Virus record (IMG/VR): IMGVR_UViG_3300027963_000017
Location: 1-34,968 of that record
DNA: 34,968 nucleotides
From: a virus
Reading direction: 5' to 3' (one strand)
Part shown: positions 1 through 34,968 of the stretch, piece by piece
Position numbering within the stretch: position 1 is the stretch's first letter
Layout of the letters: every line of letters begins with the position of its first letter
The notes under the pieces: model-generated
Seen by the model: only the letters and a program-made list of their open reading frames with translations
What the model was told of the DNA's origin: nothing
The model's database searches: none
Made by a program: the position numbers and the translations under genes

Positions 1-102
1 TGTTTAAATAAGCAATCCTATGTTTTAAAACTGCTTTTGCAATTTGACCCATGTTTCCTTCCATTGCTGGCATGTCATACAACATATTTTTAAAACTAGT
101 GC
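1..102. repeat. Terminal direct repeat, left copy
   Basis: The first 102 bases are identical to the last 102 bases of the window (34867-34968). A minus-strand gene reads continuously through the repeat when the ends are merged. This fits an assembly overlap of a circular or circularly permuted genome better than a physical terminal repeat, although a true short terminal repeat cannot be excluded from the sequence alone. Confidence 0.95.
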
Positions 103-175
103 ACATTTGAAAACCACATAAAATTGCTACTGTATCTTGCTCTGTTTCGCTTAATTGGCTAAATAATGTATTCAT
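1..175 (-). CDS. Small protein gene spanning the circular join (5' part)
   Basis: An ATG at 175-173 opens a minus-strand frame that begins MNTLFSQLSETEQDTVAILC, runs off the window at base 1 and continues at base 34866 to a TAA at 34846-34844. Joined, it encodes 65 residues. I do not recognise the family. The protein ends in a basic tail (KITKKAK) and has a central Cys- and Met-containing segment. It is the first gene of the left arm, about 45 bases downstream of a good minus-strand promoter (227-254), with a GTGGAG ribosome site and a TTTCCTAAC element 18 bases before the start. An early regulatory role is inference from position only. Confidence 0.75.
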   Translation of the reverse strand, partial: MNTLFSQLSETEQDTVAILCGFQMCTSFKNMLYDMPAMEGNMGQIAKAVLKHRIAYLN

Positions 176-193
176 TTGTTTTTGCTCCACTTG

Positions 194-202
194 GTTAGGA
201 AA
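194..202 (-). promoter_or_regulatory. TTTCCTAAC leader element, copy 1
   Basis: On the minus strand this reads TTTCCTAAC and ends 18 bases before the ATG at 175. A small hairpin (CTGT-agt-ACAG) lies just upstream in the transcript. The same 9-mer recurs before at least five other left-arm genes. Function unknown. Confidence 0.5.
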
Positions 203-226
203 GTGTTTTGCTGTACTACAGTTCTG

Positions 227-254
227 ATTATATAGATTAATACGATTATGTGAA
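227..254 (-). promoter_or_regulatory. Sigma-70-type promoter for the left arm
   Basis: On the minus strand: TTCACA (254-249), a 16-base spacer, then TATAAT (232-227). That is 5/6 and 6/6 of the consensus hexamers. Transcription would start near base 220, about 45 bases before the first left-arm ATG at 175. It is the best-placed promoter for the whole minus-strand early operon. Confidence 0.7.
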
Positions 255-259
255 GTGCA

Positions 260-400
260 TTGAATATATTTATATTTAAAATATACCCTTTGTATTTATA
301 AAAGATATTATAAAGATATCATACTAACTATATATATATATATATATATTAGTGATATATCTATAGATACTCTACTTATACTGTAAGTGTTATATATTAA
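260..400. other. Very AT-rich tract with (TA)10
   Basis: The tract is almost free of G and C and contains an uninterrupted (TA)10 run at 329-348, flanked by GATATC and other AT palindromes. It lies between the divergent arms. It could be a duplex-unwinding element of an origin, an extruding cruciform, or promoter-flanking DNA. No ORF crosses it. Confidence 0.6.
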
Positions 401-548
401 GCATGCCTATTCTTTAAGCGGATAACGTCGGAGATTGTTAACTCTATTCGCCCTTGGATTTAACAATTCAGAAGGGGCATCTGGGTACTGCATTAGCTTG
501 CATCAGCGCGCATACAATGGCATCAGAGTGCCTGTATCAGCACAACCT

Positions 549-568
549 GGGTTTGGGTAGGGGCTGGG
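549..568 (+). other. Potential G-quadruplex motif
   Basis: The plus strand reads GGGTTTGGGTAGGGGCTGGG: four runs of three or more G separated by loops of 3, 2 and 2 bases. This meets the usual G3+N1-7 rule for an intramolecular quadruplex. Its last G-run overlaps the base of the 562-591 hairpin, so the two structures would compete. Confidence 0.6.
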
Positions 569-591
569 TAGACTCAACGCTACGCACAGCC
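562..591 (+). other. Bulged hairpin in the control region
   Basis: GGCTG (562-566) pairs with CAGCC (587-591). Inside it GTAG (568-571) pairs with CTAC (580-583), leaving an 8-base loop. It may be part of an untranslated RNA ending at the 731-756 terminator, or a DNA structure at the origin. Confidence 0.4.
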
Positions 592-709
592 TACGCTGCC
601 CTTTCGATTGGACTTTGAACGCTAGAAGTGAGTGACCCCCTCGTAGCTCCCCCCAAAAAAAATACGTGTTTTCTGTTATTCTGGCGTTGATTTTCCTTCT
701 GTGTGAATT

Positions 710-756
710 GCCCTCCCCTCAGGGCTTTAGGCCATCCTTGCGATGGTCTTTTTTTT
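710..756 (+). terminator. Two-hairpin intrinsic terminator
   Basis: A first hairpin GCCCT (710-714)/AGGGC (721-725) is followed by GCCATC (731-736)/GATGGT (742-747) with a 5-base loop, then eight T (749-756). There is no plus-strand gene upstream, so it either ends an untranslated RNA made from the control region or stops transcription coming around the circle before the late operon. Confidence 0.75.
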
Positions 757-766
757 CGTCTATAGT
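738..766 (+). promoter_or_regulatory. Possible promoter of the right arm
   Basis: TTGCGA (738-743), a 17-base spacer and TATAGT (761-766) give 4/6 and 5/6 matches to the sigma-70 hexamers. Transcription would start near 773, just ahead of the AAGGGAT ribosome site and the ATG at 793. The -35 hexamer lies inside the terminator stem, so initiation and termination share the same DNA. Only moderate support. Confidence 0.4.
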
Positions 767-792
767 GTGTATATTGGTTAGAAGGGATAGAT

Positions 793-1005
793 ATGATTAA
801 CTTAGAAGTAGAGAAGTCGATTCCGTTGCCGGAGGGGAAGAAAAGGTATCCGTATAAGGAGATGGACATCGGCGATAGTTTTTTCGTCGATGCTGGCAAG
901 TTGCAGGTGGTATGCAATGCCAATTACAGGGCATCTAAGCGGTTAGGGATGCAGTTCATAGCGAGGAAAGAGGTAGAGGGCGTTAGGGTGTGGAGGGTGT
1001 TGTAA
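793..1005 (+). CDS. Small conserved phage protein (KYPY..MDIGDSFFV type)
   Basis: 70 residues. The core K-R-Y-P-Y-K-E-M-D-I-G-D-S-F-F-V followed by a C-terminal V-E-G-V-R-V-W-R-V matches, from memory, a small protein often found in early regions of phages and prophages (DUF7303-like); no biochemical role is known to me. The start follows AAGGGAT at a normal distance. The stop overlaps the next start (TAATG). It is the first gene of the right arm, directly after the terminator and possible promoter. Confidence 0.75.
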   Translation: MINLEVEKSIPLPEGKKRYPYKEMDIGDSFFVDAGKLQVVCNANYRASKRLGMQFIARKEVEGVRVWRVL

Positions 1006-1232
1006 TGAAGCGTAGAGAATTGACGGATACGTTTACGTGTACCTTTTGCAAGAAGGAAAAGCCTTATAACGAGTTCAAGAAGAACGCTATACGGTTTTCT
1101 GGTTATGCGTCTTACTGTTTGCAATGCCATCGTGAGCGAATGGCTGAAAGTCGTAGAGGGAAAGTAGTTAGGGATAAATGTGATTTTCAGGATGGCTTGA
1201 ACACTTTATTTACAACGTGGAGTAAGGGGTAG
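1005..1232 (+). CDS. Small zinc-finger protein, HNH-like
   Basis: 75 residues from the ATG that overlaps the previous stop (TAATG); a longer frame from 990 adds only five residues. Two Cys pairs, C-T-F-C and C-L-Q-C-H, about 27 residues apart, look like a zinc site. The K-P-Y-N-E-F-K-K and R-x-x-x-x-S-R patterns resemble the N-terminal zinc part of recombination endonuclease VII-like (HNH) proteins, but the second half of such a nuclease is missing. It may bind DNA near the terminase genes. Function is inference. Confidence 0.65.
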   Translation: MKRRELTDTFTCTFCKKEKPYNEFKKNAIRFSGYASYCLQCHRERMAESRRGKVVRDKCDFQDGLNTLFTTWSKG

Positions 1233-1235
1233 GAT

Positions 1236-1445
1236 ATGAATGACGATGTCAGAAATAATTTAATGCCTCTAGCAATGGAGGATATTAAGAAGGCGTATAT
1301 GGAGAAGGTTTATTCGATGAGCCATGCTGAGCTGTTTCATGAGTTGATGCGGGTTCATACCGAGTCAGCTAAGTTGCTGCGTGATGTGCATGATGAGAAT
1401 GAGCGATTGAAAGATACTCTTGAGCGACTCAGCACCGTCAACTGA
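1236..1445 (+). CDS. Small coiled-coil protein of unknown function
   Basis: 69 residues, almost entirely helical by composition, with a heptad-like C-terminal half (ELFHELMRVHTESAKLL onward) ending in LKDTLERL. The ATG follows AAGGGGTAGGAT. It lies between a zinc-finger gene and the probable small terminase gene, and its end overlaps that gene by 26 bases if the TTG start at 1420 is used. A DNA-packaging or regulatory partner is possible; I do not recognise the family. Confidence 0.6.
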   Translation: MNDDVRNNLMPLAMEDIKKAYMEKVYSMSHAELFHELMRVHTESAKLLRDVHDENERLKDTLERLSTVN

Positions 1446-1680
1446 CAAGTACGCAGAAGAACTTCTGCTCTCTCGCCGTATTTTAAAGGCAGAGATGGGC
1501 AAGGCTAACCGTGCTTACAGTCCAGACGAAAAGAAAGAATTGCTACAGTCATGGAAAAACCAATATAGCACGGAGCTAGTTAATGAGCTATTGCGGGTAG
1601 CTAAGAATCCAGAGGCGAGATACCGGATAGCTAACTGGAACCTAGAACAGTTCAGCAATGAACGACGAAAGTCTAAATGA
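1420..1680 (+). CDS. terS: Probable terminase small subunit
   Basis: 86 residues from a TTG at 1420, or 61 from the ATG at 1495, which has the better ribosome site (AAAGG five bases upstream). The sequence is helical and charged (YSPDEKKELLQSWKNQY, NPEARYRIANWNLEQF). No clear HTH is visible. The call rests on position: it is the gene directly before TerL and its stop overlaps the TerL start by four bases (ATGA), a translational coupling common for TerS-TerL pairs. It is shorter than most small subunits, so it could be another packaging accessory. Confidence 0.5.
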   Translation: MSDSAPSTDKYAEELLLSRRILKAEMGKANRAYSPDEKKELLQSWKNQYSTELVNELLRVAKNPEARYRIANWNLEQFSNERRKSK

Positions 1681-3437
1681 AGTTCAATCTCAAACAGTTT
1701 TACCAGTTCTGCTCCGAGTTAAAGATTGAGACCAAAGAGCAGGGCTTACGCAAGATGGATAACCTTCTCGGCACTCAGACCTATGTAATGGATGAGATTG
1801 CTGGCGGCTTAGCTGAAGGTATTCATTTCTTTGTCATTCTTAAAGGTCGTCAGCTTGGCATTACGACGATAAGTCTAGCCCTAGACCTTTACTGGCACTA
1901 CATCAATTCGGGGTTAAATGGAACGCTTGTTACAGACACAGAAGAAAACCGAGATATGTTTAGAGGAACCCTTGGCGCCTACATGGACGGTTTACCAAAA
2001 GAGTACAAGATACCCATACTTGCACACAATCGAAACTCATTGGCCCTCAAGAACCGCAGCCGTATCTTTTATCAAGTCGCAGGGCTTAGAGCGAAAGGAA
2101 GTCTTGGTCGTGGCAAAGGTATTACATTCCTTCACGGAACGGAGACGTCTTCGTGGGGCGACGAGGAAGGACTAGCATCCTTGCTTGCCTCGCTTGCAGA
2201 AACCAACCCTAAACGTCTCTACATCTTCGAGTCTACTGCTCGCGGCTTTAATATGTTTCACGATATGTACGTGACCGCTAAGAGAGCGAGAACTCAGAGA
2301 GCTATCTTTTGCGGCTGGTGGCGCAATGAGTTTTATTCTGCGGCTCCTGATACGGACGTCTACAAAGTCTATTGGGACGGCAAACTAACACCTGAAGAAA
2401 AAGAGTGGACGCGAGATATTAAGAAGCTCTACAACGTAGAGATTAATTCCAGACAAATGGCGTGGTGGCGTTGGAAGATGCTTGAAGGCATTAAAGACGA
2501 ATCCTTAATGTATCAAGAGTTCCCGCCAACTGAAGACTATGCTTTTGTTATGACAGGCACCTCCTTCTTTTCAAACTCGCGGTGTACTGACGCCATGAAG
2601 ATTGCTAAGAAGATTGACTGCGACTATTACCGTTACGCGATGGGTGTGAACTTCCAGGATACAGAAGTCGTTAAGTCTACTGAACGTTTGTCTACCTTAA
2701 AGGTGTGGGAGGAACCCATTGACACCGCTTATTACGTTATCGGTGCAGACCCTGCTTATGGTTCTTCTGATTGGGCTGATAGGTTCTGTATTCAAGTCTT
2801 CCGTTGCTACTCTGACGGAATGGAACAAGTCGCTGAATTTGCAACCTCTGAACTTAATACGTATCAGTTTGCGTGGGTTATCTCGCACTTGGCAGGAGCC
2901 TACAAAAATTCGACGCTTAATCTGGAAGTTAACGGACCGGGACAGGCTGTGCTAAACGAGATTAAGAACCTGCGCCGTCAAGCTGCCAGCATGGGCAACG
3001 CAATGGGCAAGAGCTTGATGGATGTCTACGGTTCCATGTCGAACTATATCTGGCGACGTAACGACACTATGGGTGGCATCTCTAATTCATTAGGCTGGCT
3101 AACAACAGCAGCAACCAAAGAGCGAATGATGAGTTACACCAAAGACTTGTTTGAGCGCGGAATGTTAGCTGTTTACTGCGTAGACACCATTGAAGAAATG
3201 AAGACGATTGTTCGTGACGGCGCATCTATCGAAGCTACCGGTAGAAACAAAGATGACCGTGTAATGGCAATGGCCTTGGCGTGCGCTGCGTATTCAGAAC
3301 AAGTACAGCCCCAATTAATCCAGCGAAAATTAAGCCGTAAAGTATCCAGAGAGATAGAAACTAAAACACCCGAACAACTCTCTGTCGGCAAAGGCGTATC
3401 CAACTACTTGAAAGCGATAGGTGTCTATGGAGCATAA
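1677..3437 (+). CDS. terL: Terminase large subunit
   Basis: 586 residues, normal for a phage TerL, the ATPase-nuclease motor that cuts and pumps DNA into the procapsid. Visible motifs: Walker A-like KGRQLGITT at about 56-64; a Walker B region around 148-164 (GITFLHG..., W-G-D-E-E); the coupling motif FESTARG at 184-190. The RNase H-like nuclease has GADPAYG (D358), LEVNGPG (E417) and a DDRVMAMA segment (about 526-533). Both domains look intact. It overlaps the upstream gene by four bases and the downstream gene by 11. The packaging type (headful or other) cannot be told from the sequence here. Confidence 0.93.
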   Translation: MKFNLKQFYQFCSELKIETKEQGLRKMDNLLGTQTYVMDEIAGGLAEGIHFFVILKGRQLGITTISLALDLYWHYINSGLNGTLVTDTEENRDMFRGTLGAYMDGLPKEYKIPILAHNRNSLALKNRSRIFYQVAGLRAKGSLGRGKGITFLHGTETSSWGDEEGLASLLASLAETNPKRLYIFESTARGFNMFHDMYVTAKRARTQRAIFCGWWRNEFYSAAPDTDVYKVYWDGKLTPEEKEWTRDIKKLYNVEINSRQMAWWRWKMLEGIKDESLMYQEFPPTEDYAFVMTGTSFFSNSRCTDAMKIAKKIDCDYYRYAMGVNFQDTEVVKSTERLSTLKVWEEPIDTAYYVIGADPAYGSSDWADRFCIQVFRCYSDGMEQVAEFATSELNTYQFAWVISHLAGAYKNSTLNLEVNGPGQAVLNEIKNLRRQAASMGNAMGKSLMDVYGSMSNYIWRRNDTMGGISNSLGWLTTAATKERMMSYTKDLFERGMLAVYCVDTIEEMKTIVRDGASIEATGRNKDDRVMAMALACAAYSEQVQPQLIQRKLSRKVSREIETKTPEQLSVGKGVSNYLKAIGVYGA

Positions 3438-4227
3438 TCAATTAACCATCGTATCCATTCACGGGCACACCGATGGGTCAGCTACCTTGCCCTCCATTAC
3501 CCGCAGTATGCGGGAACTACCGGGGTCTAAAGGGTTGTTAATTTCTCCAACCAAGCCACCTGACTTACCAAAAAGTATTCAATGGAAACGCTGCTTTGCT
3601 TTTGATTACCGAGGTTACAGCACATTTGTCATGCACTGCTTGCATGAATACATACCAACAGAATTTTGTTTGATTGTGCAAGATGATGGTTGGGTTTTGG
3701 ACGGTAACAATTGGAGAGATGACTATTACACCTACGATTACATTGGCGGCATTACTCATGCTGGTCTGGTGGGCAACACATTACATCTAGGCTTTGAGTG
3801 GACAAAGTTTGAGCATCCAACCCTTGTTCTAAACGGAGGCTTTTCCCTGCGTAGCAAATACTTCTTAGAAGCTCCGAGCAAGTTTGGCATCGTTCAAAAC
3901 TATAACGAAGAAATACATCTATGGAATGAAGACGTCCAGTTCTCATGCCTAAAGCGTGGACTCTTTGAGTCCCTAGGATTTAAGTACGCACCCAACGAAG
4001 TCGCTAAATACTTTTCTATAGAACATTTTGCCCCTAAGTTTCATGACGATATGGACTTATCTAAACTCCTTGGTCATCATTCAACGACTAGGAAGCTAAT
4101 CAAAGACAATGAAATCATGTTGCCGATGGGAATACAAAACGCTTATCGAGAAACAGAACTTCTAGACTTCTTTCAATCTAAAGGCTACATCCTTAACTAT
4201 GTCGCAGCAGGTTCTAACCAAGCGTGA
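3427..4227 (+). CDS. DUF5672-type glycosyltransferase-like protein
   Basis: 266 residues from the ATG at 3427 (a GTG at 3421 would add two). The F-C-L-I-V-Q-D-D-G-W-V-L segment, followed by W-R-D-D-Y-Y-T-Y-D-Y-I-G-G and then L-N-G-G-F-S-L-R-S, matches the DUF5672 pattern, a glycosyltransferase-like family; the Q-D-D-G would be the metal and sugar-nucleotide site. A later N-E-D-V-Q-F-S segment fits the same fold. It sits between TerL and portal-side genes, overlapping both neighbours (11 and 29 bases), so it is translated with the packaging genes. Glycosylation of a virion protein, DNA base or host surface are all possible. It is a cargo-like gene in an unusual place. Confidence 0.75.
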   Translation: MEHNQLTIVSIHGHTDGSATLPSITRSMRELPGSKGLLISPTKPPDLPKSIQWKRCFAFDYRGYSTFVMHCLHEYIPTEFCLIVQDDGWVLDGNNWRDDYYTYDYIGGITHAGLVGNTLHLGFEWTKFEHPTLVLNGGFSLRSKYFLEAPSKFGIVQNYNEEIHLWNEDVQFSCLKRGLFESLGFKYAPNEVAKYFSIEHFAPKFHDDMDLSKLLGHHSTTRKLIKDNEIMLPMGIQNAYRETELLDFFQSKGYILNYVAAGSNQA

Positions 4228-4606
4228 ACTAATAGCTCAGATGCGCCGCTTCATTAGAGATAAGGAGCGCGGCATCTCTATGAAGCTCTTTGCAGACTTG
4301 TGTGGGGTCAATAAAGCCCACCTGCTAGACGTCTTCTGGTATCGGTGTGAACCTTTGACCGAATACATCCAGCGTCGCGTAGACAAAGGCTACAAAGCAT
4401 GGCAACGAGGCGAAGTAGCCATCATGCAATTACGCAATAAAAGCAAATACATTGAATACCGCAGAGAAGCTAAACCACGAATTGTACCCTCTACTGGCTT
4501 GCAAATGATTAATGGCAAGATAGGGATTAGATTGGGTATGAGGAATATAGACGATTATTCGCAACCACCATTATTTGAAGGGGATAACAATGGCAGTTCT
4601 ACATGA
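4199..4606 (+). CDS. Small helix-turn-helix phage protein
   Basis: 135 residues. Residues about 26-45 (SMKLFADLCGVNKAHLLDVF) look like an HTH, followed by a conserved-looking stretch (EPLTEYIQRRVDKGYKAW, GEVAIMQLRN). Proteins like this are, from memory, recurrent between terminase and portal in related phages. The gene starts inside the end of the DUF5672 gene and overlaps the next by 17 bases. It could be a DNA-binding packaging factor (an alternative TerS) or a regulator. Confidence 0.7.
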   Translation: MSQQVLTKRELIAQMRRFIRDKERGISMKLFADLCGVNKAHLLDVFWYRCEPLTEYIQRRVDKGYKAWQRGEVAIMQLRNKSKYIEYRREAKPRIVPSTGLQMINGKIGIRLGMRNIDDYSQPPLFEGDNNGSST

Positions 4607-5087
4607 TTACAAATGCCCAAAGCACGGCTATTTTGAGAGCAGAAAGGGGCAATGCCCCATGAAAGACTGCGATGAAGAGGTCGCAATAGTCTATTTGCAG
4701 CCTGTAGGGCTAATGTCAGACGGCACAAAGAAGAACGACAAGACCATTAAGCAGCTTGCTATGGATTTTGATATGACCAACGTCAAATCAACTCGTGAAG
4801 GCGAGAATCAGGCTGGATACTTCACCAGAAAGAACAAAACGTCCAAGAAACAGCTCAAAGCAGAGGAAGCAGAAGCACAACGTCGTGCTAATGAGCCAAA
4901 ACCTAGAGATGCCGCCATTTGGGGTGGCGATGGACGCTATAGCATGGGCAGCCTTCTAAAAGGCGGTGCTGTACGGTCTGTGATGGGCGAATCGGTCGGA
5001 ATGAACCCAAAAGATGCAGGAAACTTGACAGGACCCAAGGCGGCGAGTTATATAGCTGACCATGAAAACCTTCAAGTGAAGACCTAA
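4590..5087 (+). CDS. Zinc-ribbon protein upstream of portal
   Basis: 165 residues from the ATG at 4590, chosen because it follows the strong ribosome site AAGGGGATAAC; an in-frame TTG at 4575 is less likely. The N-terminus has a zinc-ribbon pattern (C-P-K-H-G-Y-F-E then C-P-M-K-D-C). The middle is a Lys/Glu/Ala-rich helical segment, and the C-terminus is Gly-rich. The stop is directly followed by the portal ATG. It is probably a conserved accessory of head assembly; no function is known to me. Confidence 0.7.
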   Translation: MAVLHDYKCPKHGYFESRKGQCPMKDCDEEVAIVYLQPVGLMSDGTKKNDKTIKQLAMDFDMTNVKSTREGENQAGYFTRKNKTSKKQLKAEEAEAQRRANEPKPRDAAIWGGDGRYSMGSLLKGGAVRSVMGESVGMNPKDAGNLTGPKAASYIADHENLQVKT

Positions 5088-6725
5088 ATGCGGATACCAA
5101 CCGATGACTTAGAACGGGAGTTCTTCTACCGTGACTTAATTGAAAAGTGCATGGTGTCCTTGGCAGAGCGCAAAGGGGATTACGCCTCTCTGCGCTCTTG
5201 GTTTTTGTTTGGCGGTGGACCGGATGAAAACCCCGCCCTATTCAACAAAATCTATCCCCACATTGACCAGCTAACATCGTTTCTTTACTCAGCAGAGACA
5301 ACACGCTTCTCAATCAATGTTGGTGCCGCTGTTCCTGCCCAAGAACAAATTAAGATTCCAAGACTGACCGCTGCTTTAAATGATGAGTGGTTAAACTCAA
5401 ACTGTGACCAAGTATTTTCGTCTGCCCTAACGTGGGCACTAGTGTTTAACTCAACCTTCATTAAGCTAGTAGTCAACAACGGTATTCACCCCTACATGGT
5501 GGAACCTAGCTCTATAGGCGTCTTGCGCGAAGACGTAACCTATACCGATAGGCAAGAAGCTATAGTTCAAACCTATTACATTACAAAATCCGATTTGTAT
5601 AATCGATTGTATAGCCACCCTAAACGGGAAAGCATTGTTAAGCGCATACAAACATCGATGAATACTAAGACGGAAGATATGCCTGAAGGTCTTGACCGTC
5701 TAATTATCTCTACGTCCAATCCAACTATTTACGGTAACGTCAACTTAGACTTGTACGGCAGCAACCGTTACAAAGCCCGTGTTGCTGAAGACACCGTGAA
5801 GATGTTTGAGTTGTGGGTATGGAATGATGAAATTGAAGACTATCAAGTGGTCACTATGGCTGACCCTGACATCTTTATTTACGACCGTCCGGGTGGCTCA
5901 GTATTCCTGCGTGGTGAACTACCATTCATTCAGATTTGCCCCAACCCGCAGTTTGATTATTATTGGGGACAGAGTGAAGTTGCCCGTCTAAACTTATTGC
6001 AAGCGGTACGAAATAACCGTATGTCAGAGATATTGGATTTGTTATCCAAACAAGTCTCACCTCCAAAGGTGTTCTCTGGCTTTATGGGCATCACAGACGA
6101 AAAGGCTTTTGCGTTTGACCGTCCGGGTGCGTTTGTCTCTAGCGATATGCCTAATGCTAAAGTCGATTCCATTGCACCGGAAATGCCATCATCTTTGTTT
6201 GAGGTAATCCATGAAATTGACGCCATGTTTGCAGAGGCATCTGGAATATCAAGTGTTCTGTCTGGTCGTGGTGAGCAAGGTGTACGCTCCGCTGGTCACG
6301 CTTCTCAGCTGGCCCGTCTTGGAAGTTCTCGCGCAAAGAAAAGAGCATTAATCGTAGAAGACAGCTTAGAAAAGGTAGCAACGCTGTATCTAAAGCTCAT
6401 GCAAGCCTATGACGATACGCATTTCATGGATGAAGAAGGCAACAAATTTATTGCTGAGCAATTTACCAAAGATTACGTAGTGAAAGTAGACGCTCACTCT
6501 AATAGCCCAATATTTACCGAAGATATGCGTCAGCTGGCGTTTAATTTGTTTAAATCTCAGGCTATTGACAAAGAATCTCTGCTTGACTTGCTTGAGCCGC
6601 CAATGAAACAATTGTTAATAGATAAATTGAAAAAACGCGAAAAGTTGCAAGCTGAACAGCAAGCTAAACAGCCACAACAAGGCAAGCCCGAAGGTAAACC
6701 CGATTTGAAAGCGGTAGGTGAATAA
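5088..6725 (+). CDS. Portal protein
   Basis: 545 residues, typical for podovirus portals. The N-terminus (RGDYASLRSWFLFGG-like) and the P-H-I-D-Q-L-T-S-F-L-Y segment, the central S-N-P-T-I-Y-G-N-V region and the long helical C-terminus ending in a Lys/Gln/Glu-rich tail (KKREKLQAEQQAKQPQQG) are all typical. It would form the dodecameric ring at the packaging vertex that docks TerL and later the connector. The start follows the previous stop without a gap, and its stop overlaps the next ATG (TAATG). Confidence 0.85.
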   Translation: MRIPTDDLEREFFYRDLIEKCMVSLAERKGDYASLRSWFLFGGGPDENPALFNKIYPHIDQLTSFLYSAETTRFSINVGAAVPAQEQIKIPRLTAALNDEWLNSNCDQVFSSALTWALVFNSTFIKLVVNNGIHPYMVEPSSIGVLREDVTYTDRQEAIVQTYYITKSDLYNRLYSHPKRESIVKRIQTSMNTKTEDMPEGLDRLIISTSNPTIYGNVNLDLYGSNRYKARVAEDTVKMFELWVWNDEIEDYQVVTMADPDIFIYDRPGGSVFLRGELPFIQICPNPQFDYYWGQSEVARLNLLQAVRNNRMSEILDLLSKQVSPPKVFSGFMGITDEKAFAFDRPGAFVSSDMPNAKVDSIAPEMPSSLFEVIHEIDAMFAEASGISSVLSGRGEQGVRSAGHASQLARLGSSRAKKRALIVEDSLEKVATLYLKLMQAYDDTHFMDEEGNKFIAEQFTKDYVVKVDAHSNSPIFTEDMRQLAFNLFKSQAIDKESLLDLLEPPMKQLLIDKLKKREKLQAEQQAKQPQQGKPEGKPDLKAVGE

Positions 6726-6889
6726 TGGCAACAAAACCTGACTACTCGCCAAAAGCTGACCAGCCGAGAGTAACAAGCGGCGAACTAAAAAGGACTGAAG
6801 CTGCGCCATCTATGCAGTATCGGGTGTCGGGCATAAAGTCTTTTAACCCCCGTCAAGCAAGAAGGACGGGCCGTATGGGTGAACGATAG
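6725..6889 (+). CDS. Small basic protein after portal
   Basis: 54 residues starting in the TAATG overlap with the portal stop. It begins MATKPDYSPK and ends with an Arg-rich tail (FNPRQARRTGRMGER). The coupling to portal and open codons make a real gene likely. The basic C-terminus may touch DNA or RNA. It is followed by two 13-residue basic ORFs, so the whole 6725-7049 stretch encodes small positively charged peptides. Family not recognised. Confidence 0.6.
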   Translation: MATKPDYSPKADQPRVTSGELKRTEAAPSMQYRVSGIKSFNPRQARRTGRMGER

Positions 6890-6898
6890 GAGTACATC

Positions 6899-6940
6899 AT
6901 GTACAAAAAAATGAAGCGTGGTCGTAAGACTCGTCGTTAA
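6899..6940 (+). CDS. 13-residue basic micropeptide 1
   Basis: ATG at 6899, TAA at 6938-6940. The peptide is MYKKMKRGRKTRR, with eight Lys/Arg in 13 residues. A strong AGGAG lies six bases before the ATG. It resembles the second micropeptide at 7008 (shared M-K-R, G-R-K and terminal basic residues), which suggests a tandem pair. It could be a protamine-like DNA condenser packed in the head, comparable in character to the basic J protein of microviruses. The comparison is by composition only. Confidence 0.45.
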   Translation: MYKKMKRGRKTRR

Positions 6941-7007
6941 TTCCCGCAAGGGATGAGGTATGGCTGACTTCCTCTTTTAAGTTGGCCGCTGCTAATTGGA
7001 GAACACC

Positions 7008-7049
7008 ATGGCACGCATGAAACGTAAAGGCCGTAAAGGTCGCAAGTAA
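7008..7049 (+). CDS. 13-residue basic micropeptide 2
   Basis: ATG at 7008, TAA at 7047-7049. The peptide is MARMKRKGRKGRK, with nine Lys/Arg in 13 residues. TTGGAGAACACC supplies a ribosome site. It has the same length as the ORF at 6899 and a similar core, though the nucleotide sequences have diverged. Two such ORFs, each with a good ribosome site, in an otherwise gene-free 265-base gap argue for translation. Role unknown; nucleic-acid binding is inference. Confidence 0.45.
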   Translation: MARMKRKGRKGRK

Positions 7050-7054
7050 TTAGT

Positions 7055-7095
7055 CCCTTGTGGATTATCCCAAGGGGGAGGGGAAATACTCCCCC
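7055..7095 (+). promoter_or_regulatory. Two mutually exclusive hairpins
   Basis: CCCTTG (7055-7060) can pair with CAAGGG (7071-7076). Alternatively GGGGGAG (7074-7080) pairs with CTCCCCC (7089-7095). The two share bases 7074-7076, so only one can form, as in attenuators. No T-run follows the second hairpin, so it is not a standard terminator. It lies between the micropeptides and the promoter at 7098. Confidence 0.45.
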
Positions 7096-7097
7096 AC

Positions 7098-7125
7098 TTG
7101 ACATTTGCTGATAGTCTGGTCTAAT
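7098..7125 (+). promoter_or_regulatory. Strong sigma-70 promoter before the scaffold and coat genes
   Basis: TTGACA (7098-7103, perfect), a 16-base spacer, then TCTAAT (7120-7125, 5/6). Transcription would start near 7132, about 23 bases before the ATG at 7155. An internal promoter here would raise expression of scaffold and coat protein over the packaging genes upstream, as expected for virion structural genes. Confidence 0.7.
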
Positions 7126-7154
7126 CGCGTCTAGTTTGACGATAGAGGTTATTT

Positions 7155-7655
7155 ATGAGCGTACCACCCGATAAGTTAATGGAAATGATTGGTAAGAAGC
7201 AAGGCAATCCTACCGAAACTTCTCCTGAAGCAAGCACCGCGATGTCTGACCCGACAACGGCTCCTATGTCTGCGCCAATGTCTACGCCAGAACCAAAGAT
7301 GGGGAATCGTGAAGGCGCAATGGTAAACATATCAATGGCGATGGATTTGATTGAACAAGCCTTGCCAAGTCTAGGTAGCGAATCTGTTGAAGGTCAAAAA
7401 GCGTTAGCGGCTATTCGTTCGCTGACAGGATTGATTGGCCCTCGCAAGCAAAAAACAAATGAACTCCAGCAATCTGAAATTATTCAGATGCTACAGAACT
7501 TGCCACAAGCCGGTGGAGGAACGCCTGAAGGCCGTGCAATGTCGCAAGCTCCGATGGTCCCGAACCTCCCGCCTATGCCCGGTGCAGAATCTTCTCCGAT
7601 GAGTATGCCCGGTGCCGGTGGTGGCGGTGCTTCACCTCAACCCACTCCTATGTAA
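7155..7655 (+). CDS. Probable head assembly protein (Pro/Met/Gly-rich)
   Basis: 166 residues. The N- and C-terminal thirds are low-complexity (PTTAPMSAPMSTPEPKMG; a C-terminal Pro/Gly/Met tail). The middle is helical (MAMDLIEQALPSL, QKALAAIRSLTGLIG). Position between portal and coat, and this disordered-helical-disordered build, suggest a scaffold or head-assembly role. It is the first gene after the strong promoter at 7098-7125, with GAGG before the ATG. Confidence 0.6.
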   Translation: MSVPPDKLMEMIGKKQGNPTETSPEASTAMSDPTTAPMSAPMSTPEPKMGNREGAMVNISMAMDLIEQALPSLGSESVEGQKALAAIRSLTGLIGPRKQKTNELQQSEIIQMLQNLPQAGGGTPEGRAMSQAPMVPNLPPMPGAESSPMSMPGAGGGGASPQPTPM

Positions 7656-7664
7656 GGAATAATC

Positions 7665-7850
7665 ATGGACCTGTTTAAACCAAGAGGTGCTAACAGCCCT
7701 CGCCGTCCTACCGACAACAACCAGCAGAACGGTGTTGTAACGAACCCTCCCCGCTATGAGCCATTTGGCGGTTTGTCTGCTTCCGGCAAAATTGGAAGTA
7801 AAAACAAAATGGGTGTTCAAAAGCCCGGTGACGGCAAAAAAGTAATTTAA
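7665..7850 (+). CDS. Small Pro/Gly-rich head-region protein
   Basis: 61 residues starting MDLFKPRGANSPRRP and ending GVQKPGDGKKVI. It is polar and probably disordered, with basic ends. The ATG follows AAGGAATAATC. It lies in the head gene cluster between two assembly-type genes with short gaps. Probably a minor head or assembly protein; family not recognised. Confidence 0.6.
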   Translation: MDLFKPRGANSPRRPTDNNQQNGVVTNPPRYEPFGGLSASGKIGSKNKMGVQKPGDGKKVI

Positions 7851-7868
7851 TTAAGTTAGGGGATAAAA

Positions 7869-8399
7869 ATGAGTCTTGAAGATATGTCTTTTGAGCAGCG
7901 CGACCAACTAGCGTTGTTAATGCGTGAACTTTCCGATAATCCAGCAACAAGAAAAGATGTTCTGCGTTTAACTAAGCAACTTAAACCAGACCTTATTATT
8001 CCTGAGTTGGAAATTGAAAACACAACTAAAACGTATGTTGATAAGCTAGAAAAACAGCTTATGGCAAGAGATGCAAAAGACAGAGAGCAAGACGCATTAC
8101 GTGACCTTGAGTCTCGTCGCAGCAGACTAATGAAAAAAGGTCTAGTTGAGCGAGAAGAAGATATTCATGAAGTAGAAAAAGTAATGCTGGAAAAAGGCAT
8201 TACTAATCACGAAGCGGCAGCTGAATACTGGAATTGGATGAAACAATCTGCAACTCCAACGCCAACAGGTTACAACCCTTCAGCCGTTAGCAAGTTCGAC
8301 TTAGGTAAATACTATAAGAACCCGCAAGCCGCAGCAAGAGATGAAGCATCAAAAGCACTCCAAGAGTTACGTCAAAACAGACGTCCTATTGGATTTTAA
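7869..8399 (+). CDS. Probable scaffolding protein
   Basis: 176 residues, highly charged and helical, with a long coiled-coil-like centre (about 55-105, KTYVDKLEKQLMARDAKDRE onward) and a basic C-terminus (LQELRQNRRPIGF). A charged helical protein directly before the coat gene, with a basic C-terminal end that could bind coat, fits a scaffolding protein. The ribosome site is TTAGGGGATAAAA. The role is assigned by position and build, not by a recognised signature. Confidence 0.65.
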   Translation: MSLEDMSFEQRDQLALLMRELSDNPATRKDVLRLTKQLKPDLIIPELEIENTTKTYVDKLEKQLMARDAKDREQDALRDLESRRSRLMKKGLVEREEDIHEVEKVMLEKGITNHEAAAEYWNWMKQSATPTPTGYNPSAVSKFDLGKYYKNPQAAARDEASKALQELRQNRRPIGF

Positions 8400-8432
8400 T
8401 TAATTAGGGGATAAAGTTTTTAGGAGATAACC

Positions 8433-9434
8433 ATGCCTATTGGTGGCGGTATCGTTCCAGCGACGGGTAGTACGCAATTTACCGAGTTGACATACGTCAC
8501 GCGGCGTGCGTTTATTCCAAAGCTAGTTGTTCAATTATATAACTCAACTCCGCTAATGGCGGCTTTGATTGCTAACTCGCAACAAGCCTCCGGTGGTGTT
8601 TCTTCAATAACCGTTCCCGTTCAGGGCGCACAGTTTGTAAACGCGCAATGGTCTGATTACTCTGGTTCGTTTAACCAGCCATCAGTCCAGCAAGGTGCTT
8701 ACAATGCTGAGTTTGACCTGAAGCTGATGATTGCTCCAGTACCGTTTCTCGGTATGGAAGGTGCAGTTCAGCAAGACGCTGCAATCATTCCTCTGATTGA
8801 AGCCCGTATGAACGATGCGACGAACGTGATGATGGATGCAATGGCAACAGCCTTGTACACCAACAGCACGAACACGCAGCAGTTCACAGGTTTGCCAGCA
8901 GCCGTTTCTGCTTCTGGTACCTACGGCAACATCAGTCGTTCGGCATATAGCTGGTGGCAGTCAAAGGCTTACTCAGCCGGTAGCGTGAACCCAACTCGTC
9001 AAAACATCCTGCAATACATTTCTGGTACTGTTAAAAACGGTGCTGAAGTGCCTTCGTTTGGTGTTTGCGGTTTTGGTACATGGACTCTGTTGGCACAAGA
9101 CTTTGTTGGTCAAGAGCAATACGTCATCACTCCGGGTTCCGGCTTTGACGGCGATTCTAATGGCCCACAAGCTGCGTTCCGCGCTTTGATGGTTGCTGGT
9201 GTACCTATTTATCCTGACCCCTACTGTCCAGAAGGTACGGTTTACTTCCTGAACACAAACTACCTCTCGCTCTATATCCATGAGCAAGGCTCGTTCGTGT
9301 TTACTGGTTTTGAATCGACCCTGCCAAACTGGCAGATTGGTTATGTTGGTGCTGTCTTGATGATTGCTGAGTTGGTTTCAACTAAGCCTAAGTCAATGTC
9401 AGTTGTGTCAGGTTACAACTCTCTAAGCATCTAA
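8433..9434 (+). CDS. Major capsid protein
   Basis: 333 residues, the usual size of an HK97-fold coat protein. It begins MPIGGGIVPATGSTQFTELT, has a helical stretch around N-D-A-T-N-V-M-M-D-A-M-A-T-A-L, and ends in beta-rich segments (FVFTGFESTLPNWQIGYVGA). Two ribosome-site-like sequences precede the ATG (AGGGGATAA and AGGAGATAACC), which suggests high expression. Position after the scaffold and before small beta-rich proteins supports the call. I see no inserted domain. Confidence 0.85.
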   Translation: MPIGGGIVPATGSTQFTELTYVTRRAFIPKLVVQLYNSTPLMAALIANSQQASGGVSSITVPVQGAQFVNAQWSDYSGSFNQPSVQQGAYNAEFDLKLMIAPVPFLGMEGAVQQDAAIIPLIEARMNDATNVMMDAMATALYTNSTNTQQFTGLPAAVSASGTYGNISRSAYSWWQSKAYSAGSVNPTRQNILQYISGTVKNGAEVPSFGVCGFGTWTLLAQDFVGQEQYVITPGSGFDGDSNGPQAAFRALMVAGVPIYPDPYCPEGTVYFLNTNYLSLYIHEQGSFVFTGFESTLPNWQIGYVGAVLMIAELVSTKPKSMSVVSGYNSLSI

Positions 9435-9444
9435 GGAGCTAACC

Positions 9445-9771
9445 ATGTCACTAAGTACCAATAAAATTATCCTTGCTGGCGCACAGACCAACACAGCTGG
9501 TGCCTATTTTTTAACCACTACAGTTACCTCGACTAGCACAGGTAACGGTACGGTTATTCCAGCTGGTGTTTATCTGATGTTTCCTCAAGCAAATACGTCG
9601 GTAATTGCTTACAACGGTTCGTCAAACGCAACATTGATTGCTGCTAATACTGGTGGCGTCATCATTTCTGATGGCGTCAACGTATATGCTAAATCAACGG
9701 CTTCTGCTGATACAGTAACTCTGTTGGCTACCAATGGTGGTCAGAACGTCAGCAGCACTTTTGCATCGTAA
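9445..9771 (+). CDS. Beta-rich capsid-associated protein
   Basis: 108 residues, Thr/Ser/Asn/Val-rich with no charge clusters (TNTAGAYFLTTTVTSTSTGN). It looks like an all-beta domain. AAGGAGCTAACC precedes the ATG, ten bases after the coat stop. Coat-linked small beta proteins of this kind are often capsid decoration or head-fibre proteins; this is inferred from position and composition. Confidence 0.65.
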   Translation: MSLSTNKIILAGAQTNTAGAYFLTTTVTSTSTGNGTVIPAGVYLMFPQANTSVIAYNGSSNATLIAANTGGVIISDGVNVYAKSTASADTVTLLATNGGQNVSSTFAS

Positions 9772-9780
9772 GGGGGCATC

Positions 9781-10233
9781 ATGGCTAATGCTGACTCAGT
9801 TGGAAATTTTTACCTTGATAGCTTCAGCAACGGTCGCCTTGGTGTTGTTCGCAGTACGACGCTAAACACAGCTGGTAACGCAGTAATCACTATTCCAATT
9901 TTGAGTGGTGGCCTGACTAACGGCGGTGGTGTAGCTAATTCCGGTGGCATTATTGTTCGTAGAGTTACGATTCAAAATAACACCGGTAACGTGTCTAACG
10001 CGAACGTAAGCATTTCTACAACAGCGGATGGAGCAAACTTAGTTACGGCTAATACCGTATTAACTGCTATGACAGCTGTTGGACGTTATGTAGACATCAA
10101 TGCAGCTGCGCCATTCACAAGTAACATTGTGTCTGGAAGCGTAACCCAATGCTTATACGTAAACATTAACGCAATTGCTAACAATGCAAACACCGTTGAT
10201 ATTTGCGTGTATGGCGACGTAGAGGCATTTTAA
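9781..10233 (+). CDS. Beta-rich structural protein 2
   Basis: 150 residues, again Thr/Asn/Val-rich with predicted strands (NAVITIPILSGG, GGIIVRRVTIQNNTGN). It follows the previous gene after nine bases, with AAGGGGGCATC as ribosome site. The two proteins may be decoration or head-vertex proteins made at the same level as the coat. I do not recognise a family. Confidence 0.65.
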   Translation: MANADSVGNFYLDSFSNGRLGVVRSTTLNTAGNAVITIPILSGGLTNGGGVANSGGIIVRRVTIQNNTGNVSNANVSISTTADGANLVTANTVLTAMTAVGRYVDINAAAPFTSNIVSGSVTQCLYVNINAIANNANTVDICVYGDVEAF

Positions 10234-10235
10234 TT

Positions 10236-10568
10236 ATGCAAACCGTTTATGTGACAAACAAATGGGATAAACCCATAACCTTTAGCTACAATTACATACC
10301 TTACACATTTCCGGTGGGTGAGAGTATAGAAGCTCCGCTGGAGGCTGTTTGTCACATATTCGGGCATAACGACCCTGATAAAGAACCGTATATGGCGCGG
10401 TTGGCTATGATTCAGACTAGGGCAGATATTCCCGCAGGATTAAAAATCCTTGAGAAAATTCTGATTACAGACCAGCCGCCAAAGAAAGTCCACTCGTTAT
10501 CCCCGGTGGTTGAAAGAGTACCCCTTCCTCCGAAAGAGGTTGGGGGAAAAGTCAATGCAGTAGCTTAA
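10236..10568 (+). CDS. Small structural-region protein
   Basis: 110 residues from the ATG at 10236; an in-frame ATG at 10203 lies inside the previous gene and is less likely. It begins MQTVYVTNKWDKPITFSYN, has a compact beta-type first half (FPVGESIEAPLEAVCHIFGH) and a Pro/Lys-rich C-terminus. Such proteins occur next to the head-tail connector in related genomes; no role is known to me. Confidence 0.65.
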   Translation: MQTVYVTNKWDKPITFSYNYIPYTFPVGESIEAPLEAVCHIFGHNDPDKEPYMARLAMIQTRADIPAGLKILEKILITDQPPKKVHSLSPVVERVPLPPKEVGGKVNAVA

Positions 10569-10580
10569 AATGGACCGTAA

Positions 10581-11426
10581 ATGTCGCAGACCCTGCAAAG
10601 CTACATTACTTCTGTTAGATACTTGTTGCACGATGCAAACGCAAACTTTTACACCAACAGTCAGCTAACTGACTACATCAATGGTGCTAGAGCGCGAGTT
10701 GTTCGTGATACAGGGTGTCTCCGCACGGTCCAAACAAGTCAAACGCCTTGCACCCCGGTGGCTGGCGGCAACACCCCTGTTATCTGGTCATCCGGCTTAT
10801 CTGTAAATGCGGGTGATTACGTATTTTCCAATATCTATATTTATGCAGTAACGGCTAGTGGCGTTTTGGGCGACGCTCCTTTGTATCCGTCTGCTACTTA
10901 CATTTATCCACCGTCTACACCGTTTACTAGTGGCACGGCTACGATTCAGTATGCCGGACCTTCAGAAGTAATCAACTATTCTTGTTTGCCGTCTGGAACT
11001 CAAACGCTAGACGTCATCAACATTAACCTTTATTGGGGAAATTCCAGAATACCGTTGCGGTATATGGCTTGGACAGACTTTAACGCACAGTTGCGTTATT
11101 GGCAGAACCGCATCGGAACGCCGGTTGCCTATAGCATTTATGGGCAATCTCAAATCTATATTGGACCAGTTCCTGACATAGCTTACGTAATTGACTTAGA
11201 TACGGTTCTCCTGCCGACAGACTTAGTGAATCTGTCTGATACGGATTCGATTAACGAACCGTATACCAGCACAGTCAAGTTTTATGCTGCTTATCTTGCT
11301 AAATATTATGAACAGTCGTTTGGTGAGGCTGAGATTTATTTAGGGCAGTACAAACAACAAATTCAAGCGGTTCAGGCGTCCATCTACACTAGGAGACTGC
11401 CTGACCCATATTCCAGAGCATACTAG
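10581..11426 (+). CDS. Head-tail connector (adaptor) protein
   Basis: 281 residues. The N-terminal helical part (LQSYITSVRYLLHDANANFY, LTDYINGARARVVRDTGCLR) is typical of podovirus connector or adaptor proteins that bind under the portal (P22 gp4 or tail-tubular-A class). The middle is an inserted beta region, and the C-terminus returns to helices (FYAAYLAKYYEQSFGEAEIY). It is followed after three bases by the large tail protein. Confidence 0.7.
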   Translation: MSQTLQSYITSVRYLLHDANANFYTNSQLTDYINGARARVVRDTGCLRTVQTSQTPCTPVAGGNTPVIWSSGLSVNAGDYVFSNIYIYAVTASGVLGDAPLYPSATYIYPPSTPFTSGTATIQYAGPSEVINYSCLPSGTQTLDVININLYWGNSRIPLRYMAWTDFNAQLRYWQNRIGTPVAYSIYGQSQIYIGPVPDIAYVIDLDTVLLPTDLVNLSDTDSINEPYTSTVKFYAAYLAKYYEQSFGEAEIYLGQYKQQIQAVQASIYTRRLPDPYSRAY

Positions 11427-11429
11427 GTC

Positions 11430-13412
11430 ATGGCATCCGCAGAACAAAAAAAGTCATACGATGTTGTCAAAAACTTTCGTGGCGTAAACACGAAAGCTAA
11501 CCGCACGGCTATTGCAGACGATGAATTCTTTTGGCTTGAAAACGCCATGCCTGTCGGTTATGGCAACTTAAAGATTACTCCTACGTATGATGCTGTTGGT
11601 AGCGTTACGTTTGCCAATACCGTTGTAAATTTCTTCTCTGCAAATATTGGTGTTACGGATTATTTAATAGCTTTCCAAAGTGATGGAAGCTGCGAATTCG
11701 TCAATCTTGATACTAACGTTAAAGGCACATTAGCTACGGCTGGTACGTTTTCTAATGGCGGTATAAACATTAGCCAATGGAAAAATGACAGGCTATTAAT
11801 TATTGACCCTGTTAAGGGTTACTTTACGTGGAACGCTGTTGATTTAATTTCAATTGGCTCCGTAAGTTCTGTAGGTATTGTGAACAAAGGTTCTGGTTAT
11901 ACATCGGCACCTTCTGTTGTTATATCGGCTCCCAACCAAACAAACGGAATACAAGCGACAGCCGTAGCTACTGTTACGTCTAACGCCGTATCGTCAATCA
12001 CGCTGACCGAAGCTGGAACAGGTTATACGTCTTCTCCAACCATTACTTTAAATGGTGGTGGTGGTGCCAATGCCAATGTTATTGCTGCGGTCACTACGTT
12101 TGCTCAAAACACCGTATCTGTTTTGGTCACAAATGGTGGAACGGGTTATACAAACTCAGCCAACATCTCTTTGACGATTACTGGTGGCGGTGGTGCTAAC
12201 GCAACGGGTGTTCCCATTATTAGCGGGAACATTGTTAGCCAAGTCATTATGACTAACAACGGAACCGGATACACAAATCAAGCAAACATATCTGTATCCA
12301 TTACAGGTGGTGGCGGCTCCAACGCTACAGCTACAGCCATTATTAATACAGGAACCAACTCAGGTATTCAGTCATTTTCTGGACGGGTTTGGATTTCAAA
12401 TGGAAGAACTGTTTTTTATTCTGCTGCCGGTTCATATAGTGACTTTGTTTCCGTGTCTGCCGGAACAATAGTTCTTACTGACGCCACATTGCATGGAAAC
12501 ATTATTCAGCTATTGTCAGCCAATAACTTCTTATACATTTTTGGTGATGACAGTATTAACGTGTTTTCTGATGTTCGAGTAACAGCAATAGGAACAACGT
12601 TATTTACTAACACTAACGTCAGCGCGTCGGTCGGCACAAAATTGGCTTATGCCATTTTCCCGTACTTCCGTTCCGTGCTGTTTATGAATGATTATGGTGT
12701 CTATGCGCTTGTTGGCTCTACAACGTCAAAGATTTCTGACCCTTTAGACGGCTTATTTACCAATATTGATTTTACTAATGGTGTTGTTAATGGCGGTCAG
12801 GTACTTTTAAACAACATCTTGTGTGCTGCGTTTAATTTTAGGTACACGGGCGGCTTGGGAACATCTGGTGACAACAGATACATTCAAGGTGTATTTTTTG
12901 AGAAAAAATGGTTCTTTACAAGTGCTGGCAACAATCTAAAGTATGTAACATCAGTTCCTGTCGGTGGAAGGATTACTCTGTACGGAACCGATGGGAATTC
13001 GTGCGTCAAAATGTACTCGAACACAACAGCATCAGTAAGCAGTTATGTTCAAACTGCTTTGAATCCAATGAAAGACCCCATACGTACCAAGCAAGCGTTG
13101 AAGATTGGTATTGAAGCGACATTGCAAAATGCGTCAACAATTAACGCAACGATAGACTCTGAAACTGGTTCCAGTCCATCCATTCTTCTTGGACAGGTTG
13201 TTACTTGGATTAACAATTTTTCTGCTGTTGTTTCTTGGGTAAATAATAGTAGCGTAGCTATAGATTGGTCTGCTGGAACTTCTGGATACACGTTGTATAA
13301 ATCTGACGCAAAACAATACGGAAAATATTTAGGAATGACCGTTACATCAAACAATGCAGGAATTGTTTACAGCGGTTTTGAATACGAACATGAATTGAGA
13401 GTGAGGTTCTAA
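11430..13412 (+). CDS. Large tail protein with inserted glycine-rich repeats
   Basis: 660 residues. The N-terminus (KNFRGVNTKANRTAIADDEF, then FWLENAMPVGYGNLKITP) is typical of the podovirus tail-nozzle or stabilisation class (P22 gp10 and T7 gp12-like). Between about residues 150 and 310 four tandem units are inserted, each starting G-x-G-Y-T and ending G-G-G-G-x-N-A. The remaining C-terminal part (YGVYALVGSTTSKISDPLDG and others) continues the beta-propeller-like fold. The repeats probably form an extra surface arm. The start is three bases after the connector stop. Confidence 0.7.
   Translation: MASAEQKKSYDVVKNFRGVNTKANRTAIADDEFFWLENAMPVGYGNLKITPTYDAVGSVTFANTVVNFFSANIGVTDYLIAFQSDGSCEFVNLDTNVKGTLATAGTFSNGGINISQWKNDRLLIIDPVKGYFTWNAVDLISIGSVSSVGIVNKGSGYTSAPSVVISAPNQTNGIQATAVATVTSNAVSSITLTEAGTGYTSSPTITLNGGGGANANVIAAVTTFAQNTVSVLVTNGGTGYTNSANISLTITGGGGANATGVPIISGNIVSQVIMTNNGTGYTNQANISVSITGGGGSNATATAIINTGTNSGIQSFSGRVWISNGRTVFYSAAGSYSDFVSVSAGTIVLTDATLHGNIIQLLSANNFLYIFGDDSINVFSDVRVTAIGTTLFTNTNVSASVGTKLAYAIFPYFRSVLFMNDYGVYALVGSTTSKISDPLDGLFTNIDFTNGVVNGGQVLLNNILCAAFNFRYTGGLGTSGDNRYIQGVFFEKKWFFTSAGNNLKYVTSVPVGGRITLYGTDGNSCVKMYSNTTASVSSYVQTALNPMKDPIRTKQALKIGIEATLQNASTINATIDSETGSSPSILLGQVVTWINNFSAVVSWVNNSSVAIDWSAGTSGYTLYKSDAKQYGKYLGMTVTSNNAGIVYSGFEYEHELRVRF
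11889..12360 (+). repeat. Four in-frame tail protein repeats of about 41 residues
   Basis: Units begin at 11889, 12015, 12138 and 12261 (periods 126, 123 and 123 bases). Each encodes G-S/T-G-Y-T, an eight-to-ten residue strand and a G-G-G-G-A/S-N-A turn; the first has lost the glycine run. All keep the frame, so they are a protein-level repeat. Related G-T-G-Y-T repeats occur in many phage and bacterial surface proteins. Confidence 0.8.
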
Positions 13413-13413
13413 T

Positions 13414-13875
13414 ATGGCTGTTCCATATACATTTGCTACGGCAACTAGTGCAATTCCGCTGTCTCAATTAGACAGTAACTTTGCTACCACTATAACGCTT
13501 GGTAACACAGCTATTCAGCTTGGAAATACTGTTACTACGTTAAATACAATGAGGATAAATCCTCGCGTATCCACTACAACGTCTACGGCAACATTAGCTC
13601 CGGACATATCTGTTGCTGACCAATATAACTTGACTGCTCAAGCGGTTGGTTTAACTGTTTCTGCTCCTGCTGGAACGCCCCTAGATGGAAATAAATTGAT
13701 TATCCGTATATTAGATAACGGAATATCACAGACGATAAGTTGGAACGCAACGTATACAGTCATTGGAACAGTATTACCAACAGCAACAACTATAAATAAG
13801 ATGGTTTACGTTGGTTGTATTTACAACGCAACAAACACTCGTTGGGATGTGGTTGCTGTAACAACACAATTGTAA
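13414..13875 (+). CDS. Tail fibre-type protein
   Basis: 153 residues. It begins MAVPYTFATATSAIPLSQLD and carries the trimeric-fibre-like register LGNTAIQLGNTVTTLN near residues 28-45, followed by a beta domain. GTGAGG lies before the ATG, one base after the previous stop. Proteins with this N-terminus are, from memory, recurrent tail-fibre or tail-associated proteins in aquatic phages. It probably forms a short fibre or attaches the longer fibre that follows. Confidence 0.65.
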   Translation: MAVPYTFATATSAIPLSQLDSNFATTITLGNTAIQLGNTVTTLNTMRINPRVSTTTSTATLAPDISVADQYNLTAQAVGLTVSAPAGTPLDGNKLIIRILDNGISQTISWNATYTVIGTVLPTATTINKMVYVGCIYNATNTRWDVVAVTTQL

Positions 13876-13885
13876 TGAGGATAGT

Positions 13886-14047
13886 ATGAAAATAGATTTT
13901 ACTTTTGATACTTCATACGGAACGTTTTGCGATGCAATTGTTTTGCCGGACGACCACACTTTAACTGACGATGAAATTGAAGCAATGAAACAGCAACGTT
14001 TAAATAATTGGATTGCTGTTGTTACTGCTCCAAGTGTAGAGGAATAA
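13886..14047 (+). CDS. Small acidic protein between fibre genes
   Basis: 53 residues starting MKIDFTFDTSYGTFCDAIVL and ending VTAPSVEE. It has a helical, acidic middle (LTDDEIEAMKQQRLNNW). TGAGGATAGT supplies the ribosome site and the next gene starts two bases after its stop. The tight packing supports it. It may be a fibre-assembly chaperone or a small tail protein; that is inference. Confidence 0.65.
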   Translation: MKIDFTFDTSYGTFCDAIVLPDDHTLTDDEIEAMKQQRLNNWIAVVTAPSVEE

Positions 14048-14049
14048 CT

Positions 14050-16143
14050 ATGGCAGACCGTTATTGGGTAGGCGGTACAGGTACATGGGACGGAACAAGT
14101 ACAACTAACTGGGCAGCCTCTAGCGGAGGAGCGAGTGGTGCGTCTGTTCCTACTGCGTCTGACAATGTATTTTTTGATGCCAACTCTAATGTGGGAACTG
14201 GTTCATTTACGGTCACAATGGCGACTACGCCTCGCGTCTGTAACGATTTTACTGCGTCTGGACTTGATGGAGCAATGACGTTAGCAGGCACAAATATTGG
14301 TTTGACTGTTAGTGGAAGTTTGACTTTTCAAGCAACAAACTTTTCTGCTACTTATACGGGACCAACAACATTTGCAGCAACAACCACAGGTAAAACTGTA
14401 ACTACTAATGGCGTTGCGTTTGCTGGAGCTGTTACGTTTAATGGTGTTGGTGGAGGATGGACTTTAGGTTCTGCTTTTACTACTACTGCTAATTCAACTT
14501 TAACTAATGGAACGCTAAACACATCAGCTAGTAATTACGCTATTACTGCTAATAATTTTTCGTCTAGCAATTCTAATGCAAGAACATTAACTCTTAATGC
14601 TTCAACATTTTCTTTAAATACTGCATTTAGCACAACCACAAGCACTAATTTTACTTTAAATGCAGGAACGTCAACAATAACATTGTCGAGTAATGCAGTT
14701 ACGTTTAATGGTGGCGGTTTAACTTATTACAATGTTTCTTTTACTCGCACAGCTTCCACTACTAGCCAAATAACTATAGCTGGAGCAAATACATTTAATA
14801 ATCTTACTTTTTCTACTCCAGCAGCAGCTGCTCGTAATGAAATAAATATTGGTGCAAATCAAATTATTAATGGAACATTGACGGCTAATGGTGCTAATGG
14901 AAGTCAAAGACTATGGTTTGATACTGATGCAATAGGAACATCTCGCACATTAACGTGCGCTGCCATTGCCGCAATGACTGATGTTGATTTTATGGACATT
15001 ACAATCGCTGGTGCGGTTGGAACATTATCTGGTACTCGATTAGGTGATTGTGGAGGTAATAGCAATATTTCGTTTGTTGCAGGAGCAAACAAATATTGGA
15101 ATTTACCGGCGGGAGGAAACTGGAGTGACACAGCATGGGCCACAAGTTCAGGTGGTGCTGTAGTTAATACAAATTTTCCGTTGCCACAAGATACTGCAAT
15201 TATTGAAAATGCAAATTTAAACGCAAGTGCAACAATAACATTAGATGTTGGTTTTAATATTGGTTCTCTAAATGCTTCTGGTAGAACTAGCGCAATGACG
15301 TTTGCTACTGGAACAACGGCACCTTATTTGTGCGGAAACTTTAGTTATGGTTCTGGTGTAACGACAACAGGAACAGGGGCGTTTACGTTTACAAACAGGT
15401 CAACAAAAACGCTTAATTCTGGTGGAGTAACTTTTACTCAACCAATAACAATTAATGCACCTAGTGGTGGAATTCAACTTTTAACTAACAATTTAACTTT
15501 AGGTTCTACATTAAGAACCATTCTTACCAACGGAACGTTAGATTTAAACGGTTTAGTTCTTAGCTCAGGTTTATTTTCAACCTCTACCGGAACTAAAAAT
15601 GTTACGTTTAATGGCGGCACATTTACAATTTCTGGCACTTCAACAACCGCTTGGAATAATGCACAGCCTACTAATTTTACGACTACGGCAGGTACAGGTG
15701 TTGGTTCTATATCAATGACGGGTGCTACTGCTAAAACTTTTGTCGGTGGTGGCTCAACATATAACTGCACACTAAACCAAGGTGGTGCTGGTACGCTGAC
15801 AATTAGTGGTTCTAATACGTTTACTAATATCACTAACACAGTTCAGCCTAATCAGATTACGGTAACTGCCGGAACAACAAATACGTTTACTAATTTTCAA
15901 TTATCCGGAACTACTGGAAATTTAATCACGTTGCGTAGTTCTTCTCCGGGTACTCAATATACGTTGTCCGACGCAACTGGAATAGTAACTGTATCTAATT
16001 TAGATATTCAGGACAGCATTGCTACAGGTGGAGCAACGTGGCGTGCGCCATCAAATTTGGGAAATGTGAACTCAGGAAACAATACTGGTTGGAGCTTTGC
16101 TGCTCTTATACTTATAAGTAGTTTCTTTGTGATGTTTAATTAA
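14050..16143 (+). CDS. Large beta-solenoid tail fibre or adhesin
   Basis: 697 residues from the ATG at 14050, chosen because GGAATAACT precedes it; an upstream in-frame ATG at 14008 lies inside the small gene before. Composition is Thr/Ser/Asn/Gly-rich with recurrent strands such as V-T-F-N-G-G and T-L-T-N-G-T. Two related modules are visible: R-Y-W-V-G-G-T-G-T-W near residue 4 and K-Y-W-N-L-P-A-G-G-N-W near 357, each followed by a P-x-x-x-D-N/T acidic loop and solenoid-like repeats. This fits a receptor-binding fibre. The last 12 residues are hydrophobic (LILISSFFVMFN), unusual for a fibre. Confidence 0.7.
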   Translation: MADRYWVGGTGTWDGTSTTNWAASSGGASGASVPTASDNVFFDANSNVGTGSFTVTMATTPRVCNDFTASGLDGAMTLAGTNIGLTVSGSLTFQATNFSATYTGPTTFAATTTGKTVTTNGVAFAGAVTFNGVGGGWTLGSAFTTTANSTLTNGTLNTSASNYAITANNFSSSNSNARTLTLNASTFSLNTAFSTTTSTNFTLNAGTSTITLSSNAVTFNGGGLTYYNVSFTRTASTTSQITIAGANTFNNLTFSTPAAAARNEINIGANQIINGTLTANGANGSQRLWFDTDAIGTSRTLTCAAIAAMTDVDFMDITIAGAVGTLSGTRLGDCGGNSNISFVAGANKYWNLPAGGNWSDTAWATSSGGAVVNTNFPLPQDTAIIENANLNASATITLDVGFNIGSLNASGRTSAMTFATGTTAPYLCGNFSYGSGVTTTGTGAFTFTNRSTKTLNSGGVTFTQPITINAPSGGIQLLTNNLTLGSTLRTILTNGTLDLNGLVLSSGLFSTSTGTKNVTFNGGTFTISGTSTTAWNNAQPTNFTTTAGTGVGSISMTGATAKTFVGGGSTYNCTLNQGGAGTLTISGSNTFTNITNTVQPNQITVTAGTTNTFTNFQLSGTTGNLITLRSSSPGTQYTLSDATGIVTVSNLDIQDSIATGGATWRAPSNLGNVNSGNNTGWSFAALILISSFFVMFN

Positions 16144-16167
16144 GTAGTTTAAGGTTGCGGGGTAAAA

Positions 16168-16497
16168 ATGGGTATTAACGCTTTTCAAAAAACAGGCAAC
16201 ACGGTTACGTTTTTAGCTGCTAGTTCAGCCCCGTCGCCAGTTCAATGTGTGTCAACAACGCTTGGTGGCAACCAATATCGTGTCATTAATACTGGCACAG
16301 TAACTGTCTTCTTGGGATACGGCTCTGATGCGGCTAACGCTACAACCAATGCTGGCATTGTGACCACTACGGGTCCTGCGTTTCCGATACTGCCGAACAC
16401 GGATGAGATTTTAACGTTTGTGCCGAACGCTTACTTTACGGGCATAACGTCTAGCGGTAACGCGACAATTTACATTACACCCGGCGACGGCCTATAA
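16168..16497 (+). CDS. Small beta-sandwich structural protein (paralogue A)
   Basis: 109 residues, beta-rich, starting MGINAFQKTGNTVTFLAASS and ending G-N-A-T-I-Y-I-T-P-G-D-G-L. The ending and overall pattern match the protein at 25832-26173 (G-T-A-T-V-Y-V-T-P-G-E-G-L), so the two are paralogues on opposite sides of the tail-ejection block. The ribosome site is GCGGGGTAAAA. Probably a virion surface or tail protein; exact role unknown. Confidence 0.65.
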   Translation: MGINAFQKTGNTVTFLAASSAPSPVQCVSTTLGGNQYRVINTGTVTVFLGYGSDAANATTNAGIVTTTGPAFPILPNTDEILTFVPNAYFTGITSSGNATIYITPGDGL

Positions 16498-16506
16498 GGA
16501 GTAACT

Positions 16507-16890
16507 ATGTTAAAGGTATCGGGTGGAGGAGGAAGTGGAAGTAATGGAACAGTAACTACTATCAATACTGGTACTGGTTTAACTGGTGGACCTATTACGT
16601 CTAATGGAACAATAAGCCTTGCTAATACGGCTGTATCTGCTGGCTCTTACGGAACTGCTACTCAGGTACCTCAAGTAACCATTGATGCTCAAGGTCGCAT
16701 TACTAGCGCGTCCAATGTAACTATTTTATTGTCTACTGGAAACAATGTAGCGGTTAATTTGGCTACGATTACAGCCAACACATCGGCTAACGCTACGTTT
16801 GCAACAGCTAGTTTGCCGTTAATTCCTGCTGGATATTTGTTTTTAAATTTGAATGGCACATTGGTTAAAGTTCCATACTACGGAGTTTAA
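16507..16890 (+). CDS. Short tail fibre protein
   Basis: 127 residues. It has the common fibre signature T-G-T-G-L-T-G-G-P-I near residue 22, then G-T-I-S-L-A-N-T-A-V and V-T-I-D-A-Q-G-R-I-T, a triple-beta-helix type stem found in many phage fibres. The C-terminus (YLFLNLNGTLVKVPYYGV) is a compact tip-like domain. GGAGTAACT precedes the ATG and the next gene follows directly. Confidence 0.75.
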   Translation: MLKVSGGGGSGSNGTVTTINTGTGLTGGPITSNGTISLANTAVSAGSYGTATQVPQVTIDAQGRITSASNVTILLSTGNNVAVNLATITANTSANATFATASLPLIPAGYLFLNLNGTLVKVPYYGV

Positions 16891-17112
16891 ATGGACGGAC
16901 AATCTTTATTTAACTTGGTCGTTGGCGTTGCTGCTTTCTTTGGTGGCTGGACGTTAAACAACATTACACGGATGCTTAACCGTATTGACGATGATGTTCG
17001 TGAGATACCTCACTTATATGTGAGCAAAGATGATTACAAGACAGACATTGCTGAGATTAAAGGAATGTTGAGCAAGATATTTGACCGATTAGATGATAAG
17101 GCAGACAAATAA
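16891..17112 (+). CDS. Small membrane protein with C-terminal coiled coil
   Basis: 73 residues. An N-terminal membrane segment (FNLVVGVAAFFGGWTLNNIT) is followed by a charged, helical domain ending D-E-I/A-E-I-K-G-M-L-S-K-I-F-D-R-L-D-D-K-A-D-K. This resembles small phage membrane proteins annotated as holin- or spanin-associated. It has no lipobox. It lies among fibre genes, away from the holin and endolysin at 26430-27283. The start is immediately after the fibre stop; its stop overlaps the next ATG. Confidence 0.65.
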   Translation: MDGQSLFNLVVGVAAFFGGWTLNNITRMLNRIDDDVREIPHLYVSKDDYKTDIAEIKGMLSKIFDRLDDKADK

Positions 17113-17462
17113 TGAACATGGAAACTCTCTCTACTGTTGAGTATGGGAACGATGAGTCCTTAGGAGAGTTTTTGTTTGAAAATGGTCTGCAACACAAGTT
17201 ATTTCAAGAGATATTCATGGATAGCGGCATTTCGGTGCCTATTTACCCCATTATTGATGCCCAAACAGACAATTTAGATGACTGGTTATTGGCTCATCAG
17301 GTAGAACATCAAGCGTTTGCGGGGCTATTAGAGCTTAATAATCCGTTCAATATGTTGGACGTAGACTTTAATAATGAGTCAGATTTTTATGATTGGATAG
17401 CCAGCCATTTGTACATACATCAGCAAATTGTGGCGTCCCTAGGAATTTCTGAGGCAAATTAA
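17112..17462 (+). CDS. Conserved acidic phage protein
   Basis: 116 residues, acidic, with a repeated L-x-x-H-x-x-E/I-H-Q pattern (WLLAHQVEHQAFAGLLELNN and WIASHLYIHQQIVASLGI) that suggests a duplicated helical unit of about 50 residues. The ATG overlaps the previous stop (TAATG); an ATG six bases later is also possible. Position between the fibre genes and the giant repeat protein suggests a virion or assembly protein. Family function unknown to me. Confidence 0.65.
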   Translation: MNMETLSTVEYGNDESLGEFLFENGLQHKLFQEIFMDSGISVPIYPIIDAQTDNLDDWLLAHQVEHQAFAGLLELNNPFNMLDVDFNNESDFYDWIASHLYIHQQIVASLGISEAN

Positions 17463-17511
17463 AAATGTTTCCCCCGCCCCAAAAAAAATCGGTTTTTAGG
17501 ATTTAGCAAAA

Positions 17512-20500
17512 ATGGCAACTACATTTACGCCACCTACATTAGATGCGGCTTCAGTTAAAGCTGCTTTAGCAGCTCAATCAAAAAAAAGCACTAATACTGG
17601 TTCTGATTTTGCGTTTCATAATCTTAATTACGGCGATGGAAACAGCCTTCTTATTGGTTATTGGACCACACAAAATAAAGATAATTTACTTGCTAAGTAC
17701 AATATTCCGGGACTTAATCTTAAATCTGTAAACGCAAATATAGTAACTGGAGCGGCGTTATTTGGAATTAATAAATACGTTATTGATGGTTCTCGTGTTG
17801 AGTATTTAGGGGATATGAATAAAGCGGCTAAACAAGCCGGAATAGAAACAAAAGGGAAGTCAAAAAAACAAATTTACGAAGAATTAAACCAAAAAGGTAA
17901 GGGTTTGTATGCTGTTGTTTCCAGAGGGGGAAACACAAAAAATCATTTTACTTCTTTATATAGAGAAGAAGGGAATACATTAGTTCCTGTTAAAAATTTT
18001 GATGGAAGTTATGCTTCACAAGAATTTAATTCTGATTGGAAAAGAAAAACAGAAACTATTACTGAACAAATAGTTAATAGTCCAATTGTAAGACTTTATG
18101 CAGGTATTGTAACTGGAGGAATGAGTTTAACAACTCAACTTGCTACAAATGCTTTATTTGATATTGCTCAAGGAAAGTCATCTCAAGATGTTATTAGAGG
18201 CATTGTTGGCACAGTTGCCGCTAACGAAGTTGTTGGAGTTTTAAAAGGAATAAACCAACAAATTGCTGGAGTTGGTCCACAATTTTTTAAAGACGATGTT
18301 GTTTCAGCGTTAGCTAATGCTGAGAGACAAGCAGTATATGCTCTTGCAACTAATCAAGATGTTGGTACCGCTGCGTTAGCAGGTGCTGCTGGTGGAGGTG
18401 CTGCAAGCCTTTCTTCTTTGCTTACAGACGATAAGTTACTGCAACAAGCAGCAGGTGAATTTGTTAAAAGTCTTGCCTCTGGAACAAATTTACAAATAGC
18501 ATTAAATGATGCTTTATCTGGATACCTTTTAGATTCAGCTCTGGCAAAAGACGAGGCAGAAAAAGCAATAAAAAAACAAGTTGCTGCTGATATAGAAAAT
18601 ATTGAGTTTAGCAAGTTAAGTGATTCTCAAGCAGAATTTCTAAAAAATACGTATGTTCAATTAGTTGGCTCGGATATTGACGGAAGAACTGTAATGGCAG
18701 CAGAAATGTCTGCTGCACCATCAGAGGATTGGCCTAAAATTTTTCCTGAAGCTGATTTTAGATACGACCCAGCTGGAAAAGTAGGAAACGTATTTCAAGT
18801 AACCAATAATCAAGGCGAGGCAATTTTAGCTAGGGAGATTACAAATCCCGACGGCGTAAAATTTTATTTTTACTACAACAATGCAACTGGAGAAACAGGA
18901 GTTTCTCAATATGTATTGGGTTCTGGCAAAACTCTTGAAGAACAATTTTCTATCAATGTAGATGCACAAATTCCTGAAACTAAATTATTAAATTTAATTA
19001 ACTCTGGTGCCAATCTCAGCACAGGAAATGTAAGCGTTGGTGGAGGTAATAACGTAACTAGCAATATTGCAGACGTAATTATTAATAGCGGTAATGTTGT
19101 AAGTGACGTAAGCAATGTTGCAACTGGAAACGTAACTACAGGTAATGTAAGTACGGATAACGTTAGTACAGGTAACGTTAGTATCGATGGTGGCAATACA
19201 ACTAGCGATGTAATAAATCTAATTAACTCTGGTGCTAATGTAAGCACAGGTAATGTAAGTCTCGACAATGTAAGCACTAGCAATGTTAGTACAGGTAACG
19301 TGGCAACAGGAAACGTTAATGTAACTAGCGATGTAATAAATTTAATCAGCTCTGGCGGCAATGTAAGCAGTAACGTTGGAAACGTAACTATTGATAATGG
19401 CAACGTTGCAAGCAATATAAGTGACGTAGGAAACGTAACGCTTACAGGCGGCAATGTAGTAAGCAATGTTGGCAACGTAACTCTTGATGCCGGAAACGTA
19501 GTTAGTAATGTAGGCAACGTAACAGTAGAGGCAGGAAACACTACAAGCGATTTACTAAACTTAATTGCTACAGGAAGCAACGTAACCATTGATGCTGGTA
19601 ACGTGACTAGTAATGTTGCAAATGTAACTAGCAATGTTAGCGATGTAATTAGCGATACAGGTAATGTAACTACTGATGCAGGGAACGTAGTCATTACTGG
19701 CGGCAACGTAGCAGCCAATGTAACGAATACAACGAGCGATTTAATCAACTTAATTAATTCTGGTGCTAACGTAACTAACGATGTGGGTAATGTAACCCTC
19801 ACCGGAGGAAACGTAACAAGTAACGTAGTTGACGAGATTAGTAATGTTGGCAATGTAACTATTGCGGATGCAAACGTAACTAGCAACTTAGGTAATGTCA
19901 CTCTTACCACCGGTAATACTACAGCTGATTTAATTAACTTAATAAATTCAGGTAGCAATGTTAGTAATGTAGTTATTGATTCCGGCAACGTTACAAGCAA
20001 CGTAAGCAACGTAGCCAGCAACGTAGTTATTGATTCGGGGAACGTAACTAGCAATTTAGCGAATGTAGTTATCGACTCTGGAAATGTAGCCAGTAATTTA
20101 AGTAACGTAATTATTGATTCAGGTAACGTAGTTAGTAACTTGAGCAATGTAGTCATTACTGGCGGCAACACAACGGCTGACTTGATAAACCTAATTAATT
20201 CCGAAGGCAACGTAACACTTGATAGTGGAAATGTAGCCAGCAACGTGGTTATCGACTCTGGAAACGTAACTAGTAATTTGAGTAATGTGGTTATCGACTC
20301 AGGCAATGTGGCAGCCAATGTAAGCAACGTGGTTGTTGATTCTGGAAACGTAGCAAGCAATGTTAGTAATGTTGTTGTGTCTGGAGTTGATACTAATGTA
20401 GCAAACGTGACTACAGGGAACGTCAGCACAGGAAATGTCAACGTAACAAGTGATTTAATAAACTTGATTTATTCAGGCGGCAATGTAAGTACAGGAAATG

Positions 20501-21138
20501 CAGTTGTTTCTGACGGCGGCACTAACACAGAAAATGTAACTAGCAATGTGGTTGTGTCCGGCGGCGACATTAATACGACAAACTTAATTAGCAATGTAGT
20601 TGTATCTGATGGTGTAGCAAACGTATCAAACGTTAGCACCGGAAACGTAACTATTGATAGTGGAAACACAACAGCAGAATTAATAAACTTAATAAATTCA
20701 GGCGGTAATGTCAGCACAGGAAATGTAACTACAGATAACGTAATTACTGACAATGTGACTAGCAATGTAGTTGTCTCTGGTGGCGAAACAAACGTATCAA
20801 ATGTTAGTACAGGCAACGTAAGTACCGGAAATGTTTTGATTTCAGGCGGTGGAACTAACAACGCAAATGCTTCTGTTGAAAACGTAAGTAGCAATGTGTC
20901 TACGCCTAGAAACAATACTATTTTGTTGTCTTTGTTAAATCAGCCTATTAATAGAGAAATTTTACCGATGAGAACGCCTAGTCAGACTAATGCTTCTCCG
21001 GGTAGTGCTGCATTAGCGCAAGCGTTACGTATTGGAGATGCTGGTGCTCCGGTATTTGGTGGTGACAAAGAGAAAAGTAAGCGGTCTGGCTGGAACGTAG
21101 AATCGTTACGTTATATGGGTAATTCGGAGGATAAATGA
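17512..21138 (+). CDS. Giant Asn-Val repeat virion protein
   Basis: 1208 residues, the largest protein here. Residues 1-490 are a mixed domain with an Ala/Gly-rich helical, membrane-interaction-like stretch (TAALAGAAGGGAASLSSLL near 288). Residues about 491-1133 are degenerate repeats of G-N-V and S-N-V units, interrupted nine times by D-L-I-N-L-I-N-S-G. A conserved-looking C-terminus (SPGSAALAQALRIGDAGAPV) and the following ejection-type genes suggest a virion or ejected protein, or a very long fibre. It has no recognisable enzyme domain. The stop overlaps the next gene by four bases (ATGA). AGGATTTAG is a weakish ribosome site. Confidence 0.7.
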   Translation: MATTFTPPTLDAASVKAALAAQSKKSTNTGSDFAFHNLNYGDGNSLLIGYWTTQNKDNLLAKYNIPGLNLKSVNANIVTGAALFGINKYVIDGSRVEYLGDMNKAAKQAGIETKGKSKKQIYEELNQKGKGLYAVVSRGGNTKNHFTSLYREEGNTLVPVKNFDGSYASQEFNSDWKRKTETITEQIVNSPIVRLYAGIVTGGMSLTTQLATNALFDIAQGKSSQDVIRGIVGTVAANEVVGVLKGINQQIAGVGPQFFKDDVVSALANAERQAVYALATNQDVGTAALAGAAGGGAASLSSLLTDDKLLQQAAGEFVKSLASGTNLQIALNDALSGYLLDSALAKDEAEKAIKKQVAADIENIEFSKLSDSQAEFLKNTYVQLVGSDIDGRTVMAAEMSAAPSEDWPKIFPEADFRYDPAGKVGNVFQVTNNQGEAILAREITNPDGVKFYFYYNNATGETGVSQYVLGSGKTLEEQFSINVDAQIPETKLLNLINSGANLSTGNVSVGGGNNVTSNIADVIINSGNVVSDVSNVATGNVTTGNVSTDNVSTGNVSIDGGNTTSDVINLINSGANVSTGNVSLDNVSTSNVSTGNVATGNVNVTSDVINLISSGGNVSSNVGNVTIDNGNVASNISDVGNVTLTGGNVVSNVGNVTLDAGNVVSNVGNVTVEAGNTTSDLLNLIATGSNVTIDAGNVTSNVANVTSNVSDVISDTGNVTTDAGNVVITGGNVAANVTNTTSDLINLINSGANVTNDVGNVTLTGGNVTSNVVDEISNVGNVTIADANVTSNLGNVTLTTGNTTADLINLINSGSNVSNVVIDSGNVTSNVSNVASNVVIDSGNVTSNLANVVIDSGNVASNLSNVIIDSGNVVSNLSNVVITGGNTTADLINLINSEGNVTLDSGNVASNVVIDSGNVTSNLSNVVIDSGNVAANVSNVVVDSGNVASNVSNVVVSGVDTNVANVTTGNVSTGNVNVTSDLINLIYSGGNVSTGNAVVSDGGTNTENVTSNVVVSGGDINTTNLISNVVVSDGVANVSNVSTGNVTIDSGNTTAELINLINSGGNVSTGNVTTDNVITDNVTSNVVVSGGETNVSNVSTGNVSTGNVLISGGGTNNANASVENVSSNVSTPRNNTILLSLLNQPINREILPMRTPSQTNASPGSAALAQALRIGDAGAPVFGGDKEKSKRSGWNVESLRYMGNSEDK
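18985..20910 (+). repeat. Degenerate in-frame Asn-Val repeat array
   Basis: About 1.9 kb encoding short units of five to nine residues centred on Asn-Val (G-N-V-x-S-N-V). Nine D-L-I-N-L-I-N-S-G markers occur near 18991, 19215, 19337, 19557, 19747, 19935, 20187, 20459 and 20685, with spacings from about 120 to 270 bases. The Asn-Val pair is written with at least six codon combinations (AACGTA, AATGTA, AACGTT, AATGTT, AACGTG, AATGTG), so the protein pattern is kept while the DNA has diverged. Confidence 0.85.
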
Positions 21139-22139
21139 ACAAAAAAATAGCACGGCTGTTAAAGGCTGACATTCAAGAATCTAGTGATTTAAGAGAAATT
21201 GCTAGGATGCTTGCCGGTAAAGGGCGGGGAGGCGATAGCTTACTTGCCCACATAACTCCGAAAGAAGCCGAGATTCTTAAAGAAGCTGGCGGCGCAGGAA
21301 CTACAAATCCTGAAACGGGATTGTTAGAATTCTTTGATTTTTCTAACTACGATAGTTCTTCCGGCTCGGCTGACCGAGAGTATGTTCCTACGTTTGGTGA
21401 TTACTCGGTTCCTGCTCAGCCAGATGCTCCTAATGTTGTTCCTACGTTTGGTGATTTTTCGGTACCTGCACAACCAGTTTCCCCTACTTCTACAGGAGGA
21501 GGTTATCAAAATTTTGCAGAAATAGGTTCGTCACCAGAACAAGCGGGTCAATCTTTTGCTTTGACTCAGCAAGGATTTCCTGCTGGAGCAGAAGCAGCTG
21601 CTAAAGAAAGACAAGCGTTAATTGGAAAAGGCGGGGCCGCTGGTGATAAAGAAAAACCATTTTTAAGTAATGAACAAATGGTTCGTCTTGGCTTAGCTGG
21701 TGGCTTGGGTGTCTACGGAGCAATGCAACAGAAAAAAGCAGCAGACCAAGCTCAAAAAGCCGCGGGAGAACAAAAAGCTGTTGCTAAGCCTTATCAAGAT
21801 GAAGGCAGAAAACTGATAGAAGCTGCACAGCGTGGTGAATTGACAGCGGCTGGACAGCAACAGCTACAAGGGCTACAAGCGCAATTAGCGCAGGGTGCTG
21901 AAGCTAGGGGTGGTGTTGGTGCGGCTCAAGCGGCTGCTCAAGCACAGGCTTTCCGTAACCAGTTGCTGCAAAACCAGTATGACTATGGATTGAGAGTTTC
22001 TCAGATTGGCGACAACATTGCTTTGGGTGCTATTAGAACAGGTATGCAGCTTGACCAGCAATTGAATCAAGCGAACATGGCTTTCTATACTCAGCTTGGT
22101 AGTTTGGCTGCTGGCGTTCCAACGTATAGGAGTCAATAA
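21135..22139 (+). CDS. Probable internal virion protein 1
   Basis: 334 residues. The N-terminus (SDLREIARMLAGKGRGGDSL, then LLAHITPKEAEILKEAGG) is a pattern I associate with internal or tail-associated proteins next to ejection genes in related phages. An 18-residue unit (VPTFGDYSVPAQP then VPTFGDFSVPAQP) is tandemly duplicated near residue 85. The second half is Ala/Gln-rich and helical (QQLQGLQAQLAQGAEARGGV). It overlaps both neighbours by four and one bases. It is probably part of the DNA ejection machinery. Confidence 0.6.
   Translation: MNKKIARLLKADIQESSDLREIARMLAGKGRGGDSLLAHITPKEAEILKEAGGAGTTNPETGLLEFFDFSNYDSSSGSADREYVPTFGDYSVPAQPDAPNVVPTFGDFSVPAQPVSPTSTGGGYQNFAEIGSSPEQAGQSFALTQQGFPAGAEAAAKERQALIGKGGAAGDKEKPFLSNEQMVRLGLAGGLGVYGAMQQKKAADQAQKAAGEQKAVAKPYQDEGRKLIEAAQRGELTAAGQQQLQGLQAQLAQGAEARGGVGAAQAAAQAQAFRNQLLQNQYDYGLRVSQIGDNIALGAIRTGMQLDQQLNQANMAFYTQLGSLAAGVPTYRSQ
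21384..21478 (+). repeat. 54-base tandem duplication inside internal protein 1
   Basis: GTTCCTACGTTTGGTGA occurs at 21384 and again at 21438, exactly 54 bases apart. The following bases are similar but diverged and both copies encode V-P-T-F-G-D-Y/F-S-V-P-A-Q-P. It is an in-frame duplication within a Pro-rich linker. Confidence 0.75.
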
Positions 22140-23629
22140 TGGCTGACCCAATGTCACCTGAAGCACAAGACTTAACTAAACAGCCTAAACAGCCTAAAGC
22201 GTTTACGTTGCCGCCAGCACCTGAGCTGTCTGCTCTGAACGCTAATTTAGGTGGAACTCCGGGTGTGTCTGATTTTACGGCTAAACGTCCAGAACTTAAA
22301 ACGTCTGCCGAGGCATCAGCAGAACAGGAAAAACAACTTGGAAAGCTAGGTCAAGTTGAAGCCCCTATTATGGCTGCTCAACAAGCCGGAGAAGAATACA
22401 AAGCAACTGCTCAAGCTGATATTGCCCGTCAAAGCAGAGAGCAATCTCAAGACATTGAGGCTGGATTAGACCTTGCGCGTGAAAAGTTTCCTTACGAACA
22501 ATTTAAGCCAACGCAGGAAAATATGCAGAGTCTTGCCACCTTGTTTAGCTTGGTTGGCATGATTGGCGTTTCTATGGGCGGTGCTGGAAAGATGTCGGCA
22601 ATGGCTTCATTAAACGCTATGACAGGAATGATGAACGGCTGGCAAAAAGGTCGTAAAGATTTGTGGGAAAAAGAAAAAATAGAGTTTGATAAAAATATGG
22701 CTAGGACAAAATCTATTCTTGATGATGCTTACAAAGATGCTGACCGTGCCTACAAAACATTAGCCTACAACCGTGATGAAGCAATTGCATTAGCTAACGA
22801 ATCTGTTGCCAAACTTGGCAGTCAGGTTGGGAAGCAGATTTTAGAAAAACAAGGTATTGAGCGTTACATTAATTACCTTGATGGCGTTCGTAAAGATTTA
22901 AAAAACGCTGAACAATTAGCTTCTAAAGAAAGAATAGATGCTGAACGTGAAGATAGGCGAGATGCTAGACAAGTTGCTAGAGACGCAGAGGCTGCCAAAA
23001 GGCAACAAAAGCAGTTTGAGAATTCTTACGCTTTGTTAGCTGCAAAACTAGACCAAAAAGAAAATAAGCCTGTAAAAGAAAAAGAAGCTCAACAAATTGA
23101 GGGATTAACTTCTTTGTCTCAAGAACTTCGGCAACTTGAAAAAGATTTTAAACCAGAATATGCGAGTCTTGGTTTGCTAGGTTTTGGTGCAGAAGCATCA
23201 TTAGAAGCTAAACGCCGCTTAGGAACTGACGAAGGCGCAAAAGCAGTTCAATGGTGGTCTAAATATGAGCGTTTGCAAGCACCTAATAGACACGCTTTGT
23301 TTGGCGCAACATTGACAGGAAACGAATTGAAAAACTATCAATCGTTTACTGCTAAAAAATCTGACGACCCAACTGTTGTAAGAAATATGTTGCTCGACCA
23401 AGCAGATTTTTCTGACGCAACCGCAAAAGGACGGTCCCGAGCTTTAAGAGATTCTGGCTACAACGTTCCTGAAATAAGACCAAGAAGTTTTTTAAATACT
23501 TATAGTGGCGAAGGTTCTGGTGTAGATATTCAAACAGAAAGAAAAAATGCTCAGTCTGCAATTGATGCTGGTGCAGATGCTAACCAAGTAAGAGCTAGAT
23601 ACAAACAAAAAACTGGTCAGGAGTTTTAA
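22139..23629 (+). CDS. Probable internal virion protein 2
   Basis: 496 residues, mostly helical and coiled-coil (a long Lys/Glu/Ala/Arg-rich middle around 240-320). A Gly/Met/Ala-rich hydrophobic stretch lies near residue 128 (ATLFSLVGMIGVSMGGAG). A soluble coiled-coil protein with one glycine-rich membrane-seeking segment fits podovirus internal proteins that leave the head to form a channel in the host envelope. The start overlaps the previous stop (TAATG), and the next gene follows directly. Confidence 0.6.
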   Translation: MADPMSPEAQDLTKQPKQPKAFTLPPAPELSALNANLGGTPGVSDFTAKRPELKTSAEASAEQEKQLGKLGQVEAPIMAAQQAGEEYKATAQADIARQSREQSQDIEAGLDLAREKFPYEQFKPTQENMQSLATLFSLVGMIGVSMGGAGKMSAMASLNAMTGMMNGWQKGRKDLWEKEKIEFDKNMARTKSILDDAYKDADRAYKTLAYNRDEAIALANESVAKLGSQVGKQILEKQGIERYINYLDGVRKDLKNAEQLASKERIDAEREDRRDARQVARDAEAAKRQQKQFENSYALLAAKLDQKENKPVKEKEAQQIEGLTSLSQELRQLEKDFKPEYASLGLLGFGAEASLEAKRRLGTDEGAKAVQWWSKYERLQAPNRHALFGATLTGNELKNYQSFTAKKSDDPTVVRNMLLDQADFSDATAKGRSRALRDSGYNVPEIRPRSFLNTYSGEGSGVDIQTERKNAQSAIDAGADANQVRARYKQKTGQEF

Positions 23630-25147
23630 ATGGCTGATGGCTACGAAGACCTAATCCCTTCCAAAACCAAAGGTAGTGGTGGTGGATACGATGATTTAAT
23701 TCCGTCTAAGCCTAAAGCAGAACCGTTTACGGCTGATAAGATTATTCCTGGAGCAATTTCAAACCTTGAAAGTTTGGCTAGGGGAGGCGTTGCTGGAACT
23801 ATTGCCAGCATACCTTCTGTAGCGGGTATTCCCGGTAGCGTTGAAGAATTAGGCAGAGCGGGATTGCGTAAGTTAGGTGCCAATGTTTCTGCTGAGCCTT
23901 CGTTGCCAACCATGAGTCAAATTTATGACCCTGTAGCAAAAAAAGTAAAAGGAGCAATTCCTAGAATCACTACACCCACAACCGAGTCCGGTGGATTTGA
24001 AACCATAGGTGAAGTTGTTGGCGTTCCTCTTGCACCTAAAACAGCTCCTCTTGCTGCCCTCAAAACCAAAGCAGGTAAAGAAGCATTAGAACAAGGTTTA
24101 AAAACCAAGATGGGTAATGTTGCTGACATTATTCGCACTCCTAAACCGATTGCTGAAAAGTCTGGTTATGTTTCTCTTGGAGAAAAACTAGAGGAAAAAG
24201 TTAAGGGTGCTGCTGGAGCTAAGTATGAACAAAGGTCAAAGCAAGCTGAACGTCTTTACGAAGGTGCGTTAGACACAGCTAGAAAAATACAAGCAGAAAA
24301 AGGTTCTTTTGCTAATTCTGCCCCCGGTCAACAACTTTTAAATGATTTAGAAGCATCCAAGAAAGTTATTGCTGGTGGTAGGGAGTACGTTGTTGGCGAA
24401 GACAAAGTAAAAGCTATTGACCGTTTAATAAATGCGATTAAAGGAACAAAAACTGGTGGTGAAGTTGTTCCTGTTGGTAAAGGCAAAGTTTCATCTAGGT
24501 TGGAAACAAGAAAGCCAACCAAAGTAACGGAAAAGGATGTTGACGCAATCGTTGAAGAGTTAAGATTTTTGCGTGAGGTTAATAAACCCGGTACTGAATA
24601 TACTGGTTATAGCGCGTTAGATGCAAACACTCGTCGTGATTTAGTAAACAAGTTGCAGGGTTCTCTTTATAACTGGAGTCCAGAATACAGAGTTGCTGAT
24701 GATGCTTATAAAACAGCTTCTGAAGGATTGCGTCCATTCCAGACCAAATTGATGGATAAATTGCTTAAACGTGAAAAGTATGACCGTTCTGAGTTAGCAA
24801 CAGATACAGAGAAATTTGCTGATGAATTTTTTAACAGCAGAGATTCTGTGAAAAATTTAAAAGTTGCTATTAACGATGATAAGTTTGTGCAAGATTTAAG
24901 CAAAGATTACGCAGCTACCGTAATGTCTAACAAGTCGCCAACAGAAATAAAGAACTTTGCTTTTGACCCAAAAAATGAAGGTTGGTTGACTGAGGCTGGC
25001 ATTAAAGACGTTGTTCAGGATTATGCCAAGAAAGCAACAACCGCAGAGGACAGGCAAAAAATACTTAAAAGTTTTTCTATATGGTCTGCTGCTGGTGCGG
25101 CTGGTGCAGGTACTTACGGAGCATTGCGTTCCGTGTTTGGATATTAA
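23630..25147 (+). CDS. Probable internal virion protein 3
   Basis: 505 residues. The N-terminus carries a repeated short motif G-Y-E/D-D-L-I-P-S-K (residues 4-12 and 19-27), which I have seen at the start of phage internal or ejected proteins. A Gly/Ala/Ile-rich stretch follows (GGVAGTIASIPSVAGIPG), then a long helical domain. The last 20 residues are Ala/Gly-rich and hydrophobic (SAAGAAGAGTYGALRSVFGY). No lytic transglycosylase site is visible. It is the last of the four large proteins of the proposed ejection block. Confidence 0.6.
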   Translation: MADGYEDLIPSKTKGSGGGYDDLIPSKPKAEPFTADKIIPGAISNLESLARGGVAGTIASIPSVAGIPGSVEELGRAGLRKLGANVSAEPSLPTMSQIYDPVAKKVKGAIPRITTPTTESGGFETIGEVVGVPLAPKTAPLAALKTKAGKEALEQGLKTKMGNVADIIRTPKPIAEKSGYVSLGEKLEEKVKGAAGAKYEQRSKQAERLYEGALDTARKIQAEKGSFANSAPGQQLLNDLEASKKVIAGGREYVVGEDKVKAIDRLINAIKGTKTGGEVVPVGKGKVSSRLETRKPTKVTEKDVDAIVEELRFLREVNKPGTEYTGYSALDANTRRDLVNKLQGSLYNWSPEYRVADDAYKTASEGLRPFQTKLMDKLLKREKYDRSELATDTEKFADEFFNSRDSVKNLKVAINDDKFVQDLSKDYAATVMSNKSPTEIKNFAFDPKNEGWLTEAGIKDVVQDYAKKATTAEDRQKILKSFSIWSAAGAAGAGTYGALRSVFGY

Positions 25148-25149
25148 TT

Positions 25150-25359
25150 ATGGCTAAGAAACAAAAGGGGATAAATCCAGAGCTTGAGAGTGCTATTGCT
25201 CAAATGTTGATTGTTGTAATGAATGACCCGATGGCGTCCATTACAGACAAGACAAAGGTTTTGGATAGGGCGTTAAAGCTGGAGGCAATTAAGCTCAAGC
25301 TGTCGGACGATGAGTGGGGTTCTGGCTTTGGTATAGACGATGAGGACGAGAAGGATTAG
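25150..25359 (+). CDS. Small helical acidic-tailed protein
   Basis: 69 residues from the ATG at 25150; a longer in-frame start at 25081 lies inside the previous gene. It begins MAKKQKGINPELESAIAQML and ends with an acidic tail (GIDDEDEKD). It is helical. Small proteins like this recur at the boundary of tail and lysis genes in related phages. A role in assembly or lysis timing is a guess. Confidence 0.65.
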   Translation: MAKKQKGINPELESAIAQMLIVVMNDPMASITDKTKVLDRALKLEAIKLKLSDDEWGSGFGIDDEDEKD

Positions 25360-25390
25360 ACTGTGAATCTCTTTTATTTAGGGGATAAAT

Positions 25391-25618
25391 ATGGACGGAA
25401 TCCAAGTCGTTACTATTGCGCTCAGAGTCATCTCAGACCGCTTGATTACAATTTTGGCATTGACAGCGTCAAGCGTAATGTGTGGTTGGACAATGTGGAA
25501 CCCATCGTGGGAACGGGTATCAACTCTAGCGATATTCGTAATTTTCAGTTACCTTTTGGTAAAAACGAAAGAAAGGAATAATGATGAAAGACCCAAAGGA
25601 TTTGGAGCGCAAGAGTAG
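25391..25618 (+). CDS. Small membrane protein, holin-like
   Basis: 75 residues with two hydrophobic segments (ITILALTASSVMCGWTMW and VSTLAIFVIFSYLLV) and a charged C-terminus. The ATG follows TTAGGGGATAAAT, a strong form of this phage's favoured ribosome site. It opens the lysis region and may be an accessory holin. The end overlaps the next gene by 38 bases. Confidence 0.7.
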   Translation: MDGIQVVTIALRVISDRLITILALTASSVMCGWTMWNPSWERVSTLAIFVIFSYLLVKTKERNNDERPKGFGAQE

Positions 25619-25832
25619 TGTTCCGCAAGGCGGTGATAATTTGAATTGGTCGCAGAAATATTCTAAGCCAGTTCGTCCTCAGAAGCCATCAGACAGCACA
25701 CAAGGCGGTCAACCCAAATGGGAAACCGGCACGATGCCTAAAGGTGGCTACCGTTCTGTCTTCTGTTTTGAAGACGGAAACTATTCAACCAAAATCAGCA
25801 AGACGTCTGGTGGCGGTAAAAAGGTGTACTAA
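25581..25832 (+). CDS. Small polar protein
   Basis: 83 residues, Lys/Ser/Gly/Pro-rich, starting MMKDPKDLERKSSVPQGGDN, with a compact C-terminus (GYRSVFCFEDGNYSTKISK). AAAGGAAT precedes the ATG. It overlaps both neighbours. No membrane segment or enzyme motif is visible; family not recognised. Confidence 0.6.
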   Translation: MMKDPKDLERKSSVPQGGDNLNWSQKYSKPVRPQKPSDSTQGGQPKWETGTMPKGGYRSVFCFEDGNYSTKISKTSGGGKKVY

Positions 25833-26173
25833 TGGCTAATAACATTCCGTTTCAACCGATGGGTAAAACCACTCGGATAAATGTTACAACGACAGCAAAT
25901 ACAATTGCTATTTTGTCTGACAGTCCTGCTAATCAAGTAAGGATTCATAACGGAACTGGAACTGAAGTATTTATTCGTTTAGGTATTTCTAACACGGATG
26001 ACGTTGTTATTCCTACGGCTGGAACTCCTGCTTATGGCGTGCTATTGCACAACAATCAAACAGCTATTTTTACTGCGCCTAAACAAGCAGCAAATACAGC
26101 GGTGTTGTATGTGTCAGCCATTGTTGCTAGTGGAACAGCAACTGTTTATGTGACTCCGGGAGAGGGCTTGTAA
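25832..26173 (+). CDS. Small beta-sandwich structural protein (paralogue B)
   Basis: 113 residues, beta-rich, ending S-G-T-A-T-V-Y-V-T-P-G-E-G-L. It is a diverged paralogue of 16168-16497, with the same length, ending and strand pattern. Placed between small polar and membrane genes at the start of the lysis block. Both copies may decorate the virion. It overlaps both neighbours by one base. Confidence 0.65.
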   Translation: MANNIPFQPMGKTTRINVTTTANTIAILSDSPANQVRIHNGTGTEVFIRLGISNTDDVVIPTAGTPAYGVLLHNNQTAIFTAPKQAANTAVLYVSAIVASGTATVYVTPGEGL

Positions 26174-26433
26174 TGAGTTGGGCTGACGTACTAAAAGCCG
26201 TCATCCCAATTGTTGTCATGTGCTTGGCTTGGCTTCTCGGTCAAGTCAATAGCTTTTCTGAGCGATTGACAAAGATTGAAGGCTCAATGCCAGCGTTGAT
26301 TACACCGCAGGGAGTACCCACAGATTCTCCATTGTCTGCGGAGGCTAGGCACAAACTGAAAGAAACAATCTACAACGACATACACGACTTACAGGTTCGC
26401 ATCAAACTAATGGAAGAAAGGAATAAGAAATGA
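26173..26433 (+). CDS. Membrane-anchored coiled-coil protein, possible inner spanin
   Basis: 86 residues with one N-terminal membrane segment (VLKAVIPIVVMCLAWLLGQV), a short linker with a conserved-looking P-A-L-I-T-P-Q-G-V-P motif, and a C-terminal coiled coil (LKETIYNDIHDLQVRIKLME). The shape fits an inner-membrane spanin or a lysis regulator. It lies directly upstream of the holin and overlaps it by four bases. No lipoprotein partner gene is visible. Confidence 0.6.
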   Translation: MSWADVLKAVIPIVVMCLAWLLGQVNSFSERLTKIEGSMPALITPQGVPTDSPLSAEARHKLKETIYNDIHDLQVRIKLMEERNKK

Positions 26434-26948
26434 TTCCTATTGTAGGTGCCTTACTTGGCACGTTAGCTGAAAATGGTCTGACCCTACTTTCTAGTGCAAT
26501 TCAAGCCAAAGGAAAGCAAATTGTTGAGGACAAGTTGGGTGTAAAAATACCTGACAACCCAACACCGGCTGACATTGAGAGTTTGCGTCAACTGCAATAC
26601 GAACATGAAGAAAGACTATTAGAGCTTGGTATTGAGAAAGCAAAGATAGAACAGGAAGAACTCAAGGCTTTACTAGAAGCACAAGCTAATCAAGAAAACA
26701 ATGTTAGTGACCGCTGGAAGGCTGACATGGCTTCTGATTCTTGGTTATCAAAGAACATTCGACCAGCTACATTGATATACATACTAAGCGCATATCTTCT
26801 GTTTGCTGGCTTGAGTGCGGCAGGTATTAATGTTCAAGAGTCGTATGTTGCTTTGCTTGGTCAATGGGGTATGTTGGTAATGACAGCTTACTTTGGTGGC
26901 AGGACAGTTGAAAAAGTTATGGAGCTGCGTAACAAGGGGGAAAAATGA
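26430..26948 (+). CDS. Holin (3TM holin family type)
   Basis: 172 residues. The N-terminus has G-A-L-L-G-T-L-A-E-N-G-L-T-L-L-S-S-A-I, then the typical K-I-P-D-N-P-T-P-A-D-I segment and a long helix. Two clear C-terminal membrane segments follow (PATLIYILSAYLLFAGL and YVALLGQWGMLVMTAYFGG). This matches the gene-transfer-release 3TM holin family. It would permeabilise the inner membrane so the endolysin reaches the cell wall. It overlaps the endolysin by four bases. Confidence 0.8.
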   Translation: MIPIVGALLGTLAENGLTLLSSAIQAKGKQIVEDKLGVKIPDNPTPADIESLRQLQYEHEERLLELGIEKAKIEQEELKALLEAQANQENNVSDRWKADMASDSWLSKNIRPATLIYILSAYLLFAGLSAAGINVQESYVALLGQWGMLVMTAYFGGRTVEKVMELRNKGEK

Positions 26949-27283
26949 GTCTCGCACAAGAACAAGCAGCTTTTTTGCTAGACGCTTGCAAACTCATTCA
27001 GTACGCTACTGAGCAGGGCTTTGTAGTAACTGGAGGTGAGTTAGCACGTACACCAGAACAGCAAGCCATTTACTTCAAAACAGGTCGCTCTAAGACCATG
27101 AACAGTATTCATTTGAAGCGGTGTGCAATCGATTTAAACTTCTTCAAAGACGGAAAAATCATTTGGGACAAAGCGATTCTTGCTCCGTTAGGTGCTTATT
27201 GGGAATCTTTGTATCCTAAGAACCGTTGGGGTGGAAACTTTAAAAGCCTCGTTGATTGTCCTCACTTTGAACGCAATGTCTAA
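26945..27283 (+). CDS. M15-type peptidase endolysin
   Basis: 112 residues. Metal-ligand pattern of the M15 (VanY/L-Ala-D-Glu) peptidases: H56 in I-H-L-K-R-C-A-I-D-L, D63 in the same motif, and H107 in D-C-P-H-F-E. The R-W-G-G-N-F segment before the last His is also typical. It cuts the peptide cross-links of peptidoglycan. It follows the holin with an ATGA overlap. There is no signal peptide, so export should depend on the holin. Confidence 0.85.
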   Translation: MSLAQEQAAFLLDACKLIQYATEQGFVVTGGELARTPEQQAIYFKTGRSKTMNSIHLKRCAIDLNFFKDGKIIWDKAILAPLGAYWESLYPKNRWGGNFKSLVDCPHFERNV

Positions 27284-27500
27284 ATCAACTAATCTTTCCG
27301 TTGGTAGGGGTGAGAAGCTCTCTGTTAGAGCTGGCGGTGGTTTGACCGCTAAAGGACGTAAGAAGTACAACCGTGCTACCGGCAGTAATTTAAAGGCTCC
27401 TACCAAATCAGGACCAAGGCACAAGTCTTTCTGTGCAAGGTCTAAGAAATGGAAGGGTGAGCGAGGTAAAGCCGCTAGACGTAGATGGGGGTGCAGATGA
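27276..27500 (+). CDS. Basic DUF6321-like protein
   Basis: 74 residues from the ATG at 27276 that overlaps the endolysin end; an in-frame ATG at 27192 lies deep inside the endolysin. It is very basic, with G-G-L-T-A-K-G-R-K-K-Y-N-R-A-T-G and K-S-F-C-A-R-S patterns that match, from memory, DUF6321 proteins of aquatic phages. A nucleic-acid-binding role is inferred from charge. Its stop overlaps the next start (ATGA). Confidence 0.75.
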   Translation: MSKSTNLSVGRGEKLSVRAGGGLTAKGRKKYNRATGSNLKAPTKSGPRHKSFCARSKKWKGERGKAARRRWGCR

Positions 27501-27652
27501 GTGACGGACTATACGCGAACATTCACGCTAAACGTAGACGTATAAAGCGTGGTTCTGGTGAACGCATGAGAACACCGGGCAGTAAGGGTGCGCCGACAGC
27601 GGCAAACTTTAAAAGAGCAGCAAAGACGGCAAGAAAAGGTCGCCGTCGTTAA
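27497..27652 (+). CDS. Small basic protein with Arg-rich tail
   Basis: 51 residues from an ATG overlapping the previous stop (ATGA). It begins MSDGLYANIHAKRRRIKRGS and ends AARKGRRR-like (K-T-A-R-K-G-R-R-R). Proteins with this start are common next to the DUF6321 gene in aquatic phages, as I recall. About one third of residues are Lys or Arg. DNA binding or packaging in the virion is possible. Confidence 0.7.
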   Translation: MSDGLYANIHAKRRRIKRGSGERMRTPGSKGAPTAANFKRAAKTARKGRRR

Positions 27653-27672
27653 TCAAATCATAGGGGATAACT

Positions 27673-28188
27673 ATGTCGCATCCAGCACAACTGGCTTTTA
27701 TAGCTAGTGTTAAAGAACGCTTTCCTGAAATGTTTCGGCGCAAGGCTGTATTAGAAGTGGGCAGCTTGAACATCAATGGCTCAATAAGAGACTTTTTTGA
27801 GCAATGTACTTACATTGGAGTGGACTTAGCTAAGGGTCCTTGTGTGGACGTTGTGGCTAAAGCTGAAGACTTGACCTATAGCGATGGTTTTTATGAGGTT
27901 GTAGCTTCCTGTGAGTGCTTTGAGCATACGCCAGAGTGGGCTAGGATATTCAACAACATGGTTAGGATGTCCAACAAGCTGGTGTTCTTTACGTGCGCTA
28001 CCACCGGCAGAGCTGAACATGGAACCAGCCGTTCCAACCCTGCTGACTCCCCGTTTACGGCTCACGACTACTATCGGAACATAACGGAAGAAGACATTCG
28101 TAGAGATTGCGACCTTAGTCAGTTTTCCAATTACGAGTTCACTACCAACGACGCTACAAAAGACCTGTATTTTTGGGGCATTAAGTAA
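27673..28188 (+). CDS. Class I SAM-dependent methyltransferase
   Basis: 171 residues. Motif I L-E-V-G-S-L-N-I-N-G-S near residue 28 (the G-x-G is degenerate), an acidic end of strand 2 in Y-I-G-V-D-L-A, and S-C-E-C-F-E-H-T at the motif IV position, followed by a F-F-T-C-A-T-T-G-R strand. This is the small class I fold used on sugars, proteins or small molecules. The ribosome site is ATAGGGGATAACT. It is the last right-arm gene and overlaps the convergent gene by 8 bases. It may act with the two glycosyltransferase-like genes. Confidence 0.75.
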   Translation: MSHPAQLAFIASVKERFPEMFRRKAVLEVGSLNINGSIRDFFEQCTYIGVDLAKGPCVDVVAKAEDLTYSDGFYEVVASCECFEHTPEWARIFNNMVRMSNKLVFFTCATTGRAEHGTSRSNPADSPFTAHDYYRNITEEDIRRDCDLSQFSNYEFTTNDATKDLYFWGIK

Positions 28189-28537
28189 TATCAGCGACTA
28201 AGTACCATTCGGTGATGTAGTCTTTAAACTCAATTAAGCCCTTGCCGGATTGGACGTAGCTGCCGTCCGGCATAATTCTCCAAAAGCTGCCTACGCGCAT
28301 CCCGTTCTCTGTATCGCCAGAGACCACTAAAACCGTGGTCTTAGGAAGCCTTGAGAGGGCTTTTAAGAGGATTTCTTGGCCTTTGCTTATCTTCTCCCCG
28401 TCTCGCTTCCATTCGCCGAACAGGAAGTGTTCCTTGCGTTCTAGGACCATGTCCAGATTAGACGGCAAAACCTTGCCAAGCAGTCCTGACAGCTCCCCAA
28501 AATCAACGTGGGGAGCATACTTGTCGCGCATCATCAT
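28181..28537 (-). CDS. Small possible PD-(D/E)XK nuclease-like protein
   Basis: 118 residues beginning MMMRDKYAPHVDF. N-L-D-M-V-L-E-R (about 27-34) followed by L-F-G-E-W-K-R resembles the D...ExK core of PD-(D/E)XK nucleases, with a downstream S-K-G-Q-E-I-L-L-K-A-L helix and a T-T-V-L-V-V-S-G strand in the expected places. No homologue is recalled with certainty. The ATG overlaps the previous stop (ATGATG). It is the last left-arm gene and ends tail-to-tail over the methyltransferase gene. Confidence 0.6.
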   Translation of the reverse strand: MMMRDKYAPHVDFGELSGLLGKVLPSNLDMVLERKEHFLFGEWKRDGEKISKGQEILLKALSRLPKTTVLVVSGDTENGMRVGSFWRIMPDGSYVQSGKGLIEFKDYITEWYLVADIT

Positions 28538-29271
28538 GGTGCTTGGAGCAGCTGACCTTCAAACGGGTAGGTGCCAACGTGACCGAGATTTATCCACGGA
28601 GCAGCCCATACCTTTTTGCCGTGAGTCCGTGCTTTTTTGCAAAAGTCGTAATCTTCAGACAAAAGCAATTTGCTCTCTGGCTCAATCTGAGTCGCAAAGA
28701 ACTCATGAATGGTCTGTCCATTGTCCTTGTTTTGCATATCCAAGACGTTATTTAAGTACATGGGAACGTGACCGATTAAATCCTCAAAGACTTCTCGCTT
28801 AATCAGCATGAAGCCTGTGCCGCCGTTCCAAATCTCTACTGGCTTATTAATTGGCACCGTTACTTCGTTCTTATAGTCCACCAGATTAACTACAAACGCC
28901 CCTGTATGGTGCTTTAGTTGGTCATTGGGTACACCTGCATCGATAGCGTTACGAACGGTTTGCCAGTTGATTTCTTTCTTCGGGTAGATGCCACAAATAA
29001 TGTCTTTGTCGGCTTCTATCATTGGGAAGATGTCATTGGGATTGAACTTGATGTCAGCATCAATAAACATCATGTGCGTAGCATCAGACTTTAGGAAATG
29101 ACTAACTAGCAGGTTCCTAGCTCTCTGAATTAACGACTCATTAAACAAGAAAGAAAAGCTCACATTCATGCCAGCTTCTTTACAAGTATTTTGAAGCTGT
29201 AAGCATGATTGTGCGTAGAAGCCAAAGCATTGGCCGCCGTACATCGGTGTTGCAACGAATAGGTGTTTCAT
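28534..29271 (-). CDS. GT-A type glycosyltransferase
   Basis: 245 residues. It begins MKHLFVATPMYGGQCFGFYA and shows a GT-A pattern: R-A-R-N-L-L-V near 50, then F-I-D-A-D-I-K-F (the DxD-type metal site, about 69-76), G-G-T-G-F-M-L-I-K-R near 150 and L-S-E-D-Y-D-F-C near 204. It probably transfers a sugar to DNA, a virion protein or a host surface glycan. The ribosome site AAGGGATAACA precedes the ATG. Upstream in its leader (29292-29314) a GGGGC/GCCCC hairpin with a 13-base loop may form. Confidence 0.75.
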   Translation of the reverse strand: MKHLFVATPMYGGQCFGFYAQSCLQLQNTCKEAGMNVSFSFLFNESLIQRARNLLVSHFLKSDATHMMFIDADIKFNPNDIFPMIEADKDIICGIYPKKEINWQTVRNAIDAGVPNDQLKHHTGAFVVNLVDYKNEVTVPINKPVEIWNGGTGFMLIKREVFEDLIGHVPMYLNNVLDMQNKDNGQTIHEFFATQIEPESKLLLSEDYDFCKKARTHGKKVWAAPWINLGHVGTYPFEGQLLQAP

Positions 29272-29334
29272 TGTTATCCCTTTAAATTAGTGGGGCTACT
29301 GGAAACGATGCCCCGAACCGTTCCTAACCTGTCC

Positions 29335-30234
29335 TCAGAGGGACTCGCCTTCCAGATAGCGGGGGTTCAAAATTCTCCAAGCTGTTGCTGCACACAATGG
29401 CACTTGTCCGTTGCCAATGGCTTTAATTCTGTCCACTCTAGAGGCCAACCCATCAACCACTCTGTCCACGTTGGGTTCAGTTTTCCACCAGTTTCCGCAC
29501 CCACGACCAAAGCCAAACCCGGCGACTGTCTTTTGTCCCTTTGCCTCGTCATTGACTCCTTCGTTCCTGTGTCTTTGTAATCCCTCGTCACAGGAGTAGG
29601 CCACATTTGAACTAGTCTTCCCAACCCCACACTCCCATCTATGCCGTTCTGATTCACTTTTCTTGGCATCCCCGTTGAGGTTGTGTAAAACGTATCGTTC
29701 TTTCCAATAACTGAGCCTGTTGTTCCATCGCTGGCTACCGGGGTGGGAAGCATGAATCCAAATACGGTTTCTTTGATGGGGTGCGCCGACATCTGCTGCT
29801 CCCAACACTCCCCATTTCGCATCAAACCCCATGCCGGCAAGGTCTGACAAGACTCTGTCGAGTCCTCGAATAGTGAGCATTGGTGAGTTTTCAATGAATG
29901 CGTACTTGGGTCGTACTTCGCAAATGACCCTTGCCATTTCTCGCCACATTCCGCTTCGTTCTCCGTCAAGTCCATCTCCTTTTCCTGCAATGGATATGTC
30001 CTGGCATGGAAACCCTCCCGATACAACGTCAACAATTCCTCTCCACGGCTTTCCGTCAAAGGTTTGAACGTCATCCCAAATCGGGAAAGGCGCAAGAAAT
30101 CCGTCATTTTGTCGGGCGCACAATACGCTTGCGGGATAGGGTTCCCATTCAACAGCACAGACTGTTCGCCATCCGAGAAGTTTTCCCCCAAGTATTCCTC
30201 CACCAGCGCCCGCGAAAAGAGCCAACTCATTCAC
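29335..30234 (-). CDS. dcm: C5-cytosine DNA methyltransferase
   Basis: 299 residues from a GTG at 30234. All core motifs are present: I L-F-A-G-A-G-G-G (6-13), IV G-G-F-P-C-Q-D-I-S (catalytic Cys77), VI E-N-S-P (115-118, usually E-N-V), VIII Q-R-N-R-I-W-I (154-160) and X G-N-G-Q-V-P (274-279). The target recognition region lies between about 165 and 260. It methylates cytosine C5 in a short unknown site, probably to block restriction. A second long ORF runs through it in another frame on the same strand (29367-30230). The GTG sits only three or four bases after the poly-G, a poor spacing. Confidence 0.9.
   Translation of the reverse strand: MNELALFAGAGGGILGGKLLGWRTVCAVEWEPYPASVLCARQNDGFLAPFPIWDDVQTFDGKPWRGIVDVVSGGFPCQDISIAGKGDGLDGERSGMWREMARVICEVRPKYAFIENSPMLTIRGLDRVLSDLAGMGFDAKWGVLGAADVGAPHQRNRIWIHASHPGSQRWNNRLSYWKERYVLHNLNGDAKKSESERHRWECGVGKTSSNVAYSCDEGLQRHRNEGVNDEAKGQKTVAGFGFGRGCGNWWKTEPNVDRVVDGLASRVDRIKAIGNGQVPLCAATAWRILNPRYLEGESL
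29367..30230 (-). CDS. Dual-coded ORF inside the methyltransferase gene
   Basis: 287 residues on the same strand as dcm in another frame, with 97% of the methyltransferase gene read twice. ATG at 30230 overlaps the RusA stop (ATGA) and sits eight bases after a poly-G ribosome site. An internal ATG at 30107 (MTDFLRLSRFGMTFKPL) may be a second start. Features: SFAKYDPSTHSLKTHQCSL, twice a L/W-P-T-P-V motif, and a C-terminal G-G-K-L-N-P-T-W-T-E-W-L-M-G-W-P. From memory this is a widespread phage protein, often annotated hypothetical, next to or over dcm genes. The segment W-T-E-L-K-P-L-A-T-D-K is the shifted reading of dcm motif X, so part of its conservation may be passive. Confidence 0.6.
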   Translation of the reverse strand: MSWLFSRALVEEYLGENFSDGEQSVLLNGNPIPQAYCAPDKMTDFLRLSRFGMTFKPLTESRGEELLTLYREGFHARTYPLQEKEMDLTENEAECGEKWQGSFAKYDPSTHSLKTHQCSLFEDSTESCQTLPAWGLMRNGECWEQQMSAHPIKETVFGFMLPTPVASDGTTGSVIGKNDTFYTTSTGMPRKVNQNGIDGSVGLGRLVQMWPTPVTRDYKDTGTKESMTRQRDKRQSPGLALVVGAETGGKLNPTWTEWLMGWPLEWTELKPLATDKCHCVQQQLGEF

Positions 30235-30595
30235 TTTCCCCCCCAGGAATTTCTTCGATTAGCACCCTAATAAGACCACCTTTTAATGGTTCGCCTCGAA
30301 TCATCTCAATGTGGTCAACCTGAAAATCATCATCGAAAACACCAGCATCTTGTAAGCTGTCTAGGACGGCTTTAATCCTGTTATCGATGTCAATTTTCCT
30401 TTTATCTCTGGGACGCAAAATCATTGTTATCTTCAATTTCTTGTCCTCAAACTTAGGAATGTTCTTTTCTATAATGTAGTCCTGAACGTCAGTTTTGAAT
30501 TGCCGTCCTGCTTTTGAGAGAACAGTTCTTCCTCGAAAGTTTCGCCAGTAGGTATTCATACTTGGCGGGAACGGCAACTCAAGCCATACGTGCAT
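30227..30595 (-). CDS. rusA: RusA-type Holliday junction resolvase
   Basis: 122 residues from the ATG at 30595, chosen because it overlaps the previous stop (TAATG); a TTG at 30601 adds two. It shows P-F-P-P-S-M-N-T-Y-W at the start and the RusA acidic core K-I-D-I-D-N-R-I-K-A-V-L-D-S-L (Asp69, Asp71) with D-D-D-F-Q-V-D downstream, which coordinate the catalytic metal. RusA cuts four-way junctions made by recombination. The stop overlaps the start of the dual-coded ORF and lies within the dcm start. Confidence 0.88.
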   Translation of the reverse strand: MHVWLELPFPPSMNTYWRNFRGRTVLSKAGRQFKTDVQDYIIEKNIPKFEDKKLKITMILRPRDKRKIDIDNRIKAVLDSLQDAGVFDDDFQVDHIEMIRGEPLKGGLIRVLIEEIPGGESE

Positions 30596-30876
30596 TACCA
30601 AGGAATGTCGCCAGCCATCTTGTTCTTTGGCGTTACCTCTTTGGGATACTGAGCGTCCTTCTGCTTATCCTTCCAGTCGGGGTCAGATACTTTGATGTTG
30701 AAATACTCGCCATGCGGACCATCGTTCTTCCAAATACCAAAGTTCACTATCTGACCTTTGACACAGAGGGTGCCTTTTAAATCAGGGTCAGTATCCTTTT
30801 GCTTGTATTTGTTGTGCGTGATTCTTCCCTTCAGTTCTTGGGGAATAAACTTTGTGTACTCTCTTGCTTCACTCAT
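30595..30876 (-). CDS. Small protein of the recombination module
   Basis: 93 residues from the ATG at 30876, preceded by AAAGGAACCCGCA; a longer frame to 30945 includes a terminator and is unlikely. Lys/Asp-rich with a short beta core (G-Q-I-V-N-F-G-I-W-K-N, Y-F-N-I-K-V-S-D-P-D-W). The G-x-W-K pattern is reminiscent of DUF736-like or OB-type proteins, but this is weak. It lies between RusA and the RecT-like gene, so a single-strand-DNA-binding helper is a reasonable guess. Confidence 0.6.
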   Translation of the reverse strand: MSEAREYTKFIPQELKGRITHNKYKQKDTDPDLKGTLCVKGQIVNFGIWKNDGPHGEYFNIKVSDPDWKDKQKDAQYPKEVTPKNKMAGDIPW

Positions 30877-30898
30877 TGCGGGTTCCTTTATCTTAGGT

Positions 30899-30922
30899 AA
30901 AAATGCCCCGATGCTTTGGGGC
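30899..30922 (-). terminator. Intrinsic terminator after the RecT-like gene
   Basis: On the minus strand GCCCC (922-918) pairs with GGGGC (909-905) across an 8-base loop, followed by ATTTTT. It lies 15 bases after the RecT-like stop and before the small gene at 30876. It is probably partial, because the genes downstream have no evident promoter of their own. Confidence 0.6.
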
Positions 30923-30937
30923 TGTCCATGCCTGAAA

Positions 30938-31735
30938 TTACTCAATAGCGTCCTCCAAATCTGAGAATGTATCGACTCCTTGTTTGGCTGCTATAAATTG
31001 TGTCTTGGTCACAGCGTCCATTCGCTTAATTGCATTAGCGTTCCCCGCCTCCCAAGTTTTTCGCTTTTCTGCCTTGTCTTCTGGCTTTAGCTTTGGCGAG
31101 TTCTCGATAGCGTCCAACATGGCTACGTAACGCTCAATGTAATCTTTCCAATCGGTGCAATTAGCGTAAACACTACCGTCAGGCAAAAATAATTGATATT
31201 CGCTTACCGGTTCCTCAATAACGATTTCCGCTTCGCCCATGTCCTTGACCGTCTGTGGAGGAGCTTTGAATGTTTCGACTTCTTCAGGCGTATAAACTCC
31301 CACGACGCAGCCCGGATAGACTGTTCTAACGCCTTCTGAGACGCATCTGGCTCGCAACATGGCTCTAGCGTAGTTGCGCCAGTTATCCTTGCCGGTAAGC
31401 CCGATTTTCTTTGCCATCTCGAATGTCCAACTGACAGACACACTCCCACCATTAGGGTGAGAAAAATTACCAGTAACGCGCTCATCGGTGTATTCCTCCC
31501 ACTTAACGGTGCCACCGGCTTGTTGGAAACGGGCAAGCATAGCGTCAGCCTTCAAAGCAGGGCGACCCTGTATGACATGAAAATCACGCATAGCAATAGC
31601 AGGATGCAGGTTTTCAGCTTGACATAGGAGCATGATAGCCATTGCTTCCTCAGTTGATTTAAAGCCGAACATCTTGCTTTTAGATGCAACTTCAGCCATT
31701 TCTCTTATTTCGTTAATTGGCACTAAAGCTGTCAT
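30938..31735 (-). CDS. recT: RecT-family single-strand annealing protein
   Basis: 265 residues. The segment M-A-I-M-L-L-C-Q-A-E-N-L-H-P-A (about 29-43), then F-H-V-I-Q-G-R-P-A-L-K-A-D-A-M-L and W-R-N-Y-A-R-A-M-L-R-A-R-C-V-S-E are typical of RecT-type annealing proteins of phages. It would coat single strands left by the exonuclease and anneal homologous strands. The gene follows the exonuclease accessory genes in a classic exonuclease-annealase-resolvase cluster. The start overlaps the previous stop by four bases. The C-terminal 60 residues are variable and charged. Confidence 0.8.
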   Translation of the reverse strand: MTALVPINEIREMAEVASKSKMFGFKSTEEAMAIMLLCQAENLHPAIAMRDFHVIQGRPALKADAMLARFQQAGGTVKWEEYTDERVTGNFSHPNGGSVSVSWTFEMAKKIGLTGKDNWRNYARAMLRARCVSEGVRTVYPGCVVGVYTPEEVETFKAPPQTVKDMGEAEIVIEEPVSEYQLFLPDGSVYANCTDWKDYIERYVAMLDAIENSPKLKPEDKAEKRKTWEAGNANAIKRMDAVTKTQFIAAKQGVDTFSDLEDAIE

Positions 31736-31929
31736 AAATCCCTCGCTTTCATCATTGCGTCGGCTATTTCATAGGCTATTTTTGCTTCTTCGTGAGCGTT
31801 CCAATCTAAATCTTCACGAAAATCAGCCATCAATGCCTGTAATGCTCTAACTGCAAAATAATCTCGCAAGGTCATTCCTGTTTCTTGCGTACCTGTTTTT
31901 GGGTCACGCCCACTTGGAAATGCGAACAT
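31732..31929 (-). CDS. Small acidic helical protein
   Basis: 65 residues from the ATG at 31929, preceded by a strong GGAGG; a longer ORF start at 32079 lies inside the exonuclease. It begins MFAFPSGRDPKTGTQETGMT, then L-R-D-Y-F-A-V-R-A-L-Q-A-L and an acidic helical end (AYEIADAMMKARDL). Proteins with an L-R-D-Y-F-A-A/V start are often seen next to phage recombination genes. Function unknown. Confidence 0.75.
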   Translation of the reverse strand: MFAFPSGRDPKTGTQETGMTLRDYFAVRALQALMADFREDLDWNAHEEAKIAYEIADAMMKARDL

Positions 31930-31939
31930 AAATCCTCCG

Positions 31940-32839
31940 TTATTTAAGTAAGAAGCGGCGAGAACCTGCCGTTTTCGCGACAAACTTCGCGTAAATGTCG
32001 GGGTGTTGGGCTTGGAATAACTTAGCGTCGAATCGTTCGCTGCCTTTGCTGTTTTTCCATGTCGCGAGTATTTTTCCATCGAAAGATACTAATTCAGAAC
32101 TCCATTGCATGTGGTTTTGCAAAGCTGTTAATAAGTGTTCTTCCTTTTCTTCTAGCCGCTTGATTTCTTCTTTAACGAACTTCAATGCTTCGGCTGCTTT
32201 CTCAATGGGCAGAGGGGCGATTACAGACGTTCCAGCGTCTTGGGCATAGATGAGCTTGGTCTGGTCGGTATCTTCGGCTTCTAGGGGGGTTTTAGTGGCT
32301 ACAGCACCCCAAAATTTAGCCATGTCTTTGATTAGTTCCTCTTTTTGAGCTTCCATAATTGAAAATTCAAATATTTCAAAGTTTTGGCCTCCGAACAAGA
32401 CGGCGAGTACAATTTTTTGTACATTATGACAAGCCGCCTCATGGATAAGCTGCGCCATGTCCGCAGCCGGAATAATCCCTGATTCCGCATCGAACTTATT
32501 GCGTACCGCCGCATTGTAGTTTTTAGCTTCAACCAGCGTTTGACCGTCCGCAGAGATGAAATCGAAATGGCTACGTAACCATCCTTCTTTGGAGTGTGTA
32601 AGCGCATAGTCTGCATCCTTTAATTCAATCTTCAATTTGTCTTGGGCTAAACGTCCGATTAGCGGCTGCATAACGTGACCCATTTGAACAGCTTCAACAT
32701 TAGATAAGTCTGGACGCTCTTTCAGGCCCAATTTCTCAAGTACAGCTTCGTTACCTTTGCCGTTTGCTGCTTTCCTGCTGTCACCAGACCACCACGCAGA
32801 ATTACGTATCTCTGGTGCGAAATCATCTTGGTTATTCAT
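31940..32839 (-). CDS. YqaJ-type viral exonuclease
   Basis: 299 residues. The N-terminal half is the lambda-exonuclease/YqaJ fold of the PD-(D/E)XK superfamily: M-G-H-V-M-Q-P-L-I (the usual acidic residue is Gln58 here), S-H-F-D-F-I (Asp93) and L-V-E-A-K-N-Y (Glu104, Lys106). The C-terminus is a helical, charged extension around 215-250. It digests a strand of duplex ends to give the single strand used by the RecT-like protein. The start lies within the end of the previous ORF (8-base overlap), with a TTTCCTAAC element 16 bases upstream. Confidence 0.8.
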   Translation of the reverse strand: MNNQDDFAPEIRNSAWWSGDSRKAANGKGNEAVLEKLGLKERPDLSNVEAVQMGHVMQPLIGRLAQDKLKIELKDADYALTHSKEGWLRSHFDFISADGQTLVEAKNYNAAVRNKFDAESGIIPAADMAQLIHEAACHNVQKIVLAVLFGGQNFEIFEFSIMEAQKEELIKDMAKFWGAVATKTPLEAEDTDQTKLIYAQDAGTSVIAPLPIEKAAEALKFVKEEIKRLEEKEEHLLTALQNHMQWSSELVSFDGKILATWKNSKGSERFDAKLFQAQHPDIYAKFVAKTAGSRRFLLK

Positions 32840-33071
32840 TGTTTGTCCTCACAAGGTTAGGAAATTTAACTTCTGGAAACAACTCTCTAATGTCATAGAT
32901 GACGGGTTCTGCTGCTTCAAATAACAGTCCCTTAGTCGTACAGGCGTAAGAATCTAGGCGCATCAAGGCGCATAGTTCAGACTTGGGATTGCCTTCAACC
33001 AGGTCAATGCCGTTGGAAGGGTGATAGCAGTTACGTGATTTATAGTGCTTGCAGTCTATGCAAATCTTCAT
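32832..33071 (-). CDS. Cys-rich small protein, zinc-binding type
   Basis: 79 residues. C-I-D-C-K-H-Y (3-9), C-Y-H-P (15-18) and two later Cys (C-A-L-M; Y-A-C-T) give a likely zinc site. This build (MKICxxCKHYxxxxCYHP) is common in phage early regions, with no known function. The ribosome site AAAGGGGTAATC and a TTTCCTAAC element precede the ATG. Its last codons K-F-P-N-L are themselves the TTTCCTAAC element of the next gene. Confidence 0.75.
   Translation of the reverse strand: MKICIDCKHYKSRNCYHPSNGIDLVEGNPKSELCALMRLDSYACTTKGLLFEAAEPVIYDIRELFPEVKFPNLVRTNNE
32856..32864 (-). promoter_or_regulatory. TTTCCTAAC leader element, before the exonuclease
   Basis: TTTCCTAAC on the minus strand, 16 bases before the ATG at 32839. 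It lies inside the coding end of the upstream gene (as F-P-N), which shows the element is kept at the nucleotide level even where it is also read as protein. Confidence 0.5.
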
Positions 33072-33088
33072 GATTACCCCTTTGTGGT

Positions 33089-33097
33089 GTTAGGAAA
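33089..33097 (-). promoter_or_regulatory. TTTCCTAAC leader element, before the Cys-rich gene
   Basis: TTTCCTAAC on the minus strand, 17 bases before the ATG at 33071. The TAA inside it is also the stop of the upstream ORF (33090). Confidence 0.5.
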
Positions 33098-33290
33098 TAA
33101 GACTATATACATTATCTGGATTAGGTGCAATATGTTTGTTTACCTCTCTTTCTTTGGGCAACACAAGGTCAACGTATAGGGATGATGATGAGTCATGCCG
33201 ATACTTCAGCCGTTGGCTGTCCACATTAGTAATGTGTTCTGCTGCTTTATTTATCGGGTCGTGTTTCCCGTCTCGCCAGACGTCTCTCAT
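33090..33290 (-). CDS. Small protein of unknown function
   Basis: 66 residues from the ATG at 33290; a GTG at 33302 adds four. It begins MRDVWRDGKHDPINKAAEHI, a polar sequence with a Ser run (DSSSSLYVDL) and C-terminal N-P-D-N-V-Y-S-L-I-S. Ribosome sites before both starts are poor. It lies directly downstream of a structured region and terminator. Kept as a moderate-confidence gene because it fills the space and reads like a protein. Confidence 0.45.
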   Translation of the reverse strand: MRDVWRDGKHDPINKAAEHITNVDSQRLKYRHDSSSSLYVDLVLPKEREVNKHIAPNPDNVYSLIS

Positions 33291-33302
33291 CAGCCTATTC
33301 AC

Positions 33303-33430
33303 CCGTTTATCGCTTGGGGCAGAACCCTCGCGTACCCGTTCCCCTTGGTCAAGGTAAACCGCTATTGTCCCGCGCTGGCACGGTCATGCCACTTGCTATC
33401 GTGCGGGGTACGGTAAACGCTTTGGGCAAT
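33303..33430 (-). promoter_or_regulatory. Leader or control segment with palindromes and direct repeats
   Basis: No gene. It contains CCTTGGTCAAGG (33343-33354, 5-base arms), TGGCA-n6-TGCCA (33376-33391), and GGTAAAC twice (33353-33359 and 33412-33418), each near a GCTAT-like sequence. Such short palindromes look like operator sites for the downstream gene, or iteron-like DNA sites. A 12-codon ORF (MTVPARDNSGLP) starts at 33387 but has weak support. Confidence 0.4.
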
Positions 33431-33507
33431 AAAAAAAGCCAGTTACAGCTGAGTCCGGTGAAGGTTCCCACAGATGCGCGGGAGACAGACTCATGTGTAA
33501 CTGGCTT
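33431..33507 (-). terminator. Large structured terminator or small RNA 3' end
   Basis: Perfect 12-bp arms AAGCCAGTTACA (33436-33447) and TGTAACTGGCTT (33496-33507) enclose a second 5-bp stem GAGTC (33451-33455)/GACTC (33488-33492) and a third 4-bp stem TCCC (33466-33469)/GGGA (33480-33483). The minus strand ends the stem with seven T (33437-33431), so it terminates there. Three stacked stems make a bigger structure than an ordinary terminator. Confidence 0.8.
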
Positions 33508-33564
33508 CTATTTATCGACCTTCACGTCAACAGGCGTAAATCTACGCGCGCGAGGATGCTTTTG

Positions 33565-33678
33565 TCAATCCCTCGGCGTAAGAAATGTCCATAAAAACCA
33601 CGCGCAGACCGCTAAAAGCATAAATCCTGCACCCATAAATATCCCCCCGACTAAGATTGTGAATAAACTGGCAAGCAT
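33565..33678 (-). CDS. 37-residue membrane peptide
   Basis: ATG at 33678 overlaps the previous stop (TAATG), with AAGG six bases upstream; TGA at 33567-33565. The sequence starts MLASLFTILVGGIFMGAGFM and has one membrane helix of about 30 residues with a W-F-L-W end and a short basic/acidic tail (TPRD). It is too short for routine ORF thresholds. It may insert in the host inner membrane and modify host physiology or exclusion; this is inference. An alternative frame at 33542-33781 is less well placed. Confidence 0.6.
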   Translation of the reverse strand: MLASLFTILVGGIFMGAGFMLLAVCAWFLWTFLTPRD

Positions 33679-33911
33679 TATTTGCCTTGCTCTGCTTTAA
33701 TTTCAGCAATAGGACGCCACCCGAATCGACGCCAAGTGCGCGTGACATCGGTACTATTTGATGGAATCCATTCTCGACCATCTAAAAGCCCCACAGAGGG
33801 GCTAACAGAGGACGCGAGCAGCTCAACGTCTCGAATAGTCTCTAATCGCTTAAAAACCCTATTCTGAGTCTCTAGTTCAATATCAATCATTAAGTTTTTA
33901 AGTTTGCCCAT
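33678..33911 (-). CDS. Small early protein
   Basis: 77 residues from the ATG at 33911 that follows TTTTGGGGATAACT; a start 12 bases earlier would lie inside that ribosome site. It begins MGKLKNLMIDIELETQNRVF with a helical N-terminal half and a C-terminal W-I-P-S-N-S-T-D-V-T-R-T-W-R-R-F segment. Unknown family. Its stop overlaps the 37-residue membrane peptide start. Confidence 0.65.
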   Translation of the reverse strand: MGKLKNLMIDIELETQNRVFKRLETIRDVELLASSVSPSVGLLDGREWIPSNSTDVTRTWRRFGWRPIAEIKAEQGK

Positions 33912-33926
33912 AGTTATCCCCAAAAG

Positions 33927-34013
33927 TTAGAAAGAAAGCAAAAGAACAAGAAAGCCCCATACAACTAGAAAGCCGATAAGGCCAGCAACGTATTCAAAGA
34001 GTGATTCAGGCAT
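33927..34013 (-). CDS. 28-residue membrane peptide
   Basis: ATG at 34013 comes two bases after the stop of the upstream gene (34016) and TAA is at 33929-33927, ten bases before the next ribosome site. It begins MPESLFEYVAGLIGFLVVWG and is one hydrophobic helix ending LLLSF. The tight fit between two genes argues for a real tiny gene. The ribosome site is weak (AAAG), so translation may be coupled to the gene before. Confidence 0.5.
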   Translation of the reverse strand: MPESLFEYVAGLIGFLVVWGFLVLLLSF

Positions 34014-34015
34014 GG

Positions 34016-34267
34016 TTACACTTTGGAATGGTCAAAGCAAAACACATAACCTTTGCCGTCGGCAGAATCCCCGAACCGCATATTGTCTAAATTCCAGTCT
34101 AATTTGTGTTTCTCAATGAGTGCTTTTACGGCTTGAAAGTGTGCTTGCTCGTATGATTCGGCGTATGGATAAGCAATAGTTGCTTCAAAACCACTTGATG
34201 TGAAAGCCTTGATACGAGTGCCGCGAGTGTTAGTGACAGGCAAGCATTTAGTGTGAATTGCAATCAT
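34016..34267 (-). CDS. Small conserved phage protein
   Basis: 83 residues starting MIAIHTKCLPVTNTRGTRIK, then K-A-F-T-S-S-G-F and A-T-I-A-Y-P-Y-A, and G-Y-V-F-C-F-D-H near the end. From memory this small mixed alpha/beta protein recurs in phages, with no known role. The ribosome site AAGGGGTTTACT and a TTTCCTAAC element precede it. Confidence 0.7.
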   Translation of the reverse strand: MIAIHTKCLPVTNTRGTRIKAFTSSGFEATIAYPYAESYEQAHFQAVKALIEKHKLDWNLDNMRFGDSADGKGYVFCFDHSKV

Positions 34268-34283
34268 AGTAAACCCCTTAAAT

Positions 34284-34292
34284 GTTAGGAAA
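34284..34292 (-). promoter_or_regulatory. TTTCCTAAC leader element, before the 83-residue gene
   Basis: TTTCCTAAC on the minus strand, 16 bases before the ATG at 34267. An ATTGA-n7-TCAAT hairpin overlapping the upstream stop lies at its 5' side. Confidence 0.5.
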
Positions 34293-34296
34293 TTGA

Positions 34297-34524
34297 TTAA
34301 GACTCAATAGCGCGTTGGATGGTATCTTTTTCAAGAAACCCGCCATGAATTACGGAATAACGACCAATACCTGCCGAATATTTCAAAACCTTGCAATTGC
34401 GGTAAACCTTAAAAACCTTCATTGCTTGTTCTTGGTTGCAAGATGCAATTTGCTGGACTGTCTCAATGAAATTGTTTTGACCATTGAGCATACGTATTGA
34501 CATATCTTTGATTGATTGACGCAT
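34297..34524 (-). CDS. Small early protein
   Basis: 75 residues from the ATG at 34524, chosen because TCGGAGTTAATC precedes it; a frame start at 34584 overlaps the previous gene. It begins MRQSIKDMSIRMLNGQNNFI and reads as helices (ETVQQIASCNQEQAMKVFKV) then a beta-type end (K-Y-S-A-G-I-G-R-Y-S-V-I-H-G-G-F). Unknown function, conserved-looking. Confidence 0.7.
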   Translation of the reverse strand: MRQSIKDMSIRMLNGQNNFIETVQQIASCNQEQAMKVFKVYRNCKVLKYSAGIGRYSVIHGGFLEKDTIQRAIES

Positions 34525-34539
34525 GATTAACTCCGAAAG

Positions 34540-34567
34540 GTTAGGAAAGTGCCGGATACGCTCCGGC
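34540..34567 (-). promoter_or_regulatory. Hairpin plus TTTCCTAAC leader module
   Basis: On the minus strand a 6-bp hairpin GCCGGA-gcgta-TCCGGC (34567-34551) is followed after two bases by TTTCCTAAC (34548-34540), and 15 bases later by the ATG at 34524. It has the same layout as 34785-34821, with a different stem sequence, so the structure and not the stem sequence is shared. Confidence 0.55.
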
Positions 34568-34580
34568 TGGCGGTTTAATA

Positions 34581-34772
34581 TCAAATTGCGATAATTGGTT
34601 GACTATCGGTGCAAATGCAAACGATACGCTCAAATTTTGGTGCATTTTTTAATGAATGCACAGTTACATTTCGGCCTGTGTGTGTATAGCTTTCAACGCG
34701 CATTTGTTTGCCGTGAACATTGATTATTTGACCGATTTTGTAATCAGATTTTGGAATAAAAGCAAATTTCAT
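34581..34772 (-). CDS. Small early protein, beta-rich
   Basis: 63 residues starting MKFAFIPKSDYKIGQIINVH and ending I-V-C-I-C-T-D-S-Q-P-I-I-A-I. Five short strands suggest a small barrel-like domain. The ribosome site AAGGGGCTTACC and two TTTCCTAAC elements precede the ATG. Function unknown. Confidence 0.7.
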   Translation of the reverse strand: MKFAFIPKSDYKIGQIINVHGKQMRVESYTHTGRNVTVHSLKNAPKFERIVCICTDSQPIIAI

Positions 34773-34784
34773 GGTAAGCCCCTT

Positions 34785-34821
34785 GTTAGGAAAAGGTTAG
34801 GAAAGCCAGATAAGCTCTGGC
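34785..34821 (-). promoter_or_regulatory. Hairpin plus tandem TTTCCTAAC leader module
   Basis: On the minus strand a 6-bp hairpin GCCAGA-gctta-TCTGGC (34821-34805) runs directly into TTTCCTAAC (34804-34796), repeated 11 bases later (34793-34785), 12 bases before the ATG at 34772. It is the only place with two copies of the 9-mer. Confidence 0.55.
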
Positions 34822-34843
34822 AAGCTGTTTGATTACTCCTGAA

Positions 34844-34968
34844 TTATTTAGCTTTTTTAGTTATTTTGTTTAAATAAGCAATCCTATGTTTTAAAACTGC
34901 TTTTGCAATTTGACCCATGTTTCCTTCCATTGCTGGCATGTCATACAACATATTTTTAAAACTAGTGC
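34844..34968 (-). CDS. Small protein gene spanning the circular join (3' part)
   Basis: The 3' portion of the 65-residue gene that starts at base 175 on the minus strand. Bases 34867-34968 duplicate 1-102, and 34844-34866 are the unique last codons and stop. The frame stays open across the junction, which supports circularity. The stop is followed after 22 bases by a 6-bp hairpin and two TTTCCTAAC elements that precede the next gene. Confidence 0.75.
   Translation of the reverse strand, partial: TSFKNMLYDMPAMEGNMGQIAKAVLKHRIAYLNKITKKAK
34867..34968. repeat. Terminal direct repeat, right copy
   Basis: Exact second copy of bases 1-102. Merging the two copies gives a circular map of 34866 bases and restores a complete 65-residue minus-strand ORF, which is the main reason to read the window as a whole phage genome. 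Confidence 0.95.

Follow-up and report, generated by a model that had tools for sequence, protein, structure and literature searches.

The window analyzed here, an IMG/VR virus record of 34,968 bases taken as a whole, contains two consecutive genes of only 13 codons, each encoding a strongly basic micropeptide, in the head-gene region downstream of the portal gene. Micropeptide ORFs of this kind exist in, and are conserved and syntenic among, the relatives compared, where they show coding constraint, and they are almost certainly translated genes. We regard it as an even prospect that their products are directly encoded, protamine-like head peptides that bind nucleic acid and would be packaged. 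The genes concerned and their ribosome sites are the following.

5088..6725, + strand: portal protein gene, used as an anchor (PHROG 1216/156 portal, E 2e-8 and 4.5e-7; Pfam SU10_portal, E 4e-10)
6725..6889, + strand: conserved 54-aa gene overlapping the portal stop codon (similar ORF in most relatives; alignment)
6888..6892, + strand: AGGAG ribosome site of micropeptide gene 1 (sequence; Shine-Dalgarno types and spacing in relatives)
6899..6940, + strand: micropeptide gene 1, MYKKMKRGRKTRR, ATG at 6899 and TAA at 6938-6940 (sequence, conservation, pN/pS)
6998..7001, + strand: GGAG ribosome site of micropeptide gene 2 (read from sequence)
7008..7049, + strand: micropeptide gene 2, MARMKRKGRKGRK, ATG at 7008 and TAA at 7047-7049 (sequence, conservation, pN/pS)
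7155..7655, + strand: 166-aa low-complexity gene, previously labeled scaffold (poor model, pLDDT 61)
7869..8399, + strand: 176-aa gene directly 5' of the major capsid gene, scaffold candidate (predicted structure)
8433..9434, + strand: major capsid protein gene, used as an anchor (PHROG 9953, E 4.6e-34)

Terminase, DUF5672, portal and, further on, major capsid genes were recognized in the window with PHROG and Pfam. A preliminary description of this DNA had reported two 13-codon ORFs with good ribosome sites, and both are present at 6899-6940 and 7008-7049. The gap in which they lie had been described as free of other genes, which proved incorrect, as the conserved 54-aa gene occupies 6725-6889. 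Its product retains a KADQPRVT core in the alignment and has a basic tail, the gene adjoins the micropeptide genes in most relatives, and its stop codon overlaps the ribosome site of micropeptide gene 1. The possibility that read-through or frameshifting joins the 54-aa gene to gene 1 was considered and rejected: the two are in frame in the window, and the frame shifts among relatives (the gene 1 start offset is 174 in L001 and 176 in L035). Placement between portal and scaffold was borne out on the portal side by PHROG and Pfam, whereas the scaffold label given to the poorly modeled 166-aa product is unproven. The 176-aa product, predicted to be all-helical with a long central helix, is a better candidate for the scaffold; a Foldseek search with its model matched no solved structure, the best viral match being an uncharacterised phage protein. 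PHROGs and Pfam searches gave no matches for the 54-aa and 166-aa products. Elsewhere in the window, a gene block on the - strand (28534-32839) shows weak RecT-like, YqaJ-like and Anp1-like matches.

Relatives were retrieved without reference to the peptides, through their portal or capsid genes, and scanned for ATG-initiated ORFs of 9-20 codons with at least 42% K+R. This unselected set comprised 168 loci and, once 25 without the interval were dropped and 10 duplicates removed, 133 unique intervals. Short basic ORFs at the same place in related genomes, which the preliminary description had named as the feature to look for, were found in 128 of these 133 distinct portal-to-next-head-gene intervals, each carrying one to three. 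Positive intervals numbered 52 of 52 at portal identities of at least 80%, 33 of 38 at 60-80%, 18 of 18 at 40-60% and 11 of 11 below 40%, together with 14 of 14 L133-type intervals. A second clade (the L291 clade, for which the query portal was 29% identical to that of the window) yielded 70 positive intervals out of 73 unique ones from 79 loci, many on contigs longer than 60 kb and under criteria looser than those of the strict control described below; two of the three intervals lacking an ATG micropeptide have a GTG-start version. With the same looser criteria, controls for this clade returned two sense ORFs in 566 kb outside the interval and one antisense ORF inside it, and the few extra far-downstream matches, such as MTFRDASRTCRRRRRRPP, are probably due to chance. 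Six contigs are common to the unselected and L291-clade sets (L212/L299, L217/L304, L210/L319, L218/L367, L219/L368 and L243/L374).

Other routes of retrieval gave concordant pictures. Portal-based retrieval returned 80 relatives with 77-100% identity, and nearly all of those long enough have both ORFs in place. A scan of IMG/VR contigs that was blind to neighboring genes, using the gene 2 pattern plus a ribosome site, returned at least 120 stretches, and every locus examined among the matches listed (79 + 37) carries the head genes of this phage group. Relatives found with a capsid profile, with portals 31-55% identical to that of the window, mostly have one or two peptides, for instance MARKGRKHRRK or MARRHRRGRRGRR, and most capsid relatives in binned bacterial genomes carry micropeptides too. 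The bins in which head-gene relatives L283-L293 were found are assigned to betaproteobacteria, Saccharibacteria, Balneolaceae, Acidobacteriaceae, Verrucomicrobia and others, a spread that may reflect diverse hosts or mis-binned contigs.

Because 13-codon ORFs commonly arise at random, the ORFs could in principle be products of chance, or a DNA or RNA element merely resembling ORFs. A strict class of ORFs (ATG start, 9-16 aa, at least 45% K+R, ribosome site) was therefore counted in 168 unique portal-MCP intervals totaling 315 kb, a set that mixes loci fetched by peptide pattern (L084-L199) with unselected loci. It comprised 284 ORFs on the sense strand inside the intervals, against none on the antisense strand, none in reversed sequence and none in 1.14 Mb outside the intervals on both strands; three micropeptide ORFs occur in 8 of the 168 intervals. 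Start codon, ribosome site and stop codon are kept across portals 31-100% identical. In disjoint sister pairs with a portal divergence of 2-15%, pN/pS is well under 1 for both genes, at 0.13 for gene 1 (CI 0.06-0.21, 29 pairs) and 0.21 for gene 2 (CI 0.10-0.30, 30 pairs), with values of 0.27-0.30 at wider divergence ranges. Against these observations, chance is scarcely credible as an explanation. Codon variation falls mainly at third positions, and in the clade of the window arginine is mostly encoded by CGT or CGC in the micropeptide genes, as it is in the capsid gene. Conservation, silent codon change, ribosome sites and position thus lend strong support to the earlier proposal that these are real genes lying under gene-calling cut-offs.

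The composition of the products was examined in 213 peptides of 9-19 residues from the unselected loci. Arginine makes up 34% of residues, lysine 31%, glycine 10% and alanine 8%; 149 of the 213 peptides have a net charge of +8 and a further 47 one of +7, acidic residues are absent in 207, and I, L, V, F and W are all absent in 198. TAA is the stop codon of 196 of the 213 genes, and 186 have AGGAG, GGAG or AAGGAG as the ribosome site. The K/R residues repeat with a period of three along the peptides, and the clade of the window keeps the motifs KRGRKTRR and RKGRKxRK, a conservation beyond what bulk charge alone needs that speaks against the protamine-like reading. The earlier term protamine-like holds as far as composition (65% K+R, mostly acid-free, mostly +8) and head-gene position are concerned, and its co-packaging component stays conditional.

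Loss of the genes beside conserved neighbors, set out in the preliminary description as the opposing outcome, is limited to a handful of relatives. Micropeptide genes are absent in L246 and L292, with the portal gene, 54-aa gene and downstream gene all present, so the micropeptides are dispensable in some phages and not universal. In L247, L267 and L285 the peptide is altered to a 20-residue, less basic version (35-40% K+R), gene 1 is absent in L055 and L072, and gene 2 is absent in L272, L276 and L255. Among more distant capsid-matched phages, no ATG micropeptide was found in the head interval of Mx8, Mx9, BUCT555, ppBjS10J-1 and Mwe-JY13, nor in that of a TM7 phage and two uncultured records, the sole basic matches in these phages being TTG or GTG ORFs. 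Several loci show local rearrangements: a charged 51-aa ORF is inserted between the micropeptide genes of L024, approximately 234-460 nt 3' of the portal stop codon; L030 has extra DNA 5' of gene 1; and a Lys/Gly version replaces the Arg-rich peptide in L316 (MAKKVKKGSKKGKGSK, GTG start) and L320 (MAKKTKGKGKKKGKGSK).

The region between and behind the two genes contains the following further elements.

6942..6953, + strand: short hairpin UCCC-GCAA-GGGA, directly 3' of gene 1 (read from sequence)
6955..6987, + strand: H-type RNA pseudoknot, with stem S1 at 6955-6958/6971-6974 and stem S2 at 6962-6970/6979-6987 (covariation)
7074..7095, + strand: perfect 7-bp GC-rich inverted repeat, without a T run (read from sequence)
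7098..7103, + strand: TTGACA, a promoter-like -35 element with only a weak -10 (read from sequence)

At the hairpin site behind gene 1, 27 of the 28 relatives in the alignment can form a stem of at least 4 bp, compared with 42% of shuffles. The pseudoknot ends, in the window, 10 nt 5' of the GGAG of gene 2. It was assessed in an alignment of 28 diverse spacers, drawn from 112 loci with at least two peptide genes and thinned at 86% similarity, in which 90.9% of cells are paired; versions slid along the alignment reach 62.5% at most. Both-side changes number 36 cells, against 8.2 in shuffles, and covariation is 0.300 against 0.113, with none of 500 shuffles reaching the values for pairing, both-side changes and covariation; further pair types, at 13, show no excess over shuffles (12.4). 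L120 was excluded from the alignment because it does not contain TGGCT, yet the pairing is possible there too as judged by eye. A third nano-ORF between the two genes (MADFLF or MAAFPLK) was also considered. Its start and codons are not kept while the pairing covaries, and the feature of the spacer is therefore the pseudoknot. An Rfam search over 6700-7200 gave no match up to E 1.

A covariance model of stem S2 only, termed R1 and built from 28 of the loci subsequently searched, matches the window at 6935-7010 with 54.2 bits; because its span includes the ATG, the coincidence of match ends with start codons is partly built into the model. R1 matches 73 of 82 first-set loci, the nine misses being eight loci that end too early and L053. 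Of the pattern-selected loci, 91 of 93 are matched; among 86 other loci, matches at E up to 0.5 number 23 and include L105 and L233. Where it is found, the pseudoknot directly precedes a basic micropeptide gene, which in L105 and L233 is the first one. With R1, it was not found in L053 or in most of the distant clades that retain the peptide, L208-L225 among them, and retention of the peptide there indicates that the RNA element is an added control and not the cause of ORF conservation. In the subclade of the window, the pseudoknot probably controls translation of gene 2, in the manner of T4 gene 32.

Short Arg-rich peptides can bind RNA hairpins, and the position of the pseudoknot directly 5' of a basic micropeptide gene would suit an RNA-binding regulator, that is, an arginine-rich-motif peptide recognizing its own pseudoknot or late transcripts, as lambdoid N peptides do. 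The persistence of the peptide in L053 and L208-L225, together with the location of the genes among structural genes, argues against this as the main function, and we consider it unlikely. Small ORFs separated by an RNA structure and followed by a GC-rich stem are also what leader peptides or attenuators would look like, their translation regulating the downstream scaffold and capsid genes and their product being irrelevant. Such elements share a transcript with, and adjoin, the gene that they regulate. Here, 84 of 85 relatives have TTGAC[A/T] no more than 130 nt from the last micropeptide gene, separating the peptide genes from the downstream genes, and the distance between the last peptide gene and the scaffold-like gene is 470-4216 nt in 9 of 114 loci. 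Retention of the peptide without the pseudoknot and the amino-acid constraint seen in pN/pS weigh further against leader peptides, which we regard as very improbable. The scaffold and capsid genes seem to have their own promoter, with a weak -10 in the window, and the inverted repeat at 7074-7095 is a possible end of the portal transcript; a consensus promoter scan of the window did not list the 7098-7103 element, and a terminator scan did not call the repeat. In L091, two extra genes at 1439-2447 separate the micropeptide genes from a 141-aa scaffold-like gene, and the micropeptide genes thus need not adjoin the latter.

The genes always lie within the portal-to-capsid interval, and the portal and capsid proteins carry net charges of -16 and -7, which would fit a head-assembly cofactor, a polycation that would bridge scaffold, portal and capsid by neutralizing acidic surfaces of the prohead core, would not condense DNA, and might leave before packaging. 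The composition suits nucleic acid equally well, however, and either gene can be kept without the other (gene 2 in L055 and L072, gene 1 in L272 and L276), leaving this a minority possibility. A packaged peptide might instead enter with the DNA and act on the host, as do T4 Alt and IPI. The head-gene location accords with such an injected effector, as does the T4 precedent in the part of the source available (PMC9026906), but very low complexity and charge-dominated conservation fit a specific host target poorly and make it improbable.

As nucleic-acid-binding head peptides, the micropeptides might act as follows. Late in infection, the portal transcript would be translated into the portal, the 54-aa protein and the polycations, each 13-mer being an unfolded, acid-free chain of charge +8 with almost no hydrophobic residues, made from its own ribosome site. 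Judging from its composition, the peptide would most likely bind nucleic acid, acting in head assembly, in DNA packaging and head filling, or in particle stability. Position and composition suggest that it may remain with the DNA after packaging, much as a T4 internal protein or a protamine on a miniature scale would. Free peptide would perhaps bind the observed pseudoknot and repress gene 2 in the style of gp32, a control that we propose for the structure. The presence of one to three copies of the gene suggests that dose matters. The 34,968-bp genome carries 69,936 phosphates, which approximately 8,700 copies would neutralize completely and 300 copies, the number for a T4 internal protein, to about 3%; full condensation of the protamine type would therefore be a heavy demand, and bulk condensation is no likelier as a role than nucleation, local bending or ejection. 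The fullest form of this proposal is a widespread uncultured tailed-phage lineage with stand-alone protamine genes of ~10-15 codons, whose products are packaged with the genome and, in a subclade, feed back through a pseudoknot with a 13-residue ligand; taken as a whole it is speculative, and we hold it to be doubtful.

Missed small genes are familiar from bacteria, and the present case indicates that as few as ~10 codons can make up a conserved phage gene that escapes annotation. Both ORFs are present in the nearest GenBank records, MW202753 and MW202825, with no gene listed for either. In these records, antisense hypothetical genes lie over or beside the micropeptide genes (L082 4740-5038 and L083 5779-6039, respectively) and are probably spurious. 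We found no paper on such micropeptides in a literature search that covered subscription journals thinly, so that their absence from print is not established. If the reading as ~10-15-codon protamines is true, few of the conserved protein-coding genes of phages would be shorter than these. If packaged, the products would be natural DNA-binding peptides of remarkable simplicity for tailed phages, making the role of basic internal head proteins testable with synthesized 13-mers. The pseudoknot offers a compact test of whether a 13-residue peptide can regulate its own mRNA.

Several known systems provide points of comparison. The AT-hook, whose core is R-G-R-P, resembles the micropeptides as a short basic peptide around a G-R core, and G-R-[KR] occurs in 175 of the 213 peptides; identity with the AT-hook was rejected, since the core is absent and GRP occurs in none of the 213. 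The microvirus J protein is very small, basic, packaged and DNA-binding, with 24-40 residues, and belongs to ssDNA phages, whereas the micropeptides have 9-19 residues and come from tailed phages. For the pseudoknot, the closest parallel is T4 gene 32, whose product gp32 acts through a pseudoknot 5' of the ribosome site to repress the mRNA from which it is translated, as stated in the available part of the source (PMC535899). This layout recurs in the window, where the covarying pseudoknot lies a short way 5' of the GGAG of gene 2. The likeness is one of layout, the T4 product being a single-strand-binding protein and the micropeptide a 13-mer. Protamine-like viral core proteins are typically under 15 kDa and condense genomes, according to the part of the source available (PMC6163548). 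Baculovirus P6.9 and the adenovirus core peptides are small and Arg/Lys-rich, as are the micropeptides (9-19 residues and 65% K+R across 213 peptides); they belong to eukaryotic dsDNA viruses, and no homology is claimed. These proteins are larger than the micropeptides or are cut from precursors. The T4 internal proteins are basic, present at ~300 copies per head and DNA-binding in low salt, the role of IPII and IPIII being given as unresolved in the accessible part of the source (PMC9026906). IPI, IPII and IPIII share with the micropeptides their basic character and, putatively, the context of a tailed-phage head. The T4 proteins are ~8-20 kDa and carry a targeting peptide that a prohead protease removes, whereas the micropeptides, at ~1.5 kDa, are encoded at their final size. 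Taken together, the micropeptides would putatively work most like the T4 internal proteins and the protamine-like viral core proteins.

Follow-up and report, generated by a model that had tools for sequence, protein, structure and literature searches.

Locus and architecture of the array protein

An Asn-Val array of 1.9 kb makes up 5% of the window, i.e., of the 34,968-base IMG/VR virus record that was analyzed here as a whole, and lies inside one large open reading frame (P0001), which is followed by three further genes of the same block (Table 1). Its length and position agree with those given in an earlier note on the same DNA, which had described about 640 residues of Asn-Val units. The array is not a free-standing fiber gene but a linker between an N-terminal domain and a C-terminal tail of about 40 residues. 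An antisense ORF (18906 to 20441, minus strand, 511 aa) was regarded as a side effect of the codon composition.

Table 1. Features of the array gene and its downstream neighbors (nucleotide positions in the window)
Feature	Position	Strand	Details
Array-carrying ORF P0001	17512..21138	+	1208 aa
N-terminal domain	17512..18984	+	aa 1-491; homologous to L002, L008, L026, L056-L058
Gly/Ala-rich helical region	18124..18666	+	aa 205-385; core QD[IV]G..ALAGAAGG; from alignment
Small beta domain	18781..18906	+	aa 424-465; strands 424-431, 437-444, 450-455, 462-465
Asn-Val array	18985..20904	+	aa 492-1131, 640 residues
First punctuation, LLNLI	18985..18999	+	in ETKLLNLINSG; aligns with pre-linker DEQLLALVNTG of L007/L008/L026
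Eight later [LVI][LI]NLI punctuations	19210..20694	+	starts 19210, 19333, 19552, 19741, 19930, 20182, 20455, 20680
Heptad-coherent part of array	19585..20424	+	aa 692-971; 14-mers of NVVIDSG-NVTSNLA type; from autocorrelation and TRF period-42 rows
Post-linker motif TILLSLLNQP	20917..20946	+	in relatives DTILLSLLNKP, DTILLSLINKN
Conserved C-terminal tail	21010..21135	+	42 aa; ALAQALRIGDAGAPVFGG...WNVESLRYMGN; 46 IMG/VR loci
Downstream gene P0002	21135..22139	+	334 aa; start overlaps array-gene stop; N-terminal GRGGDxxLAHITPKEA motif
Third gene of block	22139..23629	+	496 aa; no family match
Fourth gene of block	23630..25147	+	505 aa; no significant family match

The N-terminal domain is 58% identical to that of the relative L002 over aa 170 to 482; it is also common to L007/L008 and L026 and, more distantly, to L056 to L058, L030, L037, and L060. 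An AlphaFold2 (AF2) model of the domain based on 11 sequences (mean pLDDT of 46.7) consists of weak helices and a small beta unit, with pLDDT values mostly of 50 to 70 for the helices of the Gly/Ala-rich region and of about 59 to 74 for the strands of the small beta domain. The comparison of this weak model with PDB folds gave zero matches with an E value of ≤0.001, ejection proteins included, and the P0001 sequence had no match in Pfam, PHROGs, or the PDB; PDB entry 8h2i (E value of 0.045) and Pfam family DUF6854 (E value of 0.79) were rejected as chance low-complexity matches. The C-terminal tail has a length of 38 to 46 aa in 40 distinct proteins and is also present in two Manatee Spring phage genomes. 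INPHARED yielded no cultured relative, two environmental genomes being the only ones recovered.

Composition and periodicity of the array

Only 11 amino acid types occur in the array (N129, V125, S88, T75, G74, I40, D37, L32, A32, E7, and Y1), whereas none of its 640 residues is K, R, C, M, P, Q, H, F, or W; the net charge is -44. The dipeptide NV is present 89 times, and degenerate NV patterns had 6 and 10 matches in the array versus 0.00 expected from the shuffled window, which shows that the array is not a product of chance. The array contains 65 N-x-S/T sequons for N-glycosylation, which were regarded as resulting from the NVS/NVT alphabet.

Nine [LVI][LI]NLI motifs punctuate the array; their first residues are aa 492, 567, 608, 681, 744, 807, 891, 982, and 1057. 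The earlier note had counted nine copies of D-L-I-N-L-I-N-S-G at irregular spacing; the number holds, but this word is merely the commonest form, and the first motif has no Asp. The spacings of 75, 41, 73, 63, 63, 84, 91, and 75 residues are indeed irregular overall, with a range of 41 to 91, but those in the heptad-coherent part (63, 63, 84, and 91) are all multiples of 7. The positions of N-[VLIT] follow a heptad rhythm, with an autocorrelation of 0.42 at lag 7 for the whole array and of 0.52 to 0.63 out to lag 42 in aa 692 to 891. Elsewhere the repeat length shifts among 5, 7, and irregular values. As the heptad is strong in aa 692 to 971 but weak in the last quarter, the array has no single period. 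Its full-length copy number rests on one assembly; a 99.8% identical contig from another metagenome (L006) agrees at every position with the final 205 bp of the array, the only part that it covers before it breaks off inside the array.

Codon usage, DNA repeats, and selection

The codons for the Asn-Val pair vary widely, as the earlier note had observed: 8 different hexamers are used, and neighboring NV pairs reuse the same codons as frequently as expected by chance. The accompanying proposal that exact DNA repeats are avoided is refuted by an excess of short exact repeats. When synonymous codons were shuffled within the array 500 times, the repeated pairs averaged 66 for 12-mers and 12 for 15-mers, compared with 180 and 49 in the actual sequence; this excess of about 3 to 4 times was reached in 0 of the 500 shuffles. 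The longest exact repeat measures 21 bp (shuffles, 18.8 ± 2.4). For RecT, which the note had assigned to the phage, the only match was below the threshold (E value of 0.0049; 16.9 bits versus a cutoff of 24). Between blocks of the array shifted into register, pS is saturated (0.7 to 1.0) and pN is lower (0.27 to 0.58), values that compare copies inside one array and do not represent dN/dS between isolates. The combination of saturated synonymous sites and a partly kept amino acid pattern suggests that this pattern is probably under selection, in agreement with the earlier claim, and also suggests that the array is old.

Turnover of the linker among relatives

The proteins encoded at the 46 tail-sharing IMG/VR loci range from 241 to 1208 aa, and their linkers are of very different kinds, e.g., NV and GGN repeats followed by polyproline in L002, NATTG repeats in L007/L008, a Gly/Thr sequence in L026, and Ala-Lys-Asp repeats in L035/L036, whose linkers are not cation-free. 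The linker of phage genome MW202825 is composed of Pro/Glu/Val and that of MW202753 of a short Gly/Ser/Thr stretch. MW202825 shares 90% identity with the window in the major capsid protein and 78% in the terminase, yet its array-gene homologue is alignable over 36 C-terminal residues only. A tblastn search of IMG/VR with the array protein gave no matches, and DNA patterns were therefore used to find Asn-Val arrays; apart from one contig (L084, see below), their matches lay in unrelated ORFs.

The supposition that the length varies between strains is borne out by relatives, whereas the array of the window itself is represented by one full assembly. Over 10.9 kb, L007 and L008 share 99.8% identity, with a single gap of 15 bp, i.e., one NATTG unit inside the linker, and L035 and L036, with about 96% identity in the flanks, differ by 53 aa, mostly in the linker; the indel evidence is limited to these two clean pairs, as a systematic count across near-identical contigs was swamped by Gly/Ala alignment noise. 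A function of the linker as a ruler is disfavored because the lengths vary too widely. Since the slot is filled by completely different low-complexity repeats in related and unrelated phages, the array looks like an interchangeable spacer rather than a special fiber.

Probable placement in the ejection block

A gene with the LAHI motif (full form, GRGGDxxLAHITPKEA...NPxTGL) is located directly 3' of the tail-bearing gene in 39 of 41 loci, with an overlapping or closely adjacent start. The N-terminal motif of P0002 equals the one that heads gp46 of phage Venkman, and the motif also lies inside a 759-aa protein of phage DSL-LC04. Matches to phrog_4287 ("DNA ejection protein") were found for Venkman gp46 and for the DSL-LC04 gene downstream of the LAHI-motif protein, and the DSL-LC04 block continues to a "DNA transfer protein." Based on the LAHI-motif neighbor and these matches, the array gene would belong in the ejection block; this placement relies on synteny and is no proof of membership, and neither P0001 nor P0002 matched the ejection-protein profiles of PHROGs and Pfam. 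The DSL-LC04 protein, named "tail tape measure" (L082, 5554 to 7833), resembles the system of the window in its GRGxDxxLAHIT motif, the adjoining phrog_4287 gene, and a linker made of about five internal tandem copies of a repeat (PSYAGMDLSSAQGTLGG), but it is a single fused protein with a different repeat and a different C terminus.

Within the late block, the array gene lies to the right of the tail-tube/stabilization genes and beside other ejection-block genes, which corresponds to the gene-order place of gp14/gp15/gp16 of T7 and gp7/gp16/gp20 of P22. The Gly/Ala-rich helices of P0001 are a further likeness to these proteins, and its high divergence and mosaicism fit the description of podophage ejection proteins in PMC8954989 and PMC10386132. 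The array protein had no sequence match to the T7 and P22 proteins, its weak N-domain model had no fold match to them at an E value of ≤0.001, and a 640-aa repeat linker is not reported for podophage ejection proteins in the cited passages of this literature.

A parallel in an unrelated phage lineage

The scan for Asn-Val DNA patterns detected the 37-kb contig L084 with the gene for a protein of 1255 aa, 343 of which form an Asn/Ile/Ser/Val stretch that is free of Lys and Arg. This gene is located directly upstream of those for an internal-virion-like protein of 241 aa and a protein of 716 aa with an SLT transglycosylase domain (PF01464; E value of 1.7e-9); gp16 of T7 likewise has peptidoglycan-hydrolase activity (PMC8954989). 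In relatives of L084, the matching slot is occupied by proteins of about 210 to 1800 aa with Thr/Pro, Pro/Val, Gly-Ala-Ser, Gly-Asp-Ser/Thr, Tyr-Thr-Glu-Pro, or, in L128, NV repeats. The slot proteins of this family commonly share an LNPG(W/Y/F)...PWGL C-terminal module, and in 6 of 32 the LAHI motif stands at the N terminus of the slot protein itself. The L084/L128 family thus agrees with the window in the slot, the Asn-Val/Ile alphabet, and the combination of a hypervariable linker with a conserved C-terminal module, but it differs in the termini, and searches of this lineage for the terminase and capsid of the window gave no match (the capsid search recovered MW202825 as a positive control). 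The same architecture, even with the NV alphabet, is accordingly found in a lineage without kinship detected in terminase or capsid, and the NV/NI arrays of L084 and L128 probably arose independently of that in the window. The proportion of K+R is lower in low-complexity parts than elsewhere in family 1 (4.3% versus 8.9%) and in family 2 (1.8% versus 4.6%), a comparison that is weakened by the small number of residue types which, by definition, make up such stretches.

Alternative readings of the array

The earlier note took the regular Asn ladder to suggest a solenoid or a very elongated fiber. In this view, the array would adopt an elongated beta-structure, either a two-stranded solenoid whose turns comprise 14 residues each or a stacked Asn ladder, and would make a thin rod or fiber on or in the virion. 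The heptad/14-mer register over about 280 residues with its spacings in multiples of 7, the lack of proline, and the synonymous saturation, which implies a maintained pattern, are in favor of this view. The structure prediction that had been proposed as a check delivered no confident periodic fold: the AF2 model of aa 741 to 1156, calculated without an alignment, has a pLDDT of 42.9 and a pTM of 0.28, and no residue reaches 70. A low score in such a single-sequence run is no proof of disorder, and the model contains only short strands and almost no helix, which is in favor of a rod. AF2 is known to return confident but unrealistic beta-solenoids for perfect repeats (PMC11795689), and because of this tendency to over-call, the low pLDDT counts against a solenoid without excluding it. 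No Pfam repeat family matched the array at E values up to 1. Pentapeptide repeat proteins, including the mycobacterial Asn-rich repeats (PF00805, PF01469), resemble it in their short tandem units, in Asn beside small hydrophobic residues, and in local GNVST pentamers, but their profiles did not match at an E value of ≤1, and the main period of the array is 7/14, mixed with 5 and irregular lengths. This change of repeat length outside the coherent part and the unrelated low-complexity sequences of the homologues, which are unable to adopt the same fold, make a rod or fiber unlikely.

The protein was also considered as an adhesin exposed on the tail surface, with repeats that vary in response to pressure from host receptors. 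The ORFs just upstream of the array gene (14008 to 17112) resemble tail-fiber genes, which makes a tail location possible; receptor-binding genes are typically hypervariable, and NV-rich stretches occur in tail-fiber-like ORFs of other contigs (L091 and L092). Against this, the conserved ends and the fixed neighbor are those of the putative ejection block, the NV protein of L084 is flanked by a virion-structural gene on one side and by ejection-type genes on the other, and the array protein matched no tail-fiber family or trimerization/chaperone domain in Pfam and PHROGs, so an adhesin appears highly improbable. The linker might finally be mostly neutral, with slippage and recombination expanding low-complexity sequence in a tolerant spot without any gain for the phage. 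The extreme turnover in length and composition, the slippage-like 15-bp indel between nearly identical phages, and the surplus of short DNA repeats would be expected in this case. Neutrality is nevertheless quite unlikely, considering that 1.9 kb, or 5% of the record, stays open with an 11-letter alphabet, that pN lies below the saturated pS between copies, and that long linkers recur in the matching slot of two unrelated lineages.

Proposed role of the array protein

The interpretation that we favor, with moderate confidence, is that the array represents the hypervariable low-complexity linker or tether of a putative pilot/ejection (internal virion) protein of a podovirus-like phage. The protein of this freshwater short-tailed phage is probably ejected with its DNA. 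We infer its location in the virion, its ejection, the mechanics of the tether, and the role of the missing cations. The helical Gly/Ala N-domain would be tethered by the linker to the short conserved C-terminal tail, which probably docks on a partner, either the protein made from the coupled gene P0002 or the portal/capsid. The linker itself would be a long spacer that is largely unfolded or weakly beta-structured. As it lacks Lys, Arg, Cys, Pro, and nearly all aromatics, it should neither stick to the packaged DNA nor become cross-linked and could thread the narrow portal/tail channel with the remaining protein, whose exit from the capsid would accompany or precede that of the DNA. A disordered internal core is known from podophage Peru-2, for which disorder has been proposed to ease the passage of proteins through the tail lumen (PMC13320782). 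The detailed linker sequence would be exchangeable in phage evolution via slippage and recombination, but selection would maintain the set of residues used in the present array. The heptad register together with zero proline over 640 aa is unusual for a purely disordered chain and counts against the tether, as do the Lys-containing linkers of L035/L036.

A wider generalization is tentative and rather doubtful at present: several unrelated podovirus-like lineages may possess one ejection-block protein with an exchangeable cation-poor linker (such as NV, TP, GAS, GDS/GDT, or YTEP; single stretches of at most about 640 aa) as a general threading or tethering device for ejected proteins, and Asn-Val arrays would then have filled the slot repeatedly by convergence and be subject to real physical requirements.

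Ejection proteins are described in PMC11440229 and PMC8954989 as being among the least understood components of the virion and as hard to predict or resolve, and no description of such a linker was found in the literature on repeat or low-complexity virion proteins. Homologues with conserved ends but an exchanged middle part represent a natural experiment on the requirements for length, charge, and disorder. The C-terminal tail provides a handle to find and annotate the array gene, which in current records is hypothetical, unannotated, or named "ribonuclease E."

Homologous and probably convergent features

The GRGGDxxLAHITPKEA (LAHI) motif, with which the product of the gene directly downstream of the array gene (P0002) begins, is carried by many alphaproteobacterial contigs (Rhodospirillales and Magnetovibrio; GTDB MAG contigs L061-L081), with several occurrences per genome, and the match is limited to this N-terminal motif. 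These contigs are probably phage or prophage sequences. In the putative tape-measure/ejection protein of phage DSL-LC04, the motif is followed by about five tandem copies of PSYAGMDLSSAQGTLGG and a SDSIPAMLSDGEFV C terminus, two short motifs that resemble each other.

For the phages L084 and L128, a terminase or capsid kinship to the window was not detectable, and their NV/NI repeat proteins are probably of independent origin from the window array. Throughout the family (L093-L145), the proteins in the genome place matching the array gene are low-complexity and hypervariable, including collagen-like Gly-X-Y repeats, e.g., GASGAS in L138 and GDSGDT in L114. The two long antisense ORFs across the array are probably a side effect of codon composition.

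Coordinates of features in the window and in other phage genomes
Feature	Location	Strand	Remark
Antisense ORF	window 18906-20441	-	long, across array
Antisense ORF	window 20469-20915	-	long, across array
SAM-dependent methyltransferase	window 27673-28188	+	phrog_32762, 4e-56
RusA resolvase	window 30230-30601	-	
RecT	window 30938-31735	-	weak, under Pfam cut-off
YqaJ-type exonuclease	window 31940-32839	-	weak, under Pfam cut-off
Array-gene homologue	L005 (MW202825, Manatee Spring phage) 14522-16372	-	named "ribonuclease E"
P0002 homologue	L005 13524-14522	-	unannotated in record
Array-gene homologue	L004 (MW202753, Manatee Spring phage) about 17057-17890		absent from record's annotation
Tape-measure/ejection protein (putative)	L082 (DSL-LC04) 5554-7833		LAHI motif
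NV/NI repeat protein	L084 4061-7828	-	
NV/NI repeat protein	L128 3159-7949		

Since the bulk of the differences in 9.4 kb between the window and contig L006 (99.8% identical) clusters within about 200 bp (28481-28675), a recombination tract is suggested there. Outside this cluster, three neighbouring bases differ at 25959-25961.

Follow-up and report, generated by a model that had tools for sequence, protein, structure and literature searches.

Two long frames on the minus strand of the window (the whole stretch analysed, a 34,968-base virus record, IMG/VR IMGVR_UViG_3300027963_000017) very probably specify a single C5-cytosine methyltransferase made of two chains; from the motifs carried by each frame and their behaviour among relatives, we put the probability of this reading at a little under nine in ten. 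Alpha (29335–30234, minus strand, GTG start, 299 aa) would be the catalytic large-domain subunit, with motifs I–VIII and X and without motif IX, providing SAM binding, the catalytic cysteine loop and, at its close, motif X; this assignment draws on Pfam, PHROG, AlphaFold and Foldseek. Beta (29367–30230, minus strand, ATG start, 287 aa), open in the +1 frame with respect to alpha and characterised from its sequence, PHROG and its relatives, would supply the missing small domain, namely the target-recognition region together with the motif IX that organises this region against DNA. The preliminary description had reported two long frames sharing 864 bases of one strand, and the ORF positions bear this out. 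In this register, the wobble base of alpha is the second codon base of beta, and the wobble base of beta is the first codon base of alpha.

A catalytic chain and a shared ribosome site

First of all, motifs I, IV, VI, VIII and X of C5-cytosine DNA methyltransferases occur in order in alpha, and their positions are directly supported. Alignment with M.HhaI places motif I (FAGAGGG, 30196–30216), motif IV with the catalytic Cys (GGFPCQDIS, 29992–30018), motif VI (FIENS, 29884–29898) and motif VIII (HQRNRIW, 29758–29778), all on the minus strand; motif X (IKAIGNGQVP, 29398–29427, minus strand) is recognised from the sequence and is followed by a confident helix in the AlphaFold model of alpha. Alpha matches PHROG 363 (3.8e-67) and Pfam DNA_methylase (PF00145, E=4e-31). 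The Pfam match ends at residue 178, the stretch between motifs VIII and X is predicted to be disordered and motif IX lies in the +1 frame, so alpha does not hold a recognition domain and motif IX of its own in the same chain. The AlphaFold model agrees in its confidence profile, with residues 1–170 at pLDDT about 90–98 apart from one block at 75, residues 281–290 again confident, the motif X helix at about 96, and residues 205–241 and 253–272 below 50. Foldseek finds M.HaeIII (1dct) and M.HhaI as best matches of this model over ~170 columns, which is the large domain only. The window locus thus resembles these enzymes in its large domain and in the order motif VIII, variable region, motif IX, motif X, whereas M.HhaI and M.HaeIII are single chains with all motifs in one frame. 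Alpha residues over the recognition region are hardly conserved in the alignment of relatives. The low-confidence residues 253–272 correspond to a conserved EPxVxRVxDGxxxRVDR, and the +1 frame there (29425–29484, minus strand) reads motif IX; conservation of EPxVGRVADGV in such alpha chains would be explained as a shadow of the beta motif IX, with no functional motif of its own.

Second, the two frames appear to be served by one ribosome site. The beta ATG overlaps the RusA stop as ATGA, and a run of seven G (30238–30244, minus strand) forms a shared Shine-Dalgarno-like site 7 nt from the beta ATG and 3 nt from the alpha GTG, in keeping with the earlier view that beta has the better start. An xTGAATG layout, with the alpha start 4 bases 5′ of the beta ATG, is present in 67 of 84 relatives; in most of the remainder, alpha starts 12–30 bases upstream and the Shine-Dalgarno-like site still lies 5–9 bases before the beta ATG, a spacing that 71 of the 84 keep. 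Both chains would start at this single site (GGGGGGGAAAGTGAATG) and would thus be made together, and should assemble as one active enzyme. As a homopolymer at the common ribosome site, the G run could also shift the alpha:beta ratio through changes in its length. We infer that beta is translated, forms a complex with alpha and determines the target site, and that the assembled enzyme methylates phage DNA, probably for protection from host restriction. The locus neighbours RusA and weak matches to RecT and YqaJ. No restriction gene was recognised among the neighbouring genes examined, and the methyltransferase thus looks like an orphan phage enzyme. Just downstream of it, at 28534–29271 (minus strand), is a borderline Anp1-like (glycosyltransferase) match. 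Elsewhere in the window, a 511-codon ORF (18906–20441, minus strand) lies antisense to a 1208-aa gene at 17512–21138 and is probably a composition effect.

Selection on the beta frame

Synonymous-codon shuffling of alpha leaves 5.5 stops on average in the beta frame against none in the real sequence, and none of 500 shuffles is free of stops. The +1 frame lies over a C5-methyltransferase in 325 of the 332 matches to beta (325 phage, prophage and bacterial loci, which are non-independent samples and in which some frame breaks are possibly assembly errors). Together these results uphold the proposal that beta is a real, conserved, dual-coded partner of the methyltransferase. In 74 relatives left after deduplication, no stop interrupts the beta frame before the end of beta or of alpha, whichever comes first (L079 being counted only to its early stop, taken as the end of its beta), and the third frame of the same set has 18.9 stops observed versus 15.6 expected. 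Frequent beta stops among close relatives had been named as a sign against the protein; such stops are rare, with one clear case in the window clade, L079 (2501–3322), where beta stops at codon 33 and alpha is intact, which could reflect a sequencing error or loss. In the opposite sense, alpha stops at codon 107 in L056 (834–1685) and at codon 254 in L057/L058 (2501–3409), with beta intact in each; the former may reflect decay, loss or sequencing error, and the latter decay or sequencing error.

Similarity scores have to be read with care here. On the real DNA, the beta profile gives 367.5 bits, compared with 181.6 ± 15.2 on 1000 synonymous shuffles, and because a recoded gene still reaches about 182 bits in the shifted frame, database similarity by itself is no proof of beta; the warning in the preliminary description that a shifted reading of a conserved gene can look conserved was thus sound. 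This residual score, which makes the similarity partly a shadow, is also what could be said for beta not being made at all, its apparent conservation arising from that of alpha or from a DNA or RNA element. Such an explanation is extremely improbable, since the real score lies 12 standard deviations above the shuffles and the four-fold sites of alpha are nearly twice as conserved as those of control genes (0.72 identical versus 0.39 in flanking genes of the same contigs, in the window clade at 65–70% amino acid identity), which is the excess constraint in the second frame that had been suggested as a check. The distribution of substitutions speaks against it as well. Over the recognition region, the window clade differs at alpha positions 1/2/3 at rates of 0.435/0.292/0.385, distant nested loci at 0.324/0.165/0.218 and the clade with motif IX in the alpha frame at 0.305/0.140/0.143; the freest base is the first of alpha, which is the third of beta. 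The same peak at beta position 3 occurs in Firmicutes-, mycobacteriophage- and Bacteroides-like groups and in prophages. Greatest freedom at the third position marks a frame that is translated; a DNA or RNA element would not produce it. Selection on both frames is directly supported, and on beta it acts at the protein level.

Motif IX in beta and its movement between frames

Beta matches PHROG 1008 (1.2e-22) and has no match among Pfam and NCBIfam models. Its variable middle is predicted to be the target-recognition region (29580–29750, minus strand), with two xPTPVxxD modules (29727–29750 and 29580–29603) and substitutions that peak at beta position 3. Relatives have 0 to 5 P[TS]P modules upstream of motif IX and beta lengthens with their number, as expected for a modular recognition region; beta residues are somewhat better conserved at codons 196 to 270. 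The C-terminus (LNPxWxEWLMGWPxxWT; LNPTWTEWLMGWPLEWT in the window, 29430–29480, minus strand) is the C5-methyltransferase motif IX that alpha lacks. This identification draws on a group of enzymes, typified by locus L161, that carry motif IX in the alpha frame: hhalign aligns beta with them over exactly the LNPTWTEWLMGWPLEWT segment (27 columns, probability 98, 52% identity), and the counterpart in L161 and relatives is RLNPDWVEWLMGFPSSWTE, in the alpha frame and directly 5′ of motif X. HMMER in turn pairs the RLNPDWVEWLMGFPSSWTE segment with M.HhaI KTRKLHPRECARVMGYPDSY, just before motif X, in an alignment that spans M.HhaI KTRKLHPRECARVMGYPDSYKVHPSTSQAYKQFGNSVV, the known motifs IX and X; the second-domain part of this alignment is weak alone (4 bits) and co-linear, and it rests on position and on the adjoining motif X. 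The C-terminal motif, described earlier as recurrent in phage proteins annotated hypothetical, is indeed recurrent, and what was taken for an unknown phage motif is motif IX. An AlphaFold model of beta alone has a pLDDT of 59, and Foldseek finds no fold match for this low-confidence model, as would be expected if beta needed alpha in order to fold, although this proves nothing. A sequence search of beta against solved structures gave one match (E=0.078), which we set aside as spurious.

The position of motifs IX and X is not fixed among relatives. The first natural swap, found in 28 loci, places motif IX in the alpha frame. Four-fold identity over motifs IX and X then drops to 0.39–0.41, the level of the flanking genes, and the codon-position pattern there flips to that of alpha (0.117/0.058/0.308), with the +1-frame recognition region still constrained (0.86–1.00). 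Loci L326–L350, L360, L160 and L161 make up a clade with motif IX in the alpha frame and the recognition region in the +1 frame, which includes loci of intracellular bacteria (Bandiella). In the second swap, motif X has moved to the beta frame, in L149 (3001–4167) and L164 (2983–4497), and the alpha frame after motif VIII has 7 and 6 stops, respectively. Alpha ends soon after motif VIII in these two loci, an M.AquI-like split within a nested gene. Among ordinary nested loci, on the other hand, 260 of 267 have no alpha stop anywhere in the recognition region, although 3.7 stops per locus are expected from beta-synonymous shuffles. Each frame is open just as far as the motif that it carries, and complementarity is directly observed through the swaps. 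As far as motif content can tell, these natural exchanges agree with alpha and beta completing one another, and they indirectly support a need for both chains in methylation.

These observations also bear on whether ribosomes could make a single long chain by frameshifting, leaving alpha for the +1 frame to read the recognition region and motif IX and returning to alpha for motif X. Two shifts would give every part of a single-chain enzyme in the right order, and L149 and L164 would require just one. The window design, however, requires two shifts of opposite sense, and beta is equipped with a start codon and a ribosome site of its own, also in relatives whose alpha begins 12–21 nt further upstream. 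Furthermore, both frames are jointly constrained over hundreds of bases, which a shifted product does not need, and alpha is kept open through a recognition region in which its own residues are unconserved; frameshifting is thus unlikely.

Another reading takes beta as a separate effector (an inhibitor, an anti-restriction protein or a regulatory protein) that shares the DNA by happenstance. Beta is a distinct polypeptide, and its sole functional database label is that of PHROG 1008, ‘DNA methyltransferase’. An unrelated effector would not be expected to hold the very motif IX that is absent from alpha, nor motifs IX and X to change frames among relatives, and no stand-alone beta homologue occurs in the 325 loci, nearly all of which were retrieved by beta queries. 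We consider a separate effector very unlikely. Stand-alone homologues had been anticipated for a real protein; their absence from these loci is consistent with a subunit that has no use apart from alpha. Among the functions offered by the preliminary description, a specificity helper comes closest, given motif IX and the recognition region in beta, and an inhibitor or anti-restriction protein finds no support.

Relation to known enzymes and breadth in phages

A two-chain C5-methyltransferase as proposed here would be of an already known kind. The small chain of M.EcoHK31I is said, from work by Lee, Kam and Shaw in 1995, to be encoded within the large gene in another frame, with both chains needed for activity; the window shares this nesting. 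The M.AquI genes are not known to be nested, along their length, in different frames. M.EcoHK31I consists of two polypeptides, with motifs I–VIII and X in the large chain and motif IX only in the small one, and its predicted recognition region is placed in the large chain (PMC3404938). M.AquI also has two chains, the small one holding part of the variable region and motif IX (PMC3404938). By the motif partition described for M.EcoHK31I and M.EaeI (YGGCCR), the window system is alike, with motif IX only in the second chain and I–VIII and X in the first. It differs in that M.EcoHK31I is known from bacterial restriction-modification systems, whereas the window locus has no recognised restriction gene nearby; in that beta covers alpha almost completely (287 of 299 codons) from a common ribosome site; in having the recognition region in beta; and in its breadth and its two swapped arrangements. 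M.AquI is closest to L149 and L164, where beta also bears motif X, whereas motif X of the window is in alpha, motifs IX and X being together in the second chain only in these two relatives. Conventional single-chain enzymes of small enterobacterial plasmids (L406 and L407) were ruled out as M.EcoHK31I relatives, the +1 frame of L406 having 28 stops. PHROG 363 and PHROG 1008, which match alpha and beta, are both already labelled DNA methyltransferase, although they are listed as separate families and the PHROGs output does not link them as two chains. Our search for literature on nested phage methyltransferases found only mentions of M.EcoHK31I and M.AquI. With M.EcoHK31I as precedent, the real novelty anticipated in the preliminary description is not one of kind; by comparison with these systems, what appears new is the breadth among phages and the specificity region in beta.

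This breadth is considerable. The same arrangement is found in phages of Salmonella, Acinetobacter, Vibrio, Pseudomonas, Stenotrophomonas, Mycobacterium, Paenibacillus, Lacticaseibacillus, Bacteroides, Microcystis and Synechococcus, the frames being checked for those named phages whose sequences were retrieved; further relatives are on contigs binned with many bacterial phyla and with two archaeal MAGs, and in IMG/VR. The annotation of Paenibacillus phage Shelly calls the nested frame ‘g55 internal gene’. It seems likely that these loci represent C5-methyltransferases of an old, obligately two-frame type, carried by phages across many bacterial phyla. The second frame would always hold the specificity region, and motifs IX and X would have moved between frames during evolution, so that neither gene is freely changeable; the PTP modules of beta, 0 to 5 in number, might then provide exchangeable specificities.

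A protein that is routinely called ‘hypothetical’ or left unannotated is probably half of a common phage enzyme. Many phage methyltransferase entries would consequently be incomplete and, expressed by themselves, would seem inactive. Two frames of 300 codons, conserved across distant hosts and with motifs that change frame, allow the origin and persistence of overlapping genes to be tested cleanly in nature.

Follow-up and report, generated by a model that had tools for sequence, protein, structure and literature searches.

Actinophages have long been known to carry start-associated repeats, for which no mechanism has been given. SAS and ESAS elements occur in cluster K mycobacteriophages and cluster EF Microbacterium phages; SAS, at 3-7 bp from the start codon, is a 13-bp sequence that includes the Shine-Dalgarno site (SD; AGGAG), about half of the cluster K sites have an inverted repeat just upstream, and the function of SAS is given as unknown, with a role in translation suggested (PMC3203893, PMC7302621). 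The inverted repeat of ESAS is described there as 17 bp long with a sequence consensus, and the authors found little support for RNA pairing (PMC3203893, PMC7302621). In the part of the second report on other Microbacterium clusters, the repeats of cluster EC, whose phages encode a sigma factor, lie 22-30 bp before starts, and cluster EG carries 18-bp inverted repeats 14-22 bp before starts (PMC7302621).

The element analyzed here, TTTCCTAAC, was found in a phage genome window of 34,968 nt, the window being the whole stretch of DNA analyzed. SAS/ESAS is the nearest known kind, from which the element differs in sequence, position and hairpin logic. Like SAS/ESAS as described, it is a short asymmetric repeat present at many unrelated non-structural gene starts, in one orientation and throughout a phage group. 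Unlike SAS, it is a 7-9 nt element upstream of a separate SD, with the core WTTCCTAAH ending 15-19 nt from the start codon in 164 of 250 contexts; unlike in ESAS, its stems retain their structure while the sequence varies freely, and they lie at the predicted mRNA 5' end. The distance to starts is similar to that of the cluster EC and EG repeats as reported, but the sequences are unrelated, and no sigma factor was named among 20 window proteins scanned.

PeSL cassettes of T4-type phages, titled promoter-terminator motifs and compared here by description, combine an early promoter with a stem-loop ahead of shuffled small early genes. The layout around the element resembles this; however, the hairpins here have no U-run and begin at the +1 predicted for the message behind them, a fixed heptamer comes next, and many element copies have no called promoter. 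The T7 gene 10 leader consists of a 5' stem-loop, the epsilon enhancer, proposed to pair with 16S rRNA, and an SD. The order of 5' hairpin, linear segment and SD is alike, whereas the complement of our element was absent from the 16S sequences checked. In nut and rrn antiterminators, boxA GCUCUUUA is bound by NusB-S10 next to the boxB hairpin; the core UUCCUAA does not match boxA, and the resemblance is limited to the hairpin-plus-box layout. No title on phage leaders was present among the literature matches listed for TTTCCTAAC, and a search for TTCCTAAC with phage and ribosome binding site found none.

Copies of the element in the window

Counting against expectation, as the initial annotation had proposed, gave seven exact copies of TTTCCTAAC (Table 1); 100 dinucleotide-shuffled versions averaged 0.40 copies and never exceeded 2. 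The annotation's figure of seven in one span plus one was a miscount, as only six of the positions it lists fall in the span, besides the copy at 194-202. All seven copies were on the minus strand, the early-gene strand, and an exact search of both strands found none on the right-arm strand, confirming that right-arm starts lack the element. The spacing of 12-18 nt before start codons held for most copies, the exception being the outer copy of the doublet at 23 nt. The 34.9-kb record is circular, as indicated by a 102-bp terminal repeat, so the copy at 194-202 is part of the same leftward operon. No enrichment of the degenerate form TTTCTAAC was observed (3 vs 3 in the reverse-complement control). 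No Rfam covariance model matched the window at E values up to 1. A covarying, pseudoknotted small RNA, belonging to no Rfam family, was observed near the element.

Table 1. Positions of the element, its neighbouring hairpins and promoters, and associated genes in the window
Feature	Position	Strand	Remarks
Sigma-70-like early promoter TTCACA-N16-TATAAT	227..254	-	24 nt before first element; 11/12 consensus positions
Element copy 1	194..202	-	Leader of first gene of leftward operon
First gene of leftward operon	ATG 175-173, wraps record end to 34844	-	
Hairpin GCCAGA-GCTTA-TCTGGC	34805..34821	-	Ends directly before element; not terminator-like by scan
Element copy, outer half of doublet	34796..34804	-	Exact match
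Element copy, inner half of doublet	34785..34793	-	12 nt before ATG of 34581-34772 gene
Hairpin GCCGGA-GCGTA-TCCGGC	34551..34567	-	Ends 2 nt before element; not terminator-like by scan
Element copy	34540..34548	-	Precedes gene with start at 34524
Element copy	34284..34292	-	Precedes 34016-34267 gene
Degenerate copy TTTCTAAC, one base short	33926..33933	-	Before SD and ATG of 33678-33911 gene
Weak sigma-70-like promoter TTGCAC-N17-TATAGT	33102..33130	-	Predicted start at or next to element
Element copy	33089..33097	-	Before 32832-33071 gene; includes stop of 33302-33090 frame
Element copy in coding sequence	32856..32864	-	Codons TTT CCT AAC; leader of RecE-like exonuclease gene
RecE-like exonuclease gene, element-led	31940..32839	-	phrog_434, E 1.5e-40

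As first noted, one copy lies within coding sequence (the 32832-33071 gene) and another holds an upstream stop. Where the element overlapped coding sequence, synonymous positions were held in 26/26 cases: the proline codon was CCT in 26/26 at the element vs 51/143 elsewhere, and the asparagine codon AAC in 26/26 vs 39/75. Judged from these codons, the element in coding sequence is under selection at the nucleotide level.

Conservation, core and spacing in the lineage

The RecE-like exonuclease gene was used as the lineage probe. Three lists of relatives comprised the best 80 of 446, best 80 of 369 and best 80 of 378; those from IMG/VR are all metagenomic, and related sequences were thinned yet are not independent. 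Comparison of the leaders showed conservation of the element across a broad lineage of uncultured phages: the 80 RecE-matched loci contained 173 copies in sense and 6 in antisense orientation, although the element was missing or altered in some distant clades. Fourteen loci without window homologues (two being short pieces of a contig already included) were left out of the hairpin, spacing and core counts, and sites within 70-80 nt of locus ends were removed from the hairpin and spacing counts. A start codon lay 5-33 nt downstream of the element at 321/353 sites and in 121/128 distinct contexts. All 51 start-linked copies in the window and seven long relatives lay on the early strand. The proposal of a phage-specific early-operon signal is strongly supported by this conservation, orientation and early-strand restriction.

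The strict core, WTTCCTAAH, was located upstream of the SD of early genes only. Among 1998 nonredundant SD-plus-start contexts, TTTCCTAAC occurred 105 times and its reverse complement 0 times; variants had A as the first base (33) or A or T as the last (19 and 15), and positions 2-8 showed 0-6 substitutions each. This is the unbiased test of the core, as the 250-context set used for spacing requires TCCTAA by construction and its core columns are not evidence; from that set onward, the scrambled-control loci L177-L195 and L088, L090 were removed. An IMG/VR search returned 96 matches to the motif vs 19 to a scrambled motif, and window homologues were present in 72 of 86 newly fetched stretches. 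A host-wide motif was rejected because matches outside the lineage were at the level of the scrambled control, and such confinement to the lineage is more in keeping with a factor carried by the phage than with one from the host.

The element stood ahead of members of 106 protein clusters, and L008 and L012 had the same hairpin and element before different genes, as expected if the repeat were a recombination joint spreading with early gene cassettes and having no role in expression. The spacing to start codons, the tight core beside free flanks and free stem sequence, and the synonymous fixation within coding sequence all argue against such a joint, making it the least probable of the explanations considered.

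Hairpins, promoters and predicted 5' ends

The two window hairpins have 6-bp stems and 5-nt loops, as initially described; they had been called unrelated, but they differ by only one compensated pair and one loop base, showing that they are not. Of 128 distinct contexts, 48 had a perfectly paired stem, 5 bp or longer, that ended 0-3 nt before the element, compared with a shuffle mean of 4.3 and with 1-9 at anchors at least 30 nt away from the element. Across 75 distinct perfect hairpins the structure was kept and the stem sequence was free, and the gap between hairpin and element was 0-1 nt in 70/88 cases. A pseudoknot between hairpin loop and element was rejected because the loops were too varied.

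Promoters were called in 49/250 contexts (shuffle mean 9.4, maximum 17), and 131/250 lacked both a called promoter and a perfect 5-bp hairpin. The weak window promoter was not listed by the scan applied to the window hairpins (Table 1); its positional counterparts in relatives read TTGACA or TTGAAC. When promoter and hairpin occurred together, the hairpin began 5-9 nt after the -10 box in 17/18 contexts, placing it at the predicted mRNA 5' end, a position that the earlier description had missed. The hairpins were rejected as terminators: neither window hairpin was called by the scan, and a hairpin at the predicted +1 of its leader cannot end the upstream gene.

This position at the predicted +1 and the flush junction of hairpin and element in most cases would also suit a module for mRNA 5'-end stability or processing, in which the hairpin caps the transcript, the heptamer acts as an endonuclease site or shield, and internal copies give rise to monocistronic early mRNAs with protected 5' ends. 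However, a stability element needs no fixed distance to the start codon, and no purine preference was found just upstream of the core, where the RNase E consensus requires a purine. We consider this explanation unlikely, if the strongest of the competitors. A signal at the level of transcription, read in DNA or nascent RNA, is less likely still. Stoperators of phage L5 are asymmetric, one-oriented, repeated DNA sites bound by the repressor of a temperate phage, and rRNA antiterminators combine a hairpin with a linear box; the element resembles the former in its asymmetry and its repetition in one orientation along one operon, and the latter in its hairpin-then-box order. The narrow spacing to start codons, the sequence-free hairpins at predicted 5' ends and the lack of a terminator call for both window hairpins point away from a stoperator-like repressor site or nut-like antitermination site, and the scan of 20 window proteins named none as a repressor, integrase, sigma factor or RNA polymerase.

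RNA pairing and proposed recognition of the leader

The element could act in cis if UUUCCU paired with the SD behind it and sequestered it. Minimum free energy folds of six window leaders paired the element with the SD in five and with the SD flank in one, and the mean predicted pairing probability over 250 native leaders was 0.385; permuted elements paired almost as well (0.334), and this scheme leaves the invariant AA of the core unpaired. SDs of the AGGA type, the best complement of the element, were used by 14/217 genes with the element vs 309/977 others, a comparison set that includes spurious frames, indicating that pairing with the element is avoided. Folding makes such a switch plausible and SD usage points the opposite way, so it was set aside as highly improbable.

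Pairing with 16S helix 17 was rejected for the hosts checked. These came from the order to which the only bacterial MAG carrying a RecE relative belongs, and TTTTGTTAGGAAAGAA occurred in 0/300 genomes of that order. The loose control for this search matched only 1/60, and real 16S genes were therefore fetched (29/60 genomes); GTTAGGAAA and TTAGGAA were absent from 29/29 of these 16S stretches, some partial and from an order that may not be the host's, and from the 16S, 23S and 5S rRNA of E. coli.

Among the three options first proposed, a leader acting in RNA at translation is favored over a DNA regulator site by the single orientation, the narrow start spacing, the diverse abutting hairpins and the absence of copies at structural genes, RNA processing being the less probable option discussed above. 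We hold with about even confidence that early genes share a reusable 5'-leader module whose sequence-specific part is the element, recognized in trans to favor or time their translation. Speaking against this reading are the 131/250 contexts without promoter or hairpin, the predicted pairing of the element with the SD in native leaders, the absence of rRNA complementarity in the sequences checked, and the loss or variation of the element in some distant clades. The module would run from an mRNA 5' end or small stem-loop through 0-1 nt, single-stranded (A)WUUCCUAAH, a short spacer and the SD to AUG. With the hairpin, or simply the 5' end, insulating it from upstream RNA, the heptamer would be held beside the 30S landing site and recognized there, most likely by a phage-encoded RNA-binding factor, and this recognition would promote or schedule early-gene translation. 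We infer that it is the RNA, not the DNA, that is read, that this takes place at translation initiation, and that the phage supplies a factor acting in trans. A short RNA signal probably marks early messages for translation control in these uncultured freshwater phages.

More tentatively, the phages may encode their own initiation factor or RNA-binding regulator that reads the hairpin-capped UUCCUAA leader, making early genes a translational regulon that a leader code, not promoters, would define. A phage factor of this type would provide a novel means of switching an entire class of genes at the level of translation. The element offers a cleaner case than the actinophage repeats, with a 7-nt core, hundreds of natural instances and a freely varying structural partner; promoter-proximal versions place the hairpin at the predicted +1, and a small set of reporters could test what reads the leaders and at which step. 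Gene content points weakly to the small protein family of the 33678-33911 gene, which has a conserved TDVTxTWRRFGWxP motif, as a candidate for the factor. This family was present in 8/8 element-rich long genomes (window included) and in 1/4 element-poor or variant long genomes, at 39% identity.

Distribution and form of the element

The element, the 9-mer TTTCCTAAC lying upstream of the Shine-Dalgarno site (SD), was described in the initial annotation as repeated before minus-strand starts, with none noticed at right-arm starts. Both statements were borne out by an exact count on both strands of the whole window, which returned seven copies against 0.40 expected, every one of them on the minus strand; the strand of the structural genes had none. 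The copy placed at 194-202 was also recovered; the span 32856-34821, however, held six copies and not the seven claimed for it. The window is an entire virus record with an exact 102-bp terminal repeat (1-102 and 34867-34968), which makes the record either circular or terminally redundant, so the 194-202 copy stands at the head of the same leftward operon. The products of this operon are a RecE-like exonuclease, a RecT-like annealing protein, a single-strand binding protein, RusA and a DNA methyltransferase.

The element was kept in relatives, with 173 sense versus 6 antisense copies in the best 80 of 446 IMG/VR matches to the RecE protein (604 kb). The set of relatives was enlarged by two more searches. 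When IMG/VR was searched with a gapped pattern (element, AAGGGG and ATG), 96 stretches were returned, compared with 19 for a scrambled-element control. Homologues of window proteins were present in 72 of 86 newly fetched stretches, which ties the element to this phage lineage; none were present in the other 14, two of which were short fragments of an already included contig. The element was varied or largely missing in distant clades, and the MW202753 clade carried the variant form GTCCTAAC in its place. Counted over the window plus seven long relatives of 32-36 kb, start-linked copies numbered 51 on the early strand and 0 on the other. Members of 106 protein clusters were found behind the element.

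Among 1998 nonredundant SD-plus-start contexts, the 9-mer occurred 105 times and its reverse complement 0 times. Only the two end positions tolerated change, with A 33, C 12 and G 8 at the first and A 19 and T 15 at the last; the remaining positions had 0-6 substitutions each. The core ended 15-19 nt before the start codon in 164 of 250 nonredundant element contexts, and the start codon was ATG in 222. Doublets were also seen, with cores 10-11 nt apart (8 spacings).

Selection acts on the nucleotide sequence of the element where it is coding. In the gene that precedes RecE, it is read as TTT CCT AAC. When 26 distinct tails with the element tripeptide (one starting CTT) were taken from 35 homologous frames, the proline codon was CCT in 26/26 versus 51/143 prolines elsewhere in those frames, and the asparagine codon was AAC in 26/26 versus 39/75.

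Hairpin, promoter and pairing

Of 128 distinct contexts, 48 had a perfect stem (5 bp or longer) ending within 3 nt of the element. By contrast, anchors displaced by at least 30 nt gave 1-9 stems, and shuffled upstream sequence gave a mean of 4.3 (maximum 13). Anchors displaced 6-20 nt upstream gave 11-23, as the hairpin itself and the doublets would lead one to expect. The 250-context set held 88 hairpins (75 distinct), 70 of them 0-1 nt from the element; the pentaloop was the commonest loop size, with a preference for G in the first place and for U in places four and five. Hairpin structure is kept and its sequence is free. Of the 250 contexts, 49 had a sigma-70-like promoter upstream, against a mean of 9.4 and a maximum of 17 after shuffling. 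Promoter and hairpin coincided in 18 contexts, and in 17 of these the hairpin started 5-9 nt past the -10 box, at the predicted transcription start, indicating that it forms part of the downstream gene's leader. In the 31 contexts with a promoter and no hairpin, the element lay 9-10 nt past the -10 box in 7 and 18-31 nt in most others. Neither feature was detected by the criteria used in 131 of 250.

Predicted folds allowed element-SD pairing at a mean probability of 0.385, but permuted elements came close to this (0.334). AGGA-type SDs, the best complement, were scarce behind the element (14/217 vs 309/977), and AGGGG SDs were commoner (116/217 vs 204/977). The core complement was not found in E. 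coli rRNA, nor in 29 of 29 16S stretches from the order to which the sole bacterial assembly carrying a RecE relative belongs, which may not be that of the host.

Interpretation of the module

The observations fit best with an RNA leader module working at translation initiation, in which a hairpin or 5' end would be followed by a single-stranded heptamer and then the SD, the heptamer being recognised in trans by a putative factor. Such recognition is indicated by the strict core, the free stem, the avoided internal pairing and the restriction to one lineage, and a phage factor is more likely than a host one. The main rival to this initiation module is a role in stability or processing. The nearest kind is the actinophage Start-Associated Sequences (SAS), Extended SAS and related start-linked repeats (PMC3203893, PMC7302621). 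The layout of the module is unlike SAS in the defining points tested, and therefore the element was not filed as SAS. It was placed among start-associated phage repeats as a separate variant; the motif was not found reported in the literature searched.

Structured RNA and other features

The structured RNA is covarying, pseudoknotted and non-coding, and is probably a new phage small RNA. Its 28 pairs, pseudoknot helix included, were backed by 11 aligned orthologues, with pairing in 99.0% of 307 cells versus 87.0% in shuffles. The pseudoknot helix was paired in 77/77 cells, with both sides changed in 5 of 7 pairs, and the fold had a z of -5.9. No Rfam family matched at gathering score.

Additional features of the window
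Feature	Position	Strand	Remarks
Structured RNA	33431-33531	minus	between element-led genes; long stem, T run at end
Promoter-like TTGACA-N18-TAGATT	33539-33568	minus	with the structured RNA
Conserved stretch	33098-33430	minus	no clear gene; shared with several relatives at ~75-93% identity; flanked by the small RNA and the next site
Promoter-like site	33102-33130		
Small protein family	33678-33911	minus	TDVTxTWRRFGWxP conserved lineage-wide; unmatched in Pfam and PHROG at E 0.1
(TA)n tract	about 329-348		close to the early promoter, between divergent arms; may be an origin or melting region
Degenerate 15-48 bp repeat array	19129-20603		AACGTAAC and relatives; within 1208-aa frame 17512-21138

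In one relative (L089 8773-8904; MW202753.1 26737-26868), a 43-aa frame carried the annotation "RNA polymerase sigma factor", which is untrustworthy at that length. The strand opposite the repeat array carried a 511-aa open frame.
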